A model generated the notes under the pieces. That model ran no database searches. It was not told the origin of the DNA and saw only the letters and a list, made by a program, of their open reading frames with translations. From assembly GCA_001792895.1 (NCBI GenBank), contig MARA01000002.1, positions 496,001 to 560,000 on the forward strand: a stretch of DNA of 64,000 nt, written 5' to 3'. The position numbers and the translations under genes are program-made. Origin of the DNA: Lentinus brumalis. Lineage: Eukaryota; Basidiomycota; Agaricomycetes; Polyporales; Polyporaceae. Position 1 is the first letter of the stretch, and each line of letters starts with the position of its first letter. Below are positions 1 to 64,000 of the stretch, in pieces.

Positions 1-20
1 ATATATACTAGAGCTACAAG

Positions 21-353
21 ATGAATGTCCGTTTTCCCAAGGCATCTGTATTGGGGAATGCAATCCCTGTCTCAAAGGAACGAAAGCATCATATCCCAGT
101 TTTGAAACTCCCCCGCACACTTGACATTGGTACTCTGCCGGTGGACTATCACCTGATCCTCATCAACATCAGGTCTACTCCCTGTCGACGATGTGCAGCT
201 ATTGGCAAATGTTGCAAACAAGCCCCAGTGGACAAGGACACATGGAAATGTTATGCATGCTACCGGGGCAGGCGGTCTGGTTGTAGTTGGCAATTGTGTG
301 AGAGTTATACATACCCAATTGCTAATTGTTACTGACTTTTAGTCATTATGTAG
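21..353 (+). CDS. Cys-rich zinc-binding protein, possibly 5'-incomplete
   Basis: Exon 21-297, then a GT-AG intron 298-342 with a plausible branch site, then a short exon ending in TAG at 351-353; the spliced frame is continuous at 95 codons. The C-terminal half has two CxxC pairs (CRRC and CYAC) with further Cys residues, spaced like the compact binuclear zinc domains found in many basidiomycete proteins. Such domains usually bind DNA, but that is inference. The ATG at 21 lies very close to the window edge, so upstream exons may be missing. No specific family name can be given. Confidence 0.5.
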
Positions 354-648
354 ACAGCGAACAGAATGGCCTCGGTATATGTCCTCCAAAGGCTTGACTG
401 ATGGCCTGCAGGTCTTTTGTCATTCATTCTTATGGTCTGTATACAGTACTGTTATATGTCGGTCATATGATGAGTATATAGTGGCATTCTGTTCGAGTCA
501 TGTGGAAGAATTTGATTTGAAATGTTTGACAGTCAGTGTGAGTTGTAACAGACGCTTGGTCATGTAAATGACTCAGACTGTCTAGGCGCTGTCATATACA
601 AGTACCGGACTAGTATAATATGCACAGGTCTCACCATTGCAGCTGCTC
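354..648. other. intergenic, no feature seen
   Basis: AT-rich spacer. A 62-codon open frame at 379-567 has no recognisable motif and is not called. Confidence 0.5.
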
Positions 649-902
649 ATGTCAAGTCGACACCCCTACTTTATGTGGGAAATGAACCAGCTACTCGCAC
701 TACTAACGCCTAATGCTCAATACAAGATACGGTATGTTGCTACTATGCTCATGATATTCATCTCTAACCATTTGTGGCAGCTTTCATTCTCTGAAGAAGA
801 AGGCTATCTCTTACTATCACCACCTCTGGAACTGTTCCGGTGTGTACTTATAGGAATATCCACAATTGTGTATACTCATTTCAGGAACTTGAGTATAGCT
901 AG
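649..902 (+). CDS. small hypothetical protein, three exons
   Basis: Exons 649-731, 781-841 and 885-902 join in frame across two short GT-AG introns (starting gtatgt and gtgtac, ending ggcag and ttcag) and end at TAG, giving about 53 residues with a basic, aromatic stretch (LKKKAISYYHHLW). The splice signals are the main support. No family is recognised. It could be a fragment of an older gene, since the bases after the stop keep open frames to 1089. Confidence 0.3.
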
Positions 903-1363
903 AGACAATCTATGGGAGCACTTTGACCGCAGTGACGTTCAGATATTGATTCATGTCAGCATTCATACTGAATGTCTTGATATGTATTGGGAAACCGAGA
1001 ACTTCATGAAATGGGCCACATACTACACGGATGACGTTGACGAGGACACTACTAGCATGGACACTTGCACAACATATGTTAACGAATAGACTGGTTGTCC
1101 ATTCAATACTATCGCTGTTGCAGTGTCCTATCATAGGCCATCTTGACAATCACCAACAAAGGAATCATTAAACAGCATTCGATATATTGGACAAAACAAG
1201 TTGTTTTCTACTGAGTGTAGTTCATGTAAGCCGTTCTCACGCAGACAGACCGCTTAAAAGCTGGCAAAGCATCATGCTCTTCACCTTCCTAGCATTCAAA
1301 CTGGTATGTTTCTGTGTACTATGTTACTCTCAATACCAACTGATGCTCGTGTGGCATAGCAAC

Positions 1364-2115
1364 ATGACAGATACTGGCTGGTACATCCCATGCCAAGTTT
1401 GTGGTCGTCCCTCTACAGGCCGATGTCCAACATGTTTGCAAGCATTTTACTGTGCTCAGACACACTTTGTGATGGTATGTTATGTGTTCCGTCATGTCAT
1501 TCAGTTTTGTGATATGTCTGCAGGGCTGGCAAGCTGGTCATTCGCAAGTGTGCCATGCAGACAACGGTCCACTCTTTCTATTTGATGCCACTGCTCTGCC
1601 CATCATGGGAGACCCAGAGCAGGTCATGGCACAACCAGAAGTGGCTGCATACATATTCCGTCCTGATCAAGGTAAGTGATAGATATATGTTATGATCTAT
1701 GCTGTCTTACTAACACACTCCTACAGAGCAACATGAAATCGTCAAAGTTCGCTATAGCGTAAATGTATCTGCCACGGAACAGCTTGTCCTTGCTCCTCAC
1801 ATCCTGCAGTACTTTGTACCCGGGAGTGAGGTGCAAAGTATGGTGCTGTATAAAGGAATTGGAGGCATGTCTTTGCATCTTCCTTTTGGAATTTGGTATG
1901 ATGCGCATGCTTTCCAAACACGCACTGCTCCCAACCGTGCCATTCGCCACTTAACCAGCAACACTGACCCATTGAAGACTTGGTACGGAGTTGTAATTGT
2001 GTTGAAGTTCACAGGGATCAGATGTTTGGGGTTCAGAGATGTACTCCCGGCAGATATCTGGACGTTGTCTTCATTTTTCATGTCAGTACCAGAACATATA
2101 GGGCTACAGATATAG
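1364..2115 (+). CDS. MYND-type zinc-finger protein (paralog 1)
   Basis: Exons 1364-1474, 1524-1671 and 1727-2115 give a continuous 215-codon frame. The MYND finger spans residues ~10-47: CQVC, then CPTC, then YC, then an HSQVC end. It is split by intron 1 exactly as in the paralog at 3989. MYND fingers normally mediate protein-protein contacts in transcription or ubiquitin pathways. The rest (residues ~60-215) has a globular C-terminal domain shared with the paralog, including a WYD motif and a W-G-V-V-I-V-L-F/R-F-G-RC core; its function is unknown. Start choice: ATG a few residues before the first Cys pair, as in the paralog. Introns begin gtatgt and gtaagt. Confidence 0.88.
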
Positions 2116-3988
2116 CACGATGCTCCAATGTATAACGTGAATTTGAAAACCATGGTCAGATCCAACTAGTCAATATAGATTATTAGAACATTACATCGTA
2201 TGACTCTGCAACGTATGGCATTATATATGCATTGAAGTTTATGACTGATGGTGGGGACTAGATGGTCAGGCGTACATTATCAGCTTGGGTGGCACCCTGA
2301 ACTCTAACCTCCTGCTATATAAGTATTGCAAGAGGCTTCTGGGCTGTTCCTGTGGACTCACACCACTAGCCTTCATAACACAGCCTCTCCCGGCCATTTG
2401 CCACAAATAATATGTGGCTTCATATAGGCACTGACACACAACTGTTGCAGACCAGCTCTCTCGTCTCAATAACAGCAAGAACTTCAGTAGTAAACTAGGT
2501 TTGCTGTTGTCAATGGGTTGTCGGTGAGTTGCACCTCACATCATTGTATGTCAGGGTGCTCCATATGGTACTATATGAGGGAGGTGCCTCATCAGATGAC
2601 GGTGCTCATAGCCAGGGGAAGGCGGCACTTGTTTTTGTATCCATAGACCCAGGTTATAAACAAAGCCCCCATACTCCGGAACAACTGCTCACTGCAACAC
2701 CTAAGCCAATAGTCACTTGCGCTACTCAAATCGGATCAGTCTGGGAATTAGTCAATACGATACTTGGTTGTTGTTCTTGAGTGAGTCTTTGGTTATTTTA
2801 TTAGATAGAGTACCACCATCGTTGTCTTTCTTATTGAGGCAAACAGACTTGGCCAGAGATCTGATCAGTGTAAACACTGACCAGTATCTGAGCAACTGGC
2901 TGTCTATGATTGGATGGCCCTACTATATGGCCAATGATTCTTTCTCTCGGATTCATCATGATTGCCGTACTGCGTTTCCCACAGATCTCTAACTGATTGA
3001 GATTTCTCCTTGCTCCGCTCTAGCACCACACTATTTTGGGCCGGCCATTGTTCTGTTGGAAATACGTTACAGCATAATTCAGGAGTGCTACTGATGATCT
3101 TTGATCCTCCCCCTGGAATTCTGATTGCCGCACTGTGCTTCACACAAGACCCTGACTGCATGAGATTTGTTGCTGTTCCTCTTTGTCAGTGAACTATTTT
3201 GAGGCCAGGTCTTCTTGTATTGAAGATTCATTACATCATAAGTTTGTCAGCCTGTCCTACGTGCACTACTGCATATGGAACAATCATGTCAGCTGCACGG
3301 TGAGTTCATGCCGACTGCCAGGTCCAACTTGCTGTAAGCACATGTTGTTTTACGCAATCATCAACTCCTGCGTCAACTCATGCATTTGTGGGTGTGACTT
3401 CTACTGGCTTGACTGTCATCATGCTTCCTCATGCAATAGAAGCTGCATGGATGTCATGTGGGCATGACTTTGGCAAGAAGGCTGACTTGAAGCTCATTGT
3501 CACTTGTAACAATATTTGGGCAAGACAGCTGTGCACGACTGTCCCCCTCATTGTGGCAAGGAGTCAGAGGTTCAACTAAACTCCTGCCCACCCTTGGTAT
3601 AGTTGTTGTGTCTCTGATGTATTCCAGCTACTATGCCGGCGAGTCGCAGTTCACGTTGCCATCAGTCATAACTAGCACATGCTGGAGGGAAGCACTTACG
3701 GAGTTATCACGCATGTGAACATGCCTTGAGTGACACACACCACCCAAGAAACTGTGGGAAACTGGGTGGATGTTTGTATCATGTGAGCATATAAATGGTC
3801 ATCGGACATCAGTCCTCCTCCACTCCACATTGATAGACTGCTGTCACCTATATAGTGCTGATCCTGCCTTGCATGCCATTTGCTTTCCCTACTTAGCATT
3901 CCATTTATCAGGTAGGGAGATATCAGTGCCTATAACAGTACATGTGCTAACAACAGGGCATATTCTTTTGCAGGGCTACATAACTGCC
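2116..3988. other. intergenic, contains a diverged dispersed repeat
   Basis: No supported gene. A TATA-like string (tatataag) occurs near 2316 but no convincing gene follows. The block near 3475-3720 resembles 10335-10690 (listed separately). Open frames here (for example 3183-3467 and 3770-4189) have no motif; the last overlaps the start of the second MYND gene. Confidence 0.5.
3475..3720 (+). repeat. diverged dispersed repeat, copy 1
   Basis: Shares ordered short matches with 10335-10690, for example a gctgactt...agctcat stretch, then (t/c)atttgggc, then cgactg(t/c)ccccctcat, then a gcacttacgga-like end. The order is conserved but identity is clearly below that of a recent duplication. No terminal repeats could be defined. 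Confidence 0.45.
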
Positions 3989-4694
3989 ATGTCAGACGCA
4001 GCTTATGCTCTGTGTTGGATATGTCAAGTTCCAGCCACCACACGGTGTATGGGGTGTCAGCAGGCATCATATTGCAGTCAACAACACCTTTTGCTGGTAC
4101 GTATACCGTGCTACTGTAAGCATCAAAATCAGTCTCATGGTATGCTAGGACTGGAATGCTGGACACTGGCAGAGATGTCGTCCAATTGAACCTCTCCCAG
4201 CTGTGCCTTATCAACCTCCCAGACGGACTCAAATTGAGTCTTTGTGGACATATGGATATATCTTCCATCCTGACAAAGGTGTGTGTGATGCAAATAATTC
4301 TGTATAATTACCGACCAAATTTGCAGAAGATGTTCAGCGCATTGCTGTGCAATACAAGCAGACACGCATTGATCGTTGTGGTCTTATACCCGTTCCTATG
4401 ATCCAACATTACTTCTCTCAAGACAGTCACCTGGACAGCCTAGTACTCAATACCGGGATAGCAAATGTCGAACTACGCTATCCTCTCAACGTATGGTACG
4501 ATAACAATGCTCTGGTAGCAGGAAGATGTCAAAATCGTGCTATCCTGCGCCTATGTGGATTGTCAAAGCCTGAAAAACCCTGGTGTGGTGTTGTCATTGT
4601 ACTCAGGTTTTCAGGCAAACGTTGCCGTGCATTCAAGGATGTGACTCTATCCGATTTGTCAACTATATCAGCATACTTTTCTGGTTATCGGTAG
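3989..4694 (+). CDS. MYND-type zinc-finger protein (paralog 2)
   Basis: Exons 3989-4096, 4149-4278 and 4327-4694 give 201 codons in frame. The MYND finger is complete: CWIC, CMGC, YC, then an H-x3-C end (GHWQRC) supplied by exon 2. Both introns fall where they do in the gene at 1364, and the C-terminal domain matches it (VWYD, W-C-G-V-V-I-V-L-R-F-G-RC), so the two are duplicates. The likely role is a nuclear or cytosolic adaptor; no enzyme domain such as SET is present. An F-box gene starts 180 bp downstream on the same strand. Confidence 0.88.
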
Positions 4695-4874
4695 ACTGTC
4701 GATCAGACTACTCGTGTATTTCAGAATGTTATGGTATCTTGCTGGATGATGACTTTATACGGGTGACCCACTATGTGATACTGAGAAATGGTGTGAATCA
4801 CCATTACCTAATGCATGCAGGTGACAAGTGTACTAATACACGGTTCACCCTTGACCCACCTACCACCATCCCCC

Positions 4875-6593
4875 ATGCCGATTTGCAACCTCGATGTGCT
4901 CTGTCAAATTCTCGCGTGGTACAACCGCGAGAGTTGGCACACCATTCATGATGGACCAGATGAGATTCGGACAAAGACTCTGTCATCTCTTGCTCGCGTC
5001 AACTCTACTTTCCATGTTCTTGCTACGACAATACTCTGGCAACACCTCGACTCTGTGATACCATTGCTTTCTCTGCTGTCCACTGTTGGTGCTATCAGAA
5101 GAGACGATCGGTGGGGGATACATACAGAAGTTGAACTTGAGTGTATCACCTATGTGAGCACCTACTGCAAATGTTATTGTTCTATGCTGATAAATCACCA
5201 GGGATTAACAAATGGGATATTGGAGGCAGATTGGAAACGGTTCTGCTACCACGCTGCCAAAGTGCATACCCTGGTTGTGGACGAACTTGAGCCCAAACTG
5301 GTTACCCAGCGAGTTGCTCCCACCACATGGGTATATATTCTCCATAAATTGGCTGGACGCACCCTGCTACCCCGTTTGCGATCATTGCAGTGGGACATCT
5401 CCAACCGTGGATGTACTGGCTTGTTATGTGTCCTCTCCCCTTCCATACGGATCTTGACCCTCAACTTCATCCATCCATGGCTTGGAGTATCTGACTACCT
5501 TGCGGATGAGTGGCGCTTCGCAATGTCAACTCTCCTCAACCAGACCTCACACCTCACTACAAACATTCACACACTCAACCTCACATTGGGAAGATTATAT
5601 ACACCATCGATGTTCAGTGCACTCCTGCACTACCAGAATCTATGCAACCTCGTCCTTCGATGTGACAAGGTCGATGCACAGTCCCATGGGATCAGTGTCT
5701 GTGACCTCTATAAACTAGGCACTTTGCCGCGGTTAATGGAGCTCACTGTAGACTGTCATTTCGACCTCTCTCCCTTTCCATCCGTGCCGTGTCCCGCAAG
5801 GTCCCCCTTTCAGGCTCTTCAAAATTTGTCGCTGCGAGACTACAGCGATATGGACCCCATCTATACCATCTTCGAGGGGTCATCGGTCATCAAACTCCAG
5901 GTCATTGTCCGGCCGTACCAGGATGCATTAACACTGCACCACCGTTGCAGTGTTTGGTCACAAACTTTCCCGCATCTTCTCACCTTCTCATGTGAAGTGG
6001 ACTATCCTGGCGCTGCAGTACCACATTCCTCCGATACATCATCACTATCCACCGCCATTCGCCCACTCCTCTCTCTACGCAGGATGGAGTGTGTCACAGT
6101 TGGCTTTCCCCAGCCGCAATACCATGTTACAGATGTTGATCTGGAGGACATGACACAAGCATGGCCTCGGTTGCAAGGTCTGGTTCTGCGTGGACACAAT
6201 GGCGGCACGGGTGCCCACAATGTTCCATCTCTTCCCTTGGTTACACCCACATTTGCCTCCCTCAGTCTTGCTGCATTCAACTGTCCAATGCTGAGGATCC
6301 TGACCCTCCCTGGCATATGCATCAGTTCAGCAGCTATACATCATGGTATTGCACCAAATGTGCACCGTCTTCAATATCTTCAAGTTTTCTCAGCATCCAT
6401 ACACGATTATGCACTTGCAGCACAGTGGATACACCACCTCTTCCCTGCTCTTGATGACACAGTGGTCACTGCAACTGGCAAGGTGATCAAGTCTGGGAGA
6501 GATGTTTCGTGGGTTGAACGAGCAAACTGGGTGGGTTGGGAGAGATTACTGCTTGAACTAAAGATTTATCGGGAAAGCATGGACACCATATAG
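4875..6593 (+). CDS. F-box-like / leucine-rich protein A
   Basis: Exons 4875-5153 and 5202-6593; the 48-nt intron (gtgagc...ccag) is a multiple of three, so the frame stays open even unspliced. The protein is about 556 residues. Residues ~5-70 form an F-box-like helical segment (LDVLCQILAWY ... SLARVNSTFHVLATTILW) of the degenerate type common in Agaricomycetes. The rest carries irregular leucine-rich repeats and a conserved D-x-D-L-x-x-M-x-Q-A-W-P block near residue 410. F-box proteins bring substrates to SCF ubiquitin ligases; the substrate is unknown. Paralogs B and C follow in tandem with the intron at the same codon (after Tyr of a Y-(V) motif). Confidence 0.85.
   Translation: MPICNLDVLCQILAWYNRESWHTIHDGPDEIRTKTLSSLARVNSTFHVLATTILWQHLDSVIPLLSLLSTVGAIRRDDRWGIHTEVELECITYVSTYCKCYCSMLINHQGLTNGILEADWKRFCYHAAKVHTLVVDELEPKLVTQRVAPTTWVYILHKLAGRTLLPRLRSLQWDISNRGCTGLLCVLSPSIRILTLNFIHPWLGVSDYLADEWRFAMSTLLNQTSHLTTNIHTLNLTLGRLYTPSMFSALLHYQNLCNLVLRCDKVDAQSHGISVCDLYKLGTLPRLMELTVDCHFDLSPFPSVPCPARSPFQALQNLSLRDYSDMDPIYTIFEGSSVIKLQVIVRPYQDALTLHHRCSVWSQTFPHLLTFSCEVDYPGAAVPHSSDTSSLSTAIRPLLSLRRMECVTVGFPQPQYHVTDVDLEDMTQAWPRLQGLVLRGHNGGTGAHNVPSLPLVTPTFASLSLAAFNCPMLRILTLPGICISSAAIHHGIAPNVHRLQYLQVFSASIHDYALAAQWIHHLFPALDDTVVTATGKVIKSGRDVSWVERANWVGWERLLLELKIYRESMDTI
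6556..6591 (+). repeat. 36-bp unit: 3' end of F-box gene A, original copy
   Basis: The last coding bases of gene A (6556-6591) recur without visible change at 6902-6937. Confidence 0.85.
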
Positions 6594-6771
6594 ATAGTGT
6601 GAGAGCATCCATGTTTTATGCTATTCATACTTTGGCAGAATACCCCAAGGGTGATACAAAGCTCATGGTGCAACAGCTCATATAGCTTCTCGAATGTGTC
6701 GTCGCTCAGGGCCCCATAAACAGTAATCAAATGCCCAAAATACCCTATATATGTTGTATTTTGCGTTATTT

Positions 6772-6902
6772 AAAACTTGTTGGAACTTTGAGACTGTACT
6801 TCCTTTGGGTCTCATTTGTGCTTGGATTATATCGCGCGCCCCCCTCGTATGTCTGTAACACCACCCTGCGACGTATACACTGTGGTCTTAGATGGTCCTA
6901 CA
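6772..6902 (+). repeat. direct repeat, ~130 bp, copy 1
   Basis: Begins aaaacttgttggaactttg and ends ggtcctac; copy 2 at 6939-7068 differs at only a handful of positions. Confidence 0.9.
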
Positions 6903-6937
6903 ACTAAAGATTTATCGGGAAAGCATGGACACCATAT
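6902..6937 (+). repeat. 36-bp copy of the 3' end of F-box gene A
   Basis: Matches 6556-6591, and sits between the two 130-bp repeats, which suggests it moved with the second repeat in one duplication. Confidence 0.85.
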
Positions 6938-6938
6938 A

Positions 6939-7068
6939 AAAACTTGTTGGAACTTTGAGACTGTACTTCCTTTGGGTCTCATTTGTGCTTGGATTATATC
7001 GCGCGCCCCCCTTGTATGTCTGTAACACCACCCTGCAACGTATACAATGTGGTCTCAGACGGTCCTAC
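6939..7068 (+). repeat. direct repeat, ~130 bp, copy 2
   Basis: Near-identical to 6772-6902; begins directly after the 36-bp copy of the gene A 3' end. Confidence 0.9.
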
Positions 7069-7292
7069 GATCCTGCAAGCTTGGGCGCCATGCGAGGCTC
7101 TGAAGTGTTACTTTCGCCATGTATGGGTGACACATCGGAGGGTTTTGATTGCATAGCATTACAGACAATCATGACAACAGCTGAATATGACCGGATGTGA
7201 TGAGGTAAGGCGGTTACCGTGTGAATAGAGCGTTAACAATATTCATCAATGATGCTGTGAGGTCATCATTATGACAATGCTGTGTACAACTG

Positions 7293-7302
7293 TATATATA
7301 AG
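7293..7302 (+). promoter_or_regulatory. TATA box candidate of F-box gene B
   Basis: The string tatatataag lies about 90 bp before the ATG at 7391, a normal distance for a TATA element with a short leader. Confidence 0.5.
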
Positions 7303-8263
7303 AAAGTCCAAACCATTGATCCTCGTGAACCATACACTTTGCCAGTACACCCACCTTCAATCACAGTCACTCTACACACACCTTATCATCATGTTCAAAC
7401 CACGGTATAATCACGACATTCTCCGTGAGATCCTCTCCTGGTACAGCACGGATGCATGGGTTTTTCATCGTGATGGCAACGAGGCTACACGTACCCAGAC
7501 GCTCTTGAACTTGAGCCTTGTCAGTGTCCTTTTCCGAAATATGGCCCTTCCTATACTGTGGTTCCACATGACCTCAGTCATGCCACTGTTGGAATTACTC
7601 TCCAACTTTCAACCCGTTACCAGGGATCAGGAGTTTGACCTGGAGCTTGCAAGAGAGGTTAATTATGTCGGCTATGTATGTTTTCTTTGAAGTCTCAGCA
7701 GTCGCAGGCCTCGCTCATTGCCTCTGGCAGGCTATTGTAGGGGATATCAAGCCTGAAGAATGGGAAAGGGTACACCATTATGGCATGATGATTTACGAAT
7801 TAGTCATGGACCAGACATGGTTCAGTCTATCTGTCATCCGCAGGGTTCATCCAAGTACCTGGACCCATATCCTCAGCAAGCTGGCTGGAAACATCCTTTT
7901 GCCCCACGTCAAGCTTCTCTGCTGGGACGTCACCAACCTGTATTGTCTAGCACCCCTTTGCCTCCTCTCGCCATCTATCATTGATCTGGATATCAACATC
8001 CTACATCCATGGCTGCCACAAACGGGCCGTGAACGGCATGAATGGCAGTTTGGATGTGCGTCCCTGCTCTCTGACGTGCAGCTGATGGCGAGCAATATCC
8101 ATACAATCAAGGTGTCGCTGGGTGGATTACATGCCCCCTCGTCTTTCATATCCCTTTCCAAATTCGGCAACCTTCGCAACCTCACAGTGACATGTGACAA
8201 CTCCATGACGGACACCGACAGAACATGCACTTATGGGGTCTACCATCTGGGGTCATTGCTTCA

Positions 8264-8271
8264 CCTGCAGC
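8264..8271 (+). repeat. 8-bp target site duplication, left (CCTGCAGC)
   Basis: Identical to 9203-9210 on the other side of the insert. An 8-bp duplication is the hAT superfamily signature. Confidence 0.92.
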
Positions 8272-9202
8272 TAGTGTTGCCGTGGAGTGGAGTCGGAGTC
8301 GCTCTGGAGTGTCGCCTATCAAACTCCGAGACACTCCAGAGTAACTCGGAGTCACTCCGGAGTCGTCACGTGATGGGTCGTCTGTGAGCCATCCATGCGC
8401 GACTTGTATCTTGTACGAGGGAAGACGAGGTGTATGCCAGAGAAATGTCGTCCAGCTGATGTATGTGGGTTTGGCGGAGTAGCTGATACACTTTGAAGTT
8501 CATGATGCCCAACTCAGGTGCGTAGAAGTATGTATGAGTTAGTGCACAATGCATGCGCACCTCAGGCTGCCGGGTCTGCACCCAATCTGCACTGGCTGCC
8601 GTCATTCCCTTCTGTAGCCAAAGGCTTGAAGAGCACCTTACCTGAGTATCTCCGCTGATGACAGCTGCTGTGACTATGCTATCCGACGTGTGTTGGGCCC
8701 AACAGTCCACCCTGATCTTCGAGCTTATGTATCCGGGTACGTGCCTCGCGATCCTAAGGTGAGGTACAATAGTACGCTGCAACTTCTTTGCTACAAAAGC
8801 GAGCGTTTTATCGCGGGAGGACGTCGACTGCTAGCTTCGCGCTGCTTGAGCTGTTGATCGAGGCAGTCGCGATGATCACTGCGATTACTTGCACCACAAA
8901 GTCGTTGGACGGGCTCGTAAGTGCTTAATTTATATAAATACGCTATATCACGATGTCAGTACAGGTTTCTGCGTGCTGGAGATCAGCAGACGCGTCCATA
9001 GTTGTCGCGTCGCGTTTAGAAACGTGACCGCGCTCGACAGACACACCATTCATTTAGGCGCTAATGTCCAGTTTGCCGTTGATCTATATACCATATCTGG
9101 CACTCCAGCACGCTCCGGAGTGACCTGGAGTGATGGGCGCCGAGAGGCTGCCAGAGCAGAGTGGAGTGCACTCCGGAGTGCTCTGACTCCACGGCAACAC
9201 TA
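8272..9202. mobile_element. non-autonomous hAT-type DNA transposon in F-box gene B
   Basis: Ends are TAGTGTTGCCGTGGAGT on the left and its exact reverse complement on the right, flanked by the 8-bp direct repeat CCTGCAGC. Subterminal regions are rich in repeated ggagt/actcc words (several CTCCGGAG-like palindromes at 8285-8365 and 9105-9185), as expected for transposase-binding sites. At 931 bp it is too short for a hAT transposase, and its open frames (for example minus 8366-8782) show no transposase motif, so it would need a transposase in trans. Confidence 0.9.
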
Positions 9203-9210
9203 CCTGCAGC
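9203..9210 (+). repeat. 8-bp target site duplication, right (CCTGCAGC)
   Basis: Second copy of the 8-bp target; the interrupted reading frame resumes directly after it. Confidence 0.92.
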
Positions 9211-10109
9211 AACTGACCTTGGACCTCGATTTGGACTCCGAACACTCCTCCACTGCCATTGCTCCACCTCAGCTACCTCAGCCATTGTTTCCCAGTCTTC
9301 GCCAGATCGCGCTCAGAGACCGTCCAGACACTGGTCATGCATATCAGATGATTTCATCTGTTCCTCTTGAAGAGCTGCAGGTAGCCATACACCGATATGA
9401 GGATGTTGGAACATTTCGTTCCCGATGTCTTATATGGGCCAAAATCTTCACTCGACTACGTGTCCTGCACCTCGACTTTGATCATCTTGCCCTCGACCCA
9501 CCATACTACAGTGACATAACGTCACTATCCTATGCCATCGAGCCTATATACTCCCTTCACGAGTTAGAAAGGGTGGTCCTAAAGATACCCCTTCCGGACA
9601 TCACTCTCGAAGATTCCGACTTGGAGAAGATGGCACAGGCATGGCCCATGTTGACATCTCTCATGTTGCAGACCCACAATAGGCCGTATGTCCGTGACTC
9701 ACCAGACTCCTGCACCCTCACATTCAATGGGATCCTACTCCTTACATCATGTTGCCCTCACCTCATTGCCCTGCTCCTCCCCAAGCTGTACATTCCAGCT
9801 GCAACTGCCATTGAGGTCCAGCTCGAGGCATTCACTCCCCATGGTCTGCGCTATTTGGAGGTGTCTGCTGCAATTTTACATGATCACGCCCTTTGTGCAT
9901 CATGGCTGGACAGATGCTTTCCTGACCTGGATAGTGGTGTATCTCTCACAAAAATGGGTCCCTTACAATACCAGGGCCCTACTGTGATGCGGTTAGAAGA
10001 GTTGGTTGCATCTGATCAGTGGAACCAGGTGCTTCGTGAACTGACAGGGCGTCGGGAACGTAGACATGGCCAATGTGATGTGAAAAATGGAAAAGCATGT
10101 GTTCACTAG

Positions 10110-10867
10110 TACAGTCACTACATTTGTAATCTCTTCACCATTTTGGGTTTTGTTGCACCCAGTGGACTAGAAAACTGACATTGTTTTTCCGTGTATTTGA
10201 TCCACATATGGTTTGATTGTGAAGGTGCAGATCTGTTGAATGTGATGCTGGAGGGAATGAGTGCTTGCCCGCAGTGTAGCATCCCTGGAATTGTTGTTGT
10301 GTAAATGGGCAGCTTATCCATACATTAAGAAGACGGGCTGACTTTTAGCTCATCGTCTACAGCAGCTCACTCATCATCGGGAGTACCGGCGCAGCTACAG
10401 TACCTGGTGAAAATGTCAATTTTCACGAGGTTCGGTTCGGGGCCTCTGGGGCCCGCTAAACGCATTCCTTCCACTGATGGTGTCGTGTGCAACCTGTAGC
10501 AGCATTTGGGCCAGTCAGCCATGCCCGACTGCCCCCTCATCGTGGCAGGACTTAGCTCCTTGCCCGACTCTTGGCCCACCCTCTGTGCGCCAATGAGCAT
10601 GTCAGTGAGTCATAGCTTACATCACCATCAGTCACAGCCGGCACACTCCGGACGGCGCTTACAGAAGTTGAGTCAGAGTCGGGACGGAGTCAGCGCGCAG
10701 CTGAACAGGCCCTGAAATGACTCTCAATATTATATGTGTCATAGTGTCAGCTATATTTGTCAAGTCCAAGACTGATTGGTAATTCATAAAACTGCAGCCG
10801 ACAAGCTTGACCGCCCCTGCACTGTCGGTTGTCACTTCCTTCCTACTGCCCCCTCTTGATCATCGTC
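10110..10867. other. intergenic between F-box genes B and C
   Basis: No gene seen. Holds the second copy of the diverged repeat found near 3.5 kb. Confidence 0.55.
10335..10690 (+). repeat. diverged dispersed repeat, copy 2
   Basis: Colinear but diverged match to 3475-3720; both copies lie in spacers of this cluster. Confidence 0.45.
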
Positions 10868-12611
10868 ATGCCCCAAACGTATTGCAATGCTGATGTCCTG
10901 CGGGAGATCATATCCTGGTACAGGTTCGAGCATTGGTCTTACTTACGTGATGGCGAACAGCGAACACGTACGGCGACACTGTCAAGTCTTGCTCGCTCCA
11001 GCACTATACTCCGTGACCTGGCCCTCCCGGTTCTTTGGAGACGGATGGAATCAATAATGCCATTGCTTCAATTGCTGTCTACGTTCCTACCTACTAGCGC
11101 AAGCAAGGAGAGAGAGATTGAGCGAGCGCAGGACGTGGTTTATGTCAAATATGTGCGTGCATCTAAGCAGTCAAAGTAGAACTGAGAGTGTCAACTGAGG
11201 TTGTTAGGGTCTCACTGGACCCATTCTTCACGCAGATTGGGATAGGATGCGCTACTATGCCGCTATGGTCCGTCAGCTATTTGTGGAGGAGATGCGATTT
11301 GGATCTCTCGTCCTCAAGGTCCATTTAAGCACATGGGGCTGCATACTCATGAGGTCTGGAGGATGCACACTGCTGCCCCGTCTAGACACTCTCCACTGGG
11401 ATGTCACCGATGAATCGGGACTGCCAACATTGTGTTTTCTGGCACCATCCATCCACGATCTTCTGCTCCGGTTCCGTCACCCATGGTTGTCTCAAAGGGG
11501 CCAAGAACGGAAGGACTGGCAGTTTGGCTGCTCCTCTCTGCTGTCAAATGCCTCTCTGATAACCGACAAGGTCAACACCCTCAGTATCCTCCTGGGCACC
11601 CTACAATCACCTTCCTCCTTTATTGTCATTGCTTGTTTCCACAATGTTCGCATTCTCACAATCACATGCGACTACCTCCTATTGGGCACCATGCGGACAG
11701 AGACAGCCGGAATCTACCATTTGGGATCATTGCTTCACCTTGAGCAGTTGATTCTGAATCTCGAGTTTGAGCCGGAGCATACATCCCCTCCATCCACTTC
11801 ACAGCATCTTCCCATCCCGCTCTTTCCATCCCTTGGTCGCCTGGTTGTCAGAGACCACCCAAGCACCGGACATCTGTACCAGATATTCAAGGATGCCCCT
11901 CTCATACACCTTGAAGTGGAGACATTCCATTATGAGGACATCTCCATATACCGGGAACGGTGCCGGTTATGGGCTTGTACCTTTGCACAGTTGCAGATCT
12001 TCCAGTGCTCCTTGGACCATCTTTCAGTGGATCCTCCTTATGAGATGGATGCCTTGCCACTCTCAGCTATCATCGACCCACTCTTCAACCTCCACTGCAT
12101 TCATACAATCATTCTTGACATTCCCTTTCCCGACATACACTTTGAAGACATGGACCTCACACGCATGGCAGCGGCATGGCCTAAGCTCACAGAGCTTATG
12201 GTAGATTCGCGCGAGCGACCCTTTGTCCACCATTCGATGGATAGCTGCATGATCACATACAATGGGTTGCTGCAGTTGACATCGAGGTGCCCGGAGCTGA
12301 CTTGGATATCACTTCCAATGTTGTATCTTTCTGCGGAGACGGAAAAAGAGGTGAGGTTGGATGACATTTCCCCCCACAACTTACGCTTTTTGAATGTGTC
12401 TGTGGCTACGGTGCACGATTACGCATTATGTGCAGAGTGGTTAGACACCTGCTTTCCGCACCTCGATGACGGTGGTCCAGTTGTGGATACAGATGTGGAA
12501 CGGCATAATGGAAGGGTATTAGCACATTGGAAGGGCATGTATATATCTTCGAGTTGGAATTGTGTGCTGGAGGAGTTGTATAAACGGCGTAACCATAGTG
12601 TATATATGTAG
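10868..12611 (+). CDS. F-box-like / leucine-rich protein C
   Basis: Exons 10868-11152 and 11208-12611. The acceptor (gttgttag) was chosen because it restores the same G-L-T...IL-x-ADW sequence that follows the intron in gene A. The protein is about 562 residues: an F-box-like N-terminus (ADVLREIISWY ... SLARSSTILRDLALPVLW, residues ~7-60), then irregular leucine-rich repeats ending in an EYAL/DYALCAEWLD block shared by all three paralogs. It is the intact counterpart of the broken gene B, closest to it in the WQFGC(S/A)SLLS and HLGSLLHL blocks. Predicted SCF substrate adaptor; the target is unknown. Confidence 0.86.
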
Positions 12612-14759
12612 TTTATGGACATTACATACATTATCATTCCTTCCCTTCTGGTTCTGCAAGTGTTGCTACAGCGCTGTCTCCCCTTCGGAGACATCTTCTC
12701 TCACCCCGTTGCCATCCTCCTCCACTTTTTGTGCTCCCTTCTCTACAGGGAGTACTATCTCTCGAGCCCGCTCAGACATGTCAATGTCAAGGTCTGAGCT
12801 CGAACAGAACATCCCTCTTGCACCTCCTCTTGAGCTTCCACTCTGCCGACGAAGAAATATTATCCCTCCTATGCTGCAGGAAGAAAATCTGCGGGCCGTT
12901 CCTACCACTCCATCGGCAATGTCGCAAATCATCTTATGGATCTTACCGAGCTACGGTAAGATGGGTAAGATGGTGTAAGCCGTACGCTGTTTGGTTATGT
13001 ACCCATCCCCTCCTAAGATCAACTGAACTTATAGGACATCTTCCGAGCAACTTACAAGGAACTTAGGTGAAACATTAGAAAAGACCACAAGCCCTATACA
13101 GGGTCACAAGGCGACAGCTTCTTTATCACACAGAGCTTGGACGTAAACATTGCATTCGAATACAACTACAACATACAACTGCCTGTACGCATACAATATA
13201 CCTCCTTCCACACAATGATAATGCGCTCCGAGGAACGCACCCTCTACAGTGGCAGGCAATCAGCAGGCGGGTCACAGCTGGATAGGGAACTTACCTAATG
13301 CAGGAGGACATCAAACACGAGGCTGAGCGCACAAGCCCTGGACATACTCGGGGAGTTGTCGACCATGCACTATTGCACGCGACCACAACGAGCGAGCACA
13401 TACAGCATCTGGGGAGGGCAAGTCAGCATGTGACAACGATGATGCATGGAGCACGTACCTGTCTCAACCTGTTCGGACACAACAATCGCGCCCATTGTGT
13501 GAACTCCTTCGTTCTCGACTCGCCGGTGCCCGTGCCCGCAGAACTGGTTCCCGATCTTCTGCGTGCTCAGTCTCACCGCTAGCAAAAAGGCATGGTACAT
13601 GGTAGCGATGACTGCTGTATGACCTGTACTCGGGGAGTGCAAAACTGTGACAGCAAGGACAGAAGGCAAAACGTAGGGGAAGTAGGGGAAAGGGTGCTTG
13701 CGGCATGCAAATAATGACAAAAGGACTTACCACTGATCTCATCATCGAATCGCGCTCAGCTCCTCCAATCCATCGCTGCCCAATCCACTCCTATTGCCGT
13801 GTGATCATGGATGGATTCACAGCAAAGACCCAGAAGGCCCGATAAGCGGCAGCAGGAGCAGTTCATGCGAGAGGAAAGCGATAGGTCGATGAAATTTAAG
13901 CTCAAGTACCAGCAATGTGTTCTATACAGCTGAGGCTAAGCCAGGAGTGGAGGATGTAGCAGGAAGACACCAGAGAGCCTGGTGGGAGTCAAGCATGGTG
14001 CTGGCGAGGTTCGAGTGGAAGTTGCCGGTTAAGCTTAGGGCAGGCCTTACCTCACTTCAACCGCAGACTTTACAATGTTTTGCACGGCTCCAGCATGCTA
14101 TACTGTCTCATCCACGCAAACCACAAACTTCTCGATGCTTTGGTGGTTCTATCAGTCAGCAATCACACCACCTTACAGGACTTCAACGTGGGTTTCAGGT
14201 GAACCTTTGCCGCACTTTGGTGTTTATATGTGTAAGTTCTGTAAGACTCTAAGATGCTGGTAAGTCGAAACATCATAAGTTCTAATATGTCCAGTAAGTT
14301 GTAAGACCTCGTAAGATACAAGAGCGAAGAGCGTCGAGTACGATAGCTGCGAGCGCAACACGCTTTGTAATGACGTCATTCAAGCCTGAGGCGATGAAAT
14401 AGGTGGGAATAGCATGAGTCATAACTTGCAAGCTCCCTGGATTGGGCCAAAGCTTTGATAAGGTAGTCGTGAGAAGAAGTTCAACCAAGCAAGCTGGTAT
14501 GTAAGCAGCTTACAGCTTACAAGAACACTAAGTAGTGCACATGGGAACCATGTGGCCAACGTGGCGTCCATGTGAGTCTCGCATGTTCGCCAGGGGCTCG
14601 GCTAACCCCGACGTCCCATTCTTTTTGGAAATCATGAGCATTTGTCAGCCCTTCAAGAGGGGAAGTTGTTGTTTGCCCATCACATTTCACGATCAGTTCG
14701 AGTGGTGTCAGCCACCACATCATCATACCTGTGCCTCTCTCAAGCGTATAGTGCCGCTC
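12612..14759. other. long intergenic stretch, no feature seen
   Basis: About 2.1 kb with only short overlapping open frames on both strands (longest about 138 codons, 12562-12978). None has a motif or clear splice-linked partner. Confidence 0.5.
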
Positions 14760-15749
14760 ATGGCAGATCTGGATGCTCCAGTGATCCCACCACCAGAAAG
14801 AAAGTTATCCGCACAGGAATTACACTGGTGGCATATTCTCGCAGTGCCCGGCAATGAACTCTACAAGCCTGAGGTTCATTTAATATAAGCTGTGTCGAGC
14901 TCATCATTAACGTTACTACAGACCAACTTGTGTGGCAATTTCAGTATAGACCCACCATTGGCCATCACTGACACCACACTGTCGGTTGGCGGGTCACTGA
15001 ATGGTGTCAACTATACCAATTGTGAAATATCCGTGCGTGTACCATATCAGGTGAGCAATGGACATATACCTCTGGAGATATTCTCAAGTCACATGCAGGA
15101 GTTGATGTCTTCATCTTCGCAAATACATGAAGGCCATGATGGTTATCATACAGATCCCTCAGATCCATCTGCTCTTCACTTGCCACACCCTGCACCAATT
15201 GGCAGCCAGATATTCCTACCAGAGGCAGAATGTTCTGTGGTGTCAGACGAGTTAAATACGGTGCACCAGATCATCCTCGATGCTACACTGTTTCCATTTG
15301 TCACTGACGTATCTATGTATGCAGTATGAACCCATATGCCTCGAGCGAGGATGTGGGAAGTTATTTGCGAATAAGCATACGCTCAAGAGACACCTATACC
15401 GCTTCCATGGTCTCGGTAGCATTCAAGAAAAGTACAAAGGCAGTAAGTGATGTTGCTCCAGCACAGAACATGTATGATGTCGATAACCCTGTGATATTTT
15501 CTAGCATATGCGTGCACATTTGCAGGTTGCACCAAGTCGTACTGGACCCCTTATACTCTCCGTCACCATACAATGAATAAGCATGCAACTAAAGGTATGC
15601 CTCCTGCAGACATATTCTAGACTCACTCACAAGTTCAAATGGCAGCATACGATTGCTTCTACCCCGGATGTGGGAGGTCCTTCACCTCTGTTCGGGGTGC
15701 CAATCAACATTCTGCGATGGTACACCGATGTATGAATGAATGTACCTAA
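14760..15749 (+). CDS. C2H2 zinc-finger protein with three fingers
   Basis: Six exons (14760-14873, 14922-15050, 15099-15260, 15325-15442, 15505-15594, 15646-15749) splice into one 238-codon frame; every phase agrees. Each of the last three exons carries one C2H2 finger: C-LERG-C...HLYRFH, C-TFAG-C...HHTMNKH and C-FYPG-C...HSAMVH. Introns separate the fingers one per exon, an orderly layout. The N-terminal ~145 residues are Ser/Thr/Pro-rich without a known domain. Likely a sequence-specific DNA-binding protein in the nucleus. The first two introns have weaker donors (gttcat and gtgagc), so the exact N-terminus is less sure. Confidence 0.8.
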
Positions 15750-17104
15750 GAGACAACGAAAGAGCCATCTATTACTGGAACCATGTAACCATAGCATTTA
15801 ACAAATTGTGCCATCCTGGAATGATGGCTACAATACGCAGCCTCTGAGAGAGCATGAGCTTAGCGCGGCAGCTGACATGGTCGGGAGGCTGCGTACATTG
15901 GGTGCCTGCTTGAGAATCACTACATCTACCTTGTCCATGTCTTTGTGGTCAAGATACTGGCAGAACAACCCGTCCACGTCTGGTACACCCCGGGCCACTG
16001 CAATGAGCTTCTGGTGGCTTCTGATGCCAATATCCAGGAAGATTGGTAACATGTGCAGCATTGGCATGACCAGACTTGAAAAGAACTTGTTGAGGTCACC
16101 ATTGCATGCATCTGCGTGGGATCGAGGAATGGGATGGACAGACTCGTTAGGTCTCGCTATGCGAGACGTGGTGGCCACTGGCAACGGACGTGACGAGAGC
16201 TTGGAATATGCCGCAACCCGCTGCAATGGACATCAGACGTGTCGGCAGGGTGTTTCTGTCTCGGTGGGGTGACACTAATGCATCAGCAGCAGTTTGACGT
16301 ATGCCATATACGGCCAGCAGTTCGGATAGGTGTTCACCGCTGGCACGATGATGATGATGATCATAGATCATAGATTATAACGGCATGAGGCTGGTTACGG
16401 CCGAACTTGCCACTTGTGCAATCCTACACTAGGCTGACTCGATGGCGATACTAGTACTAGTAAACCGTAATGTGGTGGGACTTGGAAATTTTAGCTAGAT
16501 ACTTGGATCCCTCACGCAGTGTATGGCATTGCCACTGCGTAACACCTCTGTAGTGACTGTAAACACCCCGAGCTTCTGCTTGTTGTCCCATGAAGCATTG
16601 GCTGTTGGACATGGGACGGATCCGGAACATGGCATCGCTGCGGCGTAAAGCCTCCGTCAATGACCCTGGGCTCCCGCTTGTCATCGCATGAAGCATTGGC
16701 TATCAAAGATAGAACTGAGTCAGAATGCGGCATGCTGCTGTGTAAAGCCTCCGTCAATGACCCTGAGTGTCTGTCTGTCATCCTACAAAGCATTGGCTAT
16801 TGGATATGTGACTGATCCGGAACACGGCATCGCTGCTGCGTAAAGCCTCCGTGAATGACCCTGAGCTTCTGCCTGTTGCCTGATCATCTCAGAATGCAAA
16901 TTACACCCTCCGTGTTTACACAGCAGGTAAGTGTATTGTTTGTAATATGTAGGCAAAGTGCTTAGTGAGGTAATTACAGGTAATGGAATTGTTCACTAGC
17001 ATTATGTCCTGTAATGGTGTCTGTTAGCGTATCTAGGACATAAAGAGTGATTGTTTGGTGGCTCATCAGCTACAGTCGATGACAAGCCCCCAAGCGCTCT
17101 TTCA
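15750..17104. other. intergenic, contains a tandem array
   Basis: No gene is supported. Open frames at 15808-16272 (plus) and 15828-16226 (minus) overlap and lack motifs. The tandem array is listed separately. Exons of the next zinc-finger gene may begin just before 17105. Confidence 0.5.
16569..16882 (+). repeat. tandem array, ~98-bp unit, about 3.2 copies
   Basis: The word aagcattggct begins units at 16593, 16691 and 16788 (period 98 then 97), and gtaaagcctccgt(c/g)aatgaccc recurs in each unit. A partly degraded unit precedes the array. Units are diverged from each other at many sites. Confidence 0.85.
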
Positions 17105-17800
17105 ATGCCGCCATATTCTCTGCACACAACAACAACACCTCAGCCTGTGGAGCCAATACCAATGGCAGCTAATCCGTGCACTGTTGCAGTTGACCAGTAT
17201 CAACCAGTGGATGTTGACGAAGAAGCAAACACTCATCACCTTCATGACTACAAGCAAGGTCTCACCTCTACACATGGAGTGGTGGTGAACAGTGCTGCTG
17301 TTGTATCCAGCCAGATTGATTGTTTTCCCAATGAAGCACCTCATGGTGGGTACCCTCAGCCATTGGAACACTCAAATGCTTACATTTTGCCTGGGCCCTG
17401 CAGCGCACTCTCAAATGGAATCTGTTGGAGAGAATTCTCTAGCACCCATGCCTGTGCAGGTCACCTGGGTGATATACACCTACTCGGAAGCGAGGCTCAA
17501 CTCACAGCTGCAATATCGCCAGACCGCAGTTGATCATCCTGCTACCCTGCACAAAAAGTTTCTATGTGTTCTATGTCTACGCTCCTTCTGCTCCCCGTAC
17601 AACGTGCATCGCCACCATAAAATACACACCAAGCAAGAGCCGTTTGCCTGTCAAGGTGGATGCGGAAAGAGCTTTATGAGGAAGGACACACTGCGAAGAC
17701 ATCAGGTATGGCATACGCCAAGTAACATGACCACCGCTGATGTTTCTATGTGTAGGTTAGAAAGAATTGTGGTATTAAGGAGCCAAGTCAGTCAGCATGA
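17105..17800 (+). CDS. C2H2-type zinc-finger protein with two fingers
   Basis: Exons 17105-17345, 17404-17705 and 17756-17800 join in one 195-codon frame. Finger 1 is C-VL-C...HRHHKIH. Finger 2 is C-QGG-C-GKSFMRKDTLRRH, and splicing of the last intron turns its end into H-x5-C, a C2HC variant. The first ~110 residues are Pro/Ser/Thr/Gln-rich and low in structure, typical of a fungal transcription factor. Upstream exons ending at the ctacag near 17083 are possible. It lies 1.36 kb from the three-finger gene on the same strand, but similarity outside the fingers is not obvious. Confidence 0.72.
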
Positions 17801-18873
17801 AGCAGCCATATGGGAATATAATGAAAGTATACACTAGTATATGTACAAGTGCTGTAAGTATAAGCTTCGCTTGTACTGGGTCTCATGGGCTCCTCTGGTG
17901 CTTATTCCATTTCACAAGAGTGCGAGTGAAGGCTTGTTTGGAATTTACATCAGTAAGTTGGGAAAATACTGAGAGCATTGAGAGACACTGAGAGACACTG
18001 AGAGACACTGAGAGAACTGGTGGCACTGGCAGTGCAAAGCTCACCTTGTTCAGAGCTCCGTACAGTTGTCCTCCAACAGAATTGGCTTCAACTTCGTAAA
18101 TTGTACCTTCTACACATTGCGGCTCCCTTATTCAGGCATACTTGTTTATACGCTTTCTGCGCAGCTGGATCTACTATATATTTGGATGATTTACCAGTCA
18201 TCGAGCCACATAAACCTTTCAGAGTCTTTCCATACACATGAGTCTTGTATGTCCATTCGAGAGAAGACCGTGCAGTGACGAGGGCTGACTTGAAGGTTTG
18301 CATGCTTTTCCGCACTGTGCTGTGGAGTGCTTACTGCCACCGCACGGACGGTGGTCTTAGTAAATTGCGAGGTTTCTGATGGGCAGCAAAACGTAAGTCG
18401 CACGTTGATAGTCCACTCATTCAATTGTCTCCCCTCAGACAGAACTGAGAAGGGAAATTTAACCCGCCGCAGTTGATGTCGACCACCCGGCCTAAGTGCT
18501 GACCAAGCGCCTTGCGAAGCCGCATGCGGACTGAAATGCAGTGCTTGTAGTATCATGTTGTACTTATCGTGTATGGATCTTGCCTGAATCCCACGACATC
18601 AGCCTCACCGAGCCCCTCCACTTGAGCATTCAGTACTACCCCATGAAGGACACAGCAGTACGACAAACGGGAGCAGTCTCCGGAGTGTCAGCAGTGGCCG
18701 ACCACTGTCAGCAGGGCAGTGCCGCCAGGATCCAATCGGGGCCCTCGACCCGTTCCAATCATTATGAAGTGCTTCCCGCCTTGCGGGCAGAGCTCGGGCA
18801 CACAACACCTTACCAGAAAGCATCCTTGCCTACTCCGCCAAAGGTGAAGTGAGGAGTGCCGGAGCGGGATAAC
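17801..18873. other. intergenic with a short minisatellite
   Basis: No gene called. An open frame at 18541-18852 might hold upstream exons of the fork-head-like gene, but splice evidence is weak. Confidence 0.45.
17981..18010 (+). repeat. 10-bp minisatellite, three perfect units
   Basis: Three perfect copies of agagacactg, flanked by decayed units on both sides. Confidence 0.9.
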
Positions 18874-19678
18874 ATGCTCACAGATAAGTATTATGACTCT
18901 TTGCAGCTCGCGCCTGGAGAATGCAAGACATTTTACCAGGCTGATGTGACCGGCTATAGCTGGGGCACGTTGATCGTATTTCGACTGGACCAGAACGGCT
19001 GTGAGTACAGTATAGCTTTCTGTTGAAGAGCGCCGTGTTGAAGGGTTGTGGTACAGACACATTGCGATACTGGGGGGAGCATTACACTCCCGCGTTGTCG
19101 CACGACCGCATCGGCTACGATGTTCGAAACTTTGTCAATAGCAAGACTCCGCCCGCGCACGAGGTCTACAGACGCCTTGGCATGTCCGGCGAGAATCATG
19201 AGGTGGGGTTGGACCTTATTCCTCCTCCACCTAAGGGTGGCAAACCCCGATGTGCCTGGACGACGCTGTGCCTGCTCGCCCTGGTCAGTGCACCACGACG
19301 GTGTCTCCTCGGTTACGAGATCATTGCACTGCTCATGGGACACTATTCCTATTTTCGTGAGACGACAACTATGAGCTGGGTGGTACGTACTTGTTCGCGC
19401 TCGGAGCCACTCAGTTTGACAACACTGACCCGTGCTCGTGGCAGAATAAAATATGGAACACGCTTTATAATGGGCGTCGCGAGTTTGCCTCGCTGCCAAC
19501 TCCATATGATCTGGATGCCGCTGAACGAGTGTGGTATATCGACTATACTGATTGTAGTCGACCGCCTTCACCTCCTCCTTATGGGGCCTGCCTCTATCCG
19601 CTGTACGACCATCGCAGAAAGGCGCGTGCCAAGCAGTCCCCGTCCCCTGCGTCCTCTGAGGTAATTGGCGGGGAGTAG
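18874..19678 (+). CDS. divergent fork-head (winged-helix)-like protein
   Basis: Exons 18874-19000, 19057-19382 and 19445-19678 give a continuous 228-codon frame. Residues ~103-187 resemble a fork-head domain: G-K-P-R-C-A-W-x-x-L-C, a helix with LTL-like L-L-G-Y-E-I-I, Y-F-R-E, then S-W-V-N-K-I-W-N-T-L across the intron-2 junction and E-R-V-W-Y-I-D-Y where the family has the S-Y-W-x-L-D strand. Splicing intron 2 is what brings the second half into frame. The canonical H-N-L-S-L recognition helix is altered to N-T-L-Y-N, so DNA specificity, if any, would differ. The basic, Ser/Pro-rich tail suits a nuclear protein. The similarity was judged by eye; a profile search would decide it. Confidence 0.6.
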
Positions 19679-19984
19679 GGTTTGGTGGTATCACTTACTT
19701 ATGTGTGATAGGTTTCACTGTGGTGTATGAGGCTGTGCCTGTGCTTATTGCCGTTCAGCAGGTTTAATACGCGGACTTCGCTCCGGCGTTGGGCACTTGG
19801 AGCGGCAAAATTCAATGTATAATCTGCTCAGGATACACCAATGTCGTGGATGAGGTGATCTCGATGCTGAACTCGGTGTCTAACGATCTGTCGGAACAAT
19901 GCGAATTACTTGAACCGCTGATGTCCGTCCCTCCCAGGTATCCGCCATAAAGACAGCCGGAGGTCAGAAAGAAGAAATGTATAG
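19679..19984. other. short spacer before the LINE relic
   Basis: Nothing recognisable. Confidence 0.5.
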
Positions 19985-22460
19985 AGACCCGCGGACGCAT
20001 TACAGAGCTCGAAGCTCGGCCTCGCTATCAAGTAATAGAGGGGTACGGTGTCGAGAGGTAGGGACAGTTCGTAGACGAAATGTGCCAGTGTAGCCAGAAG
20101 ACGATGTATACGTAAAAGGAAGTCCTGGAAGTCCCAAGCCTGCATACGATGGAACATCTGCCGCGCACCTGGAAGGGGCTCCGACAGGTCGTCGAGGGCA
20201 GCCAATAGACAGGATTCGCGACAATCAACTACGACAGAAACGGCAGATATGAAGCTGCTGTGGTACGTTCGGGGATCGGTGGCGGCCTTCCTCCACACCG
20301 AGACGACGGTTGGAGCACAGGAACCGTACCAGGGCCTCTCGGTGCTTCGGATGAGAGACAACGAGGTAGGGTTGCGGCGACAAAGGAGCGACAGCGTGAA
20401 GGGCTGAGGGCTGCGCTCAAAACGTGTTGTAATCACTGGGAGCTTGCAGGATTTCGTGACACAGACGTACAGGTGCTGGGCGACGGAGGACTCGACTTCG
20501 ATGAGAGTCGCTTTGACACGGTCCAGAGCCGGCGGGGTTTCCAGTGGAAGGGGAACCGTGAAGGGGAACCGAAGAGGGGAACCGGGAAGGGGAACGGGAA
20601 GGGGAGGGTGTAGACCGAGTGGCGTAAGTCGCTACACCAGAACAAGTGGCCATTGGGGGCGGACTCATGTGGTTGGGCAAGTTCCCAAGCATCCTGTACG
20701 GCCGCGAGTGCAATCGCAGGCCGTTCAAGAGGGACGTAGACGAGCCAGCGTGATACTAAGCTCGCGCGTCGATAGCGAAGTGGCCAGATGCCAGTTTGTC
20801 CGTGTACAGGGGGATGGTGAAGGAGCGAGGACTGACGGCCAACGCGCGGCGGAAGTCCGTGGTCTGCACGGCCAGTAAGGGTGCCAAAGACGTCTGACGG
20901 ACGTCGATCGCGGCATCGCAGCCATGAACCAGGTGTGGCTCCATGAGGGCGCTGTACGTGGAGAGTACGGAACACGGCTGGAGCGTGCCAACACGGGATT
21001 CTAAACAGAGCGACGTGTTGGCAATGTTGCGTGCTGCGGCCGCGTTAACTTCGTAGTGTCGCACGAATTTACCTCGGTGTGTGGAGGTGAACGTCATGCC
21101 GGCGTATGTAGCTGTCTCGAAGAGGTGCATCGGCCTGCCATGAATAAGTACCGGGCGTTTCTGGAGTGCGTTGAATACCATGATGATCGACTTCGGACGC
21201 AGAGAATCAGGAGACTCGCAGCGCACAAGTTGGCAACCTGTTCGGCCTTGCTCTGGATGCCGCCATTGGACATAGACATGGCAGCAATATTGTCGGCGAT
21301 GAGGAGCAAGTTGACCAGCGTGGTTGCGAGCTCGATATCGTCTGGGTGCGGAGAAAGCAGGAGGTCCGTGATGAGAGGATCGGAGACGCAGGGTCGCCAA
21401 CCAAGATGCCGCCGCCGCACGGAATTGCTCTGAGAACTCGCCGTTGAAGCGGAGTACGTACCGCAAGTCAGCGTAGAGGCGTCGTAGCCAGTCCAGCAGC
21501 GGACTGCCGGCACCGAATCGCATGAGCTTCACCCACAAGGCGGCTTGGTGTACGGATGGGAATGTGTTCTCATTGTCCAGCAGCATCAAATAGAGCGAGC
21601 GCCCCAGGCTTCAGGCCTTCTCGATGCAGATGCGCATGATGACGGGGTTATTGACGGTGAGGTGGCTCTTACGAAAGCCGCTTGGCGCATACGGGAGGGT
21701 ATCCGTTGCTTCAGCCCATTCGCGTAGCCGGCGGTCGATGACGAGAGTCAACATCTTGAGAAAAGCGCTCTCCAGCCCAATAGCGTGGTAGTTCTTGGGA
21801 ATCGTGCCATCTTTGCGAGGCTTCTTCACGGCTGCCACGATTGCCGTGAGCCAGTCCTCCGGGACGGTCCCGGAGTCGATGCAGAGTTGGAATAACTCGC
21901 GTAGTTTCTCCGACGGGACCTGTAGAAGGGACTCGTAGGGGACATCGTCGATTCCGCGGGCGTGGCCAAAGCAGTTGTTGCAGATGTGCGCTTTGGCGGC
22001 GTCACTCTCATCCAGTGCGAAGGGGCGGGAGAAGGATCGTGTCTCGGTGGTGTCAGGTGAGCAGTGAGGCAAGTGCTGGCCCTGCAGTCGCAGGACGGCG
22101 ATGCGAAGGGCGTCGAACTGCGCATCTGCTGAGGGAGCGCGGTTCATGCGCTCAATGAACACCGGCGGCAATTCCTCGATAGAGATGAGGGGCGGGCGTG
22201 GTTTCGCTGCGGTAAAGGTTGTGTACGCTCTCCAGTATGCCGCAGGGGAAGATGCGAAGAGGTTCTGTCCGAGGTTCTGTTGGCGGATGGCGAGCAAGGA
22301 TGGAGGCTGGTAGCCCGCCGCAAACCATAGGACTCGCTGTGCCTCGACCTTCTTGTTGTGCCTGATCTTGTGTCTGGGGTCGCTGTCTTGCCGGGGAGAG
22401 CGCACCCTGAAAGTCTGAAGAAAGGTCAGTAGGCGCGTCGTTGTCAAGATCCCACAACAC
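19985..22460 (-). mobile_element. decayed non-LTR retrotransposon (LINE) reverse-transcriptase region
   Basis: Read on the minus strand from 22460 down. A linker ending with aromatic K/R-rich motifs leads into reverse-transcriptase blocks in frames 22447-21611 and 21589-20756: P-K-N-Y-H-A-I-G-L-E-S-A-F-L-K-M-L, DRRLREW, P-S-G-F-R. The palm has LLDNENTFPSVH. The catalytic Y/F-A-D-D box (plus coordinates ~21289-21297) reads I-A-D-N, so the second catalytic Asp is lost. A C-terminal W-D-F-x-D-F-L-L-R-I-H-R-L-L-A-T-L-A block (minus, ~20090-20150) is typical of basidiomycete LINE ends. Frames shift several times and no endonuclease domain is seen upstream, so this is an inactive, 5'-truncated relic. 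Target duplications were not found. Confidence 0.85.
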
Positions 22461-23830
22461 GTGACGTCATGCCTGCGAGTGGGGGAAGTCGCCGCAATAT
22501 CAAGTGTACTAACCTTTGCTCATGTTGTCTTGTGCGCGCCGCAGCGGCTTGGTGTGCTATACATGAATTTGCTGCTCTTCTGAGAGTTTCTTCATCGATG
22601 TACGTATGCTGTCTACTAGGAATTGCGGCAGCGGCGGATGCCTCGAAACCGTTTGCGAAATACGGTGGGACACGGCAAAGCGATCCGGAGATGTCGAGAC
22701 TGTAGCTGCACCGTATCGTGTAAGGAAGGACATGGTCAGGTATGTCCAAACACCTCGAATGCGGGCACGGGCAGGTCTCGAAGTCCTCTAGGCTGGTTGC
22801 TGTAGTCGAGCGAACGGTAGTAAGCATGACATCCACGAGCTGACATGTGCTACTACATAGCACAAGTAAACGGAACCCGTGAAGGTACATACGTGAACAG
22901 CGACCAGTGCGTCTCGCCATTCCATTAGGAGTTGGATTGATGGAACTCTTCACGGTCTCAACTCTGGCTGTGGGGTAGTCCTGCGACAAGCAAAGGTCAA
23001 ACAGCGTACATGTACTCGCAAATACGCATAGCGACACTGACCTCCTGTCTGTGCGGGCCAATATGATCTGGATGTGCGTGGACGTGGCGATTAAGTGCAA
23101 GAGGACGTTCAGAACGTTCTGAGTAAGGCCGTTGTCATCAATGTCGCTCAATTCTGCAGAGGGCCGCGCAGGGAAGCACTGCACCGTAAGCGTGTCATGC
23201 TTCTCATTGCCACTACGCGTAACGGAACCATGAGGTTGGGCCGGCGCGGCCTCGGGATATTGCGTCGCATCTTTCGATCGCGTGGATCACTGGCGACGTT
23301 TGCGTCAATCTCGCTGTGGTACATGCGGCAGACAACCAGGGCAGCGTTTCGCTCAACACTGGTTGCCGTGGTCTTTTATGCATCACCGATGATGTCGGCC
23401 AAAGCCGCGCGTTGCTCTATGTGGGCCTTTTACCCATCGGCGACGTGCTTGTTGAGGCATTCCAGTTCGACCACTGAGGTCGGGTTGCAGCTGGAACAGT
23501 GGAGACGAAGGTTGCGTGTTGACGGAGCAATGCAATGGGCGTCGAGTTCAAAAGGCCAGGCGATAGCAGTCGGAAGACTCGGAACGCGTCTATCTATGTA
23601 TCTAATCTCGGTGGTGGCGTGGCAAACAGCGTACCCATGTTGACGTCCGAGAACATCGGAATAACGGCAATTACCGATGGCGCGACAGAAGGTTATATGT
23701 TCCAAGAAATACACGTCGATAGATACATCAGTAGCAGCAGTAGTACATTGCGGAGCGCGGTCTATGTGATTTCTGTAGCAATCGTGCGATAAGATGGGAC
23801 TGGGAGACGGATGCAGGTGGAAGTACAGAA
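22461..23830. other. unassigned region upstream of the LINE relic
   Basis: Long open frames exist on both strands (minus 22444-23184; plus 23095-23643) without motifs. A plus-strand stretch at 22640-22800 has a Cys-rich piece (CRDCSC...C...C) but no convincing gene model. Confidence 0.4.
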
Positions 23831-24277
23831 CTACGTGCGTTGTATATCAGAAATGCGCGTGACGAGCTGGGCGAGCAGAACGCAGACCTCCGCTACGAGG
23901 AGTAGGATAACAATCAGCGATGACGCCGCTCGGGCGGTCGCAGACCGTTCAAGGAGGGGACGGGAAGGCGCTGCAGATGATGCTGTTGGGGCAGGGGATG
24001 GGGACCGCATACCGACCGGTGGCGTCGTAGTACGCATGGTCGGAGGGTAGCAGTGCATTGGGGGAAATGCGAGTGGAGGCATTGCCGGCATGACCTACTC
24101 GCCAGGCATAAACGTGAGCGCTAGGAGACGACGACTGGGAGGCACGCTTACCGTATTCGCGTACCCATCTGAGTTGTGGTCACCGCCGACCATGTGGACG
24201 GGGGATTCTCCACACTCCATCGCGTCCAGCGCCGTGTCGCACACGACGAGGTTTGTCTTTAGGAGGGTGGTCGCCAT
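23831..24277 (-). CDS. small predicted tail-anchored membrane protein
   Basis: Minus-strand exons 24277-24152 and 24094-23831, joined across a 57-nt GT-AG intron (gtaagc...gagtag), give 129 codons. Residues ~43-95 are Pro/Ser/Thr-rich; near the C-terminus is one hydrophobic segment (SSLIVILLLVAEVCVLLAQLV) followed by a short basic tail, the layout of a tail-anchored or single-pass protein. No family recognised. Both exons end cleanly and phases match, but the start codon is the first convenient ATG and longer N-termini are possible. Confidence 0.4.
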
Positions 24278-26456
24278 GTCTGGGGAGCAAGCCGCCAGCG
24301 GAATTCGGCGTGGACGACGGGGCGAATGAAGGAGGGGAGACGCAGGACGCGTCGGGGTAGACTGATTATGTAGGGTACGTACCTGACGTGCTGTCCCGCA
24401 GCCCCGTCGCTCGCGCCGCCGTCCGGATCGTCCTACCAGTCCATCGATATCAGGGCAGGTAACCCTTAGCGCGAACTTCGATGTCAAGCTTCGTTCAAAC
24501 GCAGATTTTGCGGCCAATTAGAGGAAAGCGGCGAAGTCGAGAAGTGATGGGGTGTGAGGACGAGAGTCATTGGAAAAACAGACAGAGGGCCGGATCCGAG
24601 AAATGCAGCGTGGGGCATACGGCACGGCTGCGCACAAACGTCGAGAGGGTATATGAGTGTACGCTTTCGGTGAGAAGCGAATTAGCATGGAAGGGATGGT
24701 TGGCGTAGAAGCCAGAGCGCGGGAGCGGCGGGTCGGCCTTGTGTCAAGTTTGGACAAAGTGTTTTCGGAGGCGCCCGGGAGTGCAACAGGGACTGTTCGC
24801 GCAAATCTCCGGTCCTCCTTGGATCTGGAAGTCGTCCGTTATCGAAATGGCCTTTGACACCACGTTCACCGTCGTCGAACGCACTAGACTGTAGCGATCG
24901 GAACTGCGTCGCAGTAGCCCACTCGGCCGCCGACTCAGCCGCCTATTGCTTTCATGCGCCACGTTCCAACCTCCCCTACTCTGGTGCAACGCGCTCGCTC
25001 CGAAGGGTAGCAAGTCTCCACGTACAATCTTGCTCGATTCCCGAGGACAGCAGATGGTCGATGCACCTCTGCACCCTTTGCCTGTTGATTGCACAAGACA
25101 CCACCAGGTCGCGTCAAGGCTTGAAGGCACGTCACCGACAGCTCCTGACAGATCGCGCGCAGTAGGCTGTAAATTCTGTCCTGGAGGTACGGGTAGATGG
25201 TCGCGCCTACTGTGCACTTTGATGCCAGGGAGCAGACACGGTGCGTTCCTCGTGGTTCTCGCATATCCCGTCCCCGGCCTACCCCTCGCGTTCCACGAGT
25301 CCTGTCTCCCCCCGCGTCCAACATGCTGCTGCTTCCCAAGCCTGTCGGTGCAGCCATTCGCGTGCGTTTGCGGCCTCGAACTGCGCGATACTCTTGCTGA
25401 AATGTGGGTGCTCGCGCGAGTTGGATTCCAGCCACCACCGACGCACGAATTTCTGTTGGGAGACTTGTCAGTCACCGAGTCTCGTTGTACCGTGTACGAG
25501 CCTGACCGTATTGCGCCTTCCGCTGGTCTACCTCGCTCGCTCTCCTCGCGCATCAGTTAACATTTACGCGTCCGTTCCGGCTGGCCGCATGCACCATTGT
25601 GGATGATGACAGGACATGGAGTGTGGCTCAGCAAGGCCGTCTAGCACACGCCATCCAAACGTGGTGCATGTCGGTATCTTTCCTCATCAGCAATGGGGCT
25701 CGGTCGGAGGATGGACAGCTGCTCGCCGTTACAGGGAAGTGAAAGTGGTGATGACTACTCTCGATCCATGTCCTAACCGTGCGGCAGTCGTCGACGGTGT
25801 TCCATTTGGGCATCGCGCAACGCGCATGAACGCGTTAGGGACGAGACGCTGCTCGAGACGAGCACGTTGCCGTACGTGAAGCTGCCGGAAGTTTGCTGTA
25901 CTAGTACATTATGTTCAGCAGGCCGTGGACCTTCGTACTATACGTCCGTTTCTCGTCGTTTATGGGCACAGCGTACGTGCGGCTGAATGTTGCCAACTCA
26001 TCAGGTCTATGCACTGGACGCGCAAGTGAGCAGGGACTCACGACCGTGGGGAGAATGGAAATATGTGCGCAAAAAGAGGATCTGTCGTGAGCGAGCTTCC
26101 GAGTGTCGTAATTCGACAGTAGTACAGACATTACTGCATCGGACAAGCGTGTACCGACGCGGTTACGCCGGGTGAAGCGTCGGCGGCGTATCCGGTACCA
26201 ACCCTCGACCAGCGTGCTCGCGCGGTCACGGCTACCTCACAGGACCTCTACAGCTGTTAGTGGACTTTGGGTGATCATCAGTGCACCACTTGATTCGATG
26301 TCGTGAGTGCAATACGTCACCACGGACTCTCTCTCTGGTGGTTTGTGTTGACCGAGCTTACCTCTGCCGATGATCTGCCAGATTGTCATAACCCGGTCGT
26401 GGAGGTCCGTCACCCTCGGTACCTCCGAGTCCTATCGAGACGAAGACCAAGAGGTT
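24278..26456. other. no confident gene
   Basis: Overlapping open frames of 170-270 codons lie on both strands at 24744-25560, in a GC-rich stretch. None shows a domain, and their overlap means at most one is real. Confidence 0.4.
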
Positions 26457-26931
26457 ATGCAGCTGCGCCGAAGGGTAAGAGTCTTGATGTTACGAGGCAA
26501 AGCATGCGCTGACTCGGCCTCAGCATATGCAGATTGTGCATGCGTATAGGTGTGGAATTTCCTCACCTGCGGACCTCAGAATGATACTCGTCGAGCGTTG
26601 CCACGGCCCCGATGGCGCGGACGTCCCACGGCTACATGGGGAGTGGACGGCAGACGGTCTATGGCGGACGTTCCTGGTCAATATCCCGAGGCCCGAGCAA
26701 GTGGATGGCAAACAGCTCACATCTTTCGAATTCCATGTGAGATGGGCTTCGCAGGTTGGTGACGCGACCAACACGGGGCTGCAGAATCCGGCAGATCGGG
26801 GCTGTCCTGCTGTTCGCGCGGAGTTCATCGTGATCTGCCGCGGTGCTGGTTGTGATCGGCGGCTTCTGAGCATAGGAGGAATGGACCGCCAGCTCGCGGA
26901 ATCAGCAGTCATCGTGTACGTGGTCCGCTGA
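26457..26931 (+). CDS. hypothetical protein, weak model
   Basis: Exon 26457-26474, a 49-nt intron (gtaaga...ctcag), and exon 26524-26931 read through 141 codons. An open frame extends upstream of 26457 to about 26384, where another acceptor-like site occurs, so the true start may lie further left. The product is a mixed alpha/beta-looking sequence with F-x-V-N-I-P and F-E-F-H-V strands; no family recognised. A long open frame on the opposite strand (26520-27365) is an alternative but has unusual composition and no splice support. Confidence 0.33.
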
Positions 26932-27476
26932 TGGTACGTCCGGTAGTGGGTTGCTGACTGAAATCGCGCAGTGTCGCTCGTGAACTGGAGAACACGGGCA
27001 GAGCTCTGACGGGGGTCAGAGACTTCAGTAGACTCAATAGAGCGAACGAGGGAACAGCCAACAACACAGGTCACAGCTCGAGCAAATCCTACTAGGGCGC
27101 ACATGCCGCAACTCGGTTGTCCCATTTGCCCAAGTCGTAGTGTGGTAGCACCGCCACGTCGCGGGATGTCCGCTCCGCCCGGCGTGTCCTGGGGGCGAAG
27201 GCCTAGGTTACGGTACATGCTTGTGGTTTGAGCAAGCTTGGCATACTGGCATACGAAACCTGTATGATTATCCTGTCCGGCTTCAGACGGAGCGGCTTGT
27301 TCGATAGGCTCGAGAACCTCTGAGGCGCACCGGAGCAACGTGCGTCGGCTGCTACTGGTTCCCACGGTGAAACTTCATCCACAACGCCGACTCGACGTGG
27401 AAAAAAACACACCCTTATGGAACACGAGGTAACGGTCGCAATTGGTTGAGGGACAAATGCTGAGTTGGACACATCA
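26932..27476. other. intergenic, no feature seen
   Basis: Only shadow frames; further exons of the weak gene upstream cannot be excluded. Confidence 0.4.
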
Positions 27477-28657
27477 CTACAGACGGCGAGTAAAACGGCA
27501 TGGTGGTACAGACAGCACATTGTCAGGAGGAGATGGTCGCGTACTCTCGGGTGCTGACAGCAAGAGGGCAATTGTCAGCGCATGATACGACATCCTGTAA
27601 CCACCCGTCGTGCGCAACCTCGTCGCGATGCACTCCACAGTGACTATATCCCCGATGTCGAGCTCGCTGGGCAGCAGCAAGTCCATGCTCTCATGGTCCC
27701 CGAATTCGACCGTCGCGTCGAAGATGTTCCCAAACACCTATGTGCAGGTGAGTGTTGGTATCGTCACTTGGTTTGTGTGGATGAGCACCTACCGACTTTC
27801 GGTTCTGTACGGCTATTGCGGTCATGTAAGACATAGGCAGTGAAGGACGGTGCGCCTTCTGCTCTGCCGTCCAGCGCCCTCTGTCGTTTATTCCGGCCAG
27901 AGCCACGCGATCTCGCTGTCGGAGCAGCTTGATGGTGATGTGGCCTCTCACAGTCGCCTCCACCAGACTTGAGCGGAAGCAAAGGGATGAGACGCTCCCC
28001 GTGACCAGAATGCGCGCGTGCATGTCATGCACGGTCAGGATAGCGTGGTCCAGGGTGCGAAGTTCCCAGGACCACCACTGCTGCACAACGGTTGCGAGCG
28101 AGTACCATGGTTCCTCTGGTGGGGATATCAAGTCCAAGAACGACTGCAAGCGGCTGCAGCGCTCGTTTCCAGACGTCAGTATCGTCGCAGAGTAGCCGAC
28201 GTGGCAGGACACTCACCGATACGATTCTCTGGGAACCCACAGTTCGCACTCGAGTTCCGCCATGGCCGCCTCCTCTTCCTCGACCGCCTCGTTGCCCGTT
28301 GGTGCAGGTGAGGAACCTGTTGTGTGGATGGTAATCGAGGATGAGGAATGCGACCGGGTCATGTAGATCCTTTAGTATGGGTTCTTTGCAGTATGCGCTG
28401 ACCTTCGTGCTCCGTGCCGAGAGTGCCTTCCTCCAGTCCCGTTGTCGTATATATTGCTCGTACCTCCTCAGACTACTCGACAGTCGGAGTACGCGATCCC
28501 GTTGGGACCGAGTTGCGATGCGTTGGATACGTAGCAGATTGATGAGTGGTGTTCCTGGCGACACCGCTATAGCACCGGTTGAACCTAGTGTGGTGTTTGG
28601 ATGCGCGCAGCGAATGATCATATCACGCGTGTAATGGATCGGTGAAAATGTCACCAA
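27477..28657 (-). CDS. multi-exon lineage-specific protein, unknown function
   Basis: On the minus strand the best supported exons are 28153-27793 and 27737-27477, joined in phase across gtaggt...catag, and preceded by an exon ending at 28217 (gtgagt...ctgcag). A first exon probably starts at ATG 28657; its junction to the next exon, near 28330-28400, is unresolved because the frame must change there. The C-terminal part has alternating beta-like strands and an S-E-L-D-I-G-D-I-V-T-V-E-C motif. A similar I-G-D-L-V-W-V-S motif occurs in the gene at 36671. This suggests a shared small beta-barrel, but the function is unknown. Confidence 0.55.
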
Positions 28658-29034
28658 GTCGTCAAGCGAGGGATCTGACCATCAGCATAGAGCTGACGGT
28701 GATGTCTCAGTGCCGCTGTGTCGTTGTTGAGGTGCTTGTGGGGAATGTACTTATGCTGTAATGCTGGGGCCAGAGGGCCCACCAGCTGACGTACTCAGGT
28801 AGGCTCGATCGTGGGCACGCAGTCCCGGAGGCCACCTGTGTTTTCCTCGGCATCACCGTCGACGTCATATCTTCCGGCCTCGTCGCTGCTCACCTTGCAC
28901 GTATATAACATGCAGGCCGCCAGATGCATCTTCGGTCCCTAATGGAAACTTTGAAGACTGAGTCTGCCCGGAGCGACAGTGAGTTTTTTGTCAGCTTTGA
29001 CTGTGTCCTGAGCTGACGTGCGCCGGTGGTAGGT
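28658..29034. other. intergenic, divergent promoter region
   Basis: Lies between the minus gene ending upstream and the plus F-box gene, so likely holds both promoters. A tatataac string is near 28901; no clear box for the minus gene. Confidence 0.4.
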
Positions 29035-30186
29035 ATGGCTTGTACGGCTCACCGTGAAATGCTGTATCGGAACCGACCAAGACTTCCCCAAGACATCTTG
29101 TACATGATCGCGTGTTTCATCCCGACTCGCGATCAATGGTCCCTCCTGCTCTCTTGCTGGGATTGTTACGATGCTGTCGCTCGCGTCCTCTACCGCTCAG
29201 CCACCGTCCGTTTCGGAAGCACCATGTTCGATTACGAGGTCGTGGAGAGGCGTCGCGCTTTCCAATACGTGAAGGGTCTTGTTCGGTCCACGCGTCCTCA
29301 TCCGGGTCTTCCCGCGCTCAACAATGCCTGTTATCTCGTGACCTTCTCGTACTCCTCCCATTCTCCCGAGATCGAATTGCGCTCCTCTCCTCTCCTGGCC
29401 GAGGTGTTGCGTGCCGCAGTCCGACTCCGCCACCTGCGCATCTGCACCACGCAACGGGGGTTCATGTTGTACTCAATGCCCTGCGGCGAGCGGAGGTCAT
29501 CAACGCGCCCGCGAGCAGCTTTACGGAACGCAAGTCCTACCGCAAGATTCTCCCGTGTCTGGAAAGCTTCCGAACCGATGAGATCGTCTTACTCGACGCG
29601 TTCATGCGGTTTCGGAAGATCAACACTGCGGTCCTCACCGGGTCCCCGAGCGGAAGCAACATGGCCAAGTTCTGCCGCTCTCCGCCTCCCTGGCAACCGA
29701 CGGATCTCCGAAGGCTTGCCATGTGTTATATGGCCGACGTGAAGTTCGAGAGACTTATGTCCGGACTGTTCGGAGCGTTTCCTTGCCTGGAGCATGTGGA
29801 GATCCGCACAGCGATAGGTGACAGTTGTGATCTTATAGAGGTGAGTCCCCAATGACTTGGTTCGGATCGTGCTAAAATGTGAGGTTGCACAGACTGTATT
29901 GTCCCTGCTGTCCCTAGGGGAGGCGCCGCGTTTGAAGATCTTCGCGGTCAACCATGCCAGCAACCTCATCCGATTCCTGCCGTTGTTTGAGCAGATGCAA
30001 GAACGTGTCCAGCAGGTGCAGTCGGTGGCACTGCGCATGATAATACTCGGGATGAGGATGTGGTTCCGGAAGGCGGAGGATGAGCAATGGGTGCTAACAG
30101 ATGCTGTACCGTACAAGGAGTGGCCGTGGCTTGCACACCCAGACCACGGTAAATGGTTGTTAGACTGGCAGCGGATGTCACACTAG
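29035..30186 (+). CDS. F-box protein (D), frame irregularity
   Basis: ATG at 29035 begins an F-box of canonical form at residues ~14-50 (RLPQDILYMIACFIP ... SLLLSCWDCYDAVARVLY). The first frame is sensible to about 29465; the second coding frame, sensible to 29840, continues (SFTERKSYRKILPCLESF ...). A 59-nt intron 29468-29526 (gttcat...gagcag) would join them in phase; otherwise a 1-base indel must be assumed. A second intron (gtgagt...gcacag, 29841-29892) joins to the last exon ending at 30186. The family is separate from F-box genes A-C. Predicted SCF adaptor with degenerate leucine-rich repeats. Confidence 0.68.
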
Positions 30187-31193
30187 TAGTAGTGTACGTA
30201 GCACTCGCCCACCCACTATGCTTTGTAGCGCGCTTCGAGTGACACAGCCAAGCACAGCCATCAACGTCCTTGTTCGCATATCGAGGTATTTTCTTGCTCC
30301 TGCCCCCTCGGCGTGATCGATCTCACAAAGTGGAAGCACAGGGGGCATCCAAGAGTCCCTACCTCACCAGGTACCATGCAGTGACATCACCGTGTGGGGT
30401 ATCAACATCAGGGTTCAGAGCCGGTCTGCCAGACCCGCAGGTGAGCATTCGGTCGGATCGTTCATCATACTAGTCCAGAACGTGTCTCTTTCCGCTCGGG
30501 ACAGCTGTGCTGAGCGTGAACTGTCAGATGTTTCAGGCAATTCCTTGACCGTGCTGTGTTTATCGTTTTGTCATCGCGATCGTCCCCAAAGAATGTTCAT
30601 GGCTGCTTGTCTCTCGTACCCTCACTATTCTCACAGTCGCCCGACAATCCCTGCAGCTGTCGGTGGGCGGAACGATCGAGAGGCACTATGTGTACGCTGG
30701 AGTGTTACCAAAGACGCAGACTGGCTTGACGCTTCGCCTCTTTCGGGGAGTCAAATTGGTCGGCTCATCGCTGTACGACAGAGGGAGGTCGTGCTGGTGC
30801 AGCGTATGGCCACACATGAGCAGGTGTACTCCGGGGGGAAAGTCTGCGATCTGTATATGATCTGATCACGGTCCTCCATTGTCTCCGTCGGCAGCAGGTG
30901 ACGTAGGGTTGTGGCGTTGCTGGGTTCGGCTATGTCGGGTGCTGTCCGGTTCTCCGGAATTTAGCATCAGCTATGCACATTTCCTCGTTTGTCCCATCTC
31001 GACAGTCGACCAAGCGCACGTTCCACATCCCCGCGCATGATCGTTCATGACGTCATTTTGAGGAATTCGTCGCTCTCGTTCAACGCGCTTCCTAGTCGCA
31101 CTGTGTCCTCCCCGACGACAGTTTTGCCTCGGTGGGGAAAGGTTGTTGCTGGTCGAAGTGGTATGTAAGTACCGACAGTATCTCCGAGAGCTC
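30187..31193. other. intergenic, no feature seen
   Basis: About 1 kb. The open frame at 30392-30865 has no motif; upstream exons of the following gene could lie near 31000-31190. Confidence 0.45.
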
Positions 31194-32804
31194 ATGAGCA
31201 ATCCCCATGCCGATCACGTACTACGAGATGTCGCTGTGCACGCAGCACTCCGAGATACTGGTACGCTACCGAGCCCCTTGTCCCTCTGCGGTACTGAGAC
31301 CTTTTTGTTCTCCCACCAGGACGTCCCAATCGCCCCCTATCGTAGAGAGAAGGGTGGATCCTTTGCTCAGGTCGAGGGAGACACGGGACCAAGACTGTCC
31401 CTCCTGGAAGAATTCCTCCTGTGTTCGGAGGACCAGCACATCGACAACTTGTTCGCAGCGTTCCCCGTGGATATCCTTCTCCGCATGCGCCGTCTCAGCT
31501 CTTCCATGATGTATGCTGTCGAAGCTTACATGGAGCGCAAGTGGTCACTGAAGTCCTTCGTCGCTCACTGGTTCCCGGGTGACAGGACTGCTGTACTGTC
31601 GTTCTTGAAAGTCATCGGTGCCTGCGATGGTGTTATATCCGGACCCGCCGCTGAGACGTTCTTGGCTCGCCGCCCTTGGAGAGACGATGTCCTGCACGTG
31701 TATGTTCCACTTCACGGCTTACTTCCCTTAGGTCGCTGCCTTCGCATGAGGGGTTACCGCTTTGCCCCTAATGCGGAGCAACCGATCTTCTTCGATGTCG
31801 CCGCCCTCGCATATCCGTCGTATATTGGCACGGACATCATCAGCAGAAATCGGCGTCCGGCGTTGCGGGACAGGTTCGTCTTTCGCTCAGTCGACAATGG
31901 CAATCATGGACCATCTCGGGGCGAAGTCATTGAGATCATAGTCACCCGGGAACATCCGGTCGAGTATCTTGTGAATGGAGGAGCCTACTCGAGTATGTGT
32001 CGCAATTTACCACATGCTTCTGTCGTGCACTGACCTCTCGCCAGCGAGTCTTCTGAATTACATCACGGCGACGCATGCTGTTTCTCTGTTCCCCCGAACG
32101 ACATTCATACGACGCACCACGGTAACCTGTAACGACATGACAAATAGCTCTCCGAGAGAGTACGCAGACTTGCTGTCCTTATACCGTTCCCGGGGATATT
32201 CCATCATCGACCATGACTCATTCCTGCCCAGGATTCGGGAGGTGGACACCTGGGAGCGCAGCGTCGGTGACCGGTTGACCTGGGTGTTACCTTTCTCGCG
32301 CAGCGTCCGTAAGTACCACCCCGTTACCACTTACTTCTTGGCTGATGTGCTCGACGGAGACAGATGTGGCACATGACACAAGAATCGTGCCTCCTCTGCG
32401 GGTACATCAGTACGCCTTCGAGGTTGTGCGACCGTCTCAAGGTCTTCCTTCCGTAAATAGTGCTGTGCGCATAGGTCCTCGCTTTTTGTATAGGTATGTC
32501 CCCTTTGCGTTGCCGTGCCGTGAATGGTTTTGTTGACCCTCCTGGTGACAGTTCAGTAGGACACATTTTGGATCCTCGCTCAGGCTTCCGGCAATATATG
32601 TCTGTGCAGACGCTGACAGCGTTCTTTCCACATGACTTGGCAGCGCCGCCATGGGTGGACGTGGAGGAGGACGAGGCCATTGCCCTTGTAACGAATGACT
32701 GGGACGATGACAACAGCACCGGGGCTTCGGACATAGTGCACACCGTTTCAGATATGGACATTGGCCAGGAAGACGATGGTGCGCCTATTCATGCTAGCAG
32801 ATGA
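31194..32804 (+). CDS. F-box/nucleotidyltransferase-fold-like family protein 1 (degenerate site)
   Basis: Exons 31194-31992, 32045-32308, 32364-32441 and 32494-32804 give a continuous 483-codon frame; all phases agree. An F-box-like segment lies near residues 95-135 (FPVDILLRMRRLSSSMMYAVEAYM). It is followed by the core shared with the genes at 34421 and 35582: V-I-S-G-P-A-A-E-T-F then L-H-V-Y-V-P. In an active nucleotidyltransferase these would be G-S and D-x-D; here they read G-P and V-L-H, so catalysis is not expected. A C-terminal P-L-R-x-R-A-V block matches CPLTTRW and CPAQER in the paralogs. The tail is acidic. Role unknown; possibly a binding-only relative. Confidence 0.7.
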
Positions 32805-32975
32805 GTCTTGGTACGGTAGCTGACAAAATCGGTGATCGTCGCGTCGCTCGCAGACTTTGCCATTGCGTAGTCCTTAATGTACCAGGGCTGTACCGGTGGT
32901 GATATTGGAATCATCATATGTACGTTTTTGTCTGGAGCTATTGATGTGATGTCATAGGCTTTGAGTGTCAAATGG

Positions 32976-32982
32976 TATAAAG
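32976..32982 (+). promoter_or_regulatory. TATA box candidate
   Basis: tataaag about 50 bp before the ATG of the small gene at 33028. Confidence 0.5.
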
Positions 32983-33027
32983 CGTCTGCTGCAACTCGAG
33001 AAAGATCAAAGATCCCATCCATTCACA

Positions 33028-33294
33028 ATGCCGCCCGGTGAGGAAAGCTCTGCACCAGGAGGCACCAAGGACCCCATTGCAACGACGCGGCGCAAGTTCC
33101 CGGTGAGTTGCTACGTGCGATGCTATTCGGGCCCCAGGCTCACCCTTCCCTTCCAGGTTGGAATCTCAGGCATGACCGCGTGGAAGAGGCAAGGGATGTC
33201 CGTACCTGCACGCGTCATCACTATGGAGAATCAGGGCAGAGGACCCCAGCACTTGCACCGTCTGGACCTGTATAAGGCGCGGGCAAAGCTGTAG
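33028..33294 (+). CDS. small basic protein, two exons
   Basis: Exons 33028-33102 and 33157-33294 join in phase across a 54-nt intron (gtgagt...ttccag) into 70 codons ending K-A-R-A-K-L. A TATA box stands upstream and the leader is short, so the transcript looks real. No family recognised. It sits between two members of the nucleotidyltransferase-fold-like family, which makes it a candidate partner, though only by position. Confidence 0.5.
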   Translation: MPPGEESSAPGGTKDPIATTRRKFPVSCYVRCYSGPRLTLPFQVGISGMTAWKRQGMSVPARVITMENQGRGPQHLHRLDLYKARAKL

Positions 33295-33466
33295 TCGGTG
33301 AGTTCTCATGCTCTCCTCCGCAGGTGCTAGGCCACGAGACTGACTTGAGACCGGATACTTAGCAACGAACCTGGGTCGTACCAATGAGATATGTTTGAAT
33401 GTGTACTACAAATGATATGCGTGCAACGCGTTGTAATGTCCGGGGCGCGAAGAACTCCGGCTCGGC

Positions 33467-34421
33467 TCAGTACTCGAACACGAGATGCTGCGGTCGTCGC
33501 AAGTACGTCTGTGCACCATGACAGAGCCCTCGACATTCCCGAGGACACAGTCGGAAAGCGATACGAACGTCCAAGGGCTGGGTTGTGCGTGGATCGAACG
33601 AGCCATGGAGTGCACCGTCGTCCGTGAACGCCCGCTCCTGGGCTGGGCAGAGGAACAATCGCCGCGCGCACTGTTGCCGCGGTACTGGGACGTCCGGCCA
33701 CATCCATGGCCACAGCTTCATGTCAACCTTCAGGTCCCGTGGGAGACCACCATCCCCCGGAAGCGCCATTGCCATCGAAGTAGGGTGGATGGGATCCAAG
33801 TCTCTCGTCATGGCGCGCCGGTGGAGGGTCAGCGTGGGCCAAACGAGTCCAAAGTGACTCGGGTTCACGTACGCTGCGAGTGCTGTGCTCGGTGGGCGGC
33901 ATATGGGGAGAAGTGCATGTCCTCGGCTCCGGTGGATGGTGAGGCGTCCCTGGTCGGTATTCACGGTGATGAGCAAGCCCACACCTTCAGGGGGAGGGAG
34001 TTGAGACCGGCTCCGCGGTACGCACACGCCGCCTTGAGTGCTGAGAAGATGGAATAAGATCTGGGTGAATGATTCGTTGGAAGTATAGATGGCGAGTGCA
34101 TCGCCACCGTCGGGTGGGAGCCGTAGAAAGAATCTCAGAGCGGCGGCCCCGCCGATGAATGCGTTCGATTCGACCAATGCTTCACGGAAGTGAATTGGGT
34201 CGCCAACGTGTTCCCGCAGAATCTCGTCCAGCGAGCTGTCCAGCTGGTCACGGACCAGCCTGAAGCCGGCTTCGGACGTGGCACGGAGCATCATCAAGGA
34301 CGTGAAGTCCATCATTGATGCTATGCGGGCTTGCAGGTCTGGAGTGAGGCTACACGTCCCACGGTCAGTTTCAGGACCGTGTTGGTCAGCGACAGAGATG
34401 CTACACGTACGAGGTGAACAT
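33467..34421 (-). CDS. F-box/nucleotidyltransferase-fold-like family protein 2 (degenerate site)
   Basis: Minus strand: an 11-nt first exon (34421-34411), a 61-nt intron (gtacgt...gtgtag), then exon 34349-33467; total 297 codons. The tiny first exon is supported because it supplies an ATG and brings the F-box-like start (LTPDLQARIASMMDFTSLMMLRATSE) into frame. The core reads F-I-G-G-A-A-A-L-R-F-F then D-A-L-A-I-Y, where the paralog at 35582 has G-S and D-L-D-I-Y, so the metal-binding acids are lost. The third acidic position is also replaced (T-I-H-R against T-I-D-I). A C-P-A-Q-E-R block lies near the C-terminus. Likely a non-catalytic paralog. Confidence 0.62.
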
Positions 34422-34583
34422 GGTTCTTGGTTTTCCGGACGAAGTTGATTGGACGTACTGCAGACTAACGGTCCTCATGCCAGCAGAATACTAATACGGG
34501 TCTGCAAGCGCTACTCGGTGTCTGATACAGATGTGTTCAATGATGCGTCCGACATTTCCCTCGTTACAAGCACGCAGCTCGGG

Positions 34584-35582
34584 CTACTGGACCCTGTCCG
34601 TCGGCGTGCACCACACGTGTGGGATGACGTGTGTGCCAAACGCTGTGCATGGTCCACCGCACGGTTGTCCACCCCTACGCCAGAGTGTTGTGGTTGTTGC
34701 CAAGGTCCCTTGCAATACGTTTCCTCCCACCCGCGTGTCGAGTGCGCCAAACGCCCGAGTGAGCGTATGGCGATCGCCTACCCACCGGGTAGTGAGAGGA
34801 CAAGCGGGTGCATCGCGTGCATCGCATGAGGCATTCGGATCCTCCTCACGTGCCCAGTCGAGATAGGTATGCCGGATATCAAATCCGCGAGAGGTATACT
34901 TTGCGACGAGTGTGATGAGGAGGTCGACATCCTCCTGTTCAAGGGACTGGTCGAGGAACATGGTGTCCTGAACACGGACACGATCGGGTGTCAGGAGACC
35001 TCGCTCTGCCTCAAGCAGGTGAGGGAAGAGTACGACGATGCCGCTGCCTGTGACGAATGTCATCACCGTGGTGGTCCAAAAGAACGGGATGGGCAGAGTG
35101 GCGCAGATGGAGAGACTCTCGACAATATCAATGGTAACGGTACCGCGTGCCATCGTGATGACCGCCCCAATACCGCCTCGGTAGCCACGTGTACTCGATG
35201 CCTCCGTCCGCGCTTTTGGGCGCGGTCGGACGTGGTATCCCTCCTGGGTGGTGAGATAGTCAGCCCACTCGGGAGCAGCGTGCCGAGGGACGTAGATGTC
35301 GAGGTCTCCGGGTAGGAACGAGTCACGGGCGGTGCATATCGCGAGTGCAGCAGAACCGCTGAGGATGGAGTGGAGTTCCGTGAGCTTCAAGAAGAACGCC
35401 TCTCTGTTGTTGATGAACCGTGCAACGGTTGAGTTGCGACGAATGGCCAGTTCTTTTGTGACCAATTCGTCTGCGGTGACGGAGGTGGACGCGAAGCGGG
35501 ACAGGGTGGGGACGGTGCATAGCTCTAGAATGAGCCCGACGACTTCCAGTGGCAATGCAGGGATCTTGGATGGTAGGGGCAT
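34584..35582 (-). CDS. F-box/nucleotidyltransferase-fold-like family protein 3 (intact motif)
   Basis: Single open exon of 332 codons from ATG 35582. F-box at residues ~10-40 (LPLEVVGLILELCTVPTLSRFAS). Then S-G-S at 75-77, D93-L-D95-I-Y-V-P, and a third acid at D152 in V-T-I-D-I-V: together the hG(S)...DxD...D pattern of the nucleotidyltransferase fold (MNT/KNT-like). A C-P-L-T-T-R-W block near residue 270 is shared with its paralogs. If active it would transfer a nucleotide to a protein or small molecule; the F-box suggests SCF recruitment. Both are inference from motifs. A longer frame starts upstream at 35720, but the ATG at 35582 opens directly on the F-box. Confidence 0.7.
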   Translation of the reverse strand: MPLPSKIPALPLEVVGLILELCTVPTLSRFASTSVTADELVTKELAIRRNSTVARFINNREAFFLKLTELHSILSGSAALAICTARDSFLPGDLDIYVPRHAAPEWADYLTTQEGYHVRPRPKARTEASSTRGYRGGIGAVITMARGTVTIDIVESLSICATLPIPFFWTTTVMTFVTGSGIVVLFPHLLEAERGLLTPDRVRVQDTMFLDQSLEQEDVDLLITLVAKYTSRGFDIRHTYLDWAREEDPNASCDARDAPACPLTTRWVGDRHTLTRAFGALDTRVGGNVLQGTLATTTTLWRRGGQPCGGPCTAFGTHVIPHVWCTPTDRVQ

Positions 35583-36670
35583 CTTGACTGTCTCCGAGCA
35601 GGAGATAGTTGACGTAGCTTTTATGCGTTCCTGCAACCAACAAATGTTGTGTGTAGTACGACCAAGTTCGCGTCTGCGATGTAGCAACGCAATCCTGCTC
35701 ATGTCAATGTGCTTACCCATTGTGCAGCTTGTCGCGGTCGAAACGTTTCCGCACTATCCATCGCGTGAAATCGCTCTCGAGACATGCGCGGTCAGAAGTG
35801 AGCCGCGGATAGCGGGCTAGATCGACTGTAATTCGACAGACGCTGAGCGCCACAGACGTGCAACGGTCACGTGCTGCGACGCGCATCCTGAACACTCCGA
35901 GTTTGCTTGGCTTTCAGTCTTCATACCGTCTTTGTTTCTGCCACTTTCGTCTGGATCTTCAGCAACATCTACTACCGCTGCACCCGTTTACTGATGTCGC
36001 CTTCGAGCCGACGTGTACTTGTCTGTTCACCATGGCGCGTTGAGAGCTCTTCAAGTTCCTGGGCTTGCGCGAACACGAACGAGACATTGGTGCAATCCAA
36101 CAAAATGGCAGCGTGCTGGATGGGCGACAAACATACGTCATCACTTCTGCACATTGGAAGAACCCGTGAGTAAGTAGACGTGATGCTGTCTTGATCCTGA
36201 AGACGAGCGGCGCTGAGCAGTGATGGGCATCTAGTGCAGTACCATCAGATGCAACACAGGTATGCATCCGGTCATTAGATCGCTGTTCTTCGACGCACGC
36301 TTACATGCTAACACAGCCAGCAGAAGCGATCGAGACCACACAAGTGCGTCATCGTGGTCGAGGGCGACGCAATGCTCCGATGTGGACAAGTTGCATTCCA
36401 GTCACGGAGGCCAATCAACCACCAGTGCCGGCGGCGTGGCTCAGATCCACGTCATCGCAGACAGCCCCGCCAGGGTGTGAAGACTGGATCCCTGCGGTTT
36501 GGCTGTGCGCGTCCACGGTGCGGGGACAAGAGGATGTGACTCGTGCTTCCACTGTCTCTTGTTAGAGAAACCACCCTGGGTGCTGCTGGCGCGTTTGCGC
36601 ATAAAAGTCAGCAGGCCTCGCAGTTTTCTGTCACGGATCGCAGACATCACACCAAACCCTCTTATTCAGC
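35583..36670. other. intergenic, promoter region at right end
   Basis: No gene called. The last ~75 bp hold a TATA-like string (cataaaag, 36600-36607) ahead of the gene at 36671. Open frames at 36262-36567 lack motifs. Confidence 0.45.
36600..36607 (+). promoter_or_regulatory. TATA-like box upstream of the 36671 gene
   Basis: cataaaag about 70 bp before the ATG. Confidence 0.4.
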
Positions 36671-38699
36671 ATGGAACCAGGCGCTTTCATACAAACCGAG
36701 GAGGAGCTGGAGCGAGCCCTACAGTATTGGAAGAACATTCCGTTCAAGGGGTCGCCTATCAAGCTCGACGACGCCGTCAGCACTCTCAACACTGACAGCA
36801 GGCTCGTCGGTGCGCTCCATCCTTACGCGCCTCGCTGGGTGGTATGTCCGACAATCTGTCATCGTCGCAGTCTCATGCTGATCTCCTCCCTCCTCGACGC
36901 ACTTCAGCTAGTGAAGCGTGACACCAGACAAGCAGCCATATTCTATACAGTCGGCATCTGGCGATGGAACTCGCACTTGGAGACCGGCAACTTCGTCCCG
37001 AAGGGTAAACCCGTGCCTGAACGGCTCGCAGAGGACCGCATGTACGCAGAGTCCACTCTCACTCGCTCACTTCAATGGCTGCTTACACGTGCCTACAGTC
37101 AGAGTGATCCGAACAACTTGTGTCAGATTTCGTACGCATTTGACACGTTCAAGGACAAATCGCTCTGGATAGCTCAGAGGGTAAGCGAATGGTCGCAACG
37201 CTTTATACGGAATCTGATGGCTGTGTCGTTTGCAGGCCTTTGAGGACTTTGTCCAGAAGGAGCCGGACTGGAACAACCATACAAAGGCCCGCCGGTCGTG
37301 GCAGAGTGGCGACAACGGAAACGACAACATGTTCATCATGACCACGCAGATCTTCCGCAAGCGCACGCCTTACACCAAGGGCAAGGAGGAGGCTCCGTAC
37401 CGTGTTCACGAGTGGATCGCGGAGGCCACACCGAAGGACAGTGAATTCTTTCCCAACCCAGATCGTCCCAAGACGCTCGAACTTGTAGGTGGTGTATTGC
37501 GCGACATAAGGCAGTCATCTACGCCCCAACTGCGCATCGGCGATTTGGTATGGGTCAGCTTCTACGTCGAATTTTTCATCGGAGGGAACTTGTGGTCCTC
37601 GCACGTGGTCCCGCGCCAGTTTGTTCGCGTAGGCAAGGTCTCTACCGAGTTGCTCTCGGCCGTTCGAGGCGAAGGCGATGTCGAGTTCGACAACAGCGAT
37701 TGTCTCGGCGACGGGGATACCATTCAACTCTGTAAGTACGCCTGTCGCGCTAGTGAATCACTGCTTATTGTCGAACCTGACAGCGGCGGACATTCCCATG
37801 TTGAATGCCGACACCGTGCCGAGCATCACGTGAACCCTTCCGAGGCAGGTGTCCCACCCGAGAGCTCTCAGAGTGGTCAGTCCGGGCCAGCCAATATCGT
37901 GTCTTTTGGCCCCGATGATGCGGCTTTCTACCGCAACATCCGTCAATTCGAACGTGACCGTCTCGCTGCCGAGGAAGCTTCCGCCTCTCAGGGTGATGAA
38001 GGACAGTCGTCGGACGAAGGAAGAGACGTGGAAGATACGGACGTTGAGACCGACGCTCCTTATGATGTTCAAGGCAAAGGCAAAGGCGTGAGTGTTTGCA
38101 CGGGTCTTGCCTGGCTCGGCTCTGACGTTCCATACAGGTGGTCCATCGTGGATCTGCATCAACAGTGGCTGCAGAGTCACTCAGAACTGTGCAGGAGATC
38201 ACTCCTCCATTGTCTACATCGGTCGAAGTCAGTTCAGCGAGGGCCTCGGAACAAGTGCCAGACGACGGGAGTGTCACGAACGCAGAGGTCGGTAATGTCT
38301 ATTTTTGCGCTGCACCCACTGTCTCTTACCCTCTCACAGATGCCCAGTGGTGGCCGATCCCTCGCGAAGACCGCGCCAGAAGAGCCTATGCTACAGGATA
38401 CGCTGATGCTACAGTACATGACCGTCACCCCACCTCCCTCTCCCATCCATCACGATCCTACCGACTCGGCCGCACAGGCTAGTCCAGTCCACGTGACGAT
38501 AATACCCCCTGTCACTGCAGCAGACGGAGCAAACCCTCAGACGGCTCCAGTCGAAGTCACTATATCAATCCACAGCCCGTCGAAGAAGGGTGCAACAAAG
38601 CGGCGCGCTAGTCCGGAACACCGTACCCGAGCGACCGACGCTAGCGACGGACGAGTCCTGCGAGAACGGAGGCCTTCGGCAAAGGCGCGTCTGCGGTAG
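36671..38699 (+). CDS. lineage-specific protein with basic C-terminal tail, unknown function
   Basis: Exons 36671-37180, 37236-38087, 38138-38287 and 38340-38699 read as 623 codons, all introns GT-AG in phase. Residues ~1-270 are globular, with an L-R-I-G-D-L-V-W-V-S-F-Y-V motif near 270 resembling the one in the 27477 gene. From ~340 on the protein is low complexity: acidic (S-S-D-E-G-R-D-V-E-D-T-D-V-E) then Ser/Pro/Thr-rich, ending in a strongly basic stretch (K-K-G-A-T-K-R-R and RERRPSAKARLR) fit for a nuclear localisation or nucleic-acid-binding tail. Read-through was preferred at a possible intron near 37731 because splicing there creates a stop. Possibly chromatin associated, but no domain is named with confidence. 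Confidence 0.7.
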
Positions 38700-39144
38700 T
38701 TGGTTTGTAGGGTGGACATCTTCTACGTCAATAAAGACGCTGTTGATAGCATATGCCGGTGTAGTCGGACGCCCATTTGCTTGGCTCAGTGCGGTCGCGA
38801 GGATGGTCATTGGTGAGCGATGTGCGAGAAGCGTGGACCGACAATCCACGGGGATCGTGCTATTGGAATCGACTTTCCTTTACGCACGTGTTGGATAGAA
38901 TGGACGTCGGGTGAATGGACGTGTGGGGAGAAGCCTTTGGGAGTCGAGAAAGGTACTTCCCTTTACGCTGGACCTTCAAGTAACTCACTACGTATATGTT
39001 TACACAGTGTCCTCACTCTCTCCGTGATTGCCGGCATGGCCTTTCCTTCCGCCTCGCATACGCCAATCAAGTTCTCTTTGAAAACTCCCGATCTGCTATT
39101 CTTCCGACCTGTACTCATTTGCGGCAGCAAGAACGATCGTCTAT
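38700..39144. other. intergenic, LINE insertion site at its right end
   Basis: A 36-codon frame (39033-39143) is present but has no motif. The LINE inserted immediately after 39156. Confidence 0.45.
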
Positions 39145-39156
39145 AGTCATGTATTC
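39145..39156 (+). repeat. 12-bp target site duplication, left (AGTCATGTATTC)
   Basis: Identical to 41171-41182; the bases just outside do not match, so the repeat has sharp ends. Confidence 0.9.
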
Positions 39157-41170
39157 ATGTATGCGGCTGACACCTTCCTCACCCCAGTGCGCATACTCCC
39201 CGGGCAGAAGCGGCAACATGGCTCGGTTGGCAACATACGACGCCTCGGCATGATCCAGCGACAGGCTCTTCTGGTGATGACTGGAGCGCTGAGATCATCT
39301 CCTACAGATGCTATGGCAGCACACGCACAGCTCCTCCCTTTTGACCTCCTCGTTGACAAGCTGTGCCACCGTGCTGCAGTCCGCCTTTGCACGCTGCCTG
39401 AGGCTCACCCTCTGTCACCCCATGTCAAGCGTGCTGGCCGTCGACTGGTTCGCGCCCATCGCTCCTCCCTCCATGAGCTCCTCGACGCCTACCGCCCCTA
39501 TCTTGACTATGCGCACACCGAACGGATTCGACCGGCGCGACTGTCACCTCGATGGAGGCCCCGACACCGAGTCTACATCAACAAGGATCGGGATGCTGCA
39601 GCGGCCGAGGACCAACGCTGGGCGCGGAACGGGGCCTATCGGGTCTACACAGATGGCTCGGACATCGATGGGGGCGTTGGAGCGGCCGCCATTTTGTATG
39701 CCCCTGGACGCGCGCGCCCAAGGAGTCTTCAACTCTACCTAGGACCCTCGACACGGCACACGGTCTATGAAGCGGAACTGGTCGCATCCCTCCTCGGAAT
39801 GGAGCTGCTGCGCACAGAGCGGCGCTGTACTCAGCGCGCGTCGATTGCACTGGACAACATGGCTGCGATTCAGGCGTCCACGCTACGTTCTACCGCTCCT
39901 GGACGCTACCTCACTGACCTTTTCCATGAGCAGGTCCGAGCCCTTCGGGCAGCCCGCCCTGAACTGCGGGTTACAGTCCGCTGGGTACCCGTCACAGCAA
40001 TATTGCTGGCAATGAGGCCGCGGACGAGGCAGCAAAGGCGGCTGCGCGAGGGCGGTCCTCGCCTACTCAGCAGCTCCCAAAGGCGCTCCGGAAGACCCTC
40101 CCGCTCAGTGCATCACGGGCGCGGCAGAACTTCAAGCTTGAACTCGACCGTCGGGCGCAGCTAAGTTGGCGGACGTCCCCACGCGGCCTCCGCATGGCCT
40201 CAATTGACAAGTCGATGCCGTCCAAGAAATACCCCGAGCTGATTGCTACCCTGCCCAGACGCCATGCCAACCTCCTCCTCCAGCTTCGCGTCAATCATGT
40301 CCCACTTCAGACCTACCTCGAGCGCATCGGGAAGACGATCAGCAGAACCTGCCCCACCTGTGGCAATGCTGCCGAAACGGTCGAACACTTCCTCCTCCAC
40401 TGCCCGACCTACTCCCTCCACCGTGCCATTCACTTCCGCCCCCTCGGATTCTCTGGGCGCGCACTCTCTGTCCTTCTCAACAGCAAGGATGGCCTCCGCC
40501 CGCTCTTCGGCTTCGTGAACGCGACAGGCCGCCTCCGCAGCGTCTTTGGCGAACTTGCAGCACCACCTGGTGGTGACGATGATGCCTGAGCACTCTCCTC
40601 TCACCTCCTCTATGCTTGCTGACTTCGTCCCTCCCTCCCTCTCTCTCCTCTCTCGCAGGTCTTCATCAGATCGCGGCAGTTACGATGTCTTCTCTATCTA
40701 GATTAGTGGATGGTCACGCCGGCGGCGCACTCCTGCACAGGAGATGGGGGAGTTCGGACGCGGGGCGGGGACGCCTTTGCTCGCGTACTCCTGCCACCCC
40801 AAAGAGGCGCAGACCCAACGGAGCATTCCCGTCGAAAAGGGTGGCAGGTTTTATAACCTATTCTCCTGCCTTCGATGGCCAGGTGCAGCGAACGTCTAGC
40901 CGGCGTTGGGACCTTAGTATAGCACATTTCCCTCTCTCTTCGTCCCCTTCTCTGGTCTCTTGTCTCCATCATTGCCATCTATTTACACTACAACGTCACC
41001 ATCCTAATGGCTCGCCGTATCGCCCCGGCATCTCTCCCACCTCCCCCCTACCCGTGTACAGCACACCACCACATTCCCAGTCCAGTCGCACGACGTAGTT
41101 ACTCTGTAGCGTTCCGCCTACCATAGGGCTCTGCCCTCGAGGGCAATAAACGAGGATCGAAAGAAAAGAA
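39157..41170 (+). mobile_element. 5'-truncated LINE with RNase H and zinc-knuckle C-terminus
   Basis: Bounded by perfect 12-bp direct repeats and ending in an A-rich tail (aataaacgaggatcgaaagaaaagaa), as expected of target-primed reverse transcription. Coding begins mid-element: the end of the RT region (R-L-G-M-I-Q-R-Q-A-L-L-V-M-T-G), then RNase H with V-Y-T-D-G-S-D, Y-E-A-E-L, L-D-N-M-A-A-I. A 1-base deletion at about 39991 in the W-V-P-(G)-H motif moves the frame; the rest (A-G-N-E-A-A-D, then C-P-T-C...H-F-L-L-H-C zinc motif, to stop 40589) is open. 3' UTR about 580 bp. Dead on arrival, but young by its intact ends. Confidence 0.93.
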
Positions 41171-41182
41171 AGTCATGTATTC
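41171..41182 (+). repeat. 12-bp target site duplication, right (AGTCATGTATTC)
   Basis: Directly follows the A-rich tail of the LINE. Confidence 0.9.
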
Positions 41183-41470
41183 GCAGAGGTCTCAAAGCTT
41201 GTAGGTAGTCATCTCGTGGTCGAATGTCCGTCAAATGGAGAGTGGACATGGAAGCCGCGAGGTGCTCTGTGCTCGTCAAACCCTTCTGCCCTGTTTGATC
41301 TTTCGTGTGCAGTGGTGCTGCGGTAACGAAGTGGTGTGGCAATTGTTCTCAGATGCACCGATATGGGATATTGATGCCAGATCTTCTGACAGCGTGACGG
41401 TCATCCAATATCAGCCATGGCGAGCTTTGTCTGTGTTCATTGCTTTCCTCCGAGCTACGTTCACCTCGTC

Positions 41471-42639
41471 ATGAGTGAGTCCAAGTCGAATACTCACCGA
41501 TCAGCCCCTTCTACTAGTCACTGATCACTCCCGACCAGCCCAACACCAACGCCGTGTCAGTCTCATCAACCGTCCAAGCAAATGGCCGCAGGCGTACCGT
41601 GGCGCGGACGGCTGTGGTTTGAAGGCGGTGATGAACCTGTCCGACAGAGAGGATGTGTTCTCCGATTTCTTCGTAAGTCGTGTGATGCGCATGTGGCACA
41701 CGGCGGTCACTCATTGCAGTTTGCATCATCCAGAATTCTGCCAAAAGCTGCGTTCGCGAACACCTCGACCTGACTCGTACGTTTCCGGACCAAAAAACAC
41801 AGAAGGTTGAAACCTTCAAAGCTGCGGTGTGTCGCGCTCGCTGCCCAAGTCGGTGTCGGAGAACTGACGGATGTTTCATACAGGCATCGAGAATCCCGAC
41901 AATGTCTCTCTATGCGGATGCGTGGCCAGCGATTGCCTTCGCCAAAATATACCTCTCTAGTGACTATCAACTCAAGGTACGAGTGGGACACGATGTCCAT
42001 GTCCATGCGTAGCCCCACCGCCGCTCACGTTGCCTACAGAAAGCCCGCGTGACTCAGTTGAAAGCCGAAGCAGATGCCAAGCGGAAGATTCGAAGCTCGC
42101 AGAGTACCTCCAAGTCCAGACTCGGACCTAAGCCATCTCACAGGGACCGGAGCGAACCTTCTGTCAGGTGGCCCGTCGCGGCAAAGAAGGGCTTCACAAT
42201 GCACGCGGAGCGTCGGAAAACCCACCGTGACGTGCAGGTCGACTCGGAGAGAGAGGCGAGTTCAGACAGTTCTGAGACCTCTTACGAGCTGTCCCACCAG
42301 CAGCACGCGGCGGGCACCTCGAGGAACGCAAACGCGCGTCATGATCCAGCGCATAGTACAGATGTGATACTGCATCCCCGTCGTGAGGCTCCGTTGCACG
42401 GTGAAGGTCAGGATAGCGGCGAGTCGAGCACGATCATCAAATTCCTCAACGGTCTCTGTATGCCTCTGCCCCAGCTGTACCCACTTTTCAAGCGCATGGG
42501 TATCGACGATGAACGTGCGCTGCAGGGCTTCAAGCAACTCCGACGAAGGAGTGAGTGGATGGCAAACTGGTGCAAGGACGGAGACCTCACTCTGCTGCAG
42601 CAGCAGATCATCGAACAGGGTCTGGACGAGCTCTCGTAG
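41471..42639 (+). CDS. lineage-specific protein, five exons
   Basis: Exons 41471-41474, 41539-41672, 41734-41826, 41884-41976 and 42040-42639 give 307 codons in one frame. The first exon is only ATGA followed by gtgagt. Acceptors were chosen for frame: the second (catcatccag) gives R-E-H-L-D-L-T-R-T-F and the next A-D-A-W-P, fold-like blocks seen in several unannotated basidiomycete families. The C-terminal part is charged and Ser-rich, then ends in a helical region (F-L-N-G-L-C-M-P-L-P-Q-L-Y-P-L-F) with a degenerate helix-turn-helix look. The LINE at 39157 ends 289 bp upstream, so its promoter may be partly LINE-derived. Function unknown. Confidence 0.62.
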
Positions 42640-43352
42640 TCGGGGGCGTGGTGAGGCATCAGTACTTGTTCGAATTGCTTAGCTGTCTTAGCTGTCCTAG
42701 TCGATTTGGGCGCCTGTCTATATCTCCACTGTCCGCAGTTTATTCACCCTAAAACTTGGTATGAACTTACGCAAGCAGACAATGAATTCACGCTCCAAAT
42801 GTGACCATGATCCGACGCGGACTGGGCAAACGCGAAAGCGAATGGCCATGCCCCCTTTTGGGTACACCGCCACTGTCTTAGGTCGATTGTGGCTGACCTG
42901 AACGTGTGCTCTCGCACATCGCTTCCGTATGGGCTGAAATCGTGCACAGGGGTTCGTCGCACCTATGCGCAGGGGTGTGCAAATTCTGGACGAAATGGGG
43001 TTGATTTACATATCGTCGAGCGGATGGTTGACCGATGTCTTGACAAACGACCATCACCTCCCTCTTCCCCGCTCGCAGATCTCCTTGTACAGTTCTCTAG
43101 AGCTCTTCGAGATACCCATCTGGCGACCGTAATTTGCTGAAACTTAGTGCTTGGCATAATTTCTGCTGTTTTGAACGGCAGCTTTCCCCGTCAGCATCTA
43201 CCCCTCGTTTGTCACAACACCTATCAACGACTCTCGCACATTATATGCCATGTTGAACAAGGGAGCTCATAGACGCGCTTCTGGTAACATGCCCTACCCT
43301 TCGATATCAGCACACACCACCATTCCCCCCATGTTTTTCCCACTCACCATTC
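42640..43352. other. intergenic, no feature seen
   Basis: About 0.7 kb, only short frames. Confidence 0.5.
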
Positions 43353-45790
43353 ATGGCATCCCATGCAGCGGCAGCAGCCATTCGCAGACCTTCCAACCCA
43401 GGTCCTTCAGCGCCCTATCCTTTCTATGACAGATACGCACCCGAAGAACCACCGCCGCCGCCAGTGCCAGTGCCAGCGTTTCGTGAAAGGTACTCGAATG
43501 AGTATGACGCTGCCTTCTGGAGACCGGAGCCCGAGTTCATCCCGGAGGCTACACAGTCCCCAGATCGTTTTCGACCTCCACAGCCCCAGCGCCCAATCGG
43601 TTGGAAAGGGTCAGACTCTGGGCCGTGGCCTTCTAGGAAGAAGGGTCGAGGTGGTTTGAGGCATCAGCGGAAGGCCGCTGCGATTGCGCCCCCACCGCCA
43701 CCCCCACCAGAGCCAGTGGCAACTCGCATGTTCGAACCATCGGACAACTGGAAGCAGACGCACGGAGAGCTTGAGCGTGCTCGTCCATACTCCCCATCAC
43801 AAGCGGCCGAATGGTTCGGTCTGTACTCTCCGCCATCGACCGCGAACCGGAACTCGGTTCCGCCCAACCCGCGCCCCGATTCTTACCAACCTCAGCACAA
43901 CGACTCCGAGCACTGGGTAGCGGATGAGAGTGACCCTTACTCCTTCCCTGCCCACACAACCACTCCTGATCGCATGGACCGACCATATTGCGACACGGAG
44001 GAAAGGTCTGTCACTTCCGTCTCTCCGCGCAGCACCCAGGGCATATGCGTCTCTCCCGCTCGCACCTAAGCGAGAGTCACCAGAGCTTCCTCACCTCGAA
44101 GCAATTCCTGCGATTCGTCGAAAACAAGGACCGTCTGTGCGTCCGATGGGTCTCAAGGCACCCTCGCGTGCCTCTTCGCTGTCTTCCGCTGGTGGTTCTG
44201 CCGCTCTCTTGCCATATATGCAGGCGCAAGTGCAGCAAAGAAGTAGTCTTCCACAGCCACGAGTGGCCCAATCACCTACTCTGCAAGCTCGTGCGCAGGG
44301 ATCAGTGGCGACGAAGCCAGTATCTTCGGTGATCCAAGTCTGAAGATCTCGCTTCGACCTCGCTGGGAGAGCAGCCCAGGGCGGAGCCGTCTGCCGCGGC
44401 ACAGCAGAAGCCAGCTCAGACCAGTAACGCTGTCAACGGGCGAAGTAATGGTGCGTGTTGCTATGGCATATCGCACGGATGGTATGGTGACATAGCGATA
44501 GCAGTTGGGCGGCGTTCTCTTTTCCACAAAGCCCCTTCTTTCGTTCCTTCTACGCTCGCTATCGATGCTGCTCTTATGTATCCCACCCTGGTCGACTCAT
44601 CCAAGGCAGCAGAGACGCTCAAGCAGCCCCCGAAGAAGACCAAGGAAGATGACGTCGCGTCGGACATGGACGTCTCTTTGCCGCCTACACCTGTGCGTGT
44701 GCTCACGTTCTCTGACTATACCTATACCGAGGATTATCTTCAGGCTAAGGCGCTTTCTGCGGGCGCGGACTCTATCCAGTCCTCGAGATCACCCAGTGAG
44801 GATCACAAGGGTACGAAGACAACTGACGAGCAGGACGAGTCCGACATGGACATGTCTCCACCTGCATCTCCAACGATGAAGCCTGCGCTGGCTGCTCCGG
44901 TTGAGGCGAAGACGGACAAAGGCTCAGGTGTGGACAAGGTCGACCCTAGTCGGCCAAGTCTCGCTATCGATACATCTGTGTCATCGAGGCAACTGCCGCA
45001 TGAGGTCCCACGTCTGAGTTCTTCTGCATCGCCGGTTCCCACTACTCCTGACCATGCTGTGGAAGAGACTGGAGGAGATGACTCTGACATGGATATGTCC
45101 TCGCCAACGTCTGAGACCCCTCCTGATCTTCCTCGCGTTCCTCGTGCGTCATCGCAGAAACCTCTCTCTATGGCTGTCTCCAAACCACCTAGCTCTGTCC
45201 TCACCGCTGAAGCTCCTGGATCTGAGACAATCCCTATTACCGATCGCTCCGCTCCAGCGCCCGCGTCTACTTCACTGGATGGCTCTGGTGTCAACGCCCC
45301 TCATGCAGACGTGTCGCAGCCGTCGGGAGCCCCTGGAGTCGCTGGGGACGGCACAGTCCAGGCCTCGCCCAGTCTTGCCGTGGTGGCGAAGGTACCCATC
45401 GAGTCTGGCGAACTTTCGCCCCCGATCAGCGAGGAAACACTGCGAGAGGAGACCAAGACTGCTGAGAAGGACCATGATGCTATGCAGATCGAGAAAGAGA
45501 TCCCTGTCCCGCGTCGGCGGACGGTTCCTTTGTCCGTCAATGAGCCTGCTCTCGAGAAGGCTCTTGCTGAAATCCCTCTGTCGGATGCGCTACGCATGGT
45601 TGTGAAGCTGCGATTCCGCCATGATCCTATCACGCAGGAAGCTCGCGTCGAACCCATCCTCTACTCCAATCGCCAGTTCGTAGAACCCGAAAGCGAGGAT
45701 ACGCCCACTTCCCCTGCCCCGGATGCAAGGTGGTATGCGCCAACGAAAGCCGGACGGCGATACCAATGGAGCGCAACTCTCCAGGATTAG
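43353..45790 (+). CDS. large Pro/Ser-rich disordered protein with SDMD-type repeats; possible frameshift
   Basis: From ATG 43353 the frame encodes a Pro-rich N-terminus (E-E-P-P-P-P-P-V-P, P-P-P-P-P-P-P-E-P). A short intron near 44007-44040 links to the next frame, read to about 44330. There the frame must change within about 10 bp (GATCCAAGTC, around 44330-44340) without a convincing intron, so a 1-base indel or sequencing error is likely. A clean intron (gtgcgt...gatag, ~44451-44502) continues to the stop at 45790. S-D-M-D-(M/V)-S occurs three times (near 44665, 44850 and 45088), each followed by Pro/Ser. The C-terminal ~90 residues look folded. No domain recognised; intrinsic disorder suggests a scaffold. 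Confidence 0.6.
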
Positions 45791-46017
45791 GACGTCATGC
45801 CGACGCCATCGCTGGAGCAACATTCGTGACCACGCCATGCTTGTCCTCGTAATCGATGAGTTTCTCAATGTCGTGTGCGCTCATTGTTGCTGCCAGCGGT
45901 ATGATACTCCGCTCGAGAGCGAGGGCGACATGCAGCGGCAGTTCGGAATACGACGGTACAACGATGATGATAGAGGATACAACAGCGGCGATGTTCGACG
46001 TACAGTACATGTAACAA

Positions 46018-46753
46018 CTAGCAATTGACGATGCGAGAGCAATGTTTGAAGGCAGAGCAGGATAGCGTTTGAGAAGACTGCGAGAGAACGATGGCATGTG
46101 CGAGAGGGGCTGAGGTCGGTAATCAGTAGAATGTCAGAGAAGTATGAAGGATACGCACCGAGCGGTATGACCATCCTATTGCGTTCCACGCCGGCGTCGG
46201 TAACCGCCACGACGTGACGCTGCGGCATTCGTCCGGCCGCCACCGCTGCGCGAGCAGCCATCGCATCGATGTGCTCGCGACGATGTTGTTGAACCTCCTC
46301 ACGCGATGCTGCTGCGCTCATCCGCCCGCGGCGAGCTCTGATGGCCGCAAGCTGCTCTCGGGCGACTCGCTTCCGTTCTGCGCGAATGGCAGGGTCGCTG
46401 GAAGTCTCGACATGGACGACCTCCATAGATTCTTCCGGATGCGGGCTCAGCCTAGGCTTAATCAATCTAGGGGGAGGTTCCTTAGTTTTCAACGGCGGGA
46501 TCCGGAGCGTCCAGGGCTTTTGAGTGACAGTCGGCTGTACGATGGGCGCACCGCTAGGCTCCGTGGTGGCTTCGCGCGGAACACTGTCCGATGGCTGTTC
46601 AGGCAATGTGGGTGTGGATACCATCTGGAATTATGGGCGTAAATGCAGAGGCGATGAGCATATAATGACTGCAGAGCGTACTTGAAGTTGGGGATCGGTT
46701 CTGGAGGAGGTGGTGGTGGTGGCACCTCGAAGTGAAGTTAGGCGCTTGGTCAT
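46018..46753 (-). CDS. Ala/Arg-rich helical protein, three exons
   Basis: Minus-strand exons 46753-46682, 46624-46159 and 46109-46018 give 209 codons with all phases consistent. Residues ~85-150 form a long charged helix (A-E-R-K-R-V-A-R-E-Q-L-A-A-I-R-A-R-R), possibly a coiled coil or basic region, without a leucine-zipper heptad that can be counted confidently. A different acceptor reading leads to a longer ORF down to 45795 with a hydrophobic segment, but the phase there would be wrong. The gene converges on the large gene ending at 45790, about 230 bp away. Function unknown. Confidence 0.5.
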
Positions 46754-46797
46754 CCCTCGCGGGCCGGAGCACGTGGTACCAAGCGCTATCTCCGCCG

Positions 46798-46805
46798 TAT
46801 ATAAG
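46798..46805 (+). promoter_or_regulatory. TATA box candidate
   Basis: tatataag about 60 bp before an ATG at 46862. The following short open frame (Met-Ala-His-Ser-Pro-Pro) ends in a donor-like site, so a small multi-exon gene may start here, but its exons could not be fixed. Confidence 0.4.
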
Positions 46806-46861
46806 ACGTGCGTGCGAAGTTTGTTTTCCCTCCATCGCCCCGTCACCGTTCGTTCTCTGCC

Positions 46862-47590
46862 ATGGCTCATTCACCCCCCACCGTCTTTCGAGCAGGTCCT
46901 TAGGTGGGCGGCATTCACAGGGTCTGGATTGGTCTATGCATGCCTTTTCATGTGAGTCTTACGATCCATCTTCTCTAGTGTACGGAATGCCTGACCGCCA
47001 AAATCAATTCTGTCAGATGTCGTAGTAATATGTGCAGTCGTTACATTATGTCCAAGCGCTTCATTGTCTCAGTTAGATGTGGACCTCCTGAACGCTCGCC
47101 CTCGTGCGTGCGTACACAATGTACGATTTTTTCGTGCGACCTGCATTGGTTGGTCCATATTGCCTGCTTGGTCCCTGCCCCACGCGAAGCCATCGCGATA
47201 AAGGTGTTGTCGCAGACACCTTTTGTCATGTCTCGGTGAGATTTGTTCAGACTCTGTACCATGTCGATTGCTCACCGTAGCATTGCAGGTTCCCGAGCTA
47301 TCCCGACAATGCCCCGACAGCGCCGTCGGCGAATACGCGGTCGCACCGCTTTACCGCATTGAGACAACACCCTGTACCGCAATGGCCGTTCACCGTGAGG
47401 TACGTTGATTTATGCGAACTATGCTCTCATCGCGGATTATTTTATGCTGCCTGCACGCGATGTGTTGAGTGGCACGCGCGTATGTTTGTCTTCGTTGCCC
47501 TTTACGATTTCTCATTGTTGTCCTTACTTTCAGCCTAACCGCATGCTGCGCATCCGCACAGTCTGCGCTCTGAATCGAGACAAAAGGCAT
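46862..47590 (+). other. possible small gene or decayed relative of the next gene
   Basis: After the TATA box, exon-like pieces with good splice sites are seen at 47290-47400 (cattgcag|, then |gtacgt) and from 47533. A frame ending in P-Q-W-P-F-T-V-R recalls T-P-F-T-V-K-K of the gene at 47920. No single model is consistent, so this is not called as a CDS. Confidence 0.3.
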
Positions 47591-47919
47591 CCATCTTGAC
47601 CACGATATGACGTGGTGTTTCGCGCCTCTGAAATGCTGGTTTGTTTGCTGTCCTCAGTGGTCAGCCCAGAGAGCCGATAACATGTCATGTCTTCTCCTGG
47701 TGACGTGAGTTGTATACTACTATTGATCTGCGTGGTACTAATCACATCGGTGCAGGCTCACTAGGGATCGTGACGAGCTCCTGCTTCGACACCAGCACAC
47801 CAGCACCGACGTGGCGGCCCATATTACCGTATTGGGATGTTGGGGCGCTTAATCGTCGTAGTAGGCGCCGGCGTCTGCTTGACACTATACTGCTGTCTAC
47901 AGCGACCTCCTGCACCCCC

Positions 47920-48469
47920 ATGGCTTTGTTCCAGATCTCCAAACGGTCCCTGAAGGTTAGTGGGATGCTTATGCATCTGGTAATGATGTTTGGAGCACGG
48001 GACTGACCGTTATTCAGGTCGTGCAAGCGCTTCTCAAGCCCAATCCCTCAGGCCAAGCTGAGGTGAGCTGGTCGAGATTCGAGCGTGTAAGTGCTTTCTT
48101 TTTGTCTACTACTGTCAGTGCTGACCTGTTTACGTTCGCAGGTCCTCACAGACGATCTCGGATTCGCCTCCAGCAAGGGTAAAGGCAACAAAGTCAAGTT
48201 CACGCCGCCCCTGCCACTGGAAGGCGAACCGGCCATCGGCACCACGCCGTTTACCGTGAAGAAGGTACGTCTGCGTCTGTGGCCTTCTGTAGCCAAGTAC
48301 TAACTGTTGCGCCAGCCTCCGCGCGACAAGTTCTCACCGCAAGCAGCGCGCGAGTAAGCATATTTTGCACTTGCCCTAATCGTATCTGACCGTGTTTGGC
48401 TTCAGCCTGGGGCGCATGCTGCGTAACGCTCCATACAATCTACGCGCGGACATGTTTGTTCGCAAATAG
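47920..48469 (+). CDS. small HicA-like-fold protein, five exons
   Basis: Exons 47920-47955, 48018-48086, 48142-48264, 48316-48353 and 48406-48469 give 109 codons in one frame; intron 4 has a perfect tactaac branch site. The product has V-S-W-S-R-F-x-x-V-L-x-D-x-L-G-F, a K-G-K-G-N-K-V-K-F-T-P-P strand and a closing L-G-R-M-L...M-F block, the order found in fungal proteins of HicA-like (double-stranded RNA-binding-like) fold. In bacteria HicA is an RNA-cleaving component of a toxin-antitoxin pair; whether this relative cleaves RNA is unknown, and the His that HicA uses is not seen. An upstream exon in the same frame (47760-47919) could extend it. Confidence 0.55.
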
Positions 48470-48765
48470 GATGCACTGTATTTACCGTTCCATCTGCTGT
48501 GTTGATTTACGCGCTATGCTACGCTGTACTCGTCCCCGCTATACGTCGCAATGTTATTCTAATGCTACTCGTTGATCCTGCTGTGTGCGCTGCTTTTGTA
48601 CCACGCCGGCTTCGCCGCACTACTCCGAACTGCACCGAACGCTGTGCGTAGTCCAGGTCTGCCCGGAGGGCCTTGCTATAAACTTACATGGATTGATGTT
48701 GTGATGCAAATCGTCACAATGTGATTGGATCTCGAGGCCCGGGGCCTGAGCCGGAGGGCGTCGTG
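48470..48765. other. spacer before the segmental duplication
   Basis: No gene seen. The homology to 57.83 kb starts at about 48766. Confidence 0.5.
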
Positions 48766-48935
48766 TCCCAGTAAGGCAGTGTCGCGCCGACAGTATGGAC
48801 GTCGCCGATCAAAATCTCAGCGTCCACGCGCTTCCGTGTTGGAGTGTACGGCAAGAGTACGGGACGTGACTTGGCTCTCTACTTATCTCCTCGTCCTCCT
48901 CGAGCTCAGCTTCTCCGCCTCGTCGCCACCCCACG

Positions 48936-50208
48936 ATGGCCGCCACCTGGCTCGCGCCAACATGGCTGCAGCGGTCGCAGATGGTCTTGGACAGAACAAC
49001 TTTGCTCTCCCATCCGGCGGGCTTGTCGTTCGGAGCATACCAACTTGATAGCGAGGACCATGAGTACGTGTTCAATTTCTACACGGCGCGCATATGCGCG
49101 ACGACGGAAGGACTGACAACATCCAAGGTTGTGGAAGAACGTCCTCGCGTACCCCGTCTTCGCCGTCGCCGCATCCGTCGTAGTCCTCTCTCTTCAACTC
49201 GTCGCGCGCACACGATCCGTTCAGCGGCTGTTCGCGAGAATCACCAAGTCTGACGCGCCCGTGAAGGTCGACGACGACCTCGAGGCGGTCGGAGCGAGCA
49301 CGCAGGCTGCGTCGCACGTCGAGCAGCTCGGAGGGCCCGTTATCTTCACCTTCAAGGTCCTGCGTCTCGTGTGCTCGCTCACCCTCCTCGCCCTCTCCGT
49401 CGCCGGCCTTTTCCTCCACGACGCGGATGACACTGTCGACTTCTCGTTTGACGCAAGATGGGTCGTCTTTGGGCTGATAGCAACGTATGTGCGTACTCTC
49501 TCGTGTCGCCCGGGGCATTCTTCTCTTTTCGGCGTGCATCCGGCTGACGCGTTTCCGTCAGGCCTACGCATCCGTTCTGGCATTCACGTCCGTGGTGGGC
49601 AGCTCTAACTTGAGCAGGCTGGTGACCCGGCATCTCGTCTTCGTTCTCCTGTGCGTCTTTGGCGTGTATGCGTACCGCGACCTCTGGCCTCTTGCGACCT
49701 TCACGCTCCAGCCCGTGGACGCGTCCGAGGGCCCTCTCCTGTGGGTGAAGATCGGTATCCTCACGTTCGCAGCGGTCGTCATCCCTGTGGTCATTCCGCG
49801 TCAGTACATCCCCGTAGATCCCAAGGTACGTGCAACTTCAGTCTGTTCGCTCCACGCCATGACACCGCCGTATAGGACCCCGCTCCCGAAGTCAACCCGG
49901 AGCAAACCGCGTCTATCCTGTCCATCGCGATCTACACCTTCTTGGATAGCATCATCTGGAAAGCATACAAGGTTCCCCACCTCCCATTAGACGAGCTCCC
50001 GCCTATCGCGGACTACGACTACGCCAAGAACCTCGTGAAGAGGGCGTTCCCGGTATGTTTCCGTTAGACTGTGCGTTGGGCTTTTCACTGACTTTCCGCA
50101 CAGCATCTTGACCCGTTCCAAGTGTCCAAGCAGCGTCACATCTTCTGGGGCTTGATGACCGTATTCTCCAGGGAGTATTTTGTTCTAGCCTTGATGCTCA
50201 TACTGCGT
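48936..50208 (+). pseudogene. ABCC (MRP-type) transporter, truncated after the TMD0-L0 region (copy 1)
   Basis: Exons 48936-49063, 49128-49488, 49562-49825, 49876-50052 and 50104-50208 read as 345 codons with all phases correct. Five hydrophobic segments make a TMD0 (for example VVVLSLQLVA, LVCSLTLLALSVAGLFL, LVFVLLCVFGVYAY, FAAVVIPVVIP). Then the diagnostic L0 linker: P-E-Q-T-A-S...D-S-I-I-W-K-A-Y, L-P-P-I-A-D-Y-D-Y and K-Q-R-H-I-F-W-G-L-M before the first helix of TMD1. Full proteins are ~1400 residues with two ATPase domains; here homology stops at the next junction, and no Walker or signature motif follows. Both copies stop at nearly the same point, so the truncation predates the duplication. 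Confidence 0.88.
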
Positions 50209-53200
50209 GTGAGTGGGGTATATGCGCGTGGCACATGCGTGAGCTGGAGGGCATGTACGTACACAGGAATATATTTCGTGGTCCCGATGCCGGTGTGATC
50301 TACGCGGTGATCTATGCGGGGGCGGGCGCAGCGGCGGGCGAGCAGTAGCCTCGTGGCGCGGCGGGCTACGCGACCCCGACGGCTTCCTGCTGCAGAACGA
50401 ATGCTGAACTTAGCGTGTTTTCTGGCTATGGTCATGGGCTAGCTGGGTGTTTTCTGGGGAACAGGTCGTGGCTGGGTGAATCTGGTCATGTTTTCTGGCT
50501 GAGTGTACTCTGGGAGGGAGACAGGATGCTCGTGAAAGACTATGTATTGGCCAGTGCATATGGTAGGGTACATGCACTACAGACACAGAATATTCGAGCA
50601 GATCAGGCAGCGCGACTCGCCGCGGGACGTCCAAATCTGCGGTCGGAATACAGGCGCTTATGTGCCGCCCTTCGCTGCCGGCTGTGCGCGTCCGCCTCTG
50701 TCTCGTACCACCACCATGTCCGCCTCGACCTCGACATTCCCCAGCCCGGCCTCCAGTCTCGCCGCATAGTTGCGCTCACCTGCCGCATACAGTGAGTGCA
50801 AGACGGAGTTATGCAAAGTCCAGCCGTCGACGCTCGCACTCAAATCAAGCACGAACTACTGCACGAGCAGAACGGAACTTGAAGGCAGGATAATTGGAGA
50901 ATGGGGCGCATCCGAGGACGCACCTGTCTCAGGCTAGCGGACTCATTGGGTGTCTCGCCCTCAGCCTGAATTCTCCCGCTTCTTGCACCGCTCATGTGCC
51001 GTCTTGCTCCGCCCTCCGCATTCTGGATGTTCCTGTAACAGAGTGCGCGGTGCAAGGACACCAGGTGAGCATGAACTCACCTGCAGTACTCTCCGACGCG
51101 TTGATTAGACCCCCTACATAGCTCCTCCCCCTCTTCAGCTCATTGTCTTCGCCCGGGTCATGTCGCGCGACGCGTGACGTTATTGCCTACATCAGGAAGG
51201 TCAGTAGACATGCAAGGTAAGTGCGAAGTGAAGAAGACGCACGCGGTGTTCGAGAGCTAACCGTGGAGTCGCGACACGAACTCGGGAAAAGCATCAGTGC
51301 GGCCGCGGCCTGCCTATGGCCATATTCTGCAAGTGCGTCTGACTTCTGTGTCTGCGTGCGGCGAAGCTCCGTGGTCAGGTCCAGATGATGCAGCCGGGCC
51401 GGAAGGGTCGGAGGATGAAGGAAGATTCGAGCCGTCGGGAGATGCCTTGCAGGAAGGTCAGTACGTACATATGTTCGGCACTACAAGACAGATAAGAAGA
51501 CATACCAATCGAGAGCTGACAGGCCTTGGACCGCAGCAGAGTGCCAGCATTGTGAGCTCCTATGTGTCAGATAGGGCTGGAGCTCTCCGTGCGCCGCGCG
51601 ATTGGCATTTGGTATGCAGTCGGCGACCGAGAACACGTCTGCCGAGCCGGAGACGTCAAACGTGGAGGTAAGTCTTGCAGGAGTTGTCGGAAGGGATGCT
51701 TGACCTCCGAGGATGCGAGAGCATTCGAAGTCGTGTTCGGGATTGCTCCTTGGAGAGTGGAGTGGTCAACTGAGGGTGAGCAAAAGGAGCCGGCATGTCT
51801 GACGACCGGGACCGGGTGAGCACGCGTGACCTGCACTGATGCGGCACTTCGGTGGTGACGGCAGATTGGCTGCTGTCGGTGAGACAGTAATCCGGGTGGA
51901 GGATAGCGAGCAGCAATCAAAGCCGGGTGTACGAGGTACGTTGAGTTAGGTGGGTGGAAGTTGCGCAGTGCCGCCGTTGGAGGCGGACAGGCACCTCCGA
52001 GTCCGTAGCTGTCAGGCTCGGGCTTCTGCAGCGGCGATGATCTTGAGCCGGACACCAAGGAGGAGGACTCGGTATGTGCACTGCCGCAGGCATGTCAGTC
52101 TATCGTAGGTCAGAGAATATCAGCAGTCTGCTACTTGCCTCATATCCTTGTTAGCACATCATCCGGAGTGATCATGACCGGCGGAACTTGGCAGGGCTCT
52201 CGAACACTATGACTCCGAGTCGGAGAACCATCGACTGCCTGATAAGCACGCCATCAATTTGACATTCGAGAAGGAAGGTGCGTCCGGACTACTCACTGCG
52301 AAAGCGGATGGTGCATGATGCGAGCTCCTCGGATGTGGAACTTGTGCAACTGTGCGCAATATGTGAGTGTCATAATGCAGGGCTAGTTTCCAGTGTACTC
52401 ACCATGTCTAGAAGCGACTCTCAGCTGGCCTCGGAGGAGGTGCGGAGATGACTGCTATCTCCACGGCATTGGTATGATTCACAGCGTCGAGGTATGGAGG
52501 AGCGGTCAACAGGGAGGAGACAATACTCGTGTAGAGCGGCGTAGAGGTCAAGAGCATCGACGGAGAGGCTTGGGAGGGCTCAACGACGATCATGGCGGAG
52601 AGAGGCAGACTTGGGACTGACGTGGCATGGTGGGATGTTGCGGCAGACGGCGGCCGCTTCACAGTGGCTAAGCGAGTCGGAGATTCAGCTTACGTCTCCC
52701 GGGCGGCGGGCCTGTGGTTGTAAGCTTGCTCTTACGGCCTCACCGGGCTTATGGGAATGGTACAGAGCCCACTCATCTCCCCTGGACGTATTGATCATCC
52801 TTAAGCCAATTATGGCTGATCCACTGGCAGTCTGATATAGCACAACCTGGTAAGAGGCGAGTCGGCTGTCGGCAACTGCACATCATTTCAGAGTAAGTTG
52901 GTACCAGAAATAAGCGCAGTGCAGTCACCTTTGTTCCCCCAAGCTCTAATATATGAGACAACTAACACATAGTACCACCATCCATACACCAACATAAAGT
53001 GGGCATATGATGGTAAACTCTCTGACCGAACTCCAGAACAGGCTCGTCCATGGATCTAACACCGCCGGCAGACCTTGGTGCATTGCCTACCGGCTCACCA
53101 AGCTACCAAGCTGACATCTGAGCTGGGTATTGCTGTGAGAAAGCCAGTAATAATGCCCGGAAGCGATGGAAACCGGCCGGAGGGCCAGATGACGACATGG

Positions 53201-53490
53201 CAGTCAAAGCGAAGGAGCACTACCGCCGAGCGCTTGCGAATATCGCAACCTTGCTTGCGCTTCCTGTTTCTCCGTCCCCAAAGGGGCACTCATCAAACAC
53301 TACAAGGCAGTTCTAAGGCAAGCGCACAGCGTGTATGCCGGAATATATCGCATGTCGACACACTTTTGAGCTGAAACTGACAGAACTCCTGCATCTCTCT
53401 CTTGACGGACTGTTCCGGCTCCGAGCTCAGAAAGCAACTCGCCCATCATGGAACACGAGCACCCAGACGATACGGATGGCATATCCGAGC
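50209..53490. other. duplicated region without confident gene (copy 1)
   Basis: Counterpart at about 59940-63210. Conserved open pieces include the minus-strand frame at ~50660-50852 (present in copy 2 at ~60381-60587) and a plus-strand frame at 51297-51470; none has a domain. Near 53190-53360 a frame reading K-E-H-Y-R-R-A-L-A-N-I-A-T-L-L is conserved in both copies (63-kb counterpart) and could be an exon. Confidence 0.5.
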
Positions 53491-53499
53491 ACCTGTAAC

Positions 53500-53950
53500 T
53501 GCTTACGCTACACAGAATATTCCGAGAACAAACGGGACACCCCAGAACGCGAGGCTACATGGACCCTGTCCTCCTGCCCCCCGAGCAACGAAAGTACGAC
53601 GGCAGCGGACACAAATAATCTCACCATCATATTGGGCGCCCGGGTACATAGGCGAGTACCGCCCGCTAGCTACGCGGCCCCAGAAACCAGTCAGAAGATG
53701 CAGACAAGCTGTTTCAGCCCTCTGGGCATACCCACCCCTCTCCGCCGGCTGTTCTCCGTCCATCCGTGTCGCTCTGTGGTTGGCGGGGATCTGGGAAAGT
53801 CTCGGCCTTTCTGTACGTACTGACGCAACGCTCGGTCTATCTCCGCCGTGAAATGTGCCCCTCGGTAAAAAGAAATCTCGCGGTATGTCTACGCACGGGC
53901 CCTGTCCTCTGGCTATAAGTACCCCACCCGGACGACACAGACCTCATTCC
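53500..53950 (+). promoter_or_regulatory. strongly conserved block with TATA-type core promoter (copy 1)
   Basis: Almost identical to 63220-63670 (a few substitutions and single-base indels in about 450 bp), while flanks differ more. It ends in tataagt (53914-53920) followed by a C/T-rich leader, the normal look of a fungal core promoter, so it probably drives the small gene that begins near 54227. Confidence 0.6.
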
Positions 53951-54226
53951 CTCCTCCCCTCTCATCCCTCCCATTTCTTTCTGTTGGCCCTTCCACTTAT
54001 CTGCGCTTTTTCTTTTGTTGTACACGTCCGCTCTTCTTCTTTCACGGGGCCGCTGCCTAGGTTTCCTTTCCGTGATACTGCCCGTCGACTCCATCCCTCT
54101 CCGGCTTGCACTGGCATGCCGCTTGCACATCAAACAGTAGACTAGGCGAGTAACTTAGCTGAAGAGTGATGTACTGAGGCTGACTCGCTCTTTCGACAGG
54201 ATTCCAGCTGTCTTCACGGTACTAGT

Positions 54227-54717
54227 ATGGGCCCCGGCCGGCGGTACAAGGTGAGCTTTAAACTTTTGGACTTCTACGGCAGCCCATACGTTACAGGACA
54301 CACTCCCGTACTTCACCGCTTCTACAATGTCACGGATGTCGCTTGAAGAACACGTGCGAAGCATCTTACGAGCAAGGTAAGCTCTCGTGCTCCCCGTCAC
54401 TTTTCGATTCAGCCGCTGACTTGTTCATGCCATGGCAGTAAATCTCGGATCCTCGACGTAATTTGCCTTAGACTCAGGTACGTCGTAAGCAGCGTTCAAA
54501 GGCTTTCCGACCTGTTGGTGATATAGCTACTTTTGTTCGATAGGTTCGTCCTATCTGCGCGGCTCAAGGACAGCTCGGCACGCGCCCTGCAAGTACTAGT
54601 CCCTCCCGACTTCAGTCGCACGCAAATCGGCTCACTGGCCATGTAAGTCGCACATCTAGTTTCATTTCGGGCACCAGTGCGACTAACTTGCGATAATACA
54701 GGCCCGCGTGCACATAA
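54227..54717 (+). CDS. small hypothetical protein, five short exons
   Basis: Exons 54227-54250, 54297-54376, 54439-54477, 54544-54642 and 54702-54717 give 85 codons; four introns with good GT...AG ends keep a single frame (M-S-L-E-E-H-V-R-S-I-L...S-A-R-L-K-D-S-S-A-R-A-L-Q-V-L). Homology to copy 2 continues at least through exon 1 up to the window end (63940-64000). The TATA block lies about 300 bp upstream. No family is recognised. A further exon-like chain from ~54838 (reading M-E-A-P-T-S-N-G) follows on the same strand. Confidence 0.5.
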
Positions 54718-57700
54718 CTAAACGCGCAACGCGCCGCCGTTCTGCGCACCGCACTCCGCCGCACTCCGCACCTGCGACGATGCCGTACCCGCCGGCGGGT
54801 CGGTCCACACCCTGCCCCATTGGTTATGCTTCGCCATGGAAGCACCCACGAGCAACGGCGCTGTGTCGGTACGTCAGATATCGTGGACATATGGTCGAGA
54901 CGCAACTCACCGCATGCGCAGATCGCTATCTCGCTTAGCGGACGCCCAATCAGTGCGTGCTCGGACAGGCTCGTACGGATCGGCCAGCTCTTGGGATTGA
55001 TCTTGCTGCGTGAGTCCCGCCGCTTGGCAATGAGATGTTGCGTCACTGACCGTGCCTTGCAGTGCAGCTGCTGGTACCAGTCGAGCAAGCTGGACATCCC
55101 AAGCCTCGAAATCGCCGCCCTGCACTGAGCAAGCGGTGCTGACCAACCCAGGCGGAACGTCCCGGCTGTTGAGCCTCGGCCCTGGTGAGTTACCGGTCTT
55201 GCATGACCCGGTGCCGACTTCCTGTCCATAGGAACACAGATCTCGCTGCCGGTGTGAGGCTCGCGCGTTCACGCGAGGTAGGCTTCCCAACTGCTCTAAT
55301 CTCATTGTGATGACATACGCGTGCACAGGGCGGCACTGGAGTACGTTCCCGAGCGTGAACGGTTGCAAGACGAGGCGGTACGTACCTTGTATCGTCGGAT
55401 TGCTCAAGCTAGGCTAGATCGAGACTGAACGCGCGTCGCAGCGCTCTCCCGGCGGATCGCGTCGCATGCCGCCGTACCGAGAGAGGAGAGAGGTCGGACC
55501 GAAAGCCTTGACGATCGCAACAGGCTGCGAGGGCTCTCGCGTGCCGTCTGCCAACCTGGTACGTCAGCGTCGTCGACTGTGTTCGATGCAGCCGCTTACT
55601 CTTCGCTAGGCACGTACTTCAAATTGCAGCCGGCCTCGAGCTCGATGTCTTGCCATTCGCCGGCGAGCCGCGCAACTCCGGGCTGGGCATGACGTCCACA
55701 GCAGGTAATTTCCTGCGTAGCTCGTTGTACAGCTAACCGGTGGCTGACGTTCATCCAGATTCCAGCGTGTATGTCGACAGCGGATCTAGACACGGCGCAC
55801 ATGTGAGTACAGCACAAAGACGAGTGCTAGACAGGGTAGTATCCACTGACCGCTACTCCGTGTCCCGCGTCCCAGCTGGCCCAGGCGACTTGTCCGGACG
55901 TTCGGGCCTGCGACTTGCGACTTACGACTTGCGATACAGACGGTGCTCCTCCCAGAGACGCAGCCGAGGCGATCGGCCATGTACCAGGTACGAGTCGACG
56001 CGGGTCTCCTACCTCACCGACACTCACGCAGTCTTTCGGAAGACGAGATATATTGGGTACGATACGACACGCGAGCGCCGCCCGGGCACAGGCGAGCGAG
56101 CACCTTCGCTGCTGTACGTCCGGTTCGTCGTCTCCGGCGGCTGGCGGACAGCCGCATGCTCGTCTCTCGAGTCGTTGCATGACAGGCAACCTGCCGACGC
56201 GTCGTTGGGCCGAGGTTGCAGAGGACGGCGAGCTCGACGGTGCTGTCGCGGGCCAAGCGGCGGAGCCGCGTGCGTGGTTCGTCGCGTCGAGCTCGAGCCC
56301 GGTGCGCGCTGCCCGACTCGCCCTTGCGTCTGTCGGCGTGTAGTCAGAATCGTCCTGCTCGAGTCGAGTCACCGCGATGCACCTGAACTCGCTCACCTGC
56401 ACCCCTGCTTGCGCAAGTTCACGCGCACGCTCCGTGAGCAGAAACCACGCTGCGGCGACGCAGGAACGCGGGAACTCGGCGACGGCCCGCAAAGCCGCTC
56501 CGAGCTCCCGCACTCCCGAGGTCGCAGCGCACACAGGAGTGCTCGCTGGCATGCTGCGGCCAAGACCTTAGACTTACGGGGCCGCGCCCCGAGTCTGGGC
56601 GGGCGAGTGCAGCTGGAGTCGGTGTAATAGACTGCGAGCAGGCCGGGACGTGTGCACCACACTGACGCAGTTGCGCCGCGCTCCGTGACGGCGGCGTATG
56701 CGATCGCGTTGAACGCGTATCGTTCGACTCGTGCGGTCTGTGTTGGGCGCAGAGGGTAGGATGCGAGGCAGCGACGACTTCCCTCGCATCGTCGTCAGCT
56801 CGCAGGAGCCCGCTGCGCGTCGTGTGTGTCGGTTGTTCGAGACGGCTGCCGGGTGCTGGCGGTGTGCACGAGGGCGGGATGGTGGTCGGTCGTGCTGAGC
56901 GCAAAGAAATCGACGGTTTCGAGTCGATTTCGAGTGTCTCTGGATCGGCGCGCGACGGTGCACGATGCTGCATGGGTGTTCGTGGATGCTGGGAGACAAG
57001 CCCTCGTCGACCGTACGTCCCGGCATCGCGAAGGGGGTTTGTTCTGCGTACCGCGCAGCCAGTAATCGCGCTGTGGAGGGGCGAGATCGTCACGCCTCCG
57101 GGAGATACGCATATAGTCTGGTTCCTGTCGGACGCGCGCGTCGATTGCGCGTAGTTGCGAGAGGATGCGAGGGGCGGCGGGGACGTTATGGACGGTCTTC
57201 TCCCGGGTGCGGCAGGCAGAGCGGCGTGTGGGTACGGCGGGGAGACAATTTGGCGATGTGCGCGTGAGGCAGACGCGTCCGCGCGCGATCAGCTGCACCC
57301 GCTGCGACGGACAAGAGAGGCGGGAGGGCGGGGTGAACGTGGGGAAGTGGGGGATGGTGTACTCGCCCAGTGGAGCCCTCCGCGGGAACGTAGAAGTGAG
57401 GGTTTGAGAATGGGATAGATACTGGCTGGAGGGCGTGGGCCTGACGTAGAAGGCTGCGTTTGTAGACGGACTCACTAGGTATGCAGTATGTCTGGCTCAA
57501 GCAATCTTGTACCAGCCCGGCGCTTGGAGCTTCAAGTCTTGGCAGCTTGCGACGCGTCTTACGCGTTCCGAGATGCAGGAGTTGCAGGCGGCAGCAGCGG
57601 AGTCGGGTGCACAGTGTCCGATGTGCACAGGCAGTACGAGAATGGTGCACTTGGAGAGCGGGTGCGCGGTAAGGACACGAACGGGGAGGCCGAGGGACAG

Positions 57701-57830
57701 GGGGGACGGTCGCAAAGGGGGCACTTCAGTACTGGCGCGTCGAGAGAGCAGCGTCGACGCCGCAGAGAGACGAGGGAGAGAGCTGCAGAGAGAGGCCGGG
57801 CATCCAATGGCAGCAGCTCGAGATGGCGGC
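54718..57830. other. GC-rich region between the duplicate copies, no confident gene
   Basis: Several exon-like pieces with good splice signals occur from 54838 to about 55440 (for example a 66-codon model ending 55129). From 55.7 to 57.5 kb GC is very high and long frames open on both strands, which is expected from composition alone. A frame near 57507-57640 has C-P-M-C and H...C residues but lacks support. Confidence 0.35.
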
Positions 57831-58009
57831 CTCGTGTCCCAGTAAGGCAGTGTCGCGCCGACAGCATGGACGTCACCGATCAAATCTCAGCGTCCACGCG
57901 CTTCCGTGTTGGAGTGTACGGCAAGAGTACGGGCCCGACGTGACTTGGCTCTCTACTTATCTCCTCGTCGTCCTCGAGCTCAGCTTCTCCGCCTCGTCGC
58001 CACCCCACG

Positions 58010-59938
58010 ATGGCCGCCACCTGGCTCGCGCCAACATGGCTGCAGCGGTCGCAGATGGTTTTGGACAGAACAACTTTGCTCTCGCACCCGGCGGGCTCGT
58101 TTGGAGCATACCAACTTGATAGCGAGAACCATGAGTACGTGTTCAATCTATACGCATATACGCGACGATGGAAGGACTGACAACATCCAAGATTGTGGAA
58201 GAACACCCTCGCATATCCCGTCTTCGCCGCCGCCGCATCAGCCGTAGTCCTCTCTCTTCAACTCGTCGCGCGCACACGATCCGTTCAGCGGCTGTTCGCG
58301 AGAATCACCGACTCTGACGCGCTCGTCAAGGTCGACGACGACCTCGAGGCGGCCGGAGCGAGCACGCAGGCTGCGTCGCACGTCGAGCAGCTCGGAGGGC
58401 CCGTTATCTTCGCCTTCAAGGTCCTGCGTCTCGTGTGCTCTCTCACCCTCCTCGCCCTCTCCGTCGCGGGCCTCTTCCTCCACGACCCGGATGACACTGT
58501 CGACTTCTCGTTTGACGCAAGATGGGTGGTTTTTGGGCTGATTGTAACATATGTGCGTACTTTCTCGTATCGCCCGGGGTATCGTTCTTGTGTATCAAGC
58601 GGGTACACACGCTGGTCATACGGGGAGCGGAGGTCAAGGAATGCTACCGTTAGTCTCGCCAGCCACACTTCGTGCTGGTGTAGTGTCTCGTCAGGCTCGC
58701 TCTGTGGCACTTACTGGCCATGATGGGGACATGTATGCGCCATCCTTGTTGCAAAAGCGGCCTTGTCGTGCAGCCTCACCACCCAAACGTTCTGCCTGGC
58801 CCAAGAGGAAGTTACAGGACAGGGCCGTGCCTATGGCGTGTGGGGAGATTGGTGTGGGCGGGTGTGGGGTTCGGTCACGCTCAGTCGTGAAGCCTCCTTG
58901 CATCTCCTCATGGAGAACATGGCCAAAACCAGAATATGGCACGCTGGGTGTATGTATGCACAACTGCGGTCCAACTAACTCGCGGAAAACATCGCATCGT
59001 TGCGACTGGGACCAGAGAGTCTCCCAGTGACGGCCATCAGCTTCCAGATATGTAGAAGGTGGCTCAGACGTCGCAGAGCGAGCGTGACGGACCCACAACT
59101 CGGCTAGGAACGAGACTCGGCGAGCTGCCGCACAGTGACCTTTCGCGAGCGAATCCACCACCGTTCCTCAGCAAATGGCGCTAACTCACTGATGATCATA
59201 CGACGAGCCTTTGACCTTTGCCCAGCGCGTGTGTATCCGCTGTACACACAGTGCGATGTTTAGGTGCATGTTTCGGCGTGCCTCCGGCTGACACGTTCCC
59301 GTCAGGCGTACGCTTCGGTTCTGGCATTTACGTCCGTGGTGGGCAGCTCTAACCTGAGCAGGCTGGTGACCCGCCATCTCGTCTTCGTTCTCCTGTGCGT
59401 GTTCGGCGTGTATGCGTACCGCGACCTCTGGCCCCTTGCGACCTTCACGCTCCAGCCCTTGGATGCGTCCGAGGGCCCTCTCCTGTGGGTGAAGATCGGT
59501 ATCCTCACGTTCGCAGCGGTCGTCATCCCCGTGGTCATCCCGCGTCAGTACATTCCGGTGGATCCCAAGGTATGTGCTGATTCACTCTATGTGTTCCACA
59601 CCATGACACCGCCGTGCAGGACCCCGCGCCTGAAGTCAACCCCGAGCAAACCGCGTCTATCCTGTCCATCGCGATCTACACCTTCTTGGATAGCATCATC
59701 TGGAAAGCATACAAGGTTCCCCACCTCCCGTTAGACGAGCTCCCGCCTATCGCGGACTACGACTACGCCAAGAACCTCGTGAAGAGGGCGTTCCCGGTAT
59801 GTTTCCGTTGGACTGTGCGTTGGGCCTTTCACTGACTTCCCGCACAGCATCTTGACCCGTTCCAAGTGTCCAAGCAGCGTCACATCTTCTGGGGCTTGAT
59901 GACCGTATTCTCCAGGGAGTATTTTGTTCTAGCCTTGG
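58010..59938 (+). pseudogene. ABCC (MRP-type) transporter, truncated (copy 2)
   Basis: Exons 58010-58134, 58192-58552, 59306-59569, 59620-59796 and 59848-~59938. Reading is continuous, with one codon less than copy 1 in exon 1 and the same L0 motifs (P-E-Q-T-A-S, L-P-P-I-A-D-Y-D-Y, HIFWGLM). Intron 2 is 753 nt because it holds the inverted-repeat insert; copy 1 has 73 nt there. Homology to the transporter ends at F-V-L-A-L, slightly earlier than in copy 1, and is followed by the same gcatgtacgtacacaggaat sequence in both. Confidence 0.87.
58598..59241. mobile_element. MITE-like insert in intron 2 of ABCC copy 2
   Basis: Left end AGCGGGTACACACGCTGG (58598-58615) and right end CCAGCGCGTGTGTATCCGCT (59222-59241) are imperfect inverted repeats of ~18-20 bp. 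The element lies inside a gap in the alignment with copy 1. A TA dinucleotide stands a few bases outside each end, but a target duplication is not certain. No transposase is encoded in ~644 bp. The family is undetermined. Confidence 0.65.
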
Positions 59939-59939
59939 C

Positions 59940-62900
59940 AGGATCAACAACTTGGGCATGTACGTACACAGGAATATATTTCGTGGTCCCGATGCCGGTG
60001 TGATCTACGCGGTGATCTATGCGGGGGCGGGCGCAGCGGCGGGCAGCGGCGGGCGAGCAGTAGCCTCGTGGTGCGGCGGGCTACGCGACCCCGACGGCTT
60101 CCTGCTGCAGAACGAATGCTGAACTTAGTGTGTTTTCCGGGGAACAGGTCGTGGCTGGGTGAATTTGGGGAACAGGCCGGTGTTTTCTCGCCATGTCTAC
60201 TGGCTGGGTGTTTTCTGCGGGCCAGTGTACTCTGGGGAGGGGGATAGGATGCTCGCAAAGGTCTCTGTATTGGCCAGTGCATACGGTAGGGTACATGCGC
60301 TACAGACACAGAATATTCGAGCAGAACAGGCAGCGCGACTCGCCGCGGGACGTCCAAATCTGCGGTCGGAATACGGGCGCTTATGCGTCGCCCTTCGCTG
60401 CCGGCTGTGCGCGTCCGCCTCTGTCTCGTACCACCACCATGTCCGCCTCGACCTCGACATTCCCCAGCCCGGCCTCCAGTCTCGCCGCATAGTTGCGCTC
60501 ACCTGCCGCATACAGTGAGTGCAAGACGGAGTTATGCAAAGTCCAGCTGTCGACGCTCGCACTCAAATCAAGCATGAAGTACGGCACGCGCAGAACTGAA
60601 GGGGGGATAATTGGAGAATGGGGCGCATACGAGGACGCACCTGTCTAGCGGACTCATTGAATGCCTCGCCCTCAGCCTGAATCCTTCCGCTTCTTGCACC
60701 GCTCATGCGCCGTCTTGCTCCACCCCTCCGCATTCTGGATCTTTCTGTAACAGAGTGCGCGGTGCAAGGACACCAGGTGAGCACGAACTCACCTGCAGTA
60801 CTCTCCGACACGTCGATTAGACCCCCCTACATAGCTCCTCCTCCTCTTCAGCTCATTGTCTTCGCCCGGGTCATGTCGCGCGACGCGTGACGTTATTGTC
60901 TACATCAGGAAGGTCAGTAGACATACAAGGTAAGTTCGAAGTGAAGAAGACGCACGCGGTGTTCGAGAGCTAACCGTGGAGTCGCGACACGAACTCTGTA
61001 AAAGCATCAGTGCGGCCGCGGCCTGCCTGCGGCCATATTCTGCAAGTGCGTCTGACTTCTGTGTCTGCGTGCGGCGAAGCTCCGTGGTCAGGTCCAGACG
61101 ACGCAGCCGGGCCGGAAGGGTCGGAGGATGAAGGAAGATTCGAGCCGTCGGGAGATGCCTTGAACGGACACGTCCCGCCATCTCCCCGGATCTCCAGCTT
61201 GTCGACGCCGCCTGGCAACCTTGTATACAGCAGGAAGGTCAGTACATACACATCTTCGGCACTACAAGACAGATAAGAAGACATACCAATTGAGAGCTGA
61301 CGGGACTTGGACCGCAGCAGAGTACCAGCATTGTGAGCTCCTACGTGTCAGATAGGGCTGGAGCTCTCCGTGCGCTGCGCGATTGGCATTTGGTACGCAG
61401 TCGGCGACCGAGAACACGTCTGCCGAGCCGGAGACGTCGAATGTAGAGGTAAGTCTTGCATGAGTTGTCGGAAGGGATGCTTGACCTCCGAGGATGCGAG
61501 AGCATTCGAAATCATATTTCGAATTGCTCCACGGAGAATGGAATGGTCGACTGAGGGTGAGCAAAAGGAGCCGGCATGTCTGACGACCGGGACCAGGTGA
61601 GCACGCGTGACCTGCGCTGATGCGGCACTTCGGTGGTGACGACGGTTTGCTGTCCATGACCTGAATGGGAGCTAGCGAGCAGTGAGTCAAGGACTCAGAC
61701 TCAGCATACGCCCTGACGGAGGTGTGTCAGTGTACCGTAGGTCAGATAATATCCGCATTTTGGTTTTACTCACCTCGTCCCTTGTTAACGCATCATTCCG
61801 GGGTCTGATCGTGACCAGCGGAACTTTGCCTTGACAAGTCCGCTCGAGCACTGTGACTCAGAGAACTCTCGACTGCCTGACGAATACACTGTCAGTCGAA
61901 ATTCGAAGGAAGGTGCGTCCGGATCCACTCACTTTAAAAGCGGATGGTGTACCATGCAGCTTTTCGGGTGCGGAAGTCGTGCAACATCGCTGTGAACATC
62001 ATGTGAGTGCCATCATGATGTAGGGCTACTAGTTTTTCAGCGTGCTCACCATGGCTCGCAGCGACTCTCAGCTGGCCAAGGAGACCTCCTTCGAGGTGCG
62101 GAGATGATTGTTGTCTCCACGGTGCTGGCATGATTAAAGGTGTTGAGGTATGGAGGAGCAGTCAACAGGAGGGATGCGACAGCACTCACGTGGAGTGGCG
62201 TAGAGGTCAAGAGTATCAACAGATGGTGTAGCGCAGCGGCGGGAGTTGGGCCTAATAGACTGTGCATGTCGTGCGGCACAGTGGAGAGGGCTCGGGAGGG
62301 CTCAATGTGTGATCATGGTGGTGAGAGGCAGGTCTCCGACTGACGTGGCATGGCGGGATATTGCGGCAGACAGTGGCCGCTTCGCGGTGGCTAAGCGAGT
62401 CGGAGATTCGGCTGACGACTCTTGTGTGGTCCGACCTGTGGTCGTCAGCTTCTCTTACGCCCGCGACCGGGTGTATGAAAATACCACTCATCTGTCATAT
62501 GTGCAGTACTTACTCCAGGCCATATACCGTGACATTATGTCTGCTCGAATCTGGTAGAGCACATGCTGCTAGGTGGGGTGTCGTGGTATACATTGCATTT
62601 GGACTAGTGCTCTCCAATTCACACTTCTTGACTTACGGCCATGTTCTTCATGCGCATCCTTAGCTGCCTCTCGACTCTTCTGCTCGCTCGCTGTTGTTCC
62701 TGAGGATGCTCCAACGGAGCTTAAGATCGACCGCACTTATGTCCCGGATGACTGCCTCGTCCATCTAGTATCTAACACTGCCGGCAGACCTTGGTGCATT
62801 GCCTACCGGCTCACCAAGCTACCAAGCTGGCATCTGAGCTGGGTATTGCTGTGAGAAAGCCAGTAATAATGCAAATGCCCGGAAGCGAAAGAAACCGGCC

Positions 62901-63210
62901 GGACGGCCAGATGACGACATGGCGGTCAAAGCGAAGGAGCACTACCGCCAAGCGCTTGCAAACATCGCAACTTTGCTTGCACTTCCTGTTTCTCCGTCCC
63001 CAAAGCGGCACTCATAAAACACTACAAGGCAGTTCTAACGCAAGCGCACAGCGTGTATGCCGGAATATATCGTATGTTGACACACTTTTGAGCTGAAACT
63101 GGCAGAACTCCTGCATCTCTCTCTTGACAGACTGTTCCGGCTCTGAGCTCAGAAAGCAACTCGCCCATAATGGAACTCGAGCACCCAGACAATACGGATG
63201 ACATATTCGA
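59940..63210. other. duplicated region without confident gene (copy 2)
   Basis: Same content as 50209-53490. Conserved frames lack domains. Confidence 0.5.
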
Positions 63211-63219
63211 GCACCTGTG

Positions 63220-63670
63220 ACAGCTTACGCTACATAGAATATTCCGAGCACAACCGGGACACCCCAGAACGCGAGGCTACATGGACCCTGTCCTCCTGCC
63301 CCCGAGCAACGAAAGTACGACGGCAGCGGACACAAATAATCTCACCATCATATTGGGCGCCCGGATACGTAGGCGAGTACCGCCCGCTAGCTACGCGGCC
63401 CCAGAAACCAGTCAGAAGATGCAGACAAGCTGTTTCAGCCCTCTGGGCATACCCACCCCTCTCCGCCGGCTGTTCTCCGTCCATCCGTGTCGCTCTGTGG
63501 TTGGCGGGGATCTGGGAAAGTCTCGGCCTTTCTGTACGTACTGACGCAACGCTCGGTCTATCTCCGCCGTGAAATGTGCCCTCGGTAAAGAGAAATCTCG
63601 CGGTATGTCTACGCACGGGCCCTGTCCTCTGGCTATAAGTACCCCACCCGGACGACACAGACCTCATTCC
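63220..63670 (+). promoter_or_regulatory. strongly conserved block with TATA-type core promoter (copy 2)
   Basis: Pairs with 53500-53950; TATA string at 63634-63640. The gene it drives would continue past the right window edge. Confidence 0.6.
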
Positions 63671-64000
63671 CTCATCCCTCTCCCTTCCCTTCCCATCCCT
63701 CATCCCTCTTACGTTCTTCTCTATTTCTCTATTATCTCAATCATCTGCGCTTCCCTTTTTGCGGAGTCCGCCGCTCTTCTCAGGCTTTCACGCCGCTGCT
63801 TGTACTACTGCCCTTTCAAGTTGACCCCATCCCTCCCTCTCTGGTTCGCACTGGCTTGTTGCTTCCGTATCGAACGTTCACTTCGGTGAGTAAGTCATTC
63901 AGATACAGATTGATGTGAGAAGGCTAACTCGCTCTTATAAGATGCGAGCTGTCTTCGCGGTACGGCCGGCGGTACTACAAGGTGAGTTTCCGGACTTCTA

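What the first reader, a model, noticed from the sequence alone, without database searches (positions are those of the whole stretch)
8264..9210. Precisely delimited hAT-type insert inside an F-box gene
Exact 17-bp terminal inverted repeats, an exact 8-bp target duplication (CCTGCAGC) and a coding frame that continues across the gap show one clean insertion in gene B. The insert plus one target copy is 939 nt, a multiple of three, but has internal stops. Perfect ends suggest it is recent. Subterminal ggagt/actcc words point to a transposase active elsewhere in the genome.
Basis: partly seen in the sequence, partly recalled or inferred. Interest (0 to 1): 0.75.

Follow-up and report, generated by a model that had tools for sequence, protein, structure and literature searches.

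The report
Fresh jumping-gene insertion breaking fungal gene
A 931-base jumping element of the hAT type, unable to move by itself, has landed inside a probable F-box gene so recently that a near-identical second copy of the region in the same genome assembly still shows the unbroken target site.

Summary
The element is 931 bp (8272-9202), with exact 17-bp terminal inverted repeats (TIRs) and an 8-bp target duplication, CCTGCAGC. Two tests settle the reading. Contig C131 of the same assembly, best read as the second haplotype, carries the gene with one CCTGCAGC and no insert, in flanks about 99.9% identical. A related protein in a public database reads straight across the site. The assembly holds three copies, each with its own 8-bp duplication. 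A complete 4.1-kb element on C72 shares the first 11 bp of the TIR, has an 8-bp duplication and encodes a hAT dimerisation domain, which places the insert in the hAT superfamily.

Perfect ends are no clock here: 140 bp at each end are identical in all three copies while the copies differ by up to 2.4% overall. And no transposase element with the same ends was found.

Extra: the other haplotype carries a different hAT insertion 5.5 kb away, with an empty partner site; and hAT families here repeat family-specific words that are also built into their TIRs.

The parts
8264..8271 (.). left target site duplication CCTGCAGC
   Evidence: single copy in the empty haplotype L065
8272..9202 (+). 931-bp non-autonomous hAT element
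   Evidence: 3 copies in the assembly, each with its own 8-bp TSD
8272..8288 (+). left terminal inverted repeat TAGTGTTGCCGTGGAGT
8289..8365 (.). left subterminal array of GGAGT/ACTCC words
   Evidence: 8 words outside the TIR in the first 150 bp, 0 of 20,000 shuffles reach it; first 140 bp identical in all 3 copies
9102..9185 (.). right subterminal array of GGAGT/ACTCC words
   Evidence: 6 words outside the TIR in the last 150 bp, 0 of 20,000 shuffles; last 140 bp identical in all 3 copies
9186..9202 (-). right terminal inverted repeat
9203..9210 (.). right target site duplication CCTGCAGC
7391..8263 (+). 5' part of the interrupted F-box-like/LRR gene (gene B), including a short intron near 7675-7730 (intron limits inferred by eye)
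   Evidence: ORFs; weak PF12937 in the first exon; 97.5% identical to P0002 over 202 aa
9211..10109 (+). 3' part of gene B, frame intact to its stop
   Evidence: 98.3% identical to P0002 over 288 aa
2799..2806 (.). TATTAGAT, empty target of a different 4,847-bp hAT element that sits in the other haplotype (C131)

Best explanation
A low-copy, non-autonomous hAT transposon of 931 bp inserted by cut-and-paste transposition, catalysed in trans by a hAT transposase, into the coding sequence of an F-box/LRR-like gene. An 8-bp staggered cut duplicated CCTGCAGC. The reading frame now runs through 38 insert codons into a stop, so this allele should make a protein lacking about 300 C-terminal residues. 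Shown: the element, its limits, its sister copies, the empty haplotype and an uninterrupted relative. Inferred: that the transposase recognised the TIR core together with the GGAGT subterminal words, as BED zinc fingers do in Hermes; and that the allele is non-functional.
For: Exact TIRs and TSD. Three copies at 97.6-99.35% identity, each with its own perfect 8-bp TSD: CCTGCAGC, CATGTATC, GTTCCAAC. Empty site on C131 with one CCTGCAGC; C131 is colinear with C49:483550-517941 at both of its ends, with 17 mismatches and 6 gap openings over the 17,780 bp compared. P0002 is continuous across the site. The complete element at C72:47940-52040 has TIR core TAGTGTTGCCG, TSD GACTCGCC and PF05699 Dimer_Tnp_hAT at E 5.1e-11. 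Of 30 hAT-domain loci examined, 7 have a TAGTGTTGC end just downstream of the domain and facing it (orientations worked out from it).
Against: No transposase with the same 17-bp ends or GGAGT words was found, so the catalysing enzyme is not identified. The element has no recognisable transposase remnant: two of its open stretches, 138 and 117 codons, have no Pfam match and no database relative. No RNA data, so loss of function is inferred. No empty site is held for the other two copies.
Confidence: 0.96

Rival explanations
1. The insert is real but is removed from the transcript as a long intron, for example from GT at 8274-8275 inside the left TIR to AG at 9208-9209 inside the right target duplication. 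This keeps the frame, adds one leucine (LLHLQLQLTL) and leaves the gene functional.
For: The splice is in phase with no premature stop; a CTGAC branch-like sequence lies about 20 nt upstream of the AG. Further donors with a somewhat better match to GTRNGT exist at 8341, 8380 and 8384 (2 of 3 positions each). hAT ends acting as splice sites are known for maize Ds (recalled).
Against: Being in frame is unremarkable: 180 of 1,080 donor-acceptor pairs tested keep an open frame, because the last part of the insert is open in the gene's frame. The donor GTGTTG matches 1 of 3 scored positions, and no usable pair matches 3 of 3 (the consensus is recalled). A 936-nt intron is far longer than the gene's own short intron near 7675-7730 (limits inferred).
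Confidence: 0.06
2. The 931 bp are an ancestral part of the gene (exon or intron) that C131 and the related protein's gene lost.
For: 939 nt is a multiple of three.
Against: 9 in-frame stops; target duplication; two sister copies at other sites with their own TSDs; the empty haplotype is exact to the base, whereas hAT excision usually leaves footprints (recalled); P0002 lacks it.
Confidence: 0.01
3. The element belongs to another superfamily that makes 8-bp duplications, such as Zisupton (KDZ) or P.
For: Zisupton also generates 8-bp TSDs (PMC12730594, passages). The element encodes no transposase of its own to decide the matter.
Against: Its TIR core and end architecture match a complete element that encodes a hAT dimerisation domain and has an 8-bp TSD.
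Confidence: 0.03
4. C131 is not the other haplotype but a very recent segmental duplication, or a contig from a second strain in the culture.
For: Divergence is only about 0.1%, and the assembly origin is unnamed.
Against: C131 is only 38.9 kb and colinear with C49 at both of its ends, as expected of a haplotig. Either way the insert postdates the split of the two copies.
Confidence: 0.15

Closest known systems
Scooter of Schizophyllum commune (Fowler and Mitton 2000; only the reference entry in PMC5428507 was seen; details recalled)
   Same: By its title an active transposon that disrupted two genes in a basidiomycete; recalled as a short non-autonomous element with 8-bp duplications.
   Different: Sequence and TIRs were not compared here; the paper was not read. 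Here only three copies exist and the evidence is an empty second haplotype, not a mutant phenotype.
Ds elements of the maize Ac/Ds system (recalled)
   Same: Non-autonomous hAT element moved in trans, 8-bp TSD, insertions in coding exons, possible splice sites in the ends.
   Different: No partner element found here; TIRs and subterminal words differ (recalled, not compared).
Complete hAT element at C72:47940-52040 of this genome
   Same: TIR core TAGTGTTGCCG, 8-bp TSD, subterminal words that continue the TIR word.
   Different: Word CGAGT instead of GGAGT; 4,101 bp with hAT coding sequence; no blastn match to the insert at E up to 0.1.
Hermes (PMC10368747, passages)
   Same: Subterminal repeats bound by transposase BED domains; on the Hermes right end one such repeat lies within the TIR.
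   Different: Different words and host; here several families in one genome share a core and differ in word.

Membership tests
hAT superfamily | 8-bp target site duplication | tested here: met
   3 of 3 copies have perfect 8-bp TSDs; the empty site has one copy. Not exclusive to hAT
hAT superfamily | short TIRs with hAT-type ends | tested here: met
   17-bp TIR sharing its first 11 bp with both ends of a hAT-domain element
hAT superfamily | subterminal repeats at both ends | tested here: met
   named among the defining features in PMC4890040 (passages)
hAT superfamily | a hAT transposase gene in an element with the same ends | tested here: inconclusive
   Found for the 11-bp core with a different subterminal word (C72); none found with the full 17-bp end. 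The insert itself shows none
MITE | short, non-coding, TIR-bounded | tested here: met
   931 bp; two open stretches searched, no Pfam match and no database relative at E up to 0.01 (8 and 5 candidates)
MITE | high copy number of a homogeneous length | tested here: not met
   Only 3 copies (931, 943, 951 bp) found in 53.4 Mb; hence called a non-autonomous hAT element, not a MITE
F-box/LRR protein (host gene) | F-box motif plus leucine-rich repeats | tested here: inconclusive
   PF12937 E 0.023, below cut-off, in gene B exon 1 only; none in the other pieces of genes A, B, C. Model of paralog gene A: mean pLDDT 61.8, N-terminus mostly below 50. Foldseek top three are TIR1, FBXL2 and COI1 entries at TM 0.27-0.33 by query length, followed by mixed LRR proteins

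The most novel reading that the evidence does not exclude
The hAT families of this fungus use a modular end code: a common outer core (TAGTGTTGC) for cleavage plus a family-private word of about 5 bases that closes the TIR and is repeated through the subterminal region (GGAGT, CGAGT, CAAGC, GGTCC; CGGGT behind a different core). The insert would then be an orphan: its GGAGT address has no reader that I could find in this assembly, yet it moved after the two haplotypes split.
Probability: 0.35. Interest if true: 0.55.

Novelty: new member of a known kind. Interest (0 to 1): 0.42.

Why it matters
It is an unusually complete case: insertion, empty second haplotype, uninterrupted relative and sister copies, most of it from one assembly, with a second hAT element polymorphic the other way round 5.5 kb away. 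That points to recent hAT movement in this fungus inside a tandem F-box-like gene array. The shared-core, private-word pattern makes a direct test possible of how hAT transposases tell their own ends from those of relatives in the same nucleus.

Tried and rejected
Transposase remnant or captured gene in the interior: the 138-codon minus-strand ORF (8366-8782) and the 117-codon plus-strand stretch open in all three copies (8850-9200) gave no Pfam match at E up to 1 and no database relative at E up to 0.01 among 8 and 5 candidates. Against 31 hAT-region loci (L034-L064) blastn gave six rows, all of one 21-base stretch of the end against C85 at E about 0.08, and the translated search one row at E 0.36.

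A partner element: 103 places match the TIR with up to 3 mismatches, but the reversed control gives 117, so beyond the six exact ones they are noise; 100 of the 103 are listed, and reading that list I found no further inverted pair within 10 kb. 12 places match ACTCCGGAGT-N(1-30)-ACTCC; 9 are inside the three copies and 3 are isolated, control 10. Searches with the 140-bp ends alone find only the three copies, plus three weak inverted self-matches.

Empty sites for the other two copies: 500 bp of left flank searched for each gave no second allele, so they are uninformative. Naming the species failed: two protein hits without names. My first alignment of copy L009 was in the wrong orientation and was replaced. 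A donor scan stopped one base short and missed GTGAGC at 8384; one search replaces it.

Literature: (titles and abstracts in listings; one search found none), and for the ten letters TAGTGTTGCC anywhere: 24 papers, 10 listed, none of those 10 about transposons by title. The library holds only open-licence papers, and I make no claim of absence from print.

Full report
OBSERVATION. The element runs from 8272 to 9202 (931 bp). Its first and last 17 bp are exact inverted repeats and differ from base 18 on. CCTGCAGC flanks it on both sides at 8264-8271 and 9203-9210. The coding frame of gene B reads ...YHLGSLLHLQ before the break and QLTLDLDLDSEH after it. The 939 nt between hold 9 in-frame stops, the first at 8385.

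COPIES. The assembly that holds the window (G000, 53.4 Mb, 136 contigs) has the exact 17-mer six times, as three inverted pairs. A search with the whole element finds the same three copies and no others (that tool calls its counts lower bounds). Their flanks show perfect 8-bp duplications in 3 of 3: CCTGCAGC (window), CATGTATC (C94:62479-63421), GTTCCAAC (C49:3023271-3024221). Pairwise identities are 99.35% (window and C94, 6 mismatches in 921), 97.63% (window and the other C49 copy, 22 in 928) and 97.88% (C94 and the other C49 copy, 20 in 943).

ENDS ARE NOT A CLOCK. All 22 variable columns of the three-way alignment lie between columns 143 and 713 of 954; so narrow a range arose at a rate of 7e-5 in 200,000 random placements. 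The range statistic was chosen after seeing the data and rests on three copies. The outer 140 bp at both ends are 100% identical in all three copies. I read this as conservation of the cis-acting ends. Perfect TIRs could therefore be seen in an older insertion of this family too.

EMPTY SITE. A search with the 3' half of gene B found a 99% match on contig C131 (38,940 bp) with a 491-codon open frame. The fetched stretch (L065) is the same locus without the insert...TTCACCTGCAGCAACTGACC..., one CCTGCAGC. C131 aligns with window 844-2806, 2799-8271, 9202-10228 and 12628-21941, with 3, 6, 0 and 8 mismatches over 1963, 5474, 1027 and 9316 bp: 17 in 17,780, and 0, 1, 1 and 4 gap openings. Its last 1000 bp match C49:483550-484550 at a printed 100%. 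C131 positions 9301-11699 and 25001-37940 were not compared. The span is 632 bp longer on C131 than the two insertions explain, so at least one more length difference lies in the part not compared or in small gaps. C131 is best read as the haplotig of a heterozygous or dikaryotic genome. The insertion is thus derived, and younger than the split of the two haplotypes unless recombination brought it in.

SECOND POLYMORPHIC hAT. At window 2799-2806 (TATTAGAT) the C131 haplotype carries 4,847 bp (C131:18191-23037) bounded by TAGGCAATGGCACGGGTA inverted repeats and a TATTAGAT duplication; the window haplotype has the empty site. Two Dimer_Tnp_hAT hits fall within it (C131:19831-19971 and 19683-19805). 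So the two haplotypes differ by hAT insertions in both directions within about 6 kb.

SUPERFAMILY. An 8-bp TSD alone does not prove hAT; Zisupton makes one as well (PMC12730594, passages read). The link comes from this genome. C72:47940-52040 is a 4,101-bp element with TAGTGTTGCCGCGAG at both ends and TSD GACTCGCC. It encodes PF05699 at E 5.1e-11 and a sub-threshold hAT RNase-H match at E 0.07; five other ORFs of it had no match. Among 30 hAT-domain loci cut out, 7 have a TAGTGTTGC end downstream of the domain and facing it: C85 (two), C35, C104, C82, C72 and C48. C54 has two such ends near a domain but facing away. Of these only C72 was followed to its other end. 14 of the 44 hits were not cut out; two of those 14 lie in loci already held (C131, C60).

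MODULAR ENDS. For 12 ends of nine elements (both ends of the window, C72 and C131 elements; one end of C48, C85, C35, C104, C82 and C54, the last not tied to a hAT domain) I counted five words in the 122 bases after base 18. Own word against foreign words: window GGAGT 7 and 6, foreign at most 1; C72 CGAGT 7 and 6, foreign at most 2; C131 CGGGT 10 and 10, foreign 0; C48 CAAGC 7, foreign 0; C85, C35, C104, C82, C54 GGTCC 8, 3, 5, 2, 8, foreign at most 1. In each end the most repeated five-letter stretch of the TIR recurs more often than in shuffles (0 of 2000 reach it in 11 ends, 6 of 2000 in one). For C35, C104 and C82 that stretch is TCCGG, not GGTCC, and in several ends the single commonest subterminal five-mer is an overlapping one outside the TIR (for example CACTC in the right window end). 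The words were picked by looking at these ends. The pattern, outer core plus inner word repeated inwards, agrees with what is known of Hermes, whose BED domains bind subterminal repeats and whose right end has one inside the TIR (PMC10368747, passages), and with Tgf2 (PMC4890040, passages). To me it seems less usual to see several families of one genome with one core and different words; I did not survey other genomes.

ORPHAN STATUS. No element with the GGAGT end and a transposase was found: up to 3 mismatches in the TIR give a count at the level of the control (103 against 117); the word-cluster search gives 9 of 12 places inside the three copies; 140-bp end searches give only the three copies.

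HOST GENE. Genes A (4815-6593), B and C (about 10868-12611) form a tandem array of paralogs, A and C being 35% and 46% identical to the 3' half of B. The F-box label has weak sequence support (PF12937 E 0.023, below the curated cut-off). A four-sequence model of gene A is low in confidence (mean pLDDT 61.8) but shows alternating strands and helices, and its best fold matches are entries of TIR1, FBXL2 and COI1 at low TM-scores, with NLRP3, ribonuclease inhibitor and other LRR proteins following. On C131 gene B has one base fewer at window 9809, which shifts its frame. This may be a sequencing error; if real, neither allele is intact.

FUNCTION. The most likely effect is a null or truncated allele: 38 codons of insert and a stop. 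The rival that the element is spliced out in frame (8274-9209, one added leucine) is open but weak: 180 of 1,080 donor-acceptor pairs tested keep an open frame, so the in-frame property is not a sign of design, and no such pair has a donor matching all three scored positions.

VERDICT. A real, precisely delimited and recent insertion of a low-copy non-autonomous hAT element; ordinary in kind, well documented by its own second haplotype, and of some extra interest for the shared-core, private-word ends and the missing partner.

Noticed in passing
window 2799-2806; C131:18191-23037: Empty site in the window haplotype for a 4,847-bp hAT element (TIR TAGGCAATGGCACGGGTA, TSD TATTAGAT) present in the other haplotype.
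   Followed up: yes
window 9809; L065: One-base difference (CC against C) in gene B on C131, a frameshift in the allele that lacks the transposon; real or a sequencing error.
   Followed up: partly
C72:47940-52040 (L064 141-4241): Complete hAT element with perfect 8-bp TSD GACTCGCC, 15-bp shared TIR start and a hAT dimerisation domain on the minus strand.
   Followed up: partly
C131 against C49:483550-517941: C131 is 632 bp longer than the two known insertions explain; the stretch C131:25001-37940 was not compared.
   Followed up: no
window 6772-7068: A repeat of about 130 bp in two copies 167 bp apart, 96% alike, between genes A and B, shared with C131.
   Followed up: no
window 16565-16876: A local repeat of about 215 bp at 75% identity, about 98 bp apart, seen in the C131 comparison.
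   Followed up: no
L009 177-845, minus strand: The third copy lies about 650 bp from the apparent start of an aldehyde-dehydrogenase-like reading frame (recognised by eye, not searched).
   Followed up: no
C1:3807473 and C71:8197; C51:719400 and C65:450515: hAT-domain hits with identical scores on pairs of contigs, perhaps further haplotigs or subtelomeric duplicates.
   Followed up: no
L060 2588 and 3045: Two TAGTGTTGCAGGGTCC ends in the same orientation 457 bp apart on C54, facing away from the nearby hAT domain; perhaps nested or tandem elements.
   Followed up: no
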